Shown one piece after another: positions 1 through 64,000 of a stretch of 64,000 nucleotides of DNA. The stretch's first letter is position 1. Each line of letters starts with the position of its first letter. The DNA is taken from positions 2,321,281 to 2,385,280 of the forward strand of contig OU696594.1 in NCBI GenBank assembly GCA_916048095.2, read 5' to 3'. The position numbers and the translations under genes were made by a program. This DNA is from Sacculina carcini. Lineage: Eukaryota > Arthropoda > Thecostraca > Sacculinidae. Under the pieces are notes generated by a model. It was not told the origin of the DNA. It did no database searches and saw only the letters and a program-made list of their open reading frames with translations.

Positions 1-254
1 TTTGTTACTCAAGTGAACAACGTGAATGAAATGGACCACTGTGTATTCACACGCACAGACACAGAACAGTTCAGGACGAACCGGACAAGCGTACAAACAA
101 GCTCACACACACGTGGCTCAACAACACATATTGTATGTTCATACTGTATGTACATACGATTTTTAATTCACAAACATTTAATTCGGCTGTTTTTACTTAC
201 TGTCTTGTTGTCTTACTTTTGTAATGAATAATGTAGACAATGTGTCATAAACAC

Positions 255-440
255 TTTTTAATCGGAAATTCAGATCCGACATTCGGAGTAAAATTTCGGT
301 TTTGAAATGTTCGGAAGGTATCGGAATGAATGTTCGGATAAATGTTCGGAATAAATGTTCGCACCGAAGCTTTGACAATCGGGTTCGCTATTCGGAGGTT
401 CGGAACCCGAAACCAGCGAAAATTCGAGTTCGGATTCGGA
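255..440. repeat. TTCGGA-rich degenerate array
   Basis: The hexamer TTCGGA or its variants (ATTCGGA, GTTCGGA) recurs about a dozen times, with irregular spacing, across roughly 185 bp. No codon structure is apparent. It looks like a decayed short-period satellite. Confidence 0.55.
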
Positions 441-1007
441 ACCCAAAAAAGGTTCCCGCGCCCACCTTTGCACATACACAATGACACGGACAAACATGAC
501 ACGCAGACATACAGACTAACCGATATACACACAGCTGGTAGGGTCGTGAGGTGGCGCGAAACGAAATTTGTGTCGCACCACATATTCAGATTAGATTCAA
601 ATTCAGATCTCGAATTCAGTTCATAATATCACAATATGAAAATTGAGGCAATCATGGAAATAATAAATTCGGTCGCAGTTTTCTTTACTGCGAATGCAAT
701 TTATCATATTTGTTTTTCAGCGGAGATTTATGAGAACGGCTCATGTAGCGAAACCATTTAAAACAATTTAAAGATAGCGCATTGTTGTCCACGTGCGCCT
801 ACAGGACCACACCACACTGCAACAACAAACCAACTCCGCGCGATTCTCGAGGACAAAGCAAGGACAATTGGCAAACAATTTTGTTTTTACAAATTCATTT
901 TACTTGACTTTTTTAAATACGTTTGAACTTCTTGGTGTGCTCCAAGATGGAATTGACTGCCGCCACATTGTCCACAGCATACCTTATCCAGGGTGCAATT
1001 TTGGGAG

Positions 1008-1199
1008 GGGCTGAATATTGGGGGGGGGGGCGATCAGTCATGTACATGCATCACTCATGTTAAGTCTGCGAAAATGCGTAATTCAACAAATTCTACAGAA
1101 ATTTACTTTGACCTCTTAGTGAACCTCTTGGTTATAAGTTGATGGGAACATTTTGGGGAGAGGTTCATCCCCCTAAACCCCCTGGATACGCCAGTGACT
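1008..1199 (+). repeat. Dispersed G-rich repeat, copy 1
   Basis: The block begins with a G run and GCGATCAGTCATGTACATGC and ends in CCCCCTGGATACGCCAGTGACT. A diverged second copy lies at about 14471-14696. The C-rich, CAGTG-type end suggests a non-autonomous DNA transposon. No coding potential is seen. Confidence 0.6.
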
Positions 1200-2060
1200 G
1201 TCCATTGTGCACATACACACACAAAAACACACACACAAACATCCACATCACGCACGCTCAATAATAGCGTTCAACCGTTTGTTTCAATGCGATTTTTAGC
1301 GCGCATCAAAAAACACTTCATTAGGTTTTCGGTAGCTATTTAGTAGATCATGCCATTTGCGCACGCCCAGATATACACACCTAGTTGGAGCAACCGTCAT
1401 TCGCTTTGTATGCGTATAATCTAGTGCGATATTTTGGGATATTCCCCTGGTTAGACATCATACTCGATTACAGAATCGATTCTAACGATTCTGCCGCCGC
1501 TTAAAATCGATTTGAACTATTATCGGAAATCCGATTCTTGCCCAGCTCTAGCAAGCAGTAGGCATAACAGTGCGGTATCGCAATTGTCGCAAACTGTTGA
1601 CCTATTGCGATTTGAGGCTGGTAAACCTGGGATTGAAACCTCTATCTCAACCCGCCAACGTGTACAACATGAAGAGTTTGTACACTATATTACACAATAA
1701 AATCAACAACACAATCACAAAACCAACATGTACACCAATCACAAGATTGCAAGTGCTTCACAATGACGCAAACAGGTGTAGGTGTCACCGAGAGTAGCCC
1801 GGCCAGAATAACTGCCGTTCACACCTAACATGGGTTTATATAGCTTCATGAGTTCAAAATTCGATACTTCCAAATGTCACAACGCCCCTGATTGGTCGGT
1901 GCTTCTTAAACGCTATTTGATTGGCTAAATTCGAATTTGATAAATTTCAAATTGATTTGAAACGTTTGCGGAATTTCGGTTAGCTATGCTGCAGACCTCG
2001 TGGATGCGTGCCATGACTCGGGGAGTAAGCTTTGTTTTAAGGGGTCGGTTTTACGGTGTA

Positions 2061-2061
<1 letters not shown>

Positions 2062-2119
<58 letters not shown>
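2062..2119. repeat. (TG)n microsatellite
   Basis: Near-perfect TG dinucleotide run. It generates spurious His/Thr-rich ORFs on the minus strand. Confidence 0.95.
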
Positions 2120-2126
<7 letters not shown>

Positions 2127-2573
2127 TACGTGTAACATACACTCCAACAATTCGGCCTGTTTGAAGCGATGTGTGTGCGCGTGTGTTACATACACATGCA
2201 TCATTTGACACTTTTTGGTGCGCACACAGAACAACTGAGCGGTTACATGAAACAAACCGAACATATTTACAATTGATAGTGCGCCATGAATCATACAAAA
2301 TTATACAATTATAATTATAAAATTAATCTAAACAAAAGTGCACACACACACCACAGACCCTCGTCGACAATGCCCCACAATGACAATATATCATTTGGAA
2401 AATTTTAATTAACTTCACAGCTTTAAGCCATTGCATGGAAGAGAAATAAAGCCTCATGTTGGAATTTTCATTTGAGTTTGATATTCGACCTAATCCATTG
2501 TAAACAAAACTTAACAGATAATCTGTAAAGCAGTCCAAATCACATTGACTATACAGAATAAAAAGCCGCTCAC

Positions 2574-2757
2574 CTCAGGGTTTTGAAAATGTTTTTCTCT
2601 ACAGCAACGTTGCGGTCCATACACCGATTGACGTGAGGAGAGGTTGAAATTGAAATATCCGAACGAAGTTGAATTGATGTTGAAGTGTTGGTCACCAAAT
2701 AGCCCACGAACAATTAATGCATTGAAGCCAAATCGCAAACCGGGAGTGAATGTCAAA
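2574..2757 (-). CDS. Candidate host exon, unknown protein, abutting element M
   Basis: An open minus-strand frame of about 60 codons (containing LTFTPGLRFGF and NINSTSFGYFNFNL) ends exactly at a GTGAGC splice donor (AACCCTGAG|GTGAGC). The other two frames are closed. The upstream side of the frame is cut by element M: its target duplication GTAGC (minus-strand sense) falls where an acceptor-like ATGTAG would be, continuing at 11663-11670. I do not recognise the protein and codon use is not decisive. It could be a chance ORF. Confidence 0.25.
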
Positions 2758-2762
2758 GCTAC

Positions 2763-3028
2763 TGTAACACGCAGCTTGCAATGGATGAACTCGATTATAT
2801 TTCAATACAACCGGTAACACTCACAAGAACACACCAAACACTCCCACTCGCACAGCACACATATCTCGACTCCCCTCACTTCATGATACAGTACGCGAAA
2901 CCACATCAGGTGTCATCTTGCACGCACACACTCAACAACGCACATACATACATACACACATACATGCATACATACATACATATATATACACAGCATATAA
3001 CAAGTTATAAACGAACAATACAACTACA
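2763..3028 (-). repeat. 3' LTR of element M
   Basis: 266-bp LTR flanked outside by GCTAC and inside by the G-rich polypurine tract. It includes a CATA/CACA-rich stretch. The sequence appears identical to 11397-11662, which implies very recent insertion. Confidence 0.93.
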
Positions 3029-3047
3029 TCCCCCCTTGATCTCAAGA

Positions 3048-4265
3048 TCAGTTTACAATATAATCTCTAAACCATGTCGGGTCCTTCCTCACGCGACTCG
3101 ACCTTCTTGGAGGAGCAGTTTCTTCGCTTTCTTGTTCGGACCGTTCATCAACAGGCGCTTCATCTTCGGACTCTTCTGAGAGGGCGCTAGTTGATCGCTG
3201 AATTGCTTCATCAGAAGCGCACACTCTTCCCGAACGATTTCTTCCGTCGTCTCTTCGCTTGAGCAGTCGAACATCCCTCACGTGTCTCGGCACTCCCCCG
3301 ACTTCTACCACATGACCTGAAACTATACCAGTGATCGTACCCTCTTTCCATCGAGTAGTACACCTTGCAACTCCCGGTTTCGTCGCAACCAAGTCACCAA
3401 CTCGAAACTCTGATATAATCGGACTGTCTGTGCTATGTCTGACACACGCAGGATGACGCCACTCGTACGTATGCAGAGCTGCCGACGGAGCGGTGGCTTT
3501 GCGGCGGCCATCTTTTGCAGCGAGATTATACCAGAAAACCATCCTCAAAGGGTCGCTCCTAGACCTGGCTGCCATGTGCTTGACAGTGCGATGCACCCTC
3601 TCGACAATGCCGTTTCCTGATGGTCTATGGGCTGCACGGAATCTGCGGCGGACACCCCAGCTCTCACAAAGCCTCGCAAGTCTTTCTGATCTGAAAGCAG
3701 ACACATTGTCCATCAAAAGTTCGTCTGGCGGGCCTCTTTCCATGAATATTGGCTCAACCCGACTGCTCACCTCAGCAGCATCTTCGGCCCTTATCTTGCG
3801 CCAAATCGCGAATCTGCTGGGCCCACAATCAATCACAGTTAGGTAGCATTCACCATTGTAATGAGTAACGTCTAACGCAAGTCGACTCCAATTCAATTTC
3901 ACTTCAAGCTCGCCGCGAACAAGTACAACCGGCGCAGGATCAATCATCTTGCAATCTCTGCAATTTCTCACTATACTTGTCATTTCCTTCCTCGTCACCT
4001 TCGGATTCGCTAGTCTCGCTAGATACAGGGAACGATCCACGCCTAGATGATGGTTGGCATGCCATTTCGATGCCGCATCCATGGCCACTGTACATGCATG
4101 TGAGTCGTGCGTCTTGAGCCATCTGTTAGGCACCCTCGTAAGTTTATCGTCCTTATTGTCAGCCGAACGTGTGAATTTTACGGTAATGTTCACCTTCATC
4201 TCGTCTACAATACTGCGCAAAATACCTAATCGTCTTCTCACCAAGACCTCCGACATCCCCGCGAC
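3048..4265 (-). CDS. Integrase, C-terminal part of M pol
   Basis: This is the integrase that inserts retrotransposon cDNA into host DNA. About 400 codons are open after an in-frame TAA at 4266-4268. The zinc-binding HHCC region includes HANHHLG and CRDCK. The catalytic D,D,E residues lie in LALDVTHY, LLMDNVSAF and GNGIVERVHR. The C-terminal part has a small beta-type domain (VGDLVATKPG) and an acidic/basic tail. The frame is the same as the RT ORF upstream, so gag-pol was one long pol polyprotein with a single nonsense change. An ATG at 4254-4256 is unlikely to be a natural start. Confidence 0.88.
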   Translation of the reverse strand, partial: VAGMSEVLVRRRLGILRSIVDEMKVNITVKFTRSADNKDDKLTRVPNRWLKTHDSHACTVAMDAASKWHANHHLGVDRSLYLARLANPKVTRKEMTSIVRNCRDCKMIDPAPVVLVRGELEVKLNWSRLALDVTHYNGECYLTVIDCGPSRFAIWRKIRAEDAAEVSSRVEPIFMERGPPDELLMDNVSAFRSERLARLCESWGVRRRFRAAHRPSGNGIVERVHRTVKHMAARSRSDPLRMVFWYNLAAKDGRRKATAPSAALHTYEWRHPACVRHSTDSPIISEFRVGDLVATKPGVARCTTRWKEGTITGIVSGHVVEVGGVPRHVRDVRLLKRRDDGRNRSGRVCASDEAIQRSTSALSEESEDEAPVDERSEQESEETAPPRRSSRVRKDPTWFRDYIVN

Positions 4266-5723
4266 TTATATCCGGTTCTCGTCACATAGCATTGTCTTTA
4301 ACCATTTCAACACTGTCGCTGAATCGGTTAACACTTCAATTGATGTCAAGTTCCACTTAAGAGCGAGGTTAACACCTTTCACAACAGCCTCTAGCTCGGC
4401 CAGATATATATGCCCAAAATCCTCACTTTTCCGCAGCCAAGCGGCATCTTCTACAACATCTACGTTTATCTCCAAACATACACCTGTAGCCAAGCTACTA
4501 GCGTCGCACCAGACGCGACCATGATCATTATCAGCAACATGAAATACACCTTTCACTGGATCCTCAATCGTTACTCTTTGTATAACTTCTTTTAGGAAGT
4601 TTGACGCTGAAACACCCGCATTATCATCCCATCGTTCGCCCTGACATTTACGTTTTATGTAACTGCACGCTACACGCAACCAACTGCAAACAGGATAATG
4701 CCCCAGGAGTTGCCCACAAACAGAAAACAATTGACGCTTGGTCAGCTCACCTTCACTGTCGATCTGCGGCAGTTCGTTCCCACGAGAGAAATGCAGCTTA
4801 CCGTCACGAACGTCCTTCCTTAGAGACAGCCCAAGTATTCTTCCGCCATCAGGTGACTCCGGAGGCTTCGTTTGAAGTCCGTAGCGCGCCAGGTGTGCCA
4901 CTACCGTCTCAGCGGTCACGACGTCCTCGTTGACGATGATGTCGTCGATGTAACTATCGGTACCACTGCGCACCTTAGCGTCGGCCGCGAGGACAGCATT
5001 TACAATTTTTGACATTGCCTTTGGCGCACAGTTAAGCCCGAATCCTAAGCGAGTTAGATAGTACAAGCGGCCATTATACCTGACCCGCTGATAACGCCAA
5101 AGCGACTCATCCATGTGTACCTGCAGATACGCAGACTTTAAATCGACAAGTTTGACTCGTTCGGGAAACCTCCTCCACTTTCTTATAGTCTCATCACACA
5201 CAGCAACATCAAGGCGTGGATGACAACTGACATAATCGTTGAGCTCCCTGTAATCCAATACAGGCCGCACTTTTCCTTTACTTTTCTGAACTACCGCCAT
5301 CAAAGGCAAAATTCCCTCAACATCTGACTGATCTTTACATTCACTAAGCCAACCCTTACTGATCCAGTCCTCAATTTCCCGTCTCCACTCGTCCTGTATC
5401 GCCTCATCCTGAACACTGCTGTACTCACTGACAGTTTTACTCAATTTGGGCTCCACACCATCCTTCCACCGCCAAGAAGCGGTCCACTTCCCACCACTGA
5501 ACCTGGCGTCGAAATCAGAGTCATGCACCTCGAAGAAATCGTCAGCGTCACAAGATGACACACCATTAAGATTATCATGTGAGTAGTGTGGTGCAGTAGA
5601 AATGTCCATGTTACCACAGGTAGAATCGTCAAGGTTGAAAATTGCTTTGAAGCAGGTGGACCGGCTTCCAAATGTGACACCCTGCTCCCCAATATATACG
5701 CCGCCAAGTTGCCTAATGACGTC
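4266..5723 (-). pseudogene. Reverse transcriptase-RNase H of element M, interrupted
   Basis: RT signatures appear in order: KVRPVLDYRELN, LVDLKSAYLQV, LTRLGFGLNCAPKAM and the catalytic YIDDIIV. The RNase H acidic residues are in WCDASSLATG, YLAELEAV and VLTDSATV. The frame ends at one in-frame TAA (4266-4268), just before the integrase. The N-terminal end is cut at 5723 by the nested element P; the protease C-terminus continues beyond P at 10273. The family resembles a widespread invertebrate Ty3/gypsy group with YIDD RT and RT-RH-IN order. Confidence 0.88.
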
Positions 5724-5975
5724 TGTGTGAGTGAGCGCAGTTCGATGAGTCATCGCATTTGCGGGGTCGATGAATCCGTTGAACCGAAGCTCGTGACAAA
5801 GGGGGCTTTGGTCTGCGTCTGAAGGACGTTGACGACAGTATCTATTGGATTGTGTTCGAGTGTGTACGTGCGTGTTGTGTGGGTCCATTGGACCAGTGTC
5901 GTTGTCTTACTGCGTTTGCTATTGAGTTCAGAATATATGACGTGTCTCGGTTAACCATTGACTACAACTTGAACA
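5724..5975 (+). repeat. 5' LTR of element P
   Basis: 252 bp, starting TGTGTGAGTG and ending TTGAACA. Preceded by the ACGTC target duplication. One substitution relative to the 3' LTR. Confidence 0.92.
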
Positions 5976-8659
5976 TGTCGCAGCCGACAGTTGACACAGC
6001 AAGCTCGTCTCATCAGATGCAGCCGTCTCAAACGCCAGTATGGGCCGGGAGAGTCCCTATGCCCGAAAAACTGGACCTGAGTGTTGACCGGAGCGAGTCA
6101 TTTTTCGTGTGGAAAGATCGTTGGGAAGATTATGTGCTATTGACCGGTCTTCAAAACCAACCCAGAAAAATGCAGGCCGCAGTACTTCGATCGTGCCTTA
6201 GCGATGAAACGCTGAGAACAGTGAGAAATTTCCAAATAGATGAAAACGACAAAAACAACATCGACGTCATCGTTCGTATGCTGGCAGAGTATGCAAAAGG
6301 CCAGGTAAACGAAGTCATCGAACGGAAAAACTTCAACGGCCGCTCTCAGAAAATTGGTGAGTGCTTCGAAGATTTTTTGATCAGCCTCCGAGAGATGAGC
6401 ACCACTTTCAATTTCTGTGACCAATGTCGGGATTCCTTGATCCGCGATCGCATCGTCGTCGGTGTCAGAGACACAGCAACAGTGAAAAAACTATGCAGCG
6501 TGAAAAATCTAACGCTATCTACAGCCGTTGAGATATGCAGAGCTGAAGAGGCAGCCAACCGCGACACAGATTTGATCGAAAACAGTCGGGATACTCACGT
6601 CAATAAAGTGCAACATAGGCACCCCACTGTGACGGATGATAGGCGCACAGGAAGGGACACAAACGAGTGCACAAGATGCGGACGTCGCCACCAAGCGAGC
6701 GAAAAATGTCCAGCGCTCGGAAAACAATGCAAACGGTGCGGTAAATTTGGTCATTTCGAAATCAAGTGCCGTAGCGTGATTAGCACAAACAAAAAGACGT
6801 ATCAGAAATGTACAGATAACGACCGTGTCTCTGCAGCAGTCGTTTCAAACGTAACCACTGTAAAAGCACCAAAGGTGGACGTCGTGCTTGGGGGTCAAAT
6901 TCATGTGTCGGCTCTTCCAGATACCGGAGCAGACAATTCAGTCGCCGGCACGGACATCATGAAACATTTGAAGAATGTCAGATTGAAAGCCAGTACTGAA
7001 AGCCCCGTTGCAGCAGACGGAACCAAAATGCGTTCGATGGGTGTCTTTCAAACCACCATCGCCATTGGCAACGCATCGACTACGGTAGACATTACTGTCG
7101 TAGAAGGCGTTCATGGACTCCTTCTCTCCTGGCATGTTTGTCGTGAGCTACGTTTGATTCCGGTAAATTACCCTGTACAAATGTCACCGTGTATGCCATG
7201 TGAAACTGCACATCAGGTGAATCAAATGAAATCGCACTCGTATGACATATTCAGTGAATTTGCAGATGTGTTCAGCGATGAAATTAAAGTTCTGACTGGC
7301 GAGACATTCAAAATAAAATTGCGAGAGGACGTAATTCCGCATAGTGTCTCAGCACCACGCAGAGTACCACTTCCACTACAAGCAGGACTGAAAAACGAGA
7401 TTCAGCAATTACAAGAACAAGGAATTATATCACCTGTAACTGAACCTACAGATTGGTGCTCACCAATTGTAGTCACGCCGAAAAAAAATGGAGGTGTTCG
7501 TCTGTGTGTGGACCTCACCAAATTGAACAAATGTGTGAAACGTGAACTTTTTCAGTCCGGCACTCCCTCGGAATGCGTTGCATCAATTATTGCGTCAGAG
7601 GCAAAATTTTTCGCAGTATTTGATGCGAAAAAAGGTTATCATCAATGTCCGCTCGATGCTGACAGCCAAGCACTCACGACGTTTATTACACCGAACGGCA
7701 GATACATGTTCAAGCGCGCTCCATATGGTATCTCTTCCATATCAGATCATTACAATCGGCGCATGGATGAATCACTGGAAGGACTGCCGGGCATCCAGCG
7801 TCTTGTCGACGACGTCATAATATACGGCCGCACAAAGCAGGAGTTGCAGACGCGCGTGCGTAGTTTTTTGTTGAGATGTCGCGAGAAAAGTATCACACTG
7901 AATATTACTAAAGCGAAGTATATGCAAACACAGTGCAAGTTCGCCGGATTTGTGCTGAACGCAGAAGGGTACAGCATTGACCCAGACTTGTATGATGCCA
8001 TTGCGCAATTTCCGGTTCCAACCGACGTAACAGGTCTGAGATCGTTCTTCGGATTGTGCAATCAGATCGGATCATTTTCACCTGAGCTATCGAAACGGCT
8101 CACACCTCTGCGCGACTTATTGAGCGCAAAAAGAGTGTTTGTTTGGGAAAATCACCACACCGAGTGCTTCAAACGAGCTCGTGAAGCTCTATCATCACCG
8201 ACAATACTCAAATATTTTCAGCAAGATGCTCCGACTTTCTTACGCACGGACGCCAGCCGACTGCACGGCTTGGGATTTGTCCTGCAGCAGAAACAAGATG
8301 ACGGCAAATTATGCGTCATACAGTGTGGCTCCCGCTTCCTCACTGATGCGGAATCTAGATATGCTGCTATTGAGCTGGAGTTGTTGGCTATTGTTTGGGC
8401 GTTCAGAAAATGTCGCATGTTTCTCTCCGGTCTACAACATTTTGAAGTAATCACTCATCATCGTCCTTTGGTACCGATTTTAAACTCAAAATCTATCGAT
8501 GACCTAGCGAACCCTCGAATTCAGCGCTTGAGATTGAGGCTTGAAGAGCTTGGACCATTCTCGGCACAATGGACGCCAGGAAAAGATCACGCCGCAGCGG
8601 ACGCGTTATCGCGTTTTCCTGTATCTTCCGTTGCTGCTCCCGGAGAAATGGGTGAATAA
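5975..8659 (+). pseudogene. Gag-Pol polyprotein (Gag, protease, RT, RNase H) of element P
   Basis: The start chosen is the ATG at 5975, whose A is the last LTR base; it begins the gag-like sequence MSQPTVDT. Gag is followed by two zinc knuckles (CTRCGRRH and CKRCGKFGHFEIKC), an aspartic protease (LPDTGADNS), RT (RLCVDLTKLN, FDAKKGYHQ, FKRAPYGISS, catalytic LVDDVIIYG) and RNase H (TDASRLHGLGF, AIELELLAIVW). The third RNase H acidic position, normally TDH-P-L, reads THHRPL, so a catalytic Asp looks replaced by His. The ORF stops at TAA 8657-8659, but the same frame stays open beyond into integrase. Confidence 0.9.
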
Positions 8660-9607
8660 TTCTCTATCATAGCGACAATTTCGACAGACGCAGCTATATC
8701 AGATGTTGAATTACGAAAATTGCACGACATATCCGCTTCCGACGCCGAGATGAAAATGCTGCGAAAAAACATAATGGAAGGATTTCCCACTCGCAAATGC
8801 GATGTGGACCCCATTATCAGTCGATATTGGCCGGTGCACGAGCATCTCTATATTGATGATGACTTCATATTTTATGGAAGACGGCTCGTCATACCAGCGG
8901 GCATGCGAAAAGAAATTCTGCAAGAACTACACGCTGGTCATGCTGGTAAAGAAAAAACAAAACAACGTGCGCGGGATATTGTTTATTGGCCCGGGATCGA
9001 CGTAGATATTGACAACATCACAAAACATTGCAAAAAGTGTCAAGTGTACTTACCATCACAACCAAAAGAGACCATCCGCCATCACGAGAAACCTACAAGA
9101 CCGTTTGAACACGTCTCGGTCGATTTTGCCGAATACGGAAGCCATAAATTCGTGGTGATGGTGGATAATCTATCTGGCTGGCAATTTGTCAACGACCTTG
9201 GACAAACATCCGTCACAAATAAACTTTTATCGACACTTCGCACAATTTTCTGCATGGTGGGAGTACCAGTGATATTGTATTCAGACGGTGGACCTCAGTT
9301 CACATCTGGCGAGTTCCATCAATTCGTCAACAAGTGGAAAATCTCACATGTTCGCTCCTCACCACACTATCCGCAGTCTAATGGGAGGGCGGAGGCAGCA
9401 GTCAAATCAGCAAAAGCTCTTATAAAAAAGTGTTGGTGTGAAGACAAAAAACAATTGAACGAACATGATTGGTGCAGAGGGATATTGCAGCAAAGAAACA
9501 CACCTGGACCAGATGGAAGGTCACCTGCAGAAATACTCTATGGCCGTCCCGTTAGAGATTTCATCCCTGCACACCGACGCCAATTTCAAGGCATGTGGCA
9601 GCAATAA
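8660..9607 (+). pseudogene. Integrase of element P
   Basis: Same reading frame as the upstream Gag-Pol, separated from it only by a TAA. HHCC zinc region: LHAGHAG plus CKKCQ. The DDE core residues are in VSVDFAEYG, YSDGGPQF and SNGRAEAAVK. The segment closes at a second in-frame TAA (9605-9607), after which the same frame continues. Integrase motifs are intact, so the two stops look like recent point mutations. Confidence 0.88.
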
Positions 9608-10114
9608 AATGAGCAGATCGAAAAACGTGAACAGGACAGAATAATGAAGACAGACGAAAAGTACAACCAGAGTGCTCGAGATCTAAGTGACATCGCGACA
9701 GGAAGTCACGTAGCGATACAATGCCACATCACCAAGGAATGGAATCGGCATGGGATTGTGATCGAGCAGCTACCTCACCGACGCTACTTAATCAAGATGG
9801 CTAGCGGACGAGTTGTAGCTCGAAACCGGCGACATGAACGTCGCAGACACGGTCACGTCAATCAAGATTCAGCCGAAAATGGACAACGTACTCACATTGC
9901 ACCAACAAGTGATGAAGCGGAAAAGGAACAAGCAGATGGTCAACTTCGGCGGTCGTCAAGAAACACCCGTCGTCCTCAGCGGTTAATTGAAGTCATGTCC
10001 ATGACTAGGGGGGCGTGTGTGAGTGAGCGCAGTTCGATGAGTCATCGCATTTGCGGGGTCGATGAACCCGTTGAACCGAAGCTCGTGACAAAGGGGGCTT
10101 TGGTCTGCGTCTGA
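9608..10114 (+). pseudogene. C-terminal tail of P integrase
   Basis: Open in the same frame after the TAA at 9605-9607. It carries the typical gypsy C-terminal region: a small beta-rich module (HGIVIEQLPHRRYLIKM) followed by a basic RRSSRNTRRPQR stretch. It reads on into the 3' LTR before stopping, so the natural end is probably near the LTR start at 10016. Confidence 0.7.
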
Positions 10115-10267
10115 AGGACGTTGACGACAGTATCTATTGGATTGTGTTCGAGTGTGTACGTGCGTGTTGTGTGGGTCCATTGGACCAGTGTCGTTGTCTT
10201 ACTGCGTTTGCTATTGAGTTCAGAATATATGACGTGTCTCGGTTAACCATTGACTACAACTTGAACA
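10016..10267 (+). repeat. 3' LTR of element P
   Basis: 252 bp, preceded by the purine tract AGGGGGGCG and followed by the target duplication ACGTC (10268-10272). Confidence 0.92.
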
Positions 10268-10272
10268 ACGTC

Positions 10273-10693
10273 CATCCCAAAAATTGCTTTGACACCACCC
10301 AGTAAGCCACTGGCAACAATGCAAGAGAGCTCAAGGGTGGCACCGTTCAAAATCACCTGCACGTCCAATGCACCGCCAAACTTCACGCGGCGATCATCAA
10401 CATAACTATGCTGTCACATAACTAACTAACTGTTATGCTGTCACATAACTAATCCCTCGCGATCTGCCCACCAAACATTCGGCCACAATTGATTTAGTGC
10501 AACCAGTATCGATCACTGCCGACACCAGCACACCATTCACTCTCGCCTCAACGCGTGGTAGCGCCTCTATTGGTCGTTGGTGGCTGGGAGAACTGCTGGC
10601 GCACCAGTCCTCCTGTGGTCGTTTCCCGATCTCCTGTACATTTGTCCAGCTGCTGGGCAGTTTCTGAGAAGATGCGCACCTCCGCATCTGCAC
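10273..10693 (-). pseudogene. Retropepsin-like protease of element M, frame broken
   Basis: An aspartic protease active site VIDTGCTKSIV is readable from the minus strand. Its frame is -1 relative to gag and overlaps the gag 3' end (10567-10693), consistent with programmed -1 frameshifting. A 43-nt insertion at about 10404-10447, a tandem copy of the ATGCTGTCACATAACTAA motif, shifts the frame and creates stops. Beyond it the original frame resumes (retropepsin C-terminal region) up to the P insertion at 10272. Confidence 0.75.
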
Positions 10694-11379
10694 TGAACTC
10701 GACGCTGGCTATACTCACCGGTTTCCATTGACCTGCTGCAGTTCCTGGCTAAATGGGGCCCTCCACAGTTGAAGCAGCCTCCACGAACTTGTGATAGAGA
10801 GCCTCGATTCACGTGAATGTCTCGAGAAGGCACAGTTATTGACACCATGGCGGCATTGTCAGTGCACAACTCAGAGAGCAGTACACGCGCCCGCTCAACC
10901 AACAGCGGAAGACCCACTGTGTCCACCCCTGCCACGGTCCTTAGCTCACGTGACACTTCTCTTGGGAGCCCAACCACGAACGCCTTCCTCAAAACGGCCT
11001 CGCTTTCAATACCGGCCAGTTTAGCTAGTCTCTTCAATTTCGACATAAATACGTCGGCTGGTTCATCTTGCCACTTTTGCGTCATGAACATTTCGTAGGC
11101 GGAAAAACTATTCATAGCAAATGCGTTCAGTAGAGATCTTGTAATTTCATCATACCGATTCTTCTTGTTGTCGTCCATCTGACTGTATATCGCATATGCA
11201 GTCCCCTCGAGAAAAAGCGGCACGACACATTCCAAATTTGAAATACCTTTCAATTTGGCCACCATTTCCACCTTATCAAGCCACTGCACCACATCCTGGC
11301 TGCCGTCGAACGGACGGATCATATCGCTCAACTTGATATTCACTGCTGAACCAGTACTCGTAGCGTCGCCTGTCGCCAT
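10567..11379 (-). CDS. Gag of element M
   Basis: The start is taken at ATG 11379, the first in-frame Met after the 5' LTR ends at 11397; upstream ORF residues are LTR. A retrotransposon gag-type helical region (PFDGSQDVVQWLDKVEMV, FLEGTAYAIYSQM) precedes two cysteine/histidine knuckles (CFNCGGPHLARNC and CRCGGAHLLRNC). It forms the nucleocapsid/capsid of intracellular particles. The gag ORF is intact and overlaps the protease ORF in the -1 frame. Confidence 0.85.
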   Translation of the reverse strand: MATGDATSTGSAVNIKLSDMIRPFDGSQDVVQWLDKVEMVAKLKGISNLECVVPLFLEGTAYAIYSQMDDNKKNRYDEITRSLLNAFAMNSFSAYEMFMTQKWQDEPADVFMSKLKRLAKLAGIESEAVLRKAFVVGLPREVSRELRTVAGVDTVGLPLLVERARVLLSELCTDNAAMVSITVPSRDIHVNRGSLSQVRGGCFNCGGPHLARNCSRSMETGEYSQRRVQCRCGGAHLLRNCPAAGQMYRRSGNDHRRTGAPAVLPATNDQ

Positions 11380-11396
11380 TTTCAGCCGAAATAGCT

Positions 11397-11662
11397 TGTA
11401 ACACGCAGCTTGCAATGGATGAACTCGATTATATTTCAATACAACCGGTAACACTCACAAGAACACACCAAACACTCCCACTCGCACAGCACACATATCT
11501 CGACTCCCCTCACTTCATGATACAGTACGCGAAACCACATCAGGTGTCATCTTGCACGCACACACTCAACAACGCACATACATACATACACACATACATG
11601 CATACATACATACATATATATACACAGCATATAACAAGTTATAAACGAACAATACAACTACA
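11397..11662 (-). repeat. 5' LTR of element M
   Basis: 266-bp LTR that looks identical to 2763-3028. Followed on + by the target duplication GCTAC. In minus sense the internal sequence starts AGCTATTTCGG, with no TGG tRNA primer match. Confidence 0.93.
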
Positions 11663-12036
11663 GCTACATATGGCAATCGCCTCTTACAAGTGGCGTGTTG
11701 AAGTCACAGGTCACGTGACATCGGGTCATATTTAACTTGGCCTCGAGAACTTCAAAATTGTATAATAGATTATTACATTTATCTAAATACCTTTCAACTT
11801 TAAAATGAAAAACTAAAAATGAGCAATTTTGTTCAAACTTTTGACAATGAGTACATTTCAAATCAAATTTCTAAACTCATACAAAGAGGCATAATTTCTT
11901 AGTCTTCGTATTTTATTACCGTCATATTCATTTTTACATTTTCATTTAGTTGACATCACTTTATGATTTTTCTGAGAAACACATGCGTGACATGACCGGC
12001 GACTAACGCAAGCTGGCGCAAAATAGTTGAATACTC

Positions 12037-12447
12037 ATGAATACTCTTTCTCACCGCGTCTCCTCCTACTGTCTTGAAACCATGCCATGTCCATCAGCAC
12101 CTTTCTCTCATCAGTATAGGCATTACATCACACGCGGCCACAAAGATCCTCCGTGTCACCGCCGACTACACACAGCCCTCACCAGACTCCGCATCGGGCA
12201 CACTCTTCTCACACACAACCACATCTTTCGACACAATCATCCTGCACTATGCGCCATATGCAGCACTACGCTCGACATACAACACGTTCTGCTCCACTGT
12301 CCCACATACAGAACTCAACGTCACCTCCTATTACAAAGCTTTCCTCAAAATACATCCATATCTCTGGATCTGCTTCTGTTCAACCCTAGATATGTTCCTC
12401 ACACCTTGAAGTTCTTGACAGACACTGGACTCACAAATCAAATATGA
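12037..12447 (+). pseudogene. 3'-terminal ORF2 fragment of a non-LTR retrotransposon
   Basis: About 136 codons resemble the region downstream of the reverse transcriptase of jockey/I-like LINEs: TRLRIGHT-LTH followed by CAICSTTLDIQHVLLHC, a CCHC-type cysteine/histidine cluster. The 5' part of ORF2 is missing, as expected for 5'-truncated LINE insertion. An A-rich AAACAAACACAAAAAA stretch lies downstream (~12540-12570). Clade is uncertain. Confidence 0.7.
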
Positions 12448-13071
12448 TTACTCCATAACACTGTTATCACTTCAAATTGTTTACAATAGTGATACATCAC
12501 TTTTTCTGATTTATCTTCATATACTTCTTTCTTGATTGAAAAAACAAACAAAACAAACACAAAAAACGCCGTTGCGTCATGTATCTGATTTTTTCTCACT
12601 ATTAACTCAATTCAATCATATCTTCATTTCAACTAATATCTAGTATCTGTACACATAAGGATAATCGTATTACTGCTCTAGATATTCCCTCTGACTTCAG
12701 TTATTTTTATAACTAGGTTAAGGCAACACGAGTAACATGCATCTATGGTTCTTGTGTAACAAAAGAGTTGTATTGAGTGATCCCTGCATCTGAGCCTAAC
12801 CAATAACAACAACAACAACATCAGATGTTCGTTGGCACGCGTATGTGTTAGCGTGTGTGTTAGCGTGTGTTGATCGTTCCTGTAGGTATTTCTACGATTC
12901 GCTATTATCAACAATCTTATTTGAGCTATTCGTATTGTTTCCATTTTTGTCTTGAACATATTTCCCCATGTTTCCCATTAGTTGAAGCTATGGGAATGAA
13001 AGAAGTGAACTGCTATGAATGTGTATGTGAAGTATGTGTATGTGTATGTGTATGTGATGTACACGCCCAAA

Positions 13072-13641
13072 GGGCGTGTTTCATTATCAATGCTGAAGCG
13101 CTAGGAAGCGCTTCACAGTGTTACATTATCAATGCTGAAGGTGGAGTGAAGTACTTCACCGCGCTTCACTCGGAAGGCTTGAAGCAGAAGGCATTAGGCA
13201 ATCATTGCGCTTTAGCGACATTCCCTTTCCCGTGTGCTGTTTGTTTTGGAATTGAATAGAGGAATATAATATATTTGTTGAGGACTATATAATATAGAAT
13301 ATATTTTCTGTGAGCATTTTGTTCGCCATAGCGGACGGCTTAAAGTATTTGTGTGGTATTTGTGTAAATCCGACAATGCTGAGATTAGCGCAGCTCCATA
13401 TGGAATTAATGAATCCATGAACTAAAATTAAGCAAATCAACAGAAAGCAAATGCAAATGATGAAAAAGAAGCAAAACAAATTATTTGGACCAGAAAGTGT
13501 GTGGGATTATTCGCACTCAGCTGTTCAAAATAGTCAAACAAGCGTCATTGATGTATCACTTCACAAAGTGTTTCATTATCCGTTCACTTCCATCAACTTC
13601 CTTCAGCACTTACGTTAGTGATAATGAAACACGCCCTTTGT
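13072..13641. mobile_element. MITE-like element with terminal inverted repeats
   Basis: CAAAGGGCGTGTTTCATTAT at the left end is the inverse of ATAATGAAACACGCCCTTTG at the right end. About 570 bp with no ORF lie between. Inside, direct sub-repeats of TTCATTATCAATGCTGAAG occur near the left end. It is a non-autonomous DNA transposon; superfamily not assigned. Confidence 0.7.
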
Positions 13642-14470
13642 CAATGTTTATATCATTAATTGGTCTTGAGTTTGAGCAGGCGGGATGGATGGGAGTTTTT
13701 TTCGGGTGTTGAGGGGGATTGAGATTGTTGTTCATTGTTAGCAAATATATTGTTTTTTCAGAAGCCCAGCTTTTTTTATACATTAGTATTGCTTACAACA
13801 ACAACATATATTTAATAAAGTGCACGGTAAAATGCAAAGGCGCGAACGAAATTTTTCCCAAGAGTCGTGTAACTATTGTTCTAAAATCATATCATTTGTA
13901 TTTTTGTCACCAACATATAATTTACACAATCTTTGTGACAGGGACCCACATAAGCATGCGCTTTTTTTCATGTGGGCCCTTTACAATGAATAAAGACAAC
14001 GTTGAAAACAACAATATCGTTTTGACATATCGTTTTGACAACAATATCGTATAAAGACAACAATATCGTTTTGGAACGTTCCCGCATTTTATTTTCATTC
14101 TTTAATGTCTCATCCTTTTTTACGTTGGGCAGCTCCTTGCCCAAGCCTCGTTGCCCGAATACGACGTTGACTAGACATATGACAGTGCTGACATAAGACA
14201 GTATCTGCGCGAAATGGTCGAATTCGGCCGAAGCGCGTAACATCAACAACAACGACATAGACAGGACAGGACGTGTTGTATCTGTGCGTTTGTAACCTCC
14301 ATGCTTACATATATTTGTGTATTCCATTCTCTTGAAAAAAATTATAATTGTCTGTCTTCAAACATAGATATTAATACAGACGGGCTAATTCATATTTGAA
14401 ATGCATTTTATTTCTCGTATTCACTCTCCTGTCAGTTGTTTTTGGTAGACTTCACAGTGGATGATTCAGA

Positions 14471-14696
14471 GTGCAATTTTGGGAGTGGGTAAATTAATTT
14501 TGGGGGGATGAATCTTGGGGGCGATCAGTCATGTACATGCATCACTATGTAATGTCTGCGATAATGCTTATATCAACGAATTCTACAGAAAATATTTTTC
14601 TTGACCCCTTTTATTGAATCTCCTGGTTATGAGGAGTTGATGGAGACATTTGGTGGGGGGCTTCAGCCCCCTGAGCCCCCTGGATCCACCAGTGAC
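14471..14696 (+). repeat. Dispersed G-rich repeat, copy 2
   Basis: Diverged copy of the block at 1008-1199: GGGGGCGATCAGTCATGTAC at the start, CCCCCTGGATCCACCAGTGACT at the end. It ends about 50 bp upstream of the MGST1 start codon, so it may sit in that gene's promoter or 5' UTR. Confidence 0.65.
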
Positions 14697-14747
14697 TCTT
14701 CAGATATTTGCACGAGCATATTTGATGTTTTCGTAGACGCTGTCATC

Positions 14748-14876
14748 ATGATTCACTCTGGCGTTTTCTCTCTACGCGACCCCATCTTTTCAACGTATCT
14801 CTTCTATGCTTCTGTATTGGCTCTGAAGACCTTAATGATGTCGTTTGCCACCTCAAGACATCGCATAGCAAAAGGG
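14748..14876 (+). CDS. MGST1-like microsomal glutathione S-transferase, coding exon 1
   Basis: MGST1 is a MAPEG-family membrane enzyme that conjugates glutathione to electrophiles and reduces lipid hydroperoxides in the ER and outer mitochondrial membrane. This exon encodes 43 residues from ATG 14748, including the first membrane segment (DPIFSTYLFYASVLALKTLM), and ends in phase 0 at RHRIAKG|GTGAGTG. The next exon supplies the FSNPEDA motif that aligns with FANPEDC of vertebrate MGST1. The frame upstream of the ATG lies in repeat-like sequence, so this Met is the likely start. Confidence 0.85.
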
Positions 14877-15033
14877 GTGAGTGTTTTGCTTTTTCATTCG
14901 TGTTGATTAACTGATATTTATATTCTCACTTTTGTGTTGAATCTTCTTGTTTTTTTATGTGCTTATTTCACAATTTGCTAGCACATCTTAAATCTGCGTT
15001 TGAGTTTGTCAGTAATTCAACATAGTTAAAGTT

Positions 15034-15175
15034 TTAAGGCCTCAAGTGACAGCTGCTACACGGGAAGAAGTCGAAGCTTATGAACACACACAGGTGTGTC
15101 CCGTGCAGCTCGCTGCCACCGCAGAACCGACCCTCCCACGCTATGACGCCACAAGGACGTAAGACGTAAAATTCA
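15034..15175 (+). repeat. Dispersed repeat, copy 1 (MGST1 intron 1)
   Basis: The block starting TTAAGGCCTCAAGTGACAGC and containing GGAAGCTTATGAACACACAC-like sequence recurs at 26712-26872. No coding signal. Confidence 0.65.
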
Positions 15176-15271
15176 GTACCATGTTGTATCGGCAAACACC
15201 TCTGTTGTACGTCTGTGCATGGAAAATACATTTTCCCTCATTTGCATGGCCTGTACTTGTTTGTGGTGTAG

Positions 15272-15505
15272 ATTTTCTCAAATCCGGAAGATGCGTCGGC
15301 CCGTCCCAAGGGTCAGGTGAAGTTGAACGATCCTGACGTGGAGCGAGTACGCCGAGCCCATCTCAACGATCTTGAGAACATCATTTTGTTCCTGATCATT
15401 TTCCCACTGTATTTGCTGACGTCTCCTAGTCAGGTGGTGGCCGTCAACTTGATGAGGACGTTCACGGCTGTCAGAGTCCTTCACACCATTGTCTACCTCA
15501 ACCAG
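15272..15505 (+). CDS. MGST1-like, coding exon 2
   Basis: The acceptor GTGGTGTAG|ATTTTC and donor AACCAG|GTATAC bound 78 in-phase codons. The exon carries the MAPEG signature VERVRRAHLNDLENII, which contains the glutathione-binding Arg, His, Asn and Glu positions, followed by a hydrophobic membrane segment (LFLIIFPLYLLTS) and the FTAVRVLHTIVYL helix. Spacing matches vertebrate MGST1 closely. Intron 1 is 395 bp. Confidence 0.92.
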
Positions 15506-16404
15506 GTATACACAAGAATGCACATTTCATTTCATTTTTATTGACCACAACAACACCAAATGGCCCAACAAAAGACAATATTGTCCACCAAGCAAAAATA
15601 CGTATACAAATATACAAATACAACAACGAGACAATATCATCTTGAATAAAATAACAAAATGCCGATGTGACCTACACAATCATTCTACACGTATACACAC
15701 GCGCACACACGCGCACACACACGCACACACACACACACACACAACACGTAGAATACACACATATACACGCACAATACAAACACACATAACAATATATCGA
15801 CAATACAAGAGGTCACACGAGCCTACTCAATTAAGGCCACACAATCACCTACTCTGACACACGGGCACAATCATTCTAGAGTCTAGAATCTAGACAATGC
15901 ATAAGCTATAGACATGTGCACCATTTACAATGTACTTTTTATATACAAAACAAGCGGTATTATGTGTTTAGGCTTTTACACCTCCCTAAAGCTTTTAAAT
16001 CAATTAGAAACCTTCATATAACAATTTCAAGGTTAAGTTCAACATATAATTTCCAGGTGACTATCTAGGGAATAATGCACATCCCTTACGCTATACTGAG
16101 CTCTGGTCATAAGCACCTAATGCATTTGTTTGTGAAATTCATTCGTCCGCACACAATACACGCACTCACGCACACCTCCGTACACATTCATACACTTCTA
16201 ATCACACGATAACGACACCAAACTTATGACTTATGTTAAGTGTAAAACCGCACTGTATGAACTGTTGGGTGCAAAGCCTCAAGTGGAACGTACAGCGTGT
16301 ATTACTCGGCTAATGATCACCATCCTGCATTCAATTCTGCGATGCTACACATGCACCGTCTGTTAATAGACTCAAGGACATGCAAACAAACACACCCTAT
16401 AAAC
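15506..16404 (+). other. Start of MGST1 intron 2: microsatellite and unique sequence
   Basis: Contains an ACGCACAC/ACACAC run at about 15694-15741 and otherwise AT-rich sequence. No exon recognised. Confidence 0.5.
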
Positions 16405-16878
16405 CTGGACCGACATAGGTTTCGTCCACAGGGTAAAACTACCACACAATTCTGCCGCTCTCACACTCTTTCTACGCGCGCCACAGTGGCCGCGTTCAAG
16501 TGGCGTGGCTGATGTGTGCGTGATGAGTCACGGTCGTTTTTGTCCACACTTGGTGGTTTTCAAACTTGGTGTATGTGGTCGAATTGTCCACACTCGTGAT
16601 ACGGCTCAGGCGGTGCTGTTTTTGACTAATTCCAGTGTTGAGCAGATAATTGAGATTGAGTTGACTAAGTTTGTCATTCCTTTCAAGAGCTAATATAATT
16701 ATACTTTGTAATAACCTATATACGTGTACGTATTCAGGGGTAAACACACTGATATGCGCATTATTGTGTATATGAGTATTATTCCAACTCGTGCATTATA
16801 TGAAATATTTAGATGTAATTATTTAACGATGTTGATGGTTTGACTGTTGGGATGTTGAACACATTGTCGCACACATTT
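16405..16878 (+). repeat. Inverted repeat arm 1 (LTR-like)
   Basis: About 474 bp from GGACCGACATAGGTTTCG to TTGTCGCACACATTT are present as the reverse complement at 21230-21735. The opposite arm abuts a decayed gypsy integrase, so these are probably LTRs of one family in opposite orientation. A short segment (TTGACTAAGTTTGTCATTCC) is duplicated again at about 16895. Confidence 0.75.
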
Positions 16879-19040
16879 AATCGACTAGAGATTGAGTCGA
16901 CTAAGTTTGTTATTCCTTTCAAGAGCTAATATAAATATACTTTGTGTTAATGTCATTATGTCAAATAATATTATCATTATATAAATAGTAATGTCATATA
17001 AATGTTTTCAAAGATTTTGATGTAGTTATTTAACGATAGAATGGTTTGGCTGACGGGATGTTGAGCACATTGCACCGATATTTTCTCCTTGTTATGTTTG
17101 GTTTGCATTTCATAAAATTGTATTTTCGCATAATAGTTCAACATCACAGTCACACACAGTTCAACGTCAATGGACTGGGGAGTACGGCTACACGGATGAG
17201 TACAATTACACCGGCTCAAGCGATGCTGTATTTTGGCTAATTTCAGTGCTTCGTTGAAATTCACTAGTTCGGATTTAGAGCAATCTAGCATTTAAAGCTC
17301 GGGTACCTGGGGGATGCGATCATGGTAAAATTTACTCAAAGAAATTATGCCTAGCCCATGCATTACTGTTTACTGAAAAATCTGGGTATGCAATGGGGAT
17401 GCGAGAACAGACTGCTGATTTCCAAGGGGTGGGAACACTGAGAAAGGTTAAGAAACTCCAATTTAGGGCAAAGTCAAGACCGGCCCGGTACATAAAATAC
17501 GGTGTTTTCAGTTCAATTAACCCGGCCCGGTGCAAAAAATACGGTGTTTTCAGTTCAATTAACTTGTCAGTGGAAATATACCTGGCCAGAGACCTCAAGC
17601 GGGCACACTGTCATGTGTTTTTCCGACAAAAACTCATTATTGCTGCCAGCACTCAGCCCCTGGACGCGCATGATCGACGTCACCGTAGAATATATCTACC
17701 CGATCAGCACCAGACGCTCGACACCTCGGCAGATAAAAGCGACAGTGCTAATCGTCCCGAGTGACAGCTGTTGCAATATGCATTATGGTGCTATCATTGA
17801 ACCACACCCACAAACACTGTGTTGCTGCAGCCAATACCGTACAAATGTTCATAGCAGCGGATTCCACGCCATGAGATCTCTCAACAAACAAGGGTTAAGT
17901 GGTGCGAGAGCTGACTGCTGATTTGTAAACGGTGCCAACACTGAGAACGGTTAAGAACCATTGACATAGAACAACGTACGCAAACCCTGACAACCCACGG
18001 ACGCGGACACAAAACGAGGTAATTGGCTCAATAGAGAATTCTTCCGATATCGTCACTTGATAGAAACAGGGGGTAAGCCATTGTGAGCACGTATCAGTTC
18101 ATATATTATGCAATGAGTCATTTCAACGAAATACATAAATCTCAATCAATACATGTTGGTTCACACTGAATCGCAGTTTCGGCACAAATACGTCTGATAT
18201 CGCCGTCGCACCGCAACACCATCATCTCAGGAGCTGCACAAACACAAAAACAAGGCGATATCAGCGCTACGTTGTGACGACCGTCCCCAAAGAATCTTCC
18301 TGTTGATAATCACACAGTGGATGACTAATTAACGGGGACAGCCAGGCCGTGCGAAAAGGTTCCATGCATTAACCAGCACCGCTCTTCCCAGAGCTTCTCT
18401 TCCCTCCCGGAAATCACACTGTACAATGAGAAAGAACAATATGACAGCCGAGCCACCGCTATTTGCTCTTCACACTGCATAGATATGATAAATTAACAGG
18501 GACAACCAGGCAGGACGAAAACATACGTAATATACGTAATATGCAATAACCACCTCCCGGAAATCACACTGAATAATGTGTGTCTGTGTGTGTATGAGTA
18601 ATATCTAGTAGAAAACAAAACAAAAAACGCTAAGATACGTATCTGTCAGCAGTTATATTGCAGTTGTCCCCTCGCCACGCTAGCATCACACGCCACGCTA
18701 GCATCAACGTTGTCTGTCACACAAAGGCACATCGATACGCACCCAGAGATGCGATAAAAAACCGATTAGTTTTCCTTTGAAGATTTTTTCCCACAAAAAA
18801 AAATCGAACAAAAACACGTTATTTTTCTATTTTTATAGGAATATTCTAGGCTTAAGCCTAGACACTTAAACATAAAACATTGAACATATTAAATTAAACA
18901 ATATAAAGTTAATCAAGTAGACGTTCAGCTTTGTCTGGCCACAAACCAGATCCAAAGCTGCATACCCCCAATTCGGCCTTGATATCCTGAACCAACTACA
19001 CATTATGGACAGATTACATCCGCGGGATGAGGCCGGCGGG
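16879..19040 (+). other. MGST1 intron 2, no gene recognised
   Basis: AT-rich sequence with a tandem repeat at 17483-17566. Nothing coding can be supported. Confidence 0.5.
17483..17566. repeat. Two-unit tandem repeat (~40 bp)
   Basis: The unit containing GGCCCGGT and AATACGGTGTTTTCAG occurs twice in tandem with few differences. Confidence 0.8.
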
Positions 19041-19074
19041 GGGTATATATATAGGGATATATATATATGCTTAG

Positions 19075-19220
19075 ACTATACGGAGCGCCCCACTGTGTGC
19101 CCATCTCCGGCTGGATAATCGCCGGTAGACTCAAACAAAGATATTGGTGAATAAACCCAGACCAGGAATCGAACCGCGAACCTCTGAAACATAAGTTCAG
19201 CGCCTTAGCCACTCAACTAC
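19075..19220 (-). repeat. tRNA-derived SINE, copy 1
   Basis: Read on the minus strand, the head shows a pol III A box-like TGAGTGGCTAAGGCGC and a B box GGTTCGATTCC, separated by AACTTATGTTTCAGA. This resembles a Leu/Ser-type tRNA head. The body (CCGGCGATTATCCAGCCGG) follows. The tRNA fold is not complete, so this is a SINE and not a functional tRNA gene. Confidence 0.65.
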
Positions 19221-19504
19221 TTAAGGACTAAAGACGGTAAAAACCTCCATGAGAACAAGCCAGAATCTAAAACATAAATATAAAATATTACTGCACTTGT
19301 TGCATGTTCATGTTGACAATATATATCAGCCTGCTGGGATTATATGGCACGCCCCGCTAACCGCCCAACTGTATCGCTGACTTTCAGACTCTCGAGGACT
19401 ACCAGACTCGGAGTCTCATGACTCTCACCTAGACTCGAACATAATTCCTGATAAACTTAAAAGTGCCAGGAATATAGCCGCACAAGTGCTTTATCTATAG
19501 AAAT

Positions 19505-19687
19505 GCCGGCGTAGACGAATTATTATGGTGTATTAAGCGCCAACTCGGCTATTAGGGGCTATACGATCTGCCACGCTGTTTGCCCATCTACAAAAAACTT
19601 CCGGTAGACACAAGTGATGTTTTAACGAGCCCGGGTGCAGACACGAACCTCTAACACGTAAGTTCAACGCATCGGCTACTAGGGGAG
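19505..19687 (-). repeat. tRNA-derived SINE, diverged copy 2
   Basis: Minus-strand GAACTTACGTGTTAGAGGTTC matches the head of copy 1 with changes. A related body (AGTGT-, CCGGAAG-, GGGCAAACAG-type sequence) follows. The B box is degraded. Confidence 0.5.
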
Positions 19688-20349
19688 CTTAGCGCGCATG
19701 CGCATCCTTGAGCGCCATATCAAATATATTCTAAACATCTAGTCATTCGATTAAACTATTATTGGAATTAAGAAAAAGTAACTGAATTAGATTACAGTGA
19801 CAAGTTGACATCATCGTAACCTCTATGAAACCCACGTCTTATAAAACGTACGGGGAAAATCCGAGCCAATATACGAGTAGCACAAGCCAGCGTAGCGCAA
19901 AAATATGCCAATAAATTGACAAATACCAACTAAAGATTTCCAGTAAGCCCCGAACAGAAAATGAACCAACATAACACAAGCAAATATTGTGCCAAGAACA
20001 TTGCAACCCAAAAGACTGACACAAGAAACCGAATTAGCGAGAAAACATGGAACACACGGAACATTGAACACAAGAAACATCAACCACCAAGACGTAAAAA
20101 TGAAACCGAAATATTAAGACCGCAACAAAAATTATATGAAAGCCAGAATTGAACAAAATAAAACAAGAAAAATCCATCAGTGCAAACCAAGAGACCAAAA
20201 CAAGTATACTAAGTTAGCGAAAAAGTCGCAAGTGCAATGTGGAGATGAAGTTAGTGACAAGAAATTCGGAAATTGTAAGAATTATCGACTCACCTGTAGC
20301 TCGTGTCGTCGTGGAAAGCTTTTCTGCAGAGCGTTGTCGAATGAATATT

Positions 20350-20940
20350 CAGTTATTTCTCCACTTTCAGTGCCACTTTCTCCCATGCGCCTTGACCCAC
20401 CCCAACCATGACCCGTTCATGTTGAAGCATGTGGTCCCTGATCTTGAAGAAGACATCAGGGAGAGGCTCATCAGGAAGATCATCACCTCCATCAGATTCA
20501 CACATGACCTTCTTCCCTCCAGCCAGATGTAGGACATGGTGACACAAAAACCTAAGGAGGCCAGCGTCAACCCATTTGCATTCTTGGAAATCCCCACTCT
20601 CATGGAGGAAGATGGGCCCAACATTGAGGAGCCAATCAAGGAGGTGGACACCTGGGACAGGAGCAAGGTGGCAGAGGTGAAGCCTGGGCAATTCCCCAGC
20701 ATGTACAGATCATGATGCATGATCTCGCTGTTCATCAAGTACAACACGGCCTTGCCCAGCTCTGCTGCCGTGGAGCGCATGTTCAGCCCTGCTGATTATG
20801 TCCTCAGGCCCAAGTGTGTATGCATGACCAGCGACAGGTTCGAGAAGCTGGTCTTCACCAAGGGAAACATGCAGCTCCTGAATGCTGTCTTGAGGATGGA
20901 GAGGAGGGAGGGAGAGTCTGAGTCAGAGAGACTGATATAA
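20350..20940 (+). pseudogene. hAT transposase C-terminal relic
   Basis: The segment PSSAAVERMFSPADYVLRPKC matches the conserved hAT dimerisation region (typical S-ER-FS-AG-...-R-L). EKLVFTKGNMQLL follows. Upstream stretches (VPDLEEDIRERLIRKI) belong to the same relic but are separated by stops and frame changes. No intact transposase is encoded. Confidence 0.65.
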
Positions 20941-21229
20941 CTTACAGGTCATATACTGTTTCCAGTGACAGTTTTATCTAGTTTAAATAATTTTCACCGT
21001 AGAAAATAGTGTGTATGTTTTTTAACATATTTAGACTAAAAACGTATTTATACTTTATTGTTTTTTATCGCAAGTTGACACCTTTATCGCTATCATTCTA
21101 CCGTTTATCGCTTAACGCAGGTTGGGTTTTGAATTGTTTTCGTGTATCGCAGGCTGGGGAAAATCGTATCGTTTATCGTTATCGCAAGCTAAAAAAACGT
21201 TATCGCAGAAACCACTGGTAAGAATGAGA

Positions 21230-21735
21230 AAATGTGTGCGACAATGTGCTCAACATTCGATCAGTCAAACCATTAACATCGTTAAATAATTACATCTAAA
21301 TATTTCATATAATGCACGAGTTGACATAATACTCATATACACAATAATGCGCATACCAATGTGTTTACCCCTGAATACGTATACGGATATAGGTTGTAAC
21401 TATACAGATCAGTGTAGTTTGCACTCATAGTATTAAACTCAAAGTATATTAGATCTTTAGGTGAATCACAAATTTAGTCAACTTAATCTCAATTTCCTGC
21501 TCAACACTGGAATTAGTCAAAAACAGCACCGCCTGAGCCGTATCACGAGTGTGGACAATTCGACCACATAACCAAGTTTGAAAACCACTGAGTGTGGACA
21601 AAAACGACCGTGACTCAGCACGCACACATCAGCCACGCCACATGAACGCGGCCACTGTGGCGCGCGTAGAAAGAGTGTGAGAGCGGCAGAATTGTGTGGC
21701 AGTTTTACACTGTGGACGAAACCTATGTCGGTCCA
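21230..21735 (-). repeat. Inverted repeat arm 2 (LTR-like)
   Basis: Reverse complement of 16405-16878 with scattered differences. It adjoins a gypsy pol relic on its right and therefore looks like that element's LTR. Confidence 0.75.
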
Positions 21736-21859
21736 TAAACCTAAGCTGCAATACAAAGCCATGACGTAAGACAGTGCAACTTCAGTGAAGACAATACGCA
21801 CGTTGCAACAACGATCAGTGGCGTAACAATACAAGTTCAAGGGAGGCAATACACATGCA

Positions 21860-22640
21860 TTTAGGCGTATACAATTCGCACACACCTCCGTCCCCTTCTT
21901 GAGCGGCGTGCGCAATAGTTGTTGATGAACGAGCGTTTTTCTGCAAAAAGCGACTGGAAGGAAGAGGCGCCGTTTGTTGAGCAGAGGACGAGGAGAGCAC
22001 TGGGTCGTCGGGAACGGAGTCTTCTATGACGATAACAGTTTGTCCGATATAACAGGCACCGGTTTCTCCACAGAAGTCGACCACTTGCTAAACGAATCTG
22101 GTATTGGTCTCACCACTCCAATTTTGTCCCAGTGCTTCGTTATCCTGTGTTATCCGTGTTATCCTGGACACGGACATGGTGACCGTTTTGAATGACGGGC
22201 AGCGTGCGAGCACGTTTGTTGTAGCGAGAGACCGTGTCTCTAGCTGTTGTAACACGGCGATCCACAGATTGCTTGCCATTGTGACTTGAACGCAGCAGAA
22301 TGGGCCGGCAGACAAGCGCCGAGAGAATGACCATACAGGACTTGAGCTGGTGAAGGTCCGGTGTGTATGACGAAGTTCCAGCAATCCGCGATCGAAATCC
22401 TCATTGTCAATATGGCCGTTTCAAATGGTGCGACCCTTACTATCAGATGTTTAACAATTTTCACTGCTGTTTCCGCGTGTGCGCTGGATTGAGTGTAATG
22501 TGGCGATGTGATCACATGACGAACACCCCACTTTTCCAGGAACTGTCGGTTCACGGAGTTTACTAGTTTACATATTCTGTTGAGCCACCATGAGTCTTCT
22601 TGTGATCTGGCGATATCACCGCCGCCTATGGTTACTTTAT
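21860..22640 (-). pseudogene. Ty3/gypsy integrase 3'-end relic
   Basis: Minus-strand segments include the integrase catalytic-Glu region (WGVRHVITSPHYTQ, SSAHAETAVKIVKH) and, after frameshifts, the typical C-terminal stretch ARTLPVIQNGHHVRVQ. The usual SNGRAE motif reads SSAHAE, so the element is decayed. Arm 2 of the inverted repeat is downstream of it in the element's sense. Confidence 0.7.
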
Positions 22641-22671
22641 GAGCCCATGGTTACTCAAGTAGACGTGTATG

Positions 22672-22915
22672 CAGAGCCGTAGCAACAGCTCCCCACGAAT
22701 TCCCCGGCCAGGTGTGGGCAAGTGTTGAGGAGCCCCGTTGCTTCACGCATGATGTAGAGTCTATCATAAAGTAGCTCCTAGAAGTACCTTAAGTCCTCAG
22801 TAGACCGAGGGGCTGTTCGTAACTGCATTTCCCTAAAGTCTATTTCCCTACCTCTATTATAATGGTGCTTTATTTATATTGGGGGCTCCAATTATTATAC
22901 CTTCGGGGTAGAGAT
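22672..22915 (+). repeat. Dispersed repeat, copy 1
   Basis: Contains TATAATGGTGCTTTATTTAT and GGGGGCTCCAATTATTATAC. An inverted, diverged copy lies at about 37280-37550 inside an Mhc intron. No ORF. Probably a non-autonomous DNA element. Confidence 0.6.
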
Positions 22916-24450
22916 GCGACCTAAAAACCTAGGTTTTGTATATATAAAACGTTTTTTTTGTTTTCAAGAGTCATGCAAATAATTCGAATTATGGAAATGA
23001 TAAATTTGGAATGTTAAATGAATTATTTTTATCAACACATGAATTATTCATGGTTTTATTGGCCCTGTCAAATTGAATTATCATTAAATATGCACAATAA
23101 AATTGTTAAAATGTATCTGAAAGCCGTAATATCATTGTTTGCACGGTACTGTGTGGCACTTCTATGTACAGTACAGTTTTGCATTCAATTATTGAGTTAA
23201 TCATTGTGTAAGAAAGCAGTGTTTTTTAATCTTTTTTGCTAACTGCTAAAAACTGAAACTGTTTTAAAAATCAACAGGTGGCATAATTATTATTATTTTT
23301 TACACATTACCTTTTTCCTCCCAGAAATGAACTACGTGAAATATAATAACTTTCATGATTTCATTCAACAGATCAATTATTTGCAAATATAAAAGTACAT
23401 AAGTGTGTATATATAGAAATATACACACAAACTTAGTGTCCCTAATGAGACTACGAATAAAAGCGGGTCGCATTAATCAAAGTGGCAATCCTGACCAGAA
23501 AAACGGGAAATATTTTCGTGTAGGAAAAAAACGACTGAGGAAATATATTTAATGTACAAAAAGGTATTTGAACACAAATAACTACATCAAAGAAACCATC
23601 ATCCATAAAACCAGTTCTAAAAACAGGTTATTGATAAAATATAACAATTAATTTGGCTCAACTTTCCCTGATATGCCGCCATTTTTTTTCAAACTCTCTA
23701 CATCTACGATAACCGTCTTTAAAAAAATCGATTTTGAAAAAACATGGTTTAAAAAACAGTTTAAATCAAGTGATTTAACCAGCCGCTTTTACCAGCAGGC
23801 TACTTGATATACAAAAGGTATTTGAACGTACATCAATCAAATCTATTTTACATAGATACTGTTTTAGAAAACATTTTTTCATTAAAAAACGTTAAATATA
23901 CGTTTGTCAAAGAACACTTGACCAACCAATTAACTTGTTTTGTTCTGCTGTCAACATTTTCTGAATATGTACATTAATAAAACGAATTTAAAACCAGTTT
24001 GAAATACATCATTACATTCTTTCATAAAAAACATGGTTTCTCTAATAAATAAAAATCATAAATTTTCAATGATTTTGTTTTGTTCTGCTGACAAATTATT
24101 TCAAGTATCCACATCATAAAACCATCTTTAAAAATACATGGGTTTTCTCAATGAAAAAACCTACACCACCGGACCCGGATGCTTTTTCAAACAGTCTCCT
24201 GAGGTATTTATTGATAAATATTTGTCTTGTTTATACTATTATCAAATTATCTTTGAAATAAGACACGTAAAGATGTACAAAACATTAATTGAACTCATTT
24301 CTATGTACTAAAATCCAACATCCAATGACAATTGGTGCTAATTCTAAAAAACAAAAAACCCCTACAAAAACATGTCTTTTTTGCACACAAAAACGCATAA
24401 AAACGGGTATTTTTGCATTTCTACTTCGGGGGGCATAAGACCTTGCCTAA
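22916..24450 (+). other. AT-rich stretch of MGST1 intron 2, no gene
   Basis: Long AT-rich sequence with homopolymer A/T runs. No conserved ORF or repeat boundary is recognised. Confidence 0.5.
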
Positions 24451-24454
24451 GCTC

Positions 24455-24527
24455 TGTGTGTGTCTGTGTGTGTGTGTGTGTGTAAGTGTGTAAGTGTGTG
24501 TATGTGTGTGTAAGTGTGTGTGTGTGT
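24455..24527. repeat. TG-rich microsatellite
   Basis: Runs of TGTGTG interrupted by TAAGTG; noncoding. Confidence 0.9.
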
Positions 24528-25054
24528 AGTTTATTTATTGCCCACAACACATGACACAGTACAAAATAACAAAATATACACAATGGGCAATAAAGTGGGT
24601 CAACTTGTTTTCATAGCACAGCTATATAAACCTCATGAATTGTCAGATGAAACATTTAAGCATAACGCAGAATTTTTAACATATAATTTTGTGACATCAG
24701 CAATATTTGTGAGCACAATACATAATAGTGGACTTAACAAACACAATAATACACAATTCAACTGCACAATTCGATGAGACACATAACAACACTACTGCAC
24801 AATAATGGAGGATAAACACTAAACTCTGAATTGGCGCTCTGCATATTGAAAAGATATAGCCTCAGACTACTCTTAAACGTGTAAATCAAATAAATGGAAC
24901 CAATGTGTGTGTGTGTGTGTGTTTGTTCAGTTTATTGGCACATTTTCACGACAATCATTTCATGCGAATATACAAGGTATAAAATGGCAGAAATGTGCAT
25001 CGATCAAGCTCATAGATGGACATGATTGATGTGCAATATAGTACAATCAGAGAG

Positions 25055-25500
25055 AGAGAGAGTGTGTGTGTGTGTGTGTGTACTCACCTATTTGTACTCA
25101 CATATTTGTACTCACATATTTGTTTACCACAGGAGATGAGCTGTGCTCGTACTGTCCTGTTTCCAACCCACCCTCTAACCTATCTTCCTTGAAACTCCCA
25201 GTATTTCACACTATATCCAGTCTTTCTTTAAATGTTCCTACACTATTAACTCCTACAATATTCTCCCCTAACTGATTCCAGACACCAACACACCTATATG
25301 GGAAACTATACTTCTTAACATCTCTCAAACATCTAGTCCTTTTCAGTTTTTTCCATGACCCCTCTTGCCTGAATTATGCCAAACTACAATTATCCCTATC
25401 TAACTTTTGCATACCCATTCTATGTGTAAAATATTAATCAAGTCGCCTCTTTACCTACGTTGTTCTAAAGATGGTAAAAAAGCACTTTTAGTCTTTCCTC
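25055..25500 (+). repeat. Dispersed LINE/SINE-like 3' end segment
   Basis: After a GAGAGA/GTGTGT run, TACTCACCTATTTGTACTCACAT-like triplicated sequence is followed by ~350 bp rich in CTCCCAGTATTTCACAC-type pyrimidine tracts and the motif TATGGGAAACTATACTTC. This layout resembles the widespread invertebrate repeat that starts TACTCACCTA. I base this only on resemblance and no second copy is in the window. Confidence 0.35.
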
Positions 25501-25502
25501 AT

Positions 25503-25504
<2 letters not shown>

Positions 25505-25568
<64 letters not shown>
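25505..25568. repeat. (GT)n microsatellite
   Basis: Long pure GT run inside MGST1 intron 2, about 150 bp upstream of coding exon 3. Confidence 0.95.
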
Positions 25569-25571
<3 letters not shown>

Positions 25572-25720
25572 TTTTGGCAACAACGCTCAAAGTGTTGAAT
25601 ATAGGCATGTTGGGGTATTGATATTGTTATTCTATTTTCGTGATTTTTTCATTTGTTTGTTGTTTATGTTCATCTTATTATCAGTTTATGTATGTGTATG
25701 TATGTGTGTGTGTGTGTCAG

Positions 25721-25810
25721 GTGCGTCAGCCAGCACGTGGCATATGTTTCCTGGTGGGAATGGTCATCAATGTCTATGTGTGTGTGCAAATTATAATGGC
25801 CACACTGTGA
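25721..25810 (+). CDS. MGST1-like, terminal coding exon 3
   Basis: Too short to stand out as an ORF. After the acceptor GTGTGTGTCAG, 29 phase-0 codons read VRQPARGICFLVGMVINVY... and stop at TGA 25808-25810. They align with the C-terminal QPNRALSFFVG helix of vertebrate MGST1. Together the three exons give 150 residues, against about 155 for the family. Intron 2 is 10.2 kb. Confidence 0.78.
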   Translation: MRQPARGICFLVGMVINVYVCVQIIMATL

Positions 25811-26711
25811 ATGACCTTGACACAAGCGCACGTGCGCGCGTATGTACATAATCAATGGTGTTGGGATATATTGACTGGGGAATGTGATTTATTCCCTCTC
25901 CATGACAGATTTATACAGATGTTTATTTGTACTGTTGGTTCAAACTATTAGATATTATATTGATGTTATCAATGTGAATGAACTGTTGAGGCCACAGTGA
26001 TCTAACTCGTATTTGCACAATAAGCTATTATGATACTCTATTAATTATTGTTGTGTAGGTGGTGTGTGCGTTGTTTAGTTTGTATATAATCCTTCATTGA
26101 GGCTATGTTTATATCTATGCTGTGTTGGTGCTAATGTATATGGGGAAATATATGTGAAAACATCTTATGAACGTTCAATTTCTTGAATTTTCTCAATTAG
26201 CTGATCAGTATTTTGTCAGGTAATTTTTACTGTGAATTCTATTCGGGACCACCTGTTTAGGATGCGAAATTGCCCTCGACGTTATACAACAATTTTCGAT
26301 TATGTTTTGGAGCACTATTTGGTTTCATTGTTTCATGTACTGATTATCTCAGTGTTTCTCAACATGGGGTGTATGGAACCCCAGGGGGCCCACTGGATTT
26401 TGTTGAGGAACCATGGGATACAACTTAAAAAATGAAGGGGCCACCATGTTTTCTCACGAGTCACGAAATATATATGTTGACCCAATTTATTATTCTATGT
26501 TGTTATTGTCGATGTTGTTCATTTCAATAGTTTAATCCGCCGTGACAATGAGACCCCCGGTGTTTGCCTGGCGCGTGTATATAATCGCCGACGTCCTTGT
26601 ATATATGTGTACGGTCGTGGCGTTGTTTTGATGGTCGGTGGAAATAGTCGCCGGCGTACATGAGCTAATCCTCTGGAGAAATCGCGTCGCGACGATCCAT
26701 GTGTATATAGG

Positions 26712-26872
26712 TTAAGGCCTCAAGTGACAGCTGCTAAGGTTAAAATGACAACTGCTACACGGGAAGAAGTGGAAGCTTATGAACACACACAGGTGTGCCC
26801 CGTGCAGAAACGACCACCGCTACCACCGCAGAAACGACCCTTTCCATGCTATGGCGCCACAAGGGCGGAGAA
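26712..26872 (+). repeat. Dispersed repeat, copy 2
   Basis: Second copy of the block at 15034-15175, with a small internal insertion (AAGGTTAAAATGACAACTGC). Confidence 0.65.
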
Positions 26873-27269
26873 CGTATTAGAGAGGGTCTCCTCCCCATAA
26901 TGCATGACACAGCACATGACTGATATATTGTACCATTTACTGTTTGGTGGACAGGGACTGTTGGTTTATAGATTTCACCCAATGAAATTCTCCTCCGCCG
27001 GGTCACGAGGACTAAGGGGGCAAGGACTGTTTGTGGGGGGCCAGAAGGACTTACAGTTGAAGGTCATGGCAAGAAAACGGTTGAGAGACACTGGATTATC
27101 CGGCAAACTCACAGTCGTCTGCATTTCTGAGCGCTTGTATTGGACACACACACACTTATTTTACAACACACGACGTGTCTCGCACACATAGACGATCAGT
27201 ATTTGTGATAGAGGGTGATTCGGGAAGAGAGGTGGTGGGACGAGACTAGAGGTACTGGTAGAAAACGGT

Positions 27270-27425
27270 GGCAGTTTGGCGTGCGGACGACGCGTGCTGG
27301 GCTTCTACAGTGCAGTGTGACCAGTGCGCCCATACTGCCGGTCTCACTCGTAGCCGGAATGTGGTGCCTGTTGACAAACCGACCAGTGCGTGTAAATATC
27401 GGAACTCTGGACATTGCGCCTCAGG
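27270..27425 (+). pseudogene. Gag zinc-knuckle relic (Ty3/gypsy-like)
   Basis: The + frame at 27268 reads CDQCAHTAGLTRSR ... CKYRNSGHCAS, which looks like a degraded CCHC double knuckle of a gypsy gag. It is cut at about 27411 by a MITE. Low certainty. Confidence 0.35.
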
Positions 27426-27560
27426 TACGTTTGGTCCCGCTTCAGTCCCGGTTCTCTTTGCCTTTGCAAAGAACTTAGCCTAACCAGCCTTATCTAACCC
27501 AACATAGAAAAATAGGGAGCCGAAACTCAAACGGCACCAAACGTACCTGAAGCGCAATAT
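27411..27560. mobile_element. Palindromic MITE, copy 1
   Basis: ATTGCGCCTCAGGTACGTTTGGT at the left matches the inverse of ACCAAACGTACCTGAAGCGCAAT at the right over about 23 bp. The core carries AACC-rich sequence. A second member lies at 31640-31795. No ORF. Confidence 0.75.
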
Positions 27561-28309
27561 TGTTTTCCAAATATATTCATCATTATCGCCTGTGTATGAT
27601 TTATCCTGTATCTTATTATTATTTTGTTTTCGAACTGTCTTCTCTCTGGAATTGTTTACTTTTTTATCTCTCTCTCTACAAGTTTTGGGCGTTTCCAGTA
27701 AATGGGGCCACCGCAGGGTGGTAATAGTGCTTGCACTCTTCCCCCATGCTACTGGACTTGCCTGTAATTAATAATAATAATAATATAGTTATGGCAATGG
27801 ACGGTTTTATGATTCAACATCGTGGCGCCACAAGGCCATTTATCTCATCTCCCTGTGATCTCGTATGAAATCGCTCAAAAGTGGCCATATGTTTATTAGG
27901 TATATTCCATCGATATCAACGCAATATTTTCCAAAAAATAATTAATTGATTGATTTCAATTAATTGATAGCTTGAAAGAGTTATGATAGGAAATGATATG
28001 ATATCGTATGTGAAATGATAAACAAGCTTGAAAGTGAATGGGTCAATCCATTTGCTTGAATTACTTCATTTCAGTCGTTTGGCAATAATGTGCCCCTGTC
28101 GAGAAGAAATAGATTGGTGTTTATTGGTAACTGGTACCTTAATTGTTTTTTAACTGTTTCTGTTATACTAATGTGTGTTGTTATGTGAATGCTTTCGTGC
28201 GAGATGAGAGAGTGAGGTTTTGTGTGAGCGAGTCAGTATGCTTGGTTGTGTGTCGTTTACTGTGTTTATAGGTGTGTCTGTATGTGTGTATGAGTGTCAT
28301 GCTGACGAG

Positions 28310-28486
28310 TGGTCGTGCCCTGCGGCGGCGAGCGGGTGACCGGCTCGCCGCTGATTGGTTGTTGCGATGCGTGTGTGTGTGTGTGTGTGTGTATGTGCTC
28401 TCGTGTGTGAATCGTGTACGTGGTGTGACGTCTTGTAGGCGCCCGTGAGGCAGTGATGCCCACGCGCGCCTGTCTGTAAATATAGT
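28310..28486 (+). repeat. Dispersed GTG-rich repeat, copy 1
   Basis: GCGGCGAGCG-GTGACCGGCTCG-CGCTGATTGGTTG, then a GT run, then CCCGTGAGGCAGTGATGCCC and TGTCTGTAAATATA. Copies at 36230-36436 and 39035-39245. It abuts the Mhc stop codon, so it probably supplies the Mhc 3' UTR. Confidence 0.7.
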
Positions 28487-28627
28487 TTAGTATTTTGTTG
28501 TTTTCTTCATGTGCTTGGAACATACCGGAGTATTACCGCGCACCACCGAGGCGCCTCTGCCACGAGCCCTGAACTTGGCCAGGGTTTGTTCGGCTAGTTC
28601 ACATCGCTCGCCGGACTCGTCCATCTC
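28487..28627 (-). CDS. Mhc terminal coding exon (e23)
   Basis: Acceptor TTGACACAG|GAGATG. It encodes the last rod heptads (AEQTLAKFRARGRGASV) and a short non-helical tailpiece ending KKTTKY and TAA (28487-28489). Too short and divergent to be found except by position and the conserved AEQ-LAKFRA-GR pattern. An internal CCG|GTATGT looks like a usable splice donor, so a further alternative tailpiece exon could exist. Confidence 0.85.
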   Translation of the reverse strand, partial: EMDESGERCELAEQTLAKFRARGRGASVVRGNTPVCSKHMKKTTKY

Positions 28628-28702
28628 CTGTGTCAACAGTGGTCAAACATCATTCAGGCGCTCTACATCAAAATCTACACTAGCCGCCGCAACGTTTTCC
28701 AG

Positions 28703-29040
28703 GCACGAGTGTTGATATCATACGTTTACATGTAAATTGGTCATAAATTGGAAGACCCTGGCTTTCAACATCACGAGCTAACTATAAATACTTTAGCATG
28801 ACCGACAGTGAACCCAATATGTTGACTTCTACCAGGATACTTGAAATTATCAGGTGAAGTATTGTTTGAGCATCATTAGAGGTCGGTTTTTGTTTTGTAC
28901 GAACCGTTCTCTGTCGTGTAAGCTACAAATCATTTGGTTCCAACGCTTCCAGCTATGGGTAGTCAAAAATTACCATTAAATAATTATGTCAAGAATAATC
29001 AATTATCACAAATGTGGTGTTTCACTTCCATGCTGTCAAT
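28703..29040 (-). repeat. Dispersed ~350-bp repeat, copy 1
   Basis: Begins GCACGAGTGTTGATATCATA on +; strongly similar to 52161-52510. Both copies lie just upstream (in Mhc sense) of an Mhc exon. No ORF. Confidence 0.75.
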
Positions 29041-29744
29041 ACAGGAATATTTGTGTTATTTTGGCACCCACTGTATATTACACTATATTCTGGATTATGC
29101 TGTCCGTTTATTGTATAATACACTAAATGGTGTACCATTATTTTAGATCAGTTCGTTTGGATGAAGTAATTTGGCTGATAAAGCTGGTTTGCGGGTACAT
29201 TGTCCAATTTAATTTACTCTATAACACAATTTCTAATGAGTGAATTGACATTTTAGTTGTGGCGCATAGTGGTGGATTAAATTATACACAATTCTTAATC
29301 CTAATACAATCAATTTCCCAAAATCGAAATTCTTAATCTTTATTATAATACATAATTTATTCATAATTCTTGATTTATTATGAAGCATTCGATTAAAATA
29401 CAGTATTTGTACTCAAACTCAGCGTCAGGGAATATTTTTGTATGCATTTTAGTATGCGAAAAGTATATGAGCGACATCCTAATTTACGTTTGCGGCTTTT
29501 TCTTTATATCACTTCATGCGATTGCTAATTTTCCGCTCCAATCTTCATTTAGGGATTTCTGTTTTGTTCTACAGTATAACAAGTAATGGGAAATATGCTT
29601 CAGAAAGTTAATGTTTTCAGAAAATTTTCACAACACTGCGCATTGTGGCGCATTTCTCCTAATCGTTATTTTTTACCAAAGGCGTAACTGAAAACATTGA
29701 TGGTGGGTGAATTATTTACTGTTTAATTAGTTATTTATTTACTT
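29041..29744. other. Mhc intron, AT-rich, no feature recognised
   Basis: AT-rich sequence in the last Mhc intron. I see nothing coding or repetitive. Confidence 0.5.
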
Positions 29745-30175
29745 ATTGTTAATTGTTTATTTATTGTTATTTATTTATTGTTATTTATATATTTATTGTT
29801 ATTTATTTAATTATTGTTATTTATTTAATTATTGTTATTTATTTAATTATTGTTATTAATTTATTTAATGTTATTTATTTATTCATTGTTATTTATTTAT
29901 TTATTCATTGTTATTTATTTATTCATTCATTGTTATTTATTTATTTATTCATTGTTATTTATTTATTTATTCATTGTTATTTATTTATTTATTCATTGTT
30001 ATTTATTTATTTATTTATTGTTATTTATTTAATTATTGTTATTTATTTATTTATTGTTATTTATTTATTTATTTATTGTTATTTATTGTTATTTATTTAA
30101 TTATTGTTAATTATTTAGTTATTTATTATTAATTATTTCTTGATCAATTATTTATTTATTATTCATTTAGGTATC
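29745..30175. repeat. TTATTTAT/ATTGTTATTTA minisatellite
   Basis: About 430 bp of ATTGTTATTTATTTA units of 16-24 bp with ATTC or AATT variants. It produces Leu/Ile/Tyr-rich ORFs that are not genes. Confidence 0.9.
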
Positions 30176-30536
30176 TGGACTGCATATCACATTCAGTAGT
30201 GGGAATATTTGATCTACCAGCATACTGCCCTGTGTCCTAGCATTTTTACAATAAAAAGATCAAATAGATCTATTTAAGTGAATAAACTACATTTACCGTT
30301 TGTACTTATGTACGAATTTATAGCTGTTGGCGGTAAATGTCAATGATAAATTTGTGGATGTTTTTTTCGTCCTTGCTAGCTCGTATTCTTCTTGTTTGTG
30401 AGCTCCCGTTTTAATATTATTATCATTTTTGTATCTCTTTATCACATGTTTATCGCGTCTTGGCTGATTAGTGCGCTTTATCAAATACACGGTTTGTTTG
30501 TTTGTTTGTAAGGTCAAATAAGGCGTACGCTCTAGT

Positions 30537-30802
30537 ATAGTGGCTCTTCACTTTTTTTCTGATTCCTCAATTTTAAATGAGCCATCTCTTCATTTCCCAC
30601 AACAGCGCTGATAAGTTCAATAAATTTAATTGGTACATCAAAGTAAATGTCAAGAAGACAATAGAAACAAGAGTTAACAAATTTGAATTGATAAGAACAC
30701 ACATAGTTGTCCTGTTCTGTCCGATCTTTAGCTTCCCACTTGACAACTCTTCCATTCCCCACCAGACAGGGGAATTCCCTACACAGGTTAAGAACCCCTG
30801 TT
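30537..30802. mobile_element. hAT-like MITE (tentative)
   Basis: Left end TAGTGGCTCTTCA and right end TTAAGAACCCCTG resemble hAT-type termini. Flanking CTCTAGTA and TTCTAGTG are an imperfect 8-bp pair. No transposase. Confidence 0.35.
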
Positions 30803-30927
30803 CTAGTGTATTCACACGTGTATAATTTGGTTGCACTTATCACCATTCGACTGATCTGTATTGAACCATTACTCAATGGTTCAATGGCACCCAGCATGCG
30901 TTCTGTTCAGCACGTGCCATTACAAAC

Positions 30928-31071
30928 CTGCTGAGATTTCCTGAATTTGGCCAGATTGAGAGCGGCGATCTCTTCAGCTTCCTCAATCTGCCGCTTGTAA
31001 GTTTTGATCTTTTGTTGCAGTTTGTCGACCACATCCTGCATGCGCTCGTGATTCTTGCGATCCTCGTCTCC
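30928..31071 (-). CDS. Mhc exon e22 (rod, light meromyosin)
   Basis: AATTCAG|GGAGAC to CAGCAG|GTTTGT, 48 codons, phase 0/0. Highly conserved LMM heptads: [34 protein letters not shown]. Confidence 0.96.
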
Positions 31072-31299
31072 CTGAATTGCCGCAAATATAATGTTAGCTG
31101 GCGTTGTTACTTGAAGTTGAATAACTAGGAAATAATCGTACAGCATCAAAGACGAAACAAAATTGATAACAGTTTGATAAAATACAGACGGGTTAACTTG
31201 GACGAAATCGTTTCTCAGCGGTGAAGATATTGCTGAAAATTCCATGGTGTTATCGGAACATGTATTTATCGAATTGGTATTCATTTTCTACTATCTGAC

Positions 31300-31476
31300 C
31301 TGGAAGCTCAACTCCTTGATGCGTCGCTCGGTCTTGCGTAGGTTTCCTAGCGTCTCGCTATGGCGTCGCTGTTCTGTGTCCAGCTCTGTCTCCAACGTTC
31401 TCAGGCGATCCTCCAGCTTCTGCACCATCTTGCGTCCATTCTTGATTGCCACCTGTTCTGCTTCGTCCACTCGATT
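31300..31476 (-). CDS. Mhc exon e21 (rod)
   Basis: CAATGTAG|AATCGA to TTCCAG|GTCAGA, 59 codons, phase 0/0. Contains [15 protein letters not shown] and [10 protein letters not shown], the segment holding the conserved rod skip-like region. Confidence 0.95.
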
Positions 31477-31639
31477 CTACATTGCCGCACATACACACAC
31501 GTACGGGATCAGCAGCAAAGTTCTGTAATTGCTTACATTTCAGTGTGAGGAATTCAGCATGCCAAGCCTTTCTTCATTGTATTTCTTGTTCAACCATAAT
31601 TTTTAACTGATTCTTTGTCAAATTTGGGGCAAGGCATTA

Positions 31640-31795
31640 TTACGCCCCTGGTACGTTTGGTCCCGGTTTTTTTCTCTTTCCTTACCAACGTAACCTAACT
31701 AATCTAACTTAACCCAACCTTAGCTAACCTAACAATGAAATAGAAAAAGAGTCGGGACTGAAGGCAGTCGGGACCAAGCGTACCCGGGCGTAACA
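31640..31795. mobile_element. Palindromic MITE, copy 2
   Basis: Ends CGCCCCTGGTACGTTTGGTC and GGACCAAGCGTACCCGGGCG are inverted, flanked by TTA/TAA. The core contains AACCTAAC-rich sequence. Same family as 27411-27560. Confidence 0.75.
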
Positions 31796-31913
31796 TGCTG
31801 GTGCCCTATCCTCGTACTGCAAGGTGTCAGGATTGCATGATTTGTGAGATAACGTGAACCAACTCAACACCACTCCCGAGAAAAAACTGAGGTTTTTATC
31901 AATTTATTTTCAC

Positions 31914-32004
31914 CTGCAGTTCTTTGACGTGAGTCTCCAGCGAGCGACGAGATTTCTCCTGATGCTGAGCATTCTCCTGTTCAGCTCTCAACTCGTCGGC
32001 CAAT
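31914..32004 (-). CDS. Mhc exon e20 (rod)
   Basis: GACTGGCAG|ATTGGC to CTGCAG|GTGAAA, 91 nt, completing the split Arg codon of e19. Reads LADELRAEQENAQHQEKSRR. Confidence 0.94.
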
Positions 32005-32364
32005 CTGCCAGTCACATTCACGGCACGTTTAAATATGCAGCATTGTTGAAGTGTGAAAAATTCTTCAATATCGTTCAATTCTTCCTATGTCCCGCCATCC
32101 TGACATCTTTAAACTTCTTTGTTGTATTTTGTGCTGAATGTTTATTATGTGTGGCTTGGCCAATACATGAGGATGATTATATTGTTGTTCTACGTTGTGT
32201 TTGAGCATCTGTTGGAAGTCTGCAATACTATATTTTATTTTCACTTTTATCGTACTCTGGCTCGGACTTTCCTTTCCACTAGCTTATGTATTTTAAGAAT
32301 AAGTGTGCTCGTGTTTGTGTTTACTGGGTTATGATCTATTTTGTGCCAGCTAGTCCTCCACAAT

Positions 32365-32495
32365 TAATGGGAATAGAGGAAAATTTCTTATATCCGGGGA
32401 AAATTACACGCAAAGCATAGAAGACGGGTCCAAAGAAATACTATCTCATATGCGAATTTCTCATATATCCGGGGTTCTCTTATAAGCGGGGTTCA
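32365..32495 (+). repeat. pogo/Tigger-like MITE fragment
   Basis: Shares AAATTTCTTATATCCGGGGA and TTACACGCAAAGCATAGAAG with the repeats at 33588-33764 and 40629-40802. Truncated. Confidence 0.6.
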
Positions 32496-32679
32496 TTCCC
32501 ACATGTTTGAGGATTGTTTGCTGATAATTCACAATGGTGATCCATAGTCTTACAAAACAAGCATTAAGCCATTGGTGACAACAATGTGGCATTGTCATAC
32601 ACATCGGTTTTGTACTTTCACACTTGTGAACTGTTGGAGTACAGAAATATTAGCCATAGTCCTAACATTTCATATTTGG

Positions 32680-32880
32680 ACAGTGTCGGCGCCAAGTGGC
32701 GTTTGGAGGGCTGAAGCCCCTCACCCTCAAATTTGCCAAGACGGGCGGTCCCCTCCAAAAAATCCTGACCATGAAGGCTTCGAGTGTAGTTTCTAATGTT
32801 TCGCCAAGCCCACGCATCATTTTCCGTAGCCCCACCCCCTCAACCCTTCCAAAGGAAAAGTCCTAGCGCCTCCACTGCAG
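32680..32880. repeat. MITE-like block with CAGTG ends (tentative)
   Basis: CAGTGTCGGCGCCAAGTGGCG at the left, reading inward, resembles the inverse of the right end CTAGCGCCTCCACTGCAG. The interior is C-rich. No ORF. Confidence 0.4.
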
Positions 32881-33024
32881 TTGGGGCCTGTCAAACAAGG
32901 ATATTCTGGTTCTGGTACAGTCAGAGTTTATTTCAGTCAACTACAGCTATATAGAGGTGAACTTTGTTCAAGGAACAAATTACATACAATTTTCCAACCA
33001 GCAAGAAAAAGTTGTCCCAACAAA

Positions 33025-33027
<3 letters not shown>

Positions 33028-33089
<62 letters not shown>
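33028..33089. repeat. (TA)n microsatellite
   Basis: Pure AT dinucleotide run in an Mhc intron. Confidence 0.95.
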
Positions 33090-33098
<9 letters not shown>

Positions 33099-33342
33099 AT
33101 GTATATGAAATCACGCATTATGGTAGCATATGGTCATTTTTCGTACGAATGGTATTCGATCATTGATCGAGTGCTATATAATCATTAAATGCTAAATATC
33201 TCCATTTGTTGAATGGCAAATATTTGCTATATTGATTAAATCACTTTGGCTCTTGTACATTTGGATGATATCATTCCAGAATTATTCATTATATTGATTG
33301 ATCTACATGATAAATATCGTGTGAAATTTCATGTGCTGATAC

Positions 33343-33530
33343 CTGGCGGCGTCAACCATAGCTTTTTTAGCTTTCTCTTCTGAGTTGCGAGCTTCGTTGA
33401 GCATTTCGTCGAGGTCAGTATGCAGCGTGTTGATCTCGCTGTCCAGTTTTCTGTTTGCAGCACTCACAGCAGCCAGATTGTTCTGCGTATCGGCCAAGTG
33501 GTCGCTGCAGTTAACCAGCTCGGTCTCCGC
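33343..33530 (-). CDS. Mhc exon e19 (rod)
   Basis: AAAACAG|GCGGAG to GCCGCCAG|GTATCA, 188 nt, ends phase 2. Reads NTLHTDLDEMLNEARNSEEK followed by KKAMVDAA. Confidence 0.96.
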
Positions 33531-33587
33531 CTGTTTTCACAGTCCGACGTCAGCATCGTTGTTTGAACATTGTTTGTGAGGCAAAAT

Positions 33588-33764
33588 AGGGTGGAGCCCC
33601 GATATAAGAGAGTTGTCGGGAGTGGAGAAAAAGTTTCTCTTGTATCCGGGGAAAATTACACGTAAAGTATAGAAGACGGTCCCGCAGAAATACTCTGTTA
33701 TAAGCAGAGTTCTCTCATAACCGGAGTTATAATACTCGGGTCTCTTCTATCCGGGTTACACTGA
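33588..33764 (+). mobile_element. pogo/Tigger-like MITE
   Basis: Ends show the CCGATATAAGAGA and CCGGGTTACACTG pattern typical of Tc1/mariner-pogo relatives, with internal TAAGAG/TCTCTTATA palindromes. Copies at 40629-40802 (inverted) and 32365-32495 (partial). Confidence 0.65.
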
Positions 33765-33906
33765 ATCATTAGTTTCTCTACTCCATTTTTAAAACAATAA
33801 ACATACGATATTATATCAGAAAAACGCTGCTTTTCAATCAGGATGGCTTTAGTTTCTTCTTTGCTCATACTTTTTCCAATCGTCTTGAATAATTAATAAA
33901 AATCAC

Positions 33907-34249
33907 CTGGCGACGTCCGCGATCGGCCTGTTCCAGAAGCATGCGACTCTCGTCCAACTCTCCATGCAGAGCGTTCGAGCGTCGCTCCGATATGCCCAGC
34001 TGCTCGCGAACGTCGCCGCGGTTGCGCTGCTCCTCGCTCACTCGACCTTGCAGCTCGCGTATCTCGTTCTGGTAACGCTTGGCGTTCTTTTGTGCCTCGC
34101 CGCTGGCCTTGTTGGCGTGATCCAGTGCAATCTCCAGCTCGGATATGTCCGACTCGAGTTTCTTCTTCATACGCAGCCCCTCAGCTCGACCCTTGGCTTC
34201 AGTCTCAAGAGAGGACTGCATTGCATCCAGTTGTTTCTGATGTGTCTTT
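33907..34249 (-). CDS. Mhc exon e18 (rod)
   Basis: TTTTGCAG|AAAGAC to CGCCAG|GTGATT, 343 nt (1+342). Reads QKQLDAMQSSLETEAKGR, LEIALDHANKAS, REQLGISERRSNAL, LLEQADRGRRQ; characteristic LMM. Confidence 0.97.
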
Positions 34250-34558
34250 CTGCAAAATGCAATTCATAATTATTTTATCTCTTCATCGCATAGTCAGTAT
34301 CAGTTTGATATTGATATCAGTAAAAGTTATAATACAGGTTGATCCCTGTTAAAACATGGTAATTTATTTATCGATACTGTGTATAATGTGTATCAATCGT
34401 GATCGACGGCCAGTGAAACCTTTATTTTGACTTCGAGTTATTTTGACTTGTCGAGTTCTGCAATCAATTCGTTGCAATTTTTCAGGGGTGTACTAATTTA
34501 TTCCATTATATTGTAAGTTTATCTTTGAAACCGAAGACGTTGCCGCGCACATACGCAC

Positions 34559-34788
34559 CTGGTGTTAATGAATTCTTCCTCTTTTTCATGGATGCGTTGC
34601 TCTATTTCCTGACGGACGTGCGACATCTCCAGTTGTTCCTTGAGCACCTTGCTCTCCTCCTGTTCAAGAGCAGCTTCGGCTTCCTCGAGAGCTGCCTGTA
34701 ATTCGTCTTTCTCTACCTCGAGCAGACGCTTACGCTTCTCTATTTCGTGCACATTGCGACCTCCTTCGGTTATTTGGTCCATCAGGTC
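34559..34788 (-). CDS. Mhc exon e17 (rod)
   Basis: ACAACAG|GACCTG to ACCAG|GTGCGT, 230 nt, ends phase 2. Reads GRNVHEIEKRKRLLEVEKDE, EEAEAALEQEESKVL and HEKEEEFINTR. Confidence 0.97.
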
Positions 34789-35077
34789 CTGTTGTTATTC
34801 CCACATATTACGACAATCAGCGCCAACCTCATAAAGTTCAATTTCTCATCTTCTATATACAGAATGGCCCTTACACACCAACAGGTCGGCTTTTTTAATT
34901 AAAAGTGTTTGTTTGGAACGGAAAATGTTGACAAGTTGCAAATGTTGAGCAAAATGCTTCTTCAGAATATTCTATTCTAGCGTTAATACTCCCATGTTTG
35001 TGCAAATATTTATAACTCCAGGCAATTATTGGTCAAACAATGCTATATGTAAATGTTCTTATAGGATGATAAATAAC

Positions 35078-35082
<5 letters not shown>

Positions 35083-35142
<60 letters not shown>
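35083..35142. repeat. (TA)n microsatellite
   Basis: Pure AT dinucleotide run in an Mhc intron. Confidence 0.95.
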
Positions 35143-35146
<4 letters not shown>

Positions 35147-35394
35147 AATGATAAATATTATATGTATGAGAAGAGGTTAATCCGACTACGAGTGTGAATT
35201 ACGAGTTCTTTCCCCGAACGAATATAATTTGTAACTCCAGGTCTCCTTGTATATAATAATTACGACACCCCTTGGTCAAAGATTCCTTTCAGAATGTATC
35301 GTGTATGAACAGGTAAATATAAAAGAATAATTTGTTTTATCGTCGCATCACACGGTATTGCACTACTCATCAACGTGTTTGTACATCAACAAAC

Positions 35395-35779
35395 CTTGAT
35401 CTCATCAGTCAGCATCTTGTTTTCTCTTCTGACCGCGTCCAGATGGTCTTGAGACTCATCGGCCGCCGCCTTCACCCTGAATAGTTCGGTGCTATAGTTG
35501 CGGCATTCTTTCTGAGTGGCGTCCAGCTCGGCTGACAGATCGTCCACCTTCATCTTCCACTCGCCGATCACTTTGTCGAAGTTGCGCGCCTTCTTCTCCA
35601 TGGAGTTGGCCAGTTGTTGTGCCCTATCAACTTCCACATGCATGTCGTCGATCTGACCGTTGAGACCAGATCGCGTTTTCTCCAGATGCACGTTTTTAGC
35701 ATTGAGCCCTTCCAGTTGCTCTTCGGATTCCTGCAGACGCGCCAACATCTTGCGTCGAATGTTCTCCAGCTCCTCAGCT
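35395..35779 (-). CDS. Mhc exon e16 (rod)
   Basis: GTGTGAAG|AGCTGAG to ATCAAG|GTTTGT, 385 nt (1+384), the longest exon here. Contains IGEWKMKVDDLSAELDATQ and KECRNYSTELFRVK, hallmark muscle myosin rod sequence. Confidence 0.97.
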
Positions 35780-35909
35780 CTTCACACACAGACGCACACA
35801 CATACACATGCATGCATGTAGACACACAATTTAGTTCAAGCTTTTTTATTTGATCTAAATATTTACTGTGTATATATTTACGACACATGAAATTGTTTCA
35901 ATTGTTTAC

Positions 35910-36016
35910 CTGGCGGCTCCATCCTGTTCGAATTTCTGTTTCCACATTTGGGCGTCAGCGGTGGATTTTGATACCTGGCGCTGGAAGTCCATTTTTTGTT
36001 CGGTTTCTTCGGCCAG
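35910..36016 (-). CDS. Mhc exon e15 (rod)
   Basis: GTGTGTAG|CTGGCC to GCCAG|GTAAAC, 107 nt, ends phase 2. Reads LAEETEQKMDFQRQVSKSTA and DAQMWKQKFEQDGAA. Confidence 0.95.
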
Positions 36017-36229
36017 CTACACACACAAGCACATATTCACAATTGTAGGCTTATAAAGGCATATCTGTATGTTCCTTTAACTACCGTTTATATACCTATC
36101 AAGAAATTATGCAAGAGATTCGTCTCTTGTCTGATTGTAAGGTTGTGTGCGTGTGTGCCAGCCAATGCATGAGGCTTTGACTCGACCTGTGTTAACGTTT
36201 GCAGCGTGTTCATAGCATGTATTTGCCCT

Positions 36230-36436
36230 TATGTATTGATGATGTGATCAGCTTGCCGCTGATTGGTCCCCTCATTGGTTGCTGTGTGAGTGCCTGGGTT
36301 GTTCGTGTGTGTGTGTGTTTTCGTATGTGACGGTGTGAGCGTAAATGTGTGTGGAAGGAGTAATGTTTGAGCCCCGGTAGTGAAGTGAGGTTTTGTAAGC
36401 TCCCGTGTGGATTGGTGATGCCCCCGCGCACATGTC
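36230..36436 (+). repeat. Dispersed GTG-rich repeat, copy 2
   Basis: Diverged copy of 28310-28486 inside an Mhc intron, with GCCGCTGATTGGT and a GT run. Confidence 0.6.
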
Positions 36437-36446
36437 TATAAATGTA

Positions 36447-36593
36447 CAGTCGGTCCTCCAAATAGCGGACTCGAAGGGATCGAGAAAAAATTCCGCTATT
36501 CGGAGGTTTAAATAACATGTATTTGATAGGCTTCTGATCGGGACCAAGAAATATTTCCGCTTTGGAGGATTCCGTTATTTGGAGGTTCCACTG
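36447..36593. mobile_element. 147-bp pogo/Tigger-type MITE
   Basis: CAGTCGGTCCTCCAAATAGCG at the left is inverted in CGTTATTTGGAGGTTCCACTG at the right. TA target duplications sit on both sides (36445-36446 and 36594-36595). No ORF. Confidence 0.85.
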
Positions 36594-36624
36594 TATTTTT
36601 TTACACCTGCTGAATGTGATTCAC

Positions 36625-36792
36625 CTGTTGTCTCATGGAGTCGAGATGGTGCTCCAAGTTGCGATATTTGCCAAGAATCGTAGACCTTTCTCGAGCCTCG
36701 TCATCAGCGCTTCTTCTCATCTCCTCGAGCTGCTCGTTCAGGGAGATTTTCAGTTTGCTCATCTGCGACACCTGCACTTCCGCCTCTTCCAA
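36625..36792 (-). CDS. Mhc exon e14 (rod)
   Basis: GTTGACAG|TTGGAA to CAACAG|GTGAAT, 56 codons, phase 0/0. Reads LEEAEVQVSQMSKLKISL and LGKYRNLEHHLDSMRQQ. A second in-frame donor (CAGCAG|GTGTAA) lies 18 nt downstream and would add VNHIQQ; family alignment favours the first. Confidence 0.95.
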
Positions 36793-37058
36793 CTGTCAAC
36801 ACGCGCGCGTGCAGCAGTTGCAACAGCTGGTGTCAATTGATTGCAATAGCGTTATTGAGCGTCCACTCATGGGAGAGGTGGCATTGACATAGATGGCTAG
36901 TTATATGAAAATCGGATTACTGGTAAAATCGTGCTGCTGAATTTCGCTGCTAACGACTCAGTGAATGCTACTAATATCTTGGGAGTGGCCCATTACAAAC
37001 GTCATCCTACTAGACCAGGAATATGATGACTAAGCAATGATATTGATGTTTCGATTAC

Positions 37059-37202
37059 CTGGTGCATGAGGTCAGCGTTGTCCAGCGTCATCTTCTTCTT
37101 GGACATGTCGAAGTCATTGATTGTTCGATGCACTTCGTCCAATTTGGCCGTGATCTCGTTAACCTGTTGCTGCACCATTTTGTTGCTCTTGTCGGTTGAT
37201 TG
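37059..37202 (-). CDS. Mhc exon e13 (rod)
   Basis: GCAACAG|CAATCA to CATCAG|GTAATC, 48 codons, phase 0/0. Reads LDEVHRTINDFDMSKKKMTL. Confidence 0.95.
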
Positions 37203-37279
37203 CTGTTGCCAAACATGAAAATTAATCAATGTGGAATCGAAGACAACATTTATCTGCACGGAGTGTTGTACGATGCTCT

Positions 37280-37550
37280 TGTGCAGGGCCGTTACAAGGT
37301 ATTATGCCCCCACCCCCGAAGGCAATAATTGGAGCCCCCATTATAAATGAAGCACCATTATAATAGTGGCACGACTCTGGGAAAATGCATTTACGAGCAA
37401 CTTATTGGTCTCCTAGGAACTAACGGTACTTTCATGCGCTACTTTATGATAAGTTTCAATAGGATGCGTGAGACAACGAGGCCTCTCATAACTCTCCCTT
37501 ACATCGACCGGGAGGTGCGGCAGGCGGCTGCAACGGTTATGCTGTTTTGT
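37280..37550 (-). repeat. Dispersed repeat, copy 2
   Basis: Inverted diverged copy of 22672-22915: CCCCGAAGGCAATAATTGG and AGCACCATTATAATAG. Intronic. Confidence 0.6.
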
Positions 37551-38178
37551 TTAATATTTTGCTAATTGTTTTTGTCCGTATAATCTAGCCCATTGTAAGT
37601 GCCTTGGACGCTCATGCTTTTCGGAGATAATCACTGGAAGTACGAAAGTACTGAAGGGTATTGAATTCGAATTAAGGCCTCATAATTTGAGGGTTACCGG
37701 TCAGTCAGTGTCAACTACAATGTGTCAGTGTGCACTACTGAATGATGTGTTTCAATTGGCACTATTCTACGCAACAACAAAACAGCAGATGTTGATCTAT
37801 AGAGAATAAACAAAAAAGATGGTTATTTTGCTTTTGATGATGTTTAGCTCTGCGTTCAGTTGACTGAGTCAGATGATAAATCTAGCTAAAGATTAGCTAA
37901 ATATTTTCTATGCTCTATGAGCGCAACATTCTATGTGGTCTTTGGTTAGCTCGGGTTCTATCAAAAAGCATAAGAAGAGTGTTGATTGAAAAGCGTTCGT
38001 TGCTTTTCTGGACATTGGTTAGACTCACCATCTATCGTGGTTTTGTGCTGATCGAATTTGAAGGAAAACCGAATTGACCAACTACAATACATGAGTATCC
38101 GTTATGATATCAATACAGACTATGCTCCACTAGTGGATCAGTCTACGCAAGATAGTCAAACTGCCATTTGCACATTAC
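37551..38178 (-). other. Mhc intron, nothing recognised
   Basis: AT-rich sequence without ORF support or recognisable repeat ends. Confidence 0.5.
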
Positions 38179-38257
38179 TTTTTCCCTGTTGACCATTTCG
38201 ACTGCCTGGCGCGCGTCATGAGCTTCGTTAGCCAGTTGTGTACGCTCTTTCTCCATT
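38179..38257 (-). CDS. Mhc exon e12 (rod)
   Basis: GTATTCAG|AATGGA to GAAAAA|GTAATG, 79 nt (1+78). Reads MEKERTQLANEAHDARQAVE. Short and identified by phase continuity as well as similarity. Confidence 0.9.
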
Positions 38258-39034
38258 CTGAATACATCGACACGCGTCGTCAAATATAGATCAGTAATCA
38301 AACCAGCCGCACTTGAAATTGTTCGTGTTTAATTGCAATTAACAAGCATCAGCATCGTCTTTGCGAGGTGAAACAGCGAAGTGCAACAATCAAATGAAGC
38401 TAGTCGTGAGAGCCAGGACCGGTTCTAAGCAAAGGCAAATTATACAGCCAACTAGGGCTTGCGATTATTGGGGGTCTCACACTGAACTAATGAGAAAACT
38501 TATAAACATTGTGCTAATCATGAATTATTGGAAATAGACATCGTCCTGTCTCTGAATTATTTAGGATTTGATCGAGACTTTGCTGTCATTAAATCTTCAA
38601 TTGTCAATTTTTGTTCATAGTATATGACGCATATACGAATATGCCTATTCTCATTAATTAATTTGTCTGTGTGTATGATGTTTTTATAAACCACACAATT
38701 CATGTGTATGTATGTTTGTGTGTGTGTGTTGTCCGCATGTTTGTTTTCCCTTAGCGGTGTGTTATATATATTTGTTTTTATTTTTTGCTCCAAGATTTGT
38801 GTTTTTGCGTGTGCGTTATAATGTGCGCTAGAATGGCAGTGTAAAATAATCCTATTTACTGCTTGTGGTGTGATCGTGTGCAGTAAGAGTGTATGTGAGA
38901 GATTGTGTCTGAGTGCGTGAACGTGTTAGTGTGTCTATGTGTGATCGTGTATGGTTGAATTCTGTATTGTGTGCGAGAGTGTGTGAGCGAGTGTATATAG
39001 TTGTGTCGGTGTGTGTGTGTGTGTGTTTGTCAAG

Positions 39035-39245
39035 TGTTGATGCCCCGCGGCGGCGAGCGAGTGACTGGCTCGTCGCTGATTGGTTGTTTCGGTGGATGTG
39101 AGGCCTGTGCGTGTGTGTGTGTGTGTGCTCCCGTATGTCACGGTGTGAGCGTGAAGTCGTGTTGGTGGTCTGGTTGTGTTGTGATGTCCTGTAGGAGCCC
39201 GTGGGCATCACTGCCCTACGCACGGTTGTCTGTAAATATATTTTA
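39035..39245 (+). repeat. Dispersed GTG-rich repeat, copy 3
   Basis: Close copy of 28310-28486: GCGGCGAGCGAGTGACTGGC, GT run, CCCGTGGGCATCAC and TGTCTGTAAATATA. Confidence 0.7.
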
Positions 39246-39375
39246 GTTTTTTTTTGTTTACACTGCTATAATCGGCTTTTTTCGTTTCATCGGAAACCAC
39301 CAAGCTCACATTACTTAAGATTTCCACCTAGCCGTCTTGGGATAGTTTAGTGTAGGAGTGATGTGTGAAGCTCAC

Positions 39376-39479
39376 TTGGACTTGCTCTTGTTGAGCTGAT
39401 CAACTTGCTCGGAAAGCTCGGCCACAGCTTCCTGTTGCTTGCGTCGCAGCATGGCCGTTGCAGACTCGTGCAATATCGA
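39376..39479 (-). CDS. Mhc exon e11 (rod)
   Basis: CGTTGCAG|TCGATA to TCCAA|GTGAGC, 104 nt, ends phase 2. Reads ATAMLRRKQQEAVAELSEQV then DQLNKSKS. Confidence 0.95.
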
Positions 39480-39540
39480 CTGCAACGTGGCACACACACA
39501 CACACACATATACACATACACATAGACATACAAGGGCGTA

Positions 39541-39790
39541 GATTTGTGTCGAGGCTCGGGGGATGACAGTCATCATGCATTAGTGCTCATAGTTGACTCA
39601 GTTGGCCAATTGCACGGGACACTCAACCATTTGATGTCTTTAAGCCATTCTAGTCAATTATAACAAACAACTACCTCGATGAAAAGTATATTGCATATAA
39701 ATGCATACACACACATTTGTCGTGCATTGTTACGTTTTTGCTATAATTATTTTGATGACAATATACCAAATGATCTAGGCTATTCAGCAT
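39541..39790 (+). repeat. Intronic duplication, copy 1
   Basis: GTAGATTTGTGTCGAGGCTC through TGAAAAGTATATTGCATATA. A diverged direct copy occurs at 40048-40275. The two copies bracket exon e10. Confidence 0.75.
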
Positions 39791-39838
39791 ATTCATATGC
39801 AATCTCAAACAATATTACCTCCCTATTTCCTCACTCAC

Positions 39839-39964
39839 CTGCTCCTCGAGATCTCGGCGTAATTTATTGAGCTCAGACTCGCGCTTTTTGTTGAGCTCGA
39901 TCTGAGCTGACGTCGCTCCTCCGGCTTCATCCAACCGCTCTCCAAGCTCCTCTAACTCTCGCGC
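39839..39964 (-). CDS. Mhc exon e10 (rod)
   Basis: GTTGCAG|GCGCGA to GAGCAG|GTGAGT, 42 codons, phase 0/0. Reads [20 protein letters not shown] and [15 protein letters not shown]; near-invariant in muscle myosins. Confidence 0.97.
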
Positions 39965-40047
39965 CTGCAACACATACACAGCAACATTGAACTTGGGGCG
40001 TCAGACATTTATGTATTAGCGCGGAAAACAAGGACACCGACCCAGGG

Positions 40048-40275
40048 ACGTAGATTTGTGTGTCGAGGCTCGGAGGATGACAGCCATCATGTATCAGTGT
40101 TCAAAGTGGACCCAATTAGTCAATTTCATGGAACCCTCAACTATTGTATGTCTAGTCAATCACAACACACATACCTCAATGAAAAGTATATTGCATATAA
40201 TTGCATACACACACACATTTGTCGTGTATTGTTGCTTTTTTGCTATGCTGATTTTGATGACTATATACCCAATGA
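40048..40275 (+). repeat. Intronic duplication, copy 2
   Basis: Diverged direct copy of 39541-39790 on the other side of exon e10. Confidence 0.75.
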
Positions 40276-40628
40276 ACTGAACTCAGTAGAATTTCTCGGG
40301 AGTATAATAGTATATTCACCCCCCAGCCAATTCTTCGGGTGGTATATATGCTCCCATACCCCCAGGATCTACGCTCATGCACAGATCAATTATATTAACA
40401 GGATCGATGAGAACATTAGTGCATACTTATGCTTCCTTTTTTATCTTGAGATAGGCTCTTTTGTTAACACCTTCAGTACATGCCGTGTTTGTTACACCTG
40501 TATGTTTTCCTGCTCATTGATGTTATGATCAGGGCTGGATCAGAGCAGGGATTATTTCGTGATCATGAAGTGTGTGGGTGGCATGCGAAGCGAATCGTTA
40601 CAGGTGGGGATTCTAATTTTTGTATGCG

Positions 40629-40802
40629 GTGTATCCCGGATATAAGAGACTCGTATATAAGAGACCCGGTTATAAGAAAACCCCAGTTATTAGAGAGTAT
40701 TTCTTCGGGCCCGTCTTCTATATATTTTACGTGTAATTTTCCCCGGATATAAGAGACTTTTTCTCCACTCCCGACAACTCTCTTATATCCCCGGGCCACA
40801 CT
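40629..40802 (-). mobile_element. pogo/Tigger-like MITE, inverted copy
   Basis: GATATAAGAGACTTTTTCTCC and the right end CCCGGGCCACACTG are the inverse of the copy at 33588-33764. Flanked by TA on the right. Confidence 0.65.
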
Positions 40803-40805
40803 GTA

Positions 40806-41660
40806 AAAATAAAATCTTCTAGGAGGAATCCTGAGGTCAATTTAGGAGGGCTTAGGAGGGTTTAGGAGGGTTAGCTGTTTTAAATCATACGAGATGAAGA
40901 TGAAGAAAAATCGCTCGTATTGAAGATGATGAAAAATCACAGGTGGGATACATGATCTTAACTCAATCCAACTGTCATTCATCTTGGCATAATCACATGA
41001 ACACATTGGCAATATTTCCATATATTTGTACATATATTTCGCTGGTTTTCACTGCTACCTCCTGTTCAACGCTTGGTCTTCAACCGTTAAACACTAAGAT
41101 ACAATCTTACGGTGTTTGAAGGCAGATTTTGTATTTGCTTGATAGGAAATACAGCGGTATGAATTTATTTATTTGCAGCTTTTATTGATTTTTCATTTAT
41201 ATTCATTCATTCATTCATTGACGTTTGTTTGTATAGCGCACGTTAAGACACACGCACGAAAAGACCAATCTTGATGCCAAAAATATAAACAAATAGGTAA
41301 AACACGCCGCTTAGGGAAAACAAAAATGCGGACAACACACACACACACACACAAACATACACTTACATACACACACACATACTCATGCACACACAACTCA
41401 AAATTGAAACATAGCAGTAAGAAGTCTTGAATTATACTTTAATTCCACATACTTAATTAATACTTTAAGTATACTTTTATTTAATTCACACTTTGAATTA
41501 TTTTTTCACTTACATACATAATACGTGGGAGAGATGTGTATGTTGAACATATTACTTTCGAATATTTTAAACAACGGTTAAAAAATTTGTCCTGGCTACA
41601 CCACAGGCTTTTTTCGTCTCAATGCGTCATAGGTTGTTCTTGTTGTTGTTCAATATGATG
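40806..41660 (-). other. Mhc intron with CA microsatellite, no gene
   Basis: AGGAGGGTT repeats (40840-40870), an ACACAC run at about 41336-41353 and AT-rich sequence. Confidence 0.5.
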
Positions 41661-41667
41661 GACTTAC

Positions 41668-41810
41668 CAAATTAGAACGCTGTTTCTCGGATTTGGCTCG
41701 AGATTGTCTTTCTGCCTCCAGCTCTTCTTCCAGCTCTTCCACACGATTCTGTAGCTCTTTGATATTCTTCTGCAACTTGATCACCGAACTCTGCTCGTCC
41801 TCCAGCTTGG
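41668..41810 (-). CDS. Mhc exon e9 (rod, S2)
   Basis: GTTGACAG|CCAAGC to AATTTG|GTAAGT, 143 nt (2+141). Reads [19 protein letters not shown] and [18 protein letters not shown]. Confidence 0.96.
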
Positions 41811-42102
41811 CTGTCAACATCCACATCCACACATCCACACATAAACACCTTGGTTCGATACACATACCTGATCCACATACCTGATACACTAGCCCAAGAG
41901 ATCTTAAACCCACCCTAGGGGCGGTCGCACTCATTGGAATGCAAGCCTGGCTCATAATGGGCGTGAGGTCTCTGTGAAAATTACAGAAAATATATTTAAA
42001 TAAATATAATATATATCTGTAGAAAATGTGTGTTTCATTGAGTGGCGTCATATGGTGTTTTCGAGCGCCAAATTGTGCTGATAATAATATCTGTCAGCTC
42101 AC

Positions 42103-42376
42103 AAGCAATGCCAGTGATGTCTTTTTCTTTGCGAGCGATCGACTGCTCCAGTTCCTTCTTGGACCTCTCCAGGTCCGATATGATTTCCTGTGTCATCTTC
42201 AGCTCTCCTTCAACACGGCGTCGCTCCTTCTCAATTTCTCCACGCTGTCTTTTCTCGCGCTCCAGAGAGTCGTCCAACTCCTCAAGTGTGGCCTCCAACT
42301 TCTGCTTGACTTTCAGCATATGACTGACTTTCTCGTCTTGTGATTGCAGGTCTTCTGACACGTGTAGGTGCTTCTC
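42103..42376 (-). CDS. Mhc exon e8 (rod, S2)
   Basis: TTGATAG|GAGAAG to GCTT|GTGAGC, 274 nt, ends phase 1. Reads KQKLEATLEELDDSLEREKR and RRRVEGELKMTQEIISDLER. Confidence 0.96.
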
Positions 42377-42879
42377 CTATCAACAACACACAAACACACA
42401 TATGTACACACACATGTTTATGAGATCTTCAAAACGATACGCGGCTATATCAAGCATTTGCGATGTTTGTGGCTGAATTGAACGCCATAACTACTCAGCT
42501 CAAATATCAACTGTAGCGAGAAACAGATATAAAAATACAGATATATTGAAACTGACAGTTAACACAGAACATGGAATAAAATAGTCCTGATCAAACCCAC
42601 AATGCACTCACAAAATATCACTCTCAATACATCCACAACTCTACGCGTCACTAAAACACACTCCCTGTGCGGCTTTCATTATTTCATCGCGTTTTTCAGT
42701 CTAATTTCATCGTCGTTTTGAACTACTACGTCATCACCACAACAGCTAATCAAAATTCAGCAAAGCACAACACACAAACACGCCAACGCACACAGACCAC
42801 AACAATGGTATACTAGCATCGTTCGCCAAACCAAAACATCACATTATACATAATATATTCACATTACACTGGTTCGTAC
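42377..42879 (-). other. Mhc intron, nothing recognised
   Basis: CA-rich and AT-rich intronic sequence without recognisable repeat ends. Confidence 0.5.
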
Positions 42880-43119
42880 CTGGAATATTTTCTTGTCACG
42901 ATTCAGTTTGTTGATTGTTTCGTCCTGCTGGGCTATTTCGTCGTTCAAATTGCGAATCTGGTGGTCCTTGGCGGCCTTATCTTGTTCGGCTTTCTGAATG
43001 ACCACCTCGATATCTTCAATGTCGCGTTTTGTTCCATTAACCTCGTGTTCCAGTTGTCTCTTCTCTTTCATCAGATCAGCGCGAGCTTTCTCCTCGCTGG
43101 TTAGTCGATCTTGTGTGTC
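42880..43119 (-). CDS. Mhc exon e7 (rod, S2)
   Basis: ACGACAG|GACACA to TTCCAG|GTACGA, 80 codons, phase 0/0. Reads DIEDIEVVIQKAEQDKAAKD then HQIRNLNDEIAQQDETINKL. Confidence 0.97.
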
Positions 43120-43331
43120 CTGTCGTGTTATGTTCACACACAAACACACACATCCGTTAATAAATACTCATCCGCACTACGCGGAATATCATTACCGATG
43201 AGGTAAATAACGTGATTTTTTCAAAGTTGATACGTAGTTTATTGCTGCGTGGATCGTTTGCATATTTTATCTATCGAAAAACGTGTTCAATGGGAGAGTA
43301 CTGCAATGGTCAGTGGATAAGACGGACTTAC

Positions 43332-43541
43332 GTTCAGTTCCCTTTCCACATCAGCCTTCTGAGCCATCAGCCTGTCTTGATTTGCGTAGAACTCTGTGAG
43401 GTTTCCTTTAGATGACTCTAATTGAGCCATCATGTCGGCTTTTTCTTCTTCGATTCTGATGTTGGATTCTTCGAGCTGCTTGCGTCTGCTCTCTTCTTTC
43501 TCCAGCATGTCCACAATTCGATTGGCCTCCTGCTCCAATGC
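43332..43541 (-). CDS. Mhc exon e6 (rod, S2)
   Basis: GCACACAG|GCATTG to CTGAAC|GTAAGT, 70 codons, phase 0/0. Start of the coiled coil after the head-rod junction: LEQEANRIVDMLEKEESRRK. Confidence 0.94.
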
Positions 43542-43702
43542 CTGTGTGCAGAAAGCTTACATAAGTCTACGTCTACCCATCAAACTTGGACAACTTTTTT
43601 ACTATTTAAACCACTGAGATTTGGTAAAGGATCATTGGAGAACATGAGGACCAAAAATTTTCGTTTGGGCGTACGAAGTCAAGATGTAATTGAGTAGCAT
43701 AC

Positions 43703-43829
43703 TTTTATTTCGTCTTCGATTCTTGTCTCATGCAGCATGGGACGCAGCTTGACCCACAGACGGAACCAAGGCCAGTTCTTCATTGCCATATAGGCTTTCA
43801 CCGATCGCTGAATCACCATCAGACCCTCC
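43703..43829 (-). CDS. Mhc exon e5 (second IQ, head-rod junction)
   Basis: TGATACAG|GGAGGG to ATAAAA|GTATGC, 127 nt (1+126). Reads LMVIQRSVKAYMAMKNWPW (regulatory light-chain IQ site with the WPW hook) and RLWVKLRPMLHE. Confidence 0.95.
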
Positions 43830-44477
43830 CTGTATCATACAACAGCGACGCAACCAAATACAGATTGTCAGATTACAATCAGAGAGCTGTAATGTCGCTC
43901 GAAAGAGTGTTTGTGTTTCCTCGAGTCTACACCAGGACCGACCATGAAGGACATATGCATACTAGGCGGTTACCTAGGACCTCATATTGGTGGGGGACTC
44001 GTACAGGAATCACAGAGTAATAAAGCAGTGCGTGTAACATTGACAAATCCTCTTGCAATTGCATCGGGCACAACGAGTTTTTGCAAGTTGAAATAAATAA
44101 GAAACGATTTGAGAATTACAAGGACACCCGAGCCCATGAACAGTCGGGCAATTCTATCTATCGAAAAAGATGTCCTTGAGTCCTTGAATTTATCACAACG
44201 TATTCGAGACTTTGCTATGATCAAAGAACGAATAGTTAATTTTGTAGAACTTTTATGCAATCTGTACGAATATGGTTGTATAAAATTTAGTTATTAATTC
44301 ATCTATATGAATGTTAAATAGTTTTAATAAATTGTACAATTTTATCTTTCGCTATTCGTTTATCATATTCCATGTCATCTTATACTGCCAATTTTGTTTT
44401 GCCTAGAGCCTCCATTTATCTAAGTCCTGCCTTTTCAATAGAAAGGATGTGATGTGCAACCAGTGCGAGCAATTGAC

Positions 44478-44614
44478 CTTTGGTCACACAGACACTTGAA
44501 CTCATATCTGCTGAAGTATCCACGTATCCATGCCTGCATCCAGGCGAATATCCTGCTGAGACGTTCATCTCGCAACTCTTCCATTTGACCCAGCACTCCA
44601 GCGCGGAAGAACAC
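44478..44614 (-). CDS. Mhc exon e4 (end of converter, first IQ)
   Basis: TTGTAAG|GTGTTC to CAAAG|GTCAAT, 137 nt, ends phase 2. Reads [18 protein letters not shown] and [16 protein letters not shown], the essential light-chain IQ site. Confidence 0.96.
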
Positions 44615-45010
44615 CTTACAACATCAAATTCCACATTTTCAACACCACATTGGACATTTGTTGTGGTAGAGTGGTAAACTTTCTGATGACTTAAATCATC
44701 ATAAATGAGTTTTTTACTTTCTTTGTCGTATTTTCTCCAGTTCCAATTTAATTGGCATTACATTGGTATTTATTGGATTAGTTAGTTATGAACTCATCAG
44801 CTCCCGAGTCTTTTATGATTTATGGCGTGTATCTGATAGTTTCGGCTGTCTACTTGATAGTTTTTCCAGGTAACTAATTTCGTATTGGATTAAACACAGT
44901 AACACATACATAATTGGCCTAAAATGTTCATTAGAAACATGATCAAGCGTTGAGCTTGGATTATGCTACTGGATTTGTCTGTAATTATTAATCAAAATAA
45001 TAATAATGAC

Positions 45011-45128
45011 CTTGGTGTTGCCCAGACGGAACAAATCTTTGTCCAACTTGATTTTGTCGAAACAAACAGCTGCAGATTCTCTTTCCTCCTTGCAAGCTGT
45101 CATCTCGGCGGCTGCCAGGATTTTGTAG
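45011..45128 (-). CDS. Mhc exon e3 (converter)
   Basis: GTGTGCAG|CTACAAA to ACCAAG|GTCATT, 118 nt (1+117). Reads YKILAAAEMTACKEERESAA and FDKIKLDKDLFRLGNTK, the converter that amplifies the motor stroke. Its first base completes the Arg codon begun at 46628-46629. Confidence 0.94.
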
Positions 45129-45261
45129 CTGCACACACACACACACGCACGCATATCACCACCATCATTATCATCATCTGTTTAGCCACACAGAATTTAT
45201 ATGAGAAAACATAGAACATTCAATATACACACATGACATGGAGACTTTCGAAACCCATGAT

Positions 45262-45915
45262 GATCCCGATATTTGACAACAAAGGCATCATCTACATCAA
45301 CTGGCTCCCCCACAGATGGTCAACTGAAATACTACGTGGCGGCTCTGAAAGAGTTCAGGAATAGATTTGGCCGCAGAAGGCTAGAACTATTAAAGTCTGG
45401 CCAGTGGCATCTGTACCATGACAACGCACCCACCCACAGAGATGGACATCAAAACAGCCCCTCACCCTCCCTACAGTCCAGATCTCGCCCCCGGTGATTT
45501 CTGGATGTTCCCCACGATTTAAAGAGGAATTTACTCTTTACAGGTTCTATACTCTGACTCACACTAATATGCATTTTACATCAATATCTCATTCATACTT
45601 TGTGTACACCAAATTAATATATAATATTGTTTTAGCACTCTGCAATATCTATATATAATATGTTTCATACATTATATAAATTTCCAATTGAAAAGCCAGT
45701 TTTAGATTGGATTGTTGGAAGTATAGCTGAACTGAATGAACTGAACTGAAAGAGGAGCTCAGGGCGAGCCGTTTTGAGAATGTGCCGATGAAGGAGGCTA
45801 TGACAGAGGTCTTGGACACCTTCACTTTGGAGGACTACCAGCGGGCCTTCAATAAGTGGTTGGAGCGCTACAACAAGTGCATCGGATCCGGGGGAGTTCT
45901 ACTTCGAGGTTGACT
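45262..45915 (+). pseudogene. mariner-type transposase relic
   Basis: Frameshifted segments read GIIYINWLP, LKSGQWHLYHDNAPTHR and PYSPDLAPGDFWMFP, the DD34D catalytic region of mariner transposases. The C-terminal part (RAFNKWLERYNKCIGSGG) follows after unrelated sequence at about 45535-45740. It lies in an Mhc intron, opposite to Mhc. Inactive. Confidence 0.8.
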
Positions 45916-46627
45916 GAAGTTTCATGATTCTCTGAAATAAGAAACTGTCTCTACTGATAAAGTCTCAAAAATTTTGGAGTGCACCTCGTATGAAGCCTGG
46001 ATAGCGCCTTAACTGTCCAACAGGCTCTCGATGTTATTCTTCTGACGATGGAAAGTTTGAAATAGTGTTTAGTAGTGGTTTCGACGCCGTTCGGTCGCTG
46101 AGTTATTGATACGGGAGCACAGCATTATCATGGCGCTCGAAAAAGCTTTCGCAAGTTCCGCATATATCTATATTGTCTCCCACAAACTGAGAAATTTCCA
46201 TATTTGCATTGCTAGCTGGTATTGCTGAACATTTGTGGAAACATATGCGTAAAACTACATAACATTTCATAAATTACTCAAAATTAATACTCGAAGTACA
46301 AATATATACAATATAATTATACAATTTAATATACAATTATAATAAAATATGATACTTAAATAAATTACATAAAGTGTATGTAAATCAATACTTATGTAAT
46401 GTAAAAAATGTAAATCATTACATTACATAAGTTACTAAAAATACATACTTTATTTACCATCATATTCAATACAATTACACAGTTGAATATATAATTAATT
46501 TACAATAGAATGGACACTTGAAAAAGACGTACAAAATTAATCATTCAAAATGCATATTGGAATAAATAATAACATTTGAAAACATATGATATATGAAAGT
46601 ATTTTTATTAGAAAAAGCGGAATTCAC
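45916..46627 (-). other. Mhc intron, AT-rich, no gene
   Basis: TATAATATAC-type low-complexity sequence between the mariner relic and the split exon e2. Confidence 0.5.
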
Positions 46628-46635
46628 CGGTGCTT
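46628..46635 (-). pseudogene. Mhc exon e2, distal 8 nt stranded beyond element L
   Basis: These 8 nt (one TGCTT target copy plus CCG in minus sense) complete exon e2 and abut the donor CG|GTGAAT. They are separated from the rest of the exon by element L. The codon split here matches the first base of e3. Confidence 0.9.
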
Positions 46636-47006
46636 TGTGGAGAAATGCATTCGGTAGGCGTGGGGCGTGGACAGTCACCACTCGTGAACCTGAACTTGAA
46701 CTGACGCGACCTCTAGCGGCCGCTCAGTCAGTTATGGTTCAAGACGCTGTTTGCACACAGTCGTGTTCGTACATATCAAGTAAGCGTATTACTGTATGTC
46801 ATTGTGGTATGTGTTATTACTGTATGTCAGTGTGTTGATGTTGATGTAATCAAGGCGTATTTATTGATCGAGTGGTGATCAATTATGTTATTAATTGTTA
46901 TTGCAACTGTTGATTTCATTTATGTTAATTGTTTCATTGTGTGTTCACAGTCAGAAACATTCGTTGTGTTAATATGACCGTCCACACGAATGTCGTTTTT
47001 TGATCA
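46636..47006 (+). repeat. 5' LTR of element L
   Basis: 371 bp starting TGTGGAGAAA and ending TTTGATCA. Contains a GTAAGC...TTCACAG interval that behaves as an intron (see 46780-46950). Confidence 0.95.
46780..46950 (+). other. Predicted 171-nt intron within the LTR of element L
   Basis: GT at 46780-46781 (CATATCAA|GTAAGC) and AG at 46949-46950 (GTTCACAG|TCAG). The sequence just inside the LTR is complementary to the two flanks joined precisely at these borders, which is indirect evidence that this interval is spliced from the transcript. The intron itself is retained in both LTRs. Confidence 0.7.
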
Positions 47007-47925
47007 TGTTTCTGATTGATATGTACGAACACGACTCAAACTCTTTAATCTTACCCCGTACGCGACCGAACTGGGGAGTTATCTTGCCACACTCGCACCG
47101 CATTTGTTTTTGCAGTTGGCTGTCGTCCCACGATCGCCTTTGTGTGGTGGGTGACTGCTGCAGTGACTGCCGCGCTCTTCTTTGGTTGTCTCTCCGGTAT
47201 GCGCTGGCGTCAATCTTCGAGTTGCCGTTCAGCGTCGCTCTTGCAGCGATTTCTTTACCGTCGATGAAAGCAACTGTCTCGCCAAGCGTCATGTCGTCTA
47301 AGCCTGTCGACCCAAGGACTTCCCGTCTGATGTTTTCGTCGCACAAGCCGTTCAGCAGCACCATTTTCACCATATCGTCGGTGTAATTTATGTGGACCGT
47401 GCTGGAGCAGGCTGTGTTGACACATTTGGTCGACTTCGTCCACTGACAGACGTTTGCGACTCCACGAAGGCGGGCGACGTATTGTCTGACGTGCTCGCCA
47501 GGCTGCTGTGTCGACTGCAGGAGCTTAGATCGCCTCACGCTCAGCGGCTCACTGATGACTGTCAGTCTCTTCATTGCGGTGAGAACTTCATCCGTCGACC
47601 TGTCGGCGATAGACGGATCCTGTCTGAAGAGAGCTCCTTCGACGTCAGGCTCGCAGCACGCTAACAGCTGGGACGTCACTTGATCCGCAGCCATGTCGGT
47701 GCCGTTTCTGAACATTTCCCACCTCCGGGTGAAGGCGGCCCAGTCGTCCTCAGCGATGTCATGCTGTAGAGTGGGTCGGTTGATTTTCGGTGGTTTTGGG
47801 CGACTGTCGGCGACATCATGCACATTCTTCTGATGCAGCTTCATCAGTTGTATACATGTGGCCATATCGTCTGCCCTTTTCACCTCTCCACAACCGGCCG
47901 CTTCGCACTTCAACGATACAGTCAT
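46969..47925 (-). CDS. Gag-like ORF of element L, antisense to pol
   Basis: An intact 318-codon ORF. The N-terminal part (DDWAAFTRRWEMFRNGTD, then QVTSQLLACC) and TQQPGEHVRQYVARLRG resemble the capsid region of this gypsy branch. It ends in a first knuckle-like CECGKITPQFGRVRGK, after which real gag sequence appears to stop. The last ~20 codons read through the primer-site region and LTR. It lies in the opposite orientation to pol, which is not expected of a working gypsy element. The second knuckle is missing. Confidence 0.75.
   Translation of the reverse strand: MTVSLKCEAAGCGEVKRADDMATCIQLMKLHQKNVHDVADSRPKPPKINRPTLQHDIAEDDWAAFTRRWEMFRNGTDMAADQVTSQLLACCEPDVEGALFRQDPSIADRSTDEVLTAMKRLTVISEPLSVRRSKLLQSTQQPGEHVRQYVARLRGVANVCQWTKSTKCVNTACSSTVHINYTDDMVKMVLLNGLCDENIRREVLGSTGLDDMTLGETVAFIDGKEIAARATLNGNSKIDASAYRRDNQRRARQSLQQSPTTQRRSWDDSQLQKQMRCECGKITPQFGRVRGKIKEFESCSYISIRNMIKKRHSCGRSY
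47007..47036 (+). promoter_or_regulatory. Putative self-complementary primer-binding site of element L
   Basis: These 30 nt abut the 5' LTR and start TGTTTCTGATTGATATG. They are the exact reverse complement of 46759-46779 joined to 46951-46959. No TGG tRNA primer match is present. The geometry matches Tf1-type self-priming, where the transcript 5' end folds onto the site next to the LTR, but with a spliced primer. Confidence 0.55.
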
Positions 47926-50900
47926 GTTGAAACGACTCTCAGAGTTTTCCTATCACCAACAGTGTTTGACACGCGACGAACTTCCAAAAACTCAGAAACT
48001 TACTTACTAACTTACTTACTGCAAGTATCACCTCCACCAAAAAGGTCGGCAAGAATTACGGCCATAGCTGACTCTGGCGCACAAACGTGCCTGATGGGGC
48101 GGTGCCTGCTGTGGAGATTCGGGTTAGGCCGCCATCAACTATCGCCAGCTGACAAGCGCATCGTGGCCGCCAACAACCAGGAGATCAACGTGCTCGGGTT
48201 ACTTCACGTGAAAATTTCCGGGCAGAGCGCCAAGGGTCAACAGATGCATACATTCGCCACAGTGTATGTGACCAACACCACAGGGAGGTTCTACCTGAGC
48301 CGTGATGCGCTAGAAGGCCTTGGGGTCATCGCACACGATTTCCCTCGCATAGGTGCTGCTCCGATGAGGTGCCAAAACAGCACAATTGTTATCGAGCAGG
48401 CTACTACGGCACCATGCGGTTGCCCAAGACGTACGCCACCACCAGAGCGGCCAGAGAAACTTCCCGTAACGCCCTCTCTCTCGCGATTAGCGGACATGAA
48501 AGCGTGGCTGATGGAGCGGTACGCATCGTCAACGTTTAATGTCTGCCCGCATCAACCGCTTCCAGTCATGACAGGGCCGCCTATGGAAATACGGGTGGAC
48601 ACTGACGCGAAGGCAGTGGTGACACGAAGACCACCAAGCGTGCCCGTACACTGGCAAAAGGAGGTCGCCGACCAGCTGGAGAGGGACGTGGCGCTGGGAG
48701 TCATCGAGCGTGTTCCACCAAATACGCCTGTAACATGGCTGCATAACATGGTGCTGACGCCCAAAATGGACGGTACTCCCAGGAGGACGGTCGACCTGCA
48801 GCCCCTCAACAAACATAGCGTGCGGGAGACTCATCACACAGTGCCACCAAGCAAACAAGCCAAGGCGGTGCCACCGATGACTATAAAATCAGTCACCGAC
48901 GCGTGGAATGGCTTTCATGCGATCGAGATAAGGCCCGAAGATCGCCACAAGACCACATTCCTCACGGAACAAGGAAGATTCCGGTACAGACGAGCACCAA
49001 TGGGGTTCCTTGCGTCACAAGATGCCTATACTCAGCGATATGACACGATCATTACCGATGTCCCCAGAAAAACCAAATGCGTAGACGACACACTGCTCTG
49101 GGACACAGACTTGGCTACACACTGGTGGCGGATTATCGACTATTTACACTTGACAGGAAAGAATGGTGTAATCCTGAACCCGAAAAAATTTCAATTTTCG
49201 GAAACAGAAGTGGACTTCGCGGGGTTTCAGATCACATCCAGCCAGATAAAGCCACTTCCGAAGTATCTGAACGCGATCTCATCATTCCCGACACCGGCTA
49301 ACATCACTGACATCCGTGCATGGTTCGGGTTGGTAAATCAGGTATCGCATTACGGCAGAACGTCCGGCTTGATGGAGCCGTTCAAGCCGTTTCTGAGCCC
49401 CAGAGTGGCTTTCAGATGGGATGCCGACCTCGATAAAGCTTTCAATCAGTCCAAAGAGGCCATCATCAAGGAGATAGAGAACGGCGTGGAAATCTTTGAC
49501 CCTCAGAGGACTACCTGCTTGAATCCAGATTGGTCGAAGACCGGAGTAGGGTACTGGTTGCGCCAAAAGTACTGCGCATGCAACTCGGATGTTCCGGGGT
49601 GCTGTGAAAACGGATGGAGGATAGCAGTAGCCGGCTCAAGATTTCTCAGAGATGCAGAAAAAAGGTACGCTCCCATTGAGGGTGAAGCGTTAGCTGTTGC
49701 ATGGGCCCTGGAGGACACGCGTTTTTTCACCATGGGTTGTCAGCGGTTGATAGTTACAACGGACCACAAACCACTTGTCAAAATTCTGGGAGATAGAGCT
49801 CTTGATGACATAAAAAATCCCCGACTGTTCCGCTTGAAGCAGAGAACACTGATGTGGCAATATCGAATCGTGCACGTCCCTGGAAAGTCAATACCGGCAG
49901 CAGATGCGACATCAAGGAACCCGTCGTCGGATTCTGACGAGACAATTGGTGTAAGTGGCCTCTCTGTCATACGCTGCCCGGTCAACAGGGACGACGACAT
50001 GGAGAAAACAGTTGTGGCAACGGCGAAACTTTTGTCACAGCCCCTTGGCGCCATCACCTGGGAGCAAGTGAAGAAGTGCACGGCTCAAGACACCAATCTA
50101 CAGGCACTCATGGACATGATAGAGCACGGATTCCCAGCATCACGCGATCACGTTTCTGAGACGTTGCAGCCGTACTGGCAGTACCGGAACGACATGACCG
50201 TGGTCGACGACGTGGTAATGATAAACAACAGGATTATCATCCCAGCATCGCTGCAGAACGAAGTTCTGAAAATATTGCACGCTGCACATCAGGGCACAAG
50301 CCGCATGTTCAGCAGAGCGCACGACGTGGTCTTTTGGCCGGGGATGTCACGAGACATCGAGCACACTCGGGCTAAATGCACCGACTGCTGGAGAATGTCC
50401 CCGTCACAGTCGAATCTGCCGCCTCGACAACCAAACGTGCCCACCAGGCCATTTCAAGCCATCGCTGCTGATTTCGGTCTGCTGAAGGGAATTGGATATC
50501 TGATTATAGTGGACAGATTCAGCGGATGGCCTCACATCGTGGCGGCAAAATCCGGTGCAAAAGGTTTTCTGTCAGCTATAATTGCATATTTCTCGACATT
50601 CGGCGTAGCGGAGGAAATTAGCACCGACGGCGGTCCAGAATTCACAGCAAGAGAAACAGAGGATTTCTTCACGAGATGGGGCGTGAAACACCGCATCTCA
50701 TCAGCATATTATCCTCAGTCAAATGGCAGAGCTGAAGTTGCTGTGAAGGCAATGAAGCGCTTGCTGACATCGCACACCGACATGTATGGGAGTGTTGACA
50801 CGGAAGCCGTGGCGGCTGGTCTGCTTCAATACCGCAACACGCCTGATCCGGAGACAAAAGTGTCGCCTGCGCAAGTGGTTTTCGGCCGAAGGATGTCGGA

Positions 50901-51666
50901 CATGCTCCCCATACCACCACATTCGTCTGTGTTCAAGAGTCCAGTGGTTCACCCGGTGTGGAGGGACGCATGGAATCATCAGGAGGACGCTCTCCGACTG
51001 CGCTTCATGAAGCAGATGGACAGACAGCAGTGTAATCGTCCGTTGCCACCACTACAGCCAGGGGACAAAGTGTTGCTGCAAAATCAGACAGGACCACACT
51101 GCAAACGGTGGGATAGAACAGGAGTGGTGGTGGAAGCAAGACCGTTTGATCAATACCACGTCAAGATCCACGGGTCTGGGCGTCTCACAATCAGAAATCG
51201 CAAGTTTCTACGAAAGGTAATGGAACTAAGCGACTCGTCACCTCTATCACCCGCACCAGAGCAGCTTGCACATCTACCGGAGACAAAGAACATGGTCCAC
51301 AAGGCAGAGTGTTCATCACCATCGATGGAGATGCCAAAGTGCGCGGATCGAGGGCCACCATCGCCGACTCCGTCGCAGCAGGAGGCAGTCACGCCACCGA
51401 CGGATGACATGGCGTCCAGTCAACCACCGACCACAGCACTCACGCCGGACGAGTCGTGTCAAACAGAGAGACACCCAGAGAGTCATACCGAGTTACATCC
51501 ACCAGCAGCGTCACGACCGCGCAGAAACCGACGCCCTCCTGCCTACCTGCAGGACTATGTCACCGGCGTGAAGTTTCGGGGTCGAAACTGGGGGGGATGT
51601 GGAGAAATGCATTCGGTAGGCGTGGGGCGTGGACAGTCACCACTCGTGAACCTGAACTTGAACTGA
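47818..51666 (+). CDS. Pol polyprotein of element L
   Basis: One 1282-codon frame. True pol begins near 48030, before the protease active site AIADSGAQTCLMG. RT follows (TPRRTVDLQPLNKHS, AWNGFHAIEIRPED, FRYRRAPMGFLAS, catalytic CVDDTLLWD), then RNase H (LNPDWSKTGVGYWL, PIEGEALAVAWAL, TTDHKPLVKIL, AADATSR). Integrase has HHCC (LHAAHQG, CTDCW) and DDE residues (AIAADFG, STDGGPEF, SNGRAEVAV). The protein ends with a proline-rich tail reading into the LTR. All catalytic residues appear intact. Confidence 0.93.
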   Translation: MHILLMQLHQLYTCGHIVCPFHLSTTGRFALQRYSHVETTLRVFLSPTVFDTRRTSKNSETYLLTYLLQVSPPPKRSARITAIADSGAQTCLMGRCLLWRFGLGRHQLSPADKRIVAANNQEINVLGLLHVKISGQSAKGQQMHTFATVYVTNTTGRFYLSRDALEGLGVIAHDFPRIGAAPMRCQNSTIVIEQATTAPCGCPRRTPPPERPEKLPVTPSLSRLADMKAWLMERYASSTFNVCPHQPLPVMTGPPMEIRVDTDAKAVVTRRPPSVPVHWQKEVADQLERDVALGVIERVPPNTPVTWLHNMVLTPKMDGTPRRTVDLQPLNKHSVRETHHTVPPSKQAKAVPPMTIKSVTDAWNGFHAIEIRPEDRHKTTFLTEQGRFRYRRAPMGFLASQDAYTQRYDTIITDVPRKTKCVDDTLLWDTDLATHWWRIIDYLHLTGKNGVILNPKKFQFSETEVDFAGFQITSSQIKPLPKYLNAISSFPTPANITDIRAWFGLVNQVSHYGRTSGLMEPFKPFLSPRVAFRWDADLDKAFNQSKEAIIKEIENGVEIFDPQRTTCLNPDWSKTGVGYWLRQKYCACNSDVPGCCENGWRIAVAGSRFLRDAEKRYAPIEGEALAVAWALEDTRFFTMGCQRLIVTTDHKPLVKILGDRALDDIKNPRLFRLKQRTLMWQYRIVHVPGKSIPAADATSRNPSSDSDETIGVSGLSVIRCPVNRDDDMEKTVVATAKLLSQPLGAITWEQVKKCTAQDTNLQALMDMIEHGFPASRDHVSETLQPYWQYRNDMTVVDDVVMINNRIIIPASLQNEVLKILHAAHQGTSRMFSRAHDVVFWPGMSRDIEHTRAKCTDCWRMSPSQSNLPPRQPNVPTRPFQAIAADFGLLKGIGYLIIVDRFSGWPHIVAAKSGAKGFLSAIIAYFSTFGVAEEISTDGGPEFTARETEDFFTRWGVKHRISSAYYPQSNGRAEVAVKAMKRLLTSHTDMYGSVDTEAVAAGLLQYRNTPDPETKVSPAQVVFGRRMSDMLPIPPHSSVFKSPVVHPVWRDAWNHQEDALRLRFMKQMDRQQCNRPLPPLQPGDKVLLQNQTGPHCKRWDRTGVVVEARPFDQYHVKIHGSGRLTIRNRKFLRKVMELSDSSPLSPAPEQLAHLPETKNMVHKAECSSPSMEMPKCADRGPPSPTPSQQEAVTPPTDDMASSQPPTTALTPDESCQTERHPESHTELHPPAASRPRRNRRPPAYLQDYVTGVKFRGRNWGGCGEMHSVGVGRGQSPLVNLNLN

Positions 51667-51968
51667 CGCGACCTCTAGCGGCCGCTCAGTCAGTTATGGT
51701 TCAAGACGCTGTTTGCACACAGTCGTGTTCGTACATATCAAGTAAGCGTATTACTGTATGTCATTGTGGTATGTGTTATTACTGTATGTCAGTGTGTTGA
51801 TGTTGATGTAATCAAGGCGTATTTATTGATCGAGTGGTGATCAATTATGTTATTAATTGTTATTGCCACTGTTGATTTCATTTATGTTAATTGTTTCATT
51901 GTGTGTTCACAGTCAGAAACATTCGTTGTGTTAATATGACCGTCCACACGAATGTCGTTTTTTGATCA
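51598..51968 (+). repeat. 3' LTR of element L
   Basis: 371 bp, one substitution from the 5' LTR. Followed by the target copy TGCTT and directly by Mhc coding sequence. Confidence 0.95.
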
Positions 51969-52083
51969 TGCTTGAAGTCTGGGTAGACCATTCTGTTGGG
52001 GAAGCCCTTACGACAAATGCGGATTCCTTCGAGTACACCATTACAGGTTAATTGATGCATCACCAGGTGTGAATCAATCACTC
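51969..52083 (-). pseudogene. Mhc exon e2 (SH2/SH1 helices), broken by element L
   Basis: Acceptor TTAACAG|GAGTGA. Reads [17 protein letters not shown] and [16 protein letters not shown], including the two reactive cysteines (SH2 in LTCNG, SH1 in IRICRKG). After the Phe-Lys codons the exon runs into the 3' LTR of L; translation would continue about 26 residues into LTR sequence and stop. The exon's last 3 nt and donor lie at 46628-46630, 5.3 kb away. Confidence 0.95.
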
Positions 52084-52160
52084 CTGTTAACAAAACACAC
52101 ACACACAGACAGACACACAGACAGACACACAAATATTTACAGCTGCCAACAGTTTCCCAC

Positions 52161-52510
52161 GCACGAGTGTTGATATCATACGTTTACATGTAAATTAGTC
52201 ATAAATAGGAAGACCCTCGCTTTCAACATCACGGGCTAACTATAAATACTTTAGCATGACTGACAGAGCAAACCCAATATGTTGACTTCTACCAGGATAC
52301 TTGAAATTATCAGGTGAAGTATTGTTTGAGCATTAATAGAGGTCGGTTTGTGTTTCATGGCAACCGCAAGATCTGTGGTGCCAGATACCAGAACTTTGGT
52401 ATCTGCGTTTCCAGCTATGGTTAGGCAAAAATTATCAATTAATATCAATAAAGTCGGAAATAATGAATTATGAAAAAAGGTTTGGTGTCGCTTTCACGCC
52501 GTCAATACAA
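52161..52510 (-). repeat. Dispersed ~350-bp repeat, copy 2
   Basis: Strong similarity to 28703-29040 (GCACGAGTGTTGATATCATA at the start; TGTTGACTTCTACCAGGATA inside). Lies just upstream of exon e2 in Mhc sense. Confidence 0.75.
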
Positions 52511-53105
52511 TATTATGATTTGTTTCGTTTGGCGTTTGTTGTTGTTTGTTGGGCACTGTATAATCACACCTTTGTGCGGGTGCATAGCGGAATTTAAGAC
52601 GTTATTACAATTCAAAGTATTTACCATCATTCATATATCACCACTCCATGATTCATTATATTTTATTTTCAATTAATTGGGGAGCTGCACTGAATACATG
52701 TACAATTTGTACGCAATCTAGACTTTTCAAGCCGACGCAATCCATCAGATGTGTGTAACTTATATCCTGCTCTTGTGGTGTAACGATCAATGATTGCATG
52801 AATTAACCATCACACACGAGTATCTGTATATATCTACTGTATCGATCCCTGATCATGTACGACTAGCTGCATGGAGATAGGGATATCCCGCTTCAGTCCA
52901 GACTCGCTAAAATTTTCCCTTACTAACCTAACCTCACCTCACCAACTGTAGAACGTGCCTCATCAATGATCTCATCGACAACAACCGGCAAATTCTCGCT
53001 GAGGAGTATTGTGATAGTTGTGTTCGCAAACATATTTTTAAACCTAATTTTTTGCATTGTTCTGCTTGTACCGAGACACTAATATTACGCATACACAAGT
53101 ATGTG

Positions 53106-53152
<47 letters not shown>

Positions 53153-53338
53153 GTGTGTATGGCGTAGTGCCCACGTCACCCACTGCAGAAAAATCGATGT
53201 GAGGTCTTATTTATTTCGGAGTATAAGACCTCGCATCGAGTTTGACTACACGGCGGCGCATAAGGACAAGTTTGTCAGAAGAAATTATTGAAAAGCAGAA
53301 TGAAAATAATTGTATGAAGCGAGAAAATAATGACGGAC
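52511..53338 (-). other. Mhc intron with TG microsatellite
   Basis: A GT run (about 53101-53158), a short AACCTAACCTCACC stretch near 52925 and AT-rich sequence. No further exon. Confidence 0.5.
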
Positions 53339-53426
53339 CGGCCTGTTTGAGCTCGTTGGGAATGATGCAACGAATGAAGTGCGGTTGAGTGCTGTTTAGC
53401 GTCTTCATCAAGCCGTTCAGTTGCTC
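53339..53426 (-). CDS. Mhc exon e1 in window (motor, actin-binding region)
   Basis: TGTACAG|GAGCAA to CAGGCCG|GTCCGT, 88 nt, ends phase 1. Reads [20 protein letters not shown] and [10 protein letters not shown], the strut/helix preceding the SH helices. Motor exons 5' of this one are not in the window. Confidence 0.96.
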
Positions 53427-54073
53427 CTGTACATCAACACAGCGACGCAACATTGCAACATCAAGCAAATTCAGTGCTGGCATATTCAGTGTTGGTCAAG
53501 AAATGCAGGCTGACATATACAAGAAAACCTCTAATTAAACGGTACATCTAATTAAACACCACATTGATGAATTCTTCCCTTTTCGCTATAGCTTTTACAG
53601 ACTGATTTTTATTTGTGAATTTGTGATTATTTACCAGTAATCACCCTGTATTTGTGTTTTTGTTAAATGAATATACATACGTTATCTGTTTATTTTTTTC
53701 ATTCATAAAATTTAAATCTTCTCAAAATACTTACTTTCTGGTCGAAAAATAAAGTGGCATCCTCTACTTGAACGACACTACGAGGAAAGTTTGAAAAGTA
53801 GAACGACATGCCGCTCAAATAGAGCTTTTACGGCATTTGCGCATACACGTTCATACATAAATATACAGATACATTATTGTCGGGCGAATTTTCACGAATA
53901 TACAAGATAATTTTTGACAGTTTACAGAAAACATACAATACAACTCTTCACACCTAAAACATGGCATAAATACAAAAACCCAGATACAAACACATTCCAT
54001 CGCTATTTCGAATGTAAAACAGAACATTTACCGATAATATCATAGTTTATAATTGATATTATCTTTTATATAC
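53427..54073 (-). other. Mhc intron up to Polinton A
   Basis: AT-rich. A TTTTCAAACTTTCCTCGTAG block (minus sense, near 53790) looks like a mariner terminal region. No myosin exon is found. Confidence 0.45.
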
Positions 54074-55032
54074 AGTAGAAGAGTACTACACTTTGTCACA
54101 TTTTAACCTAACTTTTTTGTGTATACCTAACCTAACCTAACCTAACCTAACCTAACTTTTTTTTGTTTTTTTTAACCTAACCTAACTTTTTTTGGTTTTT
54201 TTTCAACCTAACCTAACTTTTTTTAGTTTTTTTTAACCTAACCTAACTTTTTTTAGTTTTTTTAACCTAACCTAACTTTTTTATAGTTTTTTTTAACCTA
54301 ACCTAACTTCTTTAGTTTTTTAACCGAACCTAACTTATTTTAACCTAACCTAACTTTTTTAACCTAACCTAACTTTTTTAACCTAACCTAACTTCTTTTT
54401 TTAACCTAACCTAACTTTTTTTTAACCTAACCTAACTTTTTTTTCTTTATTCTATTCCTAACCCGACCCAATCCAACTTTTATTTTCATTTCTTATTCTT
54501 CCTTTCTTATTATATTTATTCTTTATTCTATGCTCAACCTAACTTTTTTTCTTTATTCTATACCCAGCCCGACCCAATCCAACTTTTAGTTTTATTTCTT
54601 ATTCTTCCTTTCTTATTATATTTACTCTTTATTCTATGCCCAACTTTTATTTTTTATTTCCTATTCTTCCTTTCTTATTATATTTATTCTTTATTCTATG
54701 CCCAACTTTTATTTTTTTCCTTTATTTCTATTTTATGTCACGATACTCATTATATCGGGATCGCCAAGTCGATGTTTGGCAGAGACGTGAATATAATAAT
54801 TTTCAATCATACTTGAAATATATATAAAAAACGGTTTGACTAAATCGGTCGCAAAGACAATGTTCCAATATGACGATGAATCACTCGCCAAGTTTATATA
54901 AAGTGTCTGGTTTATGTCAAATACTGCGGTAAGGATTAAAATGCCAGATGAATTCATTGGCGTCAAGCCGAGGATGAATATATTTACCTAATACACAGGT
55001 ATAGGATTAAAACATTTGCCAGTAACAAAGAC
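54074..55032. repeat. Terminal repeat of Polinton A
   Basis: Matches 58487-59395 in direct orientation, with length variation in the CCTAA minisatellite and a few substitutions in the inner 400 bp. Ends 25 bp before the integrase stop codon. Confidence 0.85.
54118..54440. repeat. AACCTAACCTAAC/poly-T minisatellite
   Basis: Units of about 20-28 bp consist of AACCTAACCTAACTTTTTTT with GTTTTTTT variants. The motif is the complement of TTAGG, the arthropod-type telomeric repeat, but it is interrupted by T runs. Confidence 0.85.
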
Positions 55033-55056
55033 AATGTTCCAATATTCATGTTGTAT

Positions 55057-55860
55057 TCAAACACGTTGAAGTTCTTGATAGTAAAATGTCCCGGTAATCA
55101 AATTTCCATCATCATCACACAACTTATACATCGGAATTGATCGACGTTTGTATATGGAATCAATTTTGAACGTTTCGTTGCTAAATGTCTGTCGATATCC
55201 TTTTTCAAATAGAGTTTTCGGAATAAACATTCGCACATGATCGCCTACACGAAGCTTTGGTGTTTGCTTTTTGCGCGTCAATGTGTTGGCCAAGTGTTGA
55301 TTTGATAAAGTTACAGCGCGAGGTGCCATACCGATTGATCTATGTACAGTGCTGTTATACAAATTCACCAATTGAGGTAGATTTTTGACAAAGTGTTTTG
55401 TGTTGTTTTCGGTCATAAACTTGTGTATCAGCGAGAGCAGAGTACGGAAAAATCGTTCAATTATCCATGCCTTCCGTATGATTGTAGATGTCGTATAATG
55501 ATAGATGTTGTGCTCTTTCATTACACGTTGAAATTCTCGCCCTGTGAATTCACCACCATGGTCGCTCATTATTTGCATCGGTGTGCAATTGTTGGTGAGA
55601 ATATGGTTCATTGCTTTGGCCACGGCCGGTCCCCGTTTACTATGTAATGCACGCACATATGCTTGTCTGCTAAACACGTCAATTACACCCAACAAATAAC
55701 GTACTTGTGTGTTATGCCCACGCAGACGTGAAACATCGCACAAATCAACTTGCCATGTATCATTTAGTCCAGTGGAGGTGTATGCATTGTGTACGAAGCG
55801 CTTACGTACTGGACGATGGAGTTGTTTGGTTCTTTGCGACCAAATCAGCCTACTATCCAT
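55057..55860 (-). CDS. Polinton integrase (rve family)
   Basis: 267 codons. DDE catalytic core: TWQVDLCDV, IMSDHGGEFTG and the Glu in IIERFFRTLL, with the typical Polinton phrase YHYTTSTIIRKAW between the last two. A chromodomain/SH3-like C-terminal part (LRVGDHVRMFIPKT, TFKIDSIYKRR) follows. It inserts the element's DNA. The start ATG overlaps the preceding ORF by 16 nt. It is transcribed towards the terminal repeat. Confidence 0.93.
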   Translation of the reverse strand: MDSRLIWSQRTKQLHRPVRKRFVHNAYTSTGLNDTWQVDLCDVSRLRGHNTQVRYLLGVIDVFSRQAYVRALHSKRGPAVAKAMNHILTNNCTPMQIMSDHGGEFTGREFQRVMKEHNIYHYTTSTIIRKAWIIERFFRTLLSLIHKFMTENNTKHFVKNLPQLVNLYNSTVHRSIGMAPRAVTLSNQHLANTLTRKKQTPKLRVGDHVRMFIPKTLFEKGYRQTFSNETFKIDSIYKRRSIPMYKLCDDDGNLITGTFYYQELQRV

Positions 55861-56372
55861 TTGCGTGGGATATTTGCCGATCGTTGATCAACTGTCGAAA
55901 CTCGCTGCCCGTGAATATTCGGAGCAACTTCTCGCGGTAAATTCAACGACTCAATCAATTGTCGCAGCTGTGCCCACCCTGTTGGCTCAGGAACACTTTT
56001 ACGACGTCGAACGATATAGTTTACCACGTCGACAATATTGCTCCGAGGAATTTGTGCGTGATTGAGATAAATGATACCGGTGTTGTTGTCCCATCTCAGC
56101 AGATTACTCAATTGGGAAAGCACGAATTGTGCGTGTTTTTTATAGCTTGACGGTACAAGTTGGAGCCATTTATCAGACTCTACAGACGGAGCAGGAGCAG
56201 CGGACTGTTCAGGACGCCAGGCGTTCATGTAATCGATCCGTTTCGCTTCGGCATTCCCTGTAGACTTGTTGAGAATTTGCTCCAGAGCGGATGTGGGTGT
56301 GGCCATGGTTCGACCTTGCATTTCATCATATGTGGCTTGCGATAGGAGAACCATTCGTTGGAAGGCGCTCAT
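55845..56372 (-). CDS. Conserved Polinton protein of unknown function (PX-like)
   Basis: 175 codons, start FQRMVLLSQATYDEM, a common beginning for this Polinton/adintovirus family. The C-terminal half holds the conserved pattern IPRSNIVDVVNYIVRRRKS then GWAQLRQLIESLNLP. It overlaps integrase and lies directly downstream of the next small ORF. The family is recognised by context and pattern only; function unknown. Confidence 0.7.
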   Translation of the reverse strand: MSAFQRMVLLSQATYDEMQGRTMATPTSALEQILNKSTGNAEAKRIDYMNAWRPEQSAAPAPSVESDKWLQLVPSSYKKHAQFVLSQLSNLLRWDNNTGIIYLNHAQIPRSNIVDVVNYIVRRRKSVPEPTGWAQLRQLIESLNLPREVAPNIHGQRVSTVDQRSANIPRKWIVG

Positions 56373-56701
56373 TACTTTGCAGACAGTATACAGCTTATAA
56401 CCGATGCAACCACGGGTATAAGGGCGGATAAAAATTTTCCGCTTTGCACCAACACTCGTTGTTTTTTCTTCAGTGACGGACGTTTGTCACCCAATTTACG
56501 CAGTATTTTCTTGTATTTGGATAGGCGACGCTTTTGTTCTTTTTCCAAAGGGACGCGGTCTTGCAACAGGTTATGACAAATTTCACAAATAGCCCGTATC
56601 AGAGCAGGGTCGTACGTGTTGAGAACGGCTTTTTGTTGACGGTGTGTGAGACGCGGAAGTGATTCGATTGTCGGCCAACAGCGTTGCAACGTCGACGACA
56701 T
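56372..56701 (-). CDS. Small basic conserved Polinton protein
   Basis: 109 codons. The middle reads VPLEKEQKRRLSKYKKILRK and the end KKQRVLVQSGKFL followed by a hydrophobic segment (IPVVASVISCIL), as in the small ORF found beside the packaging ATPase of many Polintons. It shares its last base pairs with the start of the next ORF. A virion or DNA-associated role is conceivable but unproven. Confidence 0.65.
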   Translation of the reverse strand: MSSTLQRCWPTIESLPRLTHRQQKAVLNTYDPALIRAICEICHNLLQDRVPLEKEQKRRLSKYKKILRKLGDKRPSLKKKQRVLVQSGKFLSALIPVVASVISCILSAK

Positions 56702-56735
56702 GTTGACAAATGATTCACTTGTTCAACTATATGTG

Positions 56736-57395
56736 CTATTTATACCTCAAAGCGGGAAGATAAACTATTATGGGTTGTTCCAGCACATTGCTACGCACAC
56801 GTAGTCTGTTGTCAGTTTGTTGACGCAGATCCACAAGCAAATGACCGTACATTTTCTTCATTACGTCTCTATAAACATCCATAATGAACCTGATATTATC
56901 TGGCATGTACTGTTGAGCAAATGCACGCAGAGGTGTTTGATCTCGAAAATTACGGAAAAATACATAATAATTTGTATTTAGGCTGATTGTGCGGTAGTTG
57001 GGCGACTTGAGAAACGTGTTTTGGGTGACAAATAGTACACTCATGTTGTCGTGACGCCACGTTTTCGTAAACATGTCACGTACAACAGGCCCTTCCACAG
57101 CATCCAGTAAGTCGTCGATAATGACCATGCAACCATTACCGTATTTATGTTTGCTTGCCAATCGTTGAATTTCCTCATGCGATGGCACTCCGTACCGCAT
57201 CTCGTTAACTATATCCTTATTTATATGATCGGGCGCTGCAGTTCCGTGGCAATACAGTACATAATCGGGGCTTCGGGTGAGCACTTGGTCCGCCCGTGTC
57301 ATCATGTCGACTATAAATTGACTCTTACCGGACCCTGAAGGACCGGACAAGATCATTGTGAACGGTGTAACAAGACGTGGGTCAAACGTTTCCAT
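56736..57395 (-). CDS. FtsK/HerA-type DNA packaging ATPase
   Basis: 219 codons. Walker A GPSGSGKS near residue 19, Walker B CMVIIDDL near residue 90 and the sensor-like LFVTQN near residue 124. This is the A32-type genome-packaging motor of Polintons and related viruses. The length is normal for the family and all motifs are intact. Its presence with capsid genes supports virion formation. Confidence 0.92.
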   Translation of the reverse strand: METFDPRLVTPFTMILSGPSGSGKSQFIVDMMTRADQVLTRSPDYVLYCHGTAAPDHINKDIVNEMRYGVPSHEEIQRLASKHKYGNGCMVIIDDLLDAVEGPVVRDMFTKTWRHDNMSVLFVTQNTFLKSPNYRTISLNTNYYVFFRNFRDQTPLRAFAQQYMPDNIRFIMDVYRDVMKKMYGHLLVDLRQQTDNRLRVRSNVLEQPIIVYLPALRYK

Positions 57396-57678
57396 ACTCG
57401 CCGTACCGATGAAACTGATCTACGTTTAACTATAAGGGTATTATATAAAGTATTTGCTGATGTGAGACCGGTTTTGCGCTGAGCATCACTAGCCAAACAC
57501 CGTCGGCGCTTAATCGGATCATATAACAATCCCACAATTACCAGCTCTGTAATTAAACATTCAACATGACTGACAATGAGCAATAGTGAAAGAAGCAGCA
57601 ATATTATATGCGTCACCATCTCGGTGATTATCAATTGAATGACACGTTTACACGTCAACACTTGTATATTAAAGCCTG

Positions 57679-57718
<40 letters not shown>

Positions 57719-57795
57719 GGCGCGTGCCGGGGCTCTCGAAAACCGGTTCAACATGCATACACACACACACACACACATATATATATACACACACA

Positions 57796-57836
<41 letters not shown>

Positions 57837-58009
57837 TGACTAGAACCCTACCATGAACACAGATAACACAACAAACACTAACACTGAACAGTACCCTAAC
57901 ACACCTACCATGGACACAAATAACACAATAAACACTAGCACAACTAATACTGGTAACACAACAAATATATAACAATACATAACGATGATGATGTCGGTCG
58001 GTCGGTCGG
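57396..58009 (-). other. Noncoding interval with CA microsatellites in Polinton A
   Basis: Two long CA runs (about 57680-57712 and 57757-57833) and a GTCG tract (57990-58015). No convincing gene; ORFs here are microsatellite translations. Confidence 0.6.
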
Positions 58010-58480
58010 TCAGTCGATGAAGCCATACGGGAAGGTACGATAATCGGGAAGGACCCTGCGTTTACTGGACACTAACCTATTAATTTTTTCCCCTCCCACC
58101 GTAATTATCTTAAAATCTGCAGTCTTTTTAAATTGTCGAAAGGGGACTTTGATTGTGGACCCAGGCGCCTCTAACAAGGATCGGAAAGCGTCCAAGGAAA
58201 TAAGCTGCTGCGTGTCGTGTGTTTGTGTGATGCCGCGCATTTTTATTATAGTCTTGGTGCCCCCGTCTGGTGTGTGTACAGTCAAAGCGTAATTTTTGGG
58301 AGACAGACAGACTATATGAGAAATATAGCTGCCTGCCCCGAAACAAGTCAGTTCGTCAGTCATGTCGCCGAGAAAATGTGATGTGTGTATGCGCGGCATT
58401 TCTGGTGATGCTTTGTAAATGACTGAATCTGTGTCACAGTATATTAGCTGAAAAGGATTAAGGAGTTGCAGGAAAGAGTA
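58010..58480 (-). pseudogene. DNA polymerase B, C-terminal fragment (Polinton A)
   Basis: The open frame begins inside the terminal repeat of B and quickly reaches polymerase motif C, LIYCDTDSVIYK, the metal-binding Asp pair. The thumb region (HFLGDMTDELTCFGAG, PKNYALTVHT) and the end RTFPYGFID follow. Family B protein-primed polymerases of Polintons exceed 1000 residues, so about 85% is missing, including exonuclease and motifs A/B. The break coincides with the terminal repeat at 58487. Confidence 0.88.
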
Positions 58481-58486
58481 AAGAGT

Positions 58487-59395
58487 AGTAGAAGAGTACT
58501 ACACTTTGTCACATTTTAACCTAACTTTTTTGTGTATACCTAACCTAACCTAACCTAACTTTTTTTAGTTTTTTTTTTAACCTAACCTAACTTTTTTTAG
58601 TTTTTTTTCAACCTAACCTAACATAACTTTTTTTTTAACCTAACCTAACTTTTTTTTTAACCTAACCTAACTTTTTTTTAACCTAACCTAACTTTTTTTT
58701 CTTTATTCTATTCCTAACCCGACCCAACCCAACTTTTAGTTTTATTTCTTATTCTTCCTTTCTTATTATATTTATTCTTTATTCTATGCTCAACCTAACT
58801 TTTTTTCTTTATTCTATACCCAGCCCGACCCAATCCAACTTTTATTTTCATTTCTTATTCTTCCTTTCTTATTATATTTATTCTTTATTCTATGCTCAAC
58901 CTAACTTTTTTTCTTTATTCTATACCCAGCCCGACCCAATCCAACATTTAGTTTTATTTCTTATTATATTTATTCTTTATTCTATACCCAGCCCGACCCA
59001 ACCCAGCTTTTATTATTTATTTCCTATTCTTCCTTTCTTATTATATTTATTCTTTATTCTATGCCCAACTTTTATTTTTTTCCTTTATTTCTATTTTATG
59101 TCACGATACTCATTATATCGGGATCGCCAAGTCGATGTTTGGCAGAGACGTGAATATAATAATTTTCAATCATACTTGAAATATATATAAAAAACGGTTT
59201 GACTAAATCGGTCGCAAAGACAATGTTCCAATATGACGATGAATCACTCGCCAAGTTTATATAAAGTGTCTGGTTTATGTCAAATACTGCGGTAAGGATT
59301 AAAATGCCAGATGAATTCATTGGCGTCAAGCCGAGGATGAATATATTTACCTGATACACAGGTATAGGATTAAAACATTTGCCGGTAACAAAGAC
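58487..59395. repeat. Terminal repeat of Polinton B
   Basis: Direct copy of 54074-55032. The inner 400 bp are nearly identical; two substitutions were noticed (CCTaATACAC/CCTgATACAC and TTGCCaGT/TTGCCgGT). Confidence 0.85.
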
Positions 59396-59639
59396 CAAAT
59401 TTACACACAATTTATGTAAATGTAGCCGAAACGAATGCTTGTGAATCACTAGCTACGTTTATATAACGTGTCTGGTTTATGTCAAACACTGACTAAATCG
59501 GATTAAAACGCTATTCGACTGTGTCGGAATTGATACAAAAATGACTTGCAACGAAATGACCTTTGTGTATTTTCACTTGATACACAATTATGGCAAATAT
59601 ACAAGTGGAAATCATGTAGAATCATATTGACGACACGAT

Positions 59640-59963
59640 TCAACGAACACATCGTGAACACAAATGTTTGTTGATTTTTCGATCAATCTTTATGATGTAA
59701 ATCATATCGTGTGTCTCATACACAATTTCCAGCTCAGCCGACCATGTATCAGGCACAGAAACACCTTCCTGTAGAGCGTCCGAAAGACACACGTCAAACG
59801 ATGTGTACTCCTTGTACGATTCGCTGATGATTTGTTTGCAATCTGACGAACTACCACCAACATAGCGATAGTTATAATTAGGCACTAGTGTAGCAGGAGA
59901 AACACAGCTCATGATGTTTATACAAAGAAAGATAAACAATGACTGTAAGAACGAAATTATCAA
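59640..59963 (-). CDS. Orphan ORF, possible secreted or membrane protein (Polinton B)
   Basis: 107 codons starting with a hydrophobic stretch (ISFLQSLFIFLCINIMSCVS) that could be a signal peptide or membrane anchor. Four Cys follow the stretch, besides two within it. I do not recognise a family. It sits between the terminal repeat and a divergent ORF. Codon use gives no strong verdict. Confidence 0.45.
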   Translation of the reverse strand: MIISFLQSLFIFLCINIMSCVSPATLVPNYNYRYVGGSSSDCKQIISESYKEYTSFDVCLSDALQEGVSVPDTWSAELEIVYETHDMIYIIKIDRKINKHLCSRCVR

Positions 59964-60094
59964 ACACGGAGTGATGGCGATAATTATGACGCATGCGTCG
60001 AAAAGTAGTGCAATTAGTCTCAGCCGTGATACGCAGTTGAGCTCGAGACGTTTGCGGGTGAGGTTGTGTAGTTTTTTATCGCGGAACTGTCAAC

Positions 60095-60688
60095 ATGAGT
60101 CAGGTGAATACAAACGTTGATACGTCCAAGCGGATCCTACCATTAGAACATCATGCGGTCAAGTTTGTTGCCGACACACCATTAATCTGTGGACACCCGC
60201 TGGAGCAGAGGATTTGGATTATTTTCGGACGACTGGAAAAACACAGTCAGACGGATTTCGATCACTTACAAAAACAGCTTACAAATATTATGCAACTTGA
60301 GCGATATTTTGACCCTTTTTGGAAACTTCGTCGCGGCGCGGTCAGAATATTCACCAACGAGGAGCGTGCACTACAGATTGTGATCGATACACTTATGAGT
60401 CGGCCAATGAGAGATGCTGTTCTTGGAGCCGTTGCAGCTGCTTTATCATTCAAAGTGTTGTCGGTGGCGTTGGTGCGAAGTGACGAGACTCAGATTTACC
60501 GGCCGCGCGATGAGACCCGCAACACAATGGAGTGGATGAAGACCATTGTTATGAGCTACTATGACTCGAGAAAACAGTATTTGACCGAAATCAAGATTTA
60601 TCGCGAATTTAAAGCCGACAAAATGAAGATGATTGTGCACAAGGAGGTTCAAGGTGAACCACAAAGTAAACGGAACAAAATTTGTTGA
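60095..60688 (+). CDS. Orphan ORF, divergent from the virion block (Polinton B)
   Basis: 197 codons, the only + strand gene in the Polinton region. Alpha-helical composition; a possible membrane or amphipathic helix (MRDAVLGAVAAALSFKVLSV) near residue 110; C-terminal basic QSKRNKIC. No family recognised. It lies between the terminal repeat-proximal ORF and the convergent protease block, a slot that often holds accessory genes. Confidence 0.6.
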   Translation: MSQVNTNVDTSKRILPLEHHAVKFVADTPLICGHPLEQRIWIIFGRLEKHSQTDFDHLQKQLTNIMQLERYFDPFWKLRRGAVRIFTNEERALQIVIDTLMSRPMRDAVLGAVAAALSFKVLSVALVRSDETQIYRPRDETRNTMEWMKTIVMSYYDSRKQYLTEIKIYREFKADKMKMIVHKEVQGEPQSKRNKIC

Positions 60689-60786
60689 ATTATTCTATGT
60701 GTACGGTATACCAATACATTTCGTAATGTGTCACAAGAGTTTTATTATTGCGCGCAAAAAAAAAAACTTTGTTATCGTTCAATTTA

Positions 60787-61311
60787 TTAAAATGGTAGCA
60801 TGCGCGGTGTACACAGATTCATTGCATACATCAATTTAGCGAAATGTTGACAACGTAAAATACAGCAGTTTGTAGGAATGACATGATTATATGGACACGG
60901 CGTGATGTTGGGTAGTACATGTATGTTGCGTGCGTTCATGGATAAGTAGTCAGGTAGGATGTCTTCGAGATTTTCAATGTGTAGTTCAAGTAGATGCGAA
61001 AGTCGACGAGCCTTGTCGAGTCCTTTGGCGTAGATGTGGTCGGGTGCTAGACGTTGAATGAGGGAACTTGCGTCGCGTAGCCTTTCTTCATACTTGTGCG
61101 TGTTGTAAGGATTGTAATTGTATTCCAAGCCGTGTAGGGTCGCCGTCAAAAATAGAAAATAGTTGCGTCGCTCAGCGTTGAGTTTTAAATGTGGAGGCGG
61201 TAAGATGGTGTGCCACAAGTACCCCGAACACAGGTCATGCACAGCCAATTCCTTGACAACAAAAGGCGAATCCTTGTGCTGGAAACCGTCGCAGTCTACA
61301 AGTATGACCAT
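60787..61311 (-). CDS. Conserved mobile-element protein with DxDGF...VKELAV pattern
   Basis: The start is taken at the Met of MVILVDCDGFQ (61311); it overlaps the end of the protease gene by 16 nt, as expected in this packed block. Residues DCDGF, VVKELAV, PPPHLKL, ERRNYFLFL and HGLEYN match a pattern I associate with a family of invertebrate element-borne proteins of unknown, possibly nuclease-like, activity. Four Cys near the C-terminus (NCCILRCQHF) could bind metal. Function not established. Confidence 0.55.
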   Translation of the reverse strand: MVILVDCDGFQHKDSPFVVKELAVHDLCSGYLWHTILPPPHLKLNAERRNYFLFLTATLHGLEYNYNPYNTHKYEERLRDASSLIQRLAPDHIYAKGLDKARRLSHLLELHIENLEDILPDYLSMNARNIHVLPNITPCPYNHVIPTNCCILRCQHFAKLMYAMNLCTPRMLPF

Positions 61312-61742
61312 ATCAGCGCTAAAAGCTGATTGTTGATAGCAGGATCGGTGGATAGGCACGAAACAAAATCGTGCAGATCCCAGCCGGCGTCAAACAATGC
61401 AACAAATAGAGCACAGTACTGTCCACACACGTCCGAGTCCGGCGCCTGAATGACGCGCGTGTTCAACATACATCGACTGTAATTGACATGTTTGTTTATA
61501 AAATTTACAAACGAGGGATGCCAGATGGGTGAGTTGCCAGACGAGTCGAAATATTGGAGATTTTCACCGTCCCAGGCAAACACGACCCAATGCAGACCCG
61601 ATTGCCAGCGCGGTTGTATATTCACAATAATTGATGTGCGCACACCACGAGCAAATGTGAAATGTTTTAGCCGGTCGCACGCCCAAGCCCCTCGAAATGT
61701 GGCGACTGTGTCGAGCAGCCGTTCCAATTCAAGAGCGTTCAT
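61296..61742 (-). CDS. Adenain-like maturation cysteine protease (C5 family)
   Basis: 148 codons. Catalytic His in SGLHWVVFAWD, acidic residue in LQYFDSSGN and Cys in SDVCGQYCALF match the adenovirus/Polinton maturation protease order. It processes capsid and core precursors in particles. The start ATG overlaps the capsid gene stop by 4 nt. Intact. Confidence 0.88.
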   Translation of the reverse strand: MNALELERLLDTVATFRGAWACDRLKHFTFARGVRTSIIVNIQPRWQSGLHWVVFAWDGENLQYFDSSGNSPIWHPSFVNFINKHVNYSRCMLNTRVIQAPDSDVCGQYCALFVALFDAGWDLHDFVSCLSTDPAINNQLLALIWSYL

Positions 61743-63028
61743 AGTTGAAAATCTGTGCTGACACGTCCGGCGCTGTCAATTGTGATTTCGTTTTCAAACG
61801 TGGCGTAGATTAGAACGTTAATTGTCTCGGGTAGAGCGTAGGAGAATGCCAGCTCACACCTCACATTACCTTGTTCACGCGGATGCAAATGATCACCACC
61901 ACACTGATCCGGAGTCAAATCTACAATAAACAGAGTATAGCCGGACGCATAATCATCATGTGTGATATCCAGGCCCTGATTTTCCGTATCGAGACCGGTG
62001 CCGTCAAACAGTGACAGATACGATCTCATGTATAGACCTTTTGTGAAATCGGGGCGATAAGGGTGTGACGGGTATGGCTCGCCATTTATATAGAACTGAA
62101 GACTGTTTAGATGGTAGTGGTGAAAATTCCATGGGTTTTTCTGTAGCGATCCATGATACGCTTCAGTGCTTACGAGTCCCAACAGAATTTGTCGCGGCAC
62201 TTGTGAGGTGAAAATATTATTCAGCGTTCCACTCATGTTTCCTTTGGGGAGAGTATATGTTTTCAGTAGAACTCGTGGAATAGGATAACGGGCTGGTGTC
62301 TTCGCCAGCTGTTTGTGAAAATTCACCCACATCGAGTCGGAAAGCGTTATTTTCTCGACATGCACACACAGGTCGACAATTTCAATCTTGTATTCTCCCT
62401 CGGCACCGAGTAGAGCAAACTGATCAGAGTTTCGAATCAGTTTGAGTTTCTCCGAAACTGTACCGGGCAATATACGACATTGATGGTTGGTATCCAGTTG
62501 TAGCGGTATACAAAAATCAAAAACTTTGCTTCCAGCCACCCATTGTTTGCGTTCGTTAAAACCAATGTTCAAAAGTTTAACATCATGCAAGTGTCCAGCA
62601 GTATCTTTACGCCAAAAACCCGACCGTAAATGACCGTTTTTAGCGTTCTGGTTATACGACAACAACGTCTCAAGATAGGCACGATAGCCATACAGCGCGC
62701 TGGAATCCGATACAATAGTATCACCAATCTGATAGTCAATATGTTTGAAGAGAGCATGTGGTAGCAGATTGACAACGCTCACGTTGGCGTCGTCCATTAG
62801 TTCGCTACCGTCACGATTGACAACACGTGCTTTGCCATAGAGCCTGGTTTTTGATGGACGCGTAGACGATTTACCGAGCGCAGGTAAGTGAAATTCAAAC
62901 GGACCTTCGCTGCTTAGTCGACTCACTGGGTAATATACATGGGTTTTGGACGATTTCACACTGGTTTCAAACACTGGTCGAGAGAATACCTCGGTTATTT
63001 CACAAGCGCATTCGTCTACGTTTTGCAT
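61739..63028 (-). CDS. Major capsid protein (double jelly-roll, hexon-like)
   Basis: The start is taken at the Met of MQNVDECACEITEVFSRP (63028), which fits the family's usual N-terminus; a longer frame to 63115 overlaps the upstream gene. About 429 residues. Diagnostic pieces: VYYPVSRLSSEGPFEFHLPA, DYQIGDTIVSDSSALYGYRA, and NPWNFHHYHLNSLQFYINGE near the C-terminal barrel. It forms pseudo-hexameric capsomers. No stops or frameshifts. Confidence 0.93.
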   Translation of the reverse strand: MQNVDECACEITEVFSRPVFETSVKSSKTHVYYPVSRLSSEGPFEFHLPALGKSSTRPSKTRLYGKARVVNRDGSELMDDANVSVVNLLPHALFKHIDYQIGDTIVSDSSALYGYRAYLETLLSYNQNAKNGHLRSGFWRKDTAGHLHDVKLLNIGFNERKQWVAGSKVFDFCIPLQLDTNHQCRILPGTVSEKLKLIRNSDQFALLGAEGEYKIEIVDLCVHVEKITLSDSMWVNFHKQLAKTPARYPIPRVLLKTYTLPKGNMSGTLNNIFTSQVPRQILLGLVSTEAYHGSLQKNPWNFHHYHLNSLQFYINGEPYPSHPYRPDFTKGLYMRSYLSLFDGTGLDTENQGLDITHDDYASGYTLFIVDLTPDQCGGDHLHPREQGNVRCELAFSYALPETINVLIYATFENEITIDSAGRVSTDFQL

Positions 63029-63389
63029 TGTCAAAGATATCGCGTTCCTGTTGACGTCGTTGACCAACACCTTTTCGTTTTGTCGGTCGTCGAGAGACTG
63101 ATTGATTCGTCGCACGATTTATACTATTTATACTGGTTCGAAGAATACGTTTAGCTTCGTGTCGAGAGCGATTGCGGACGGCTTGACTTGCATTTTCTCC
63201 GTCGAGAAAGTCTTGCAGTGTGCGTACCCCCGTCTTCAAGGCGGATTTGGCCAGATGTTTTGTCAGAGGTTGTTTGGCAACAGTTTTGATGGCGGGTACC
63301 ACCACTCTCATTAAGCCTCTAAAAATACTCCCAAGTCCGCTACCACGCTGTATCATTGGACCTCGAAATATCAACTGAGAATTTGTCAT
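63000..63389 (-). CDS. pVI/pX-like basic minor virion protein
   Basis: The start is best at the Met of MTNSQLIFRGP (63389) rather than 63428. A glycine-rich GSGLGSIFRGLMR motif is followed by an amphipathic helical region (VVPAIKTVAKQPLTKHLAKS) and an Arg/Lys-rich tail (SRRPTKRKGVGQRRQ, NAKRRRMRL). In adenoviruses and adintoviruses such proteins bridge capsid and DNA or lyse membranes. It overlaps the capsid gene start by 29 nt. Confidence 0.72.
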   Translation of the reverse strand: MTNSQLIFRGPMIQRGSGLGSIFRGLMRVVVPAIKTVAKQPLTKHLAKSALKTGVRTLQDFLDGENASQAVRNRSRHEAKRILRTSINSINRATNQSVSRRPTKRKGVGQRRQQERDIFDNAKRRRMRL

Positions 63390-64000
63390 TGTTGTTTTTG
63401 CATAAAATGTAGTGTCAGGTACGAACAACCGTGGTGAAATGGAACCAATTGTCCATTGCTTTGTCTTATATGCACTCCCAGATCGGTAATGAACTCATCT
63501 TCCAGCGGTACATACTGAATTTGATTGAATGTTCGATGAATTTGAGGTGATTGTATATCGTTCGTGTACGGACTGACAACACGTAATACCGGAGCCATAG
63601 TATCACCAACCATCTGCGCCTGTAGCTTGTCCATGTAGATATACAAAAATGTTGGGTTGAGTCGACTTACATCCATCACATTCGACGAGCGTGTATGTTT
63701 TTCAATAACAACGCGACTATCTGACACTACGTGGCTGGTGAACCCAAGAGCCCTAGCTATTTTGGTGCTTACTGATACGTCAGTGTCCCCACACCATACA
63801 TGTCCACCAGTATCCAGAGTGAGCACTTGTCTACCGCAAACATAGTGGAAATTTTCCAGCAGCGCCTGATTGGACATGTAGTGCCCAGTGATGAGTTGGA
63901 ATGTCTCACCATCAATCTCGAATTCATTCATACGATTTTCTACATTCAGCCAGCGAGCGGAAAATGTGATTTCGGCCAGTCCAACAGTCCACGAACGATC
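63386..64000 (-). CDS. Penton-like minor capsid protein, 5' end beyond window
   Basis: The frame is open to the window edge; WTVGLAEITFSARWLNV lies upstream of the internal Met at 63931, so the real start is outside. The C-terminal part shows the jelly-roll pattern ending LTLHFMQKQQ, as in Polinton minor capsid (penton) proteins. It would occupy capsid vertices. The stop overlaps the next gene's start by 4 nt. Confidence 0.8.
   Translation of the reverse strand, partial: DRSWTVGLAEITFSARWLNVENRMNEFEIDGETFQLITGHYMSNQALLENFHYVCGRQVLTLDTGGHVWCGDTDVSVSTKIARALGFTSHVVSDSRVVIEKHTRSSNVMDVSRLNPTFLYIYMDKLQAQMVGDTMAPVLRVVSPYTNDIQSPQIHRTFNQIQYVPLEDEFITDLGVHIRQSNGQLVPFHHGCSYLTLHFMQKQQ

Follow-up and report, generated by a model that had tools for sequence, protein, structure and literature searches.

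The window, a stretch of 64,000 nucleotides from Sacculina carcini, carries on its minus strand 23 exons of a myosin heavy chain (Mhc) gene, one of which is interrupted by a retrotransposon. The first exon present (e1; 53339-53426) starts at residue 656 of the Mhc of the gooseneck barnacle Pollicipes pollicipes. The second exon, e2, is cut into a main part (51969-52083) and its last 8 nt (46628-46635), which are stranded beyond the element together with the donor GT (46626-46627), as had been claimed in a preliminary description of this DNA. The other 21 exons (e3 to e23; 28487-45128), stop codon included, are in phase and contain no internal stops. When all 23 exons are joined without the element, they give 3,882 nt in phase with a single terminal stop, again as described before. 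The best database match is the Pollicipes muscle Mhc (73% over 100% of the 1247-aa query), followed at 65-66% by unnamed metagenome proteins and proteins from Daphnia, insects and lobster, among the best 120 of 7,958 matches. The gene has the motor and the coiled-coil rod of a class II muscle myosin heavy chain, although the window copy lacks the part of the motor that precedes residue 656, and judged by its similarity it is a barnacle-type muscle myosin heavy chain.

The element (46636-51968; 5,333 bp) is of Ty3/gypsy type and lies antisense to Mhc. Its two LTRs on the plus strand (46636-47006 and 51598-51968) are direct repeats of 371 bp with TG...CA ends, which differ only at position 270 (1 of 371). 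The target-site duplication TGCTT is found on both sides, at 46631-46635 and 51969-51973, within the 4-6 bp usual for Ty3/gypsy LTR retrotransposons. Both copies of it double as Mhc coding sequence, the left one inside the stranded 8 nt and the right one in the main part of e2. The split of the exon by an LTR element, the coding nature of the duplication and the recent date deduced from the LTRs had all been proposed earlier, and the element ends and the LTR comparison confirm them. The insertion into the Mhc exon is real and young, and it is more than chance, since an uninserted counterpart with a single TGCTT exists at C35:3112197-3112201 (C35 is the contig that contains the window). Known LTR insertion alleles in coding exons share the target duplication, the near-identical LTRs and the premature stop with this one. 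They differ from it in two respects: here the filled and the empty versions stand in one assembly, and the filled copy is also without its 5' part.

For the Mhc reading frame, the consequence is a stop inside the LTR, as predicted, although the count is different: 24 residues follow ...PDFK before the stop at 51898-51896, rather than about 26. Skipping of e2 was considered as a rescue and rejected, because its 118 nt shift the frame. The possibilities that the only working muscle Mhc was destroyed, or that splicing removes the element from the transcript, are suggested only by the window read by itself. Both are very improbable, given an empty second copy which carries motor exons, the e2 length and the early stop.

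This second copy was found by searching the assembly (264 Mb in 43 contigs). The query 51970-53430 returned the window itself and C35:3112198-3113672 at 96%, while the others were partial among the matches listed (best 40 of 357 candidates). The second copy lies on the same contig, about 739 kb from the window copy, and has a precise empty site: in the alignment, window position 46635 directly abuts 51969, and TGCTT is present once. Window 27196-54073 aligns to C35:3092934-3114315 at 96-99% by pieces. The part of the recurring block that was followed in the window (2341-54073), by this alignment and by sampled pieces to its left, is found again on C35 at about +732 to +744 kb with 92-99% identity and without the insert. 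The sampled pieces are 23500-27300 at 99%, 14265-17500 at 95% and 2341-2769 at 92%. Farther left, the probe C35:2200001-2202500 has a partner of about 100% on C35, which is clearly its closest match; the probe lies in a repeat, and along its length the remaining copies resemble it less. For the probe C35:1900001, no partner near +740 kb was seen among the matches listed (best 40 of 4708 candidates).

With the Pollicipes Mhc as query, residues 181-655 were found in pieces upstream of e1 in the second copy. Residues 1-180 were not found in the sequence examined, which turns into N from C35:3132281. Besides, at least two further muscle-type Mhc loci exist on contig C36. The proposed search of the genome for a second intact muscle Mhc therefore yielded the empty-site copy and the loci on C36, although the start of the C35 copy was not recovered. 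In the same way, the earlier view of a broken conserved gene holds for the exon of the window copy and fails for the second copy, which is uninterrupted there and has motor exons. With an empty copy at a distance of 739 kb and two or more other muscle-type loci on C36, the animal need not lack this myosin, and the insertion hits one of two versions of the gene.

The LTR element is not the sole lesion of the window copy, for the motor part before residue 656 is missing as well. Homology to the second copy ends at 54073, where a Polinton-type terminal repeat starts, and the junction is gap-free. The start of a Polinton/Maverick-like nest occupies 54074-64000 and includes an A32-like ATPase (56739-57419) and an adenain-like protease (61299-61775), both on the minus strand. 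No trace of Pollicipes Mhc residues 1-655 was found in the window and the next 70 kb (134 kb in total, of which 7.5 kb is N), and the idea that the missing 5' exons lie just past the Polinton was rejected on this ground. Nor was it borne out that the Polinton is a simple insertion beyond which the gene continues: the 22 nt that follow in the second copy were not found in the same 134 kb (up to 3 edits allowed). Four probes from the 5' side of the second copy and beyond (C35:3115001, 3117001, 3125801 and 3175001) had no near-identical counterpart and matched only themselves and shorter, less similar repeats (best 40 candidates each).

The two copies differ at 19 of 3,882 coding nucleotides (dS 0.024), all of them synonymous, so that none of 1293 residues is changed, while noncoding divergence is 1.9%. 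About 36 nonsynonymous changes would be expected had the window copy been unconstrained since the split (P about 2e-16 for none). An old dead paralogue was rejected on this result. Given no residue differences despite the noncoding and synonymous divergence, the window copy was constrained until very recently, and constraint can have been absent for no more than about the final 8% of its lineage (95% bound). Noncoding divergence is mosaic: per kb it ranges from 0 to 5.45% (chi-square 194, 21 df), and one stretch of 1,461 bp is identical. We read this pattern as the history of recombining alleles; gene conversion between paralogues could give similar unevenness.

On the basis of these comparisons, the two copies are probably haplotypes of one locus retained side by side in the assembly, a reading to which we give modest preference. 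It draws on the constraint, on the mosaic divergence and on the trouble with retained haplotypes known from the Pollicipes assembly, for which suspected retained haplotypes and 21.1% duplicated core genes before filtering are reported (PMC8917513). Haplotypic false duplications show up within a single assembly as colinear, near-identical blocks that diverge from each other as alleles do (PMC9516828, PMC8917513). The block found here looks the same in this respect, its divergence being allele-like, constrained and mosaic, which is also compatible with gene conversion between paralogues. It differs in the distance of 739 kb between the copies and in their seemingly abrupt ends.

The main rival is a real and very recent segmental duplication of 175 kb or more on C35, which would have copied a diverged haplotype. 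In that case the window copy would have ended at the Polinton, within an Mhc intron, before the LTR element hit an already dead 3' fragment. The apparent end of the block on both sides is accounted for more simply by a true duplication, and the spacing of 739 kb together with the gap-free junction at 54073, with its Polinton-type terminal repeat, also argues against haplotypes. Moreover, the duplication seems not to be assembly-wide: 17 myosin-head loci were counted, none with a near-identical twin among the matches listed (best 65 of 154 candidates). A single pair, one locus on C35 and the other on C36, has equal scores of 100.1 bits, but over different spans. What weighs against this account is the absence of residue differences where about 36 changes would be expected of a copy dead since the split, so that the duplication must be far younger than the noncoding divergence of 1.9%. 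We regard it as a tentative alternative, less probable than retained haplotypes.

It may also be imagined that both copies were once full-length functional paralogues, and that truncation and insertion befell the window copy only of late. Purifying selection on both copies until recently and the several muscle-type Mhc loci of this genome would fit with this, but a second 5' half left no trace in three within-gene probes (best 40 candidates each), and the account, which calls for a recent loss in addition to a duplication, is improbable.

Under the favoured reading of retained haplotypes or, next best, a very recent partial duplication, the insertion would be a heterozygous or redundant null, and the animal would not have lost its sole muscle myosin. 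The preliminary description had offered a segregating null allele, a redundant paralogue in early decay or an assembly of one haplotype. A segregating null is possible if the two Mhc copies are alleles; the other two options survive in changed form, because the filled and the empty versions are both assembled. A disrupted essential gene in one window therefore need not mean a disrupted gene in the animal, when an empty counterpart stands on the same contig. The filled and empty pair is datable and could be useful in work on the tolerance of null insertions in muscle myosin.

The anatomy of the element is the more surprising part of the locus than the insertion itself. An open pol frame runs on the plus strand from stop to stop (47770-51663) and contains reverse transcriptase (about 48862-49233), RNase H (about 49417-49833) and integrase (about 50239-50715). 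The Pfam order of reverse transcriptase, RNase H, integrase zinc finger and integrase core is that of Ty3/gypsy. RVT_1 reaches 27 bits when the entire frame is searched, slightly below the 29.6 of Pfam, and 31.9 in the piece alone. In the 314 aa past the integrase core, no Pfam family was detected at E 1 or less, and thus no chromodomain like that carried by the integrase of Tf1/sushi chromoviruses.

In a Ty3/gypsy element a plus-sense gag is expected before pol, and the Mhc copy has none. Instead, a leader-gag segment of 971 bp (47029-47999) lies inverted on the minus strand, 99.2% identical to the normal copy C11:2444900, where it is plus-sense. It is followed by a 20-nt filler (48000-48019), which replaces 235 bp of the normal copy. 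Antisense gag as a trait of the family was rejected on the strength of C11:2444900, the one normal copy read into gag, and the inverted gag is a defect of the Mhc copy, not of the element family.

Just after the left LTR, 30 nt of the plus strand (47007-47036) form an antisense leader copy, exactly complementary to LTR positions 124-144 joined to 316-324 (144^316). The skipped 171 nt begin with GTAAGC and end with CACAG, like a GT-AG intron. The first 12 nt after the LTR are common to all 15 other copies read, which diverge from the window beyond this point (15 of the 16 non-window matches over all 376 query bases; 14 by pattern and the 15th by eye). This 12-nt site is a perfect complement to the spliced leader, and pairs with the unspliced LTR over 9 nt only. 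In a shuffle control which allowed all GT-AG deletions of at least 40 nt within the LTR, the best of 200 reached 7 nt. The antisense gag starts at the 8-nt match between leader and gag, AGTCGTGT, and its other end falls precisely on the border of the 12-nt site.

A tRNA-type primer site begins with TGG. The stretch after the LTR has no TGG at its start (one occurs 10 nt further on), and ARAGORN found no tRNA genes in the window. In Tf1 of Schizosaccharomyces pombe, the first 11 nt of the RNA pair with the primer site (PMC7175516), and self-priming is described for Tf1/sushi and plant elements (PMC6317226). The Mhc element resembles Tf1 in its Ty3-type domain order and in a post-LTR stretch which is complementary to its own LTR and does not start with TGG. 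Unlike Tf1, where the first 11 nt of the RNA are used, its complete 12-nt pairing depends on the removal of 171 nt of the LTR by splicing, and it also differs from Tf1/sushi in that no chromodomain was found.

We suggest, with about an even chance of being right, that this is a self-primed Ty3/gypsy family, in which a spliced leader pairs across its junction with the 12-nt site of unspliced genome RNA, and that the Mhc copy is a fossil of the process, its 30-nt primer having been copied and mis-transferred. Reverse transcription would be primed by the element's own spliced 5' leader, with the splice read from DNA. The spliced primer would have to derive from another RNA than the template, because the genomic LTRs keep the 171 nt. 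At the plus-strand start in the Mhc copy, the whole leader primer may have been copied; the copied leader may then have annealed at the 8-nt match inside gag and run back to the primer site, which would invert gag. The inverted gag would thus originate from a failed plus-strand transfer. If this primer reading is true, it would be splicing that sets the primer RNA of a retroelement apart from its genome RNA. In the literature searched, parts of which were consulted, no case of a spliced primer in a retroelement was found.

A plainer account would be self-priming by the unspliced LTR, in which LTR 316-324 provide a 9-nt complement without any splicing, and two template switches, one at 3 nt and one at 8 nt of microhomology, produce the 30-nt look-alike. 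Both microhomologies are present, and the genomic LTRs retain the 171 nt. This account is less exact: accidental joins are needed at CAA/GTAAGC and CACAG/TCAG, and an accidental stop exactly at the edge of 12 nt and not of 9. We consider it possible but less probable, a weighing that concerns the element alone and is separate from the readings of the locus, and we favour the spliced leader. Against the spliced leader stands that a template switch at a 3-nt microhomology could mimic it.

If the inversion preceded integration, the Mhc copy would have been mobilised by the proteins of other copies. In the genome, the LTR has at least 40 matches at 95-100% identity (best 40 of 60 candidates), and those listed comprise 15 pairs about 5 kb apart, the pair in the window included, and 10 single LTRs.

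At C36:4864001-4904000, on another contig of the assembly, there is a muscle-type myosin heavy chain (Mhc) gene in which several motor exons occur in tandem alternative versions, corresponding to about residues 335-378, 470-526, 656-686 and 726-765 of the Pollicipes protein. Similar tandem versions of motor exons are present in insect Mhc. In the Mhc gene on C35, the contig of the window, each exon found has one version. A third contig carries a 1,059-aa frame without interruption (C7:1241414-1243426), which matches the myosin head model at positions 2-679. The genome is intron-rich, and the frame is perhaps a retrogene.

To the right of Mhc, nested Polinton/Maverick-like elements occupy window 54074-64000 (from C35:2375354 on) and continue further right, with an A32-like ATPase and an adenain-like protease (Pfam) and an integrase-like frame recognized by eye. 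The terminal repeat, which contains TAACC-type and T-rich repeats (54099-54720) that resemble arthropod telomere units, recurs in direct orientation at 58487. The region also holds an inverted copy (6.3 kb, 98.7%), whose start lies about 25 kb beyond its partner.

In the left part of the window, 2789-11641 is likely made up of nested LTR elements, judging from the frame list: one peptide appears at both 2789 and 11423 (outer pair), another at both 5783 and 10075 (inner pair), and gag/pol-like frames lie between them.
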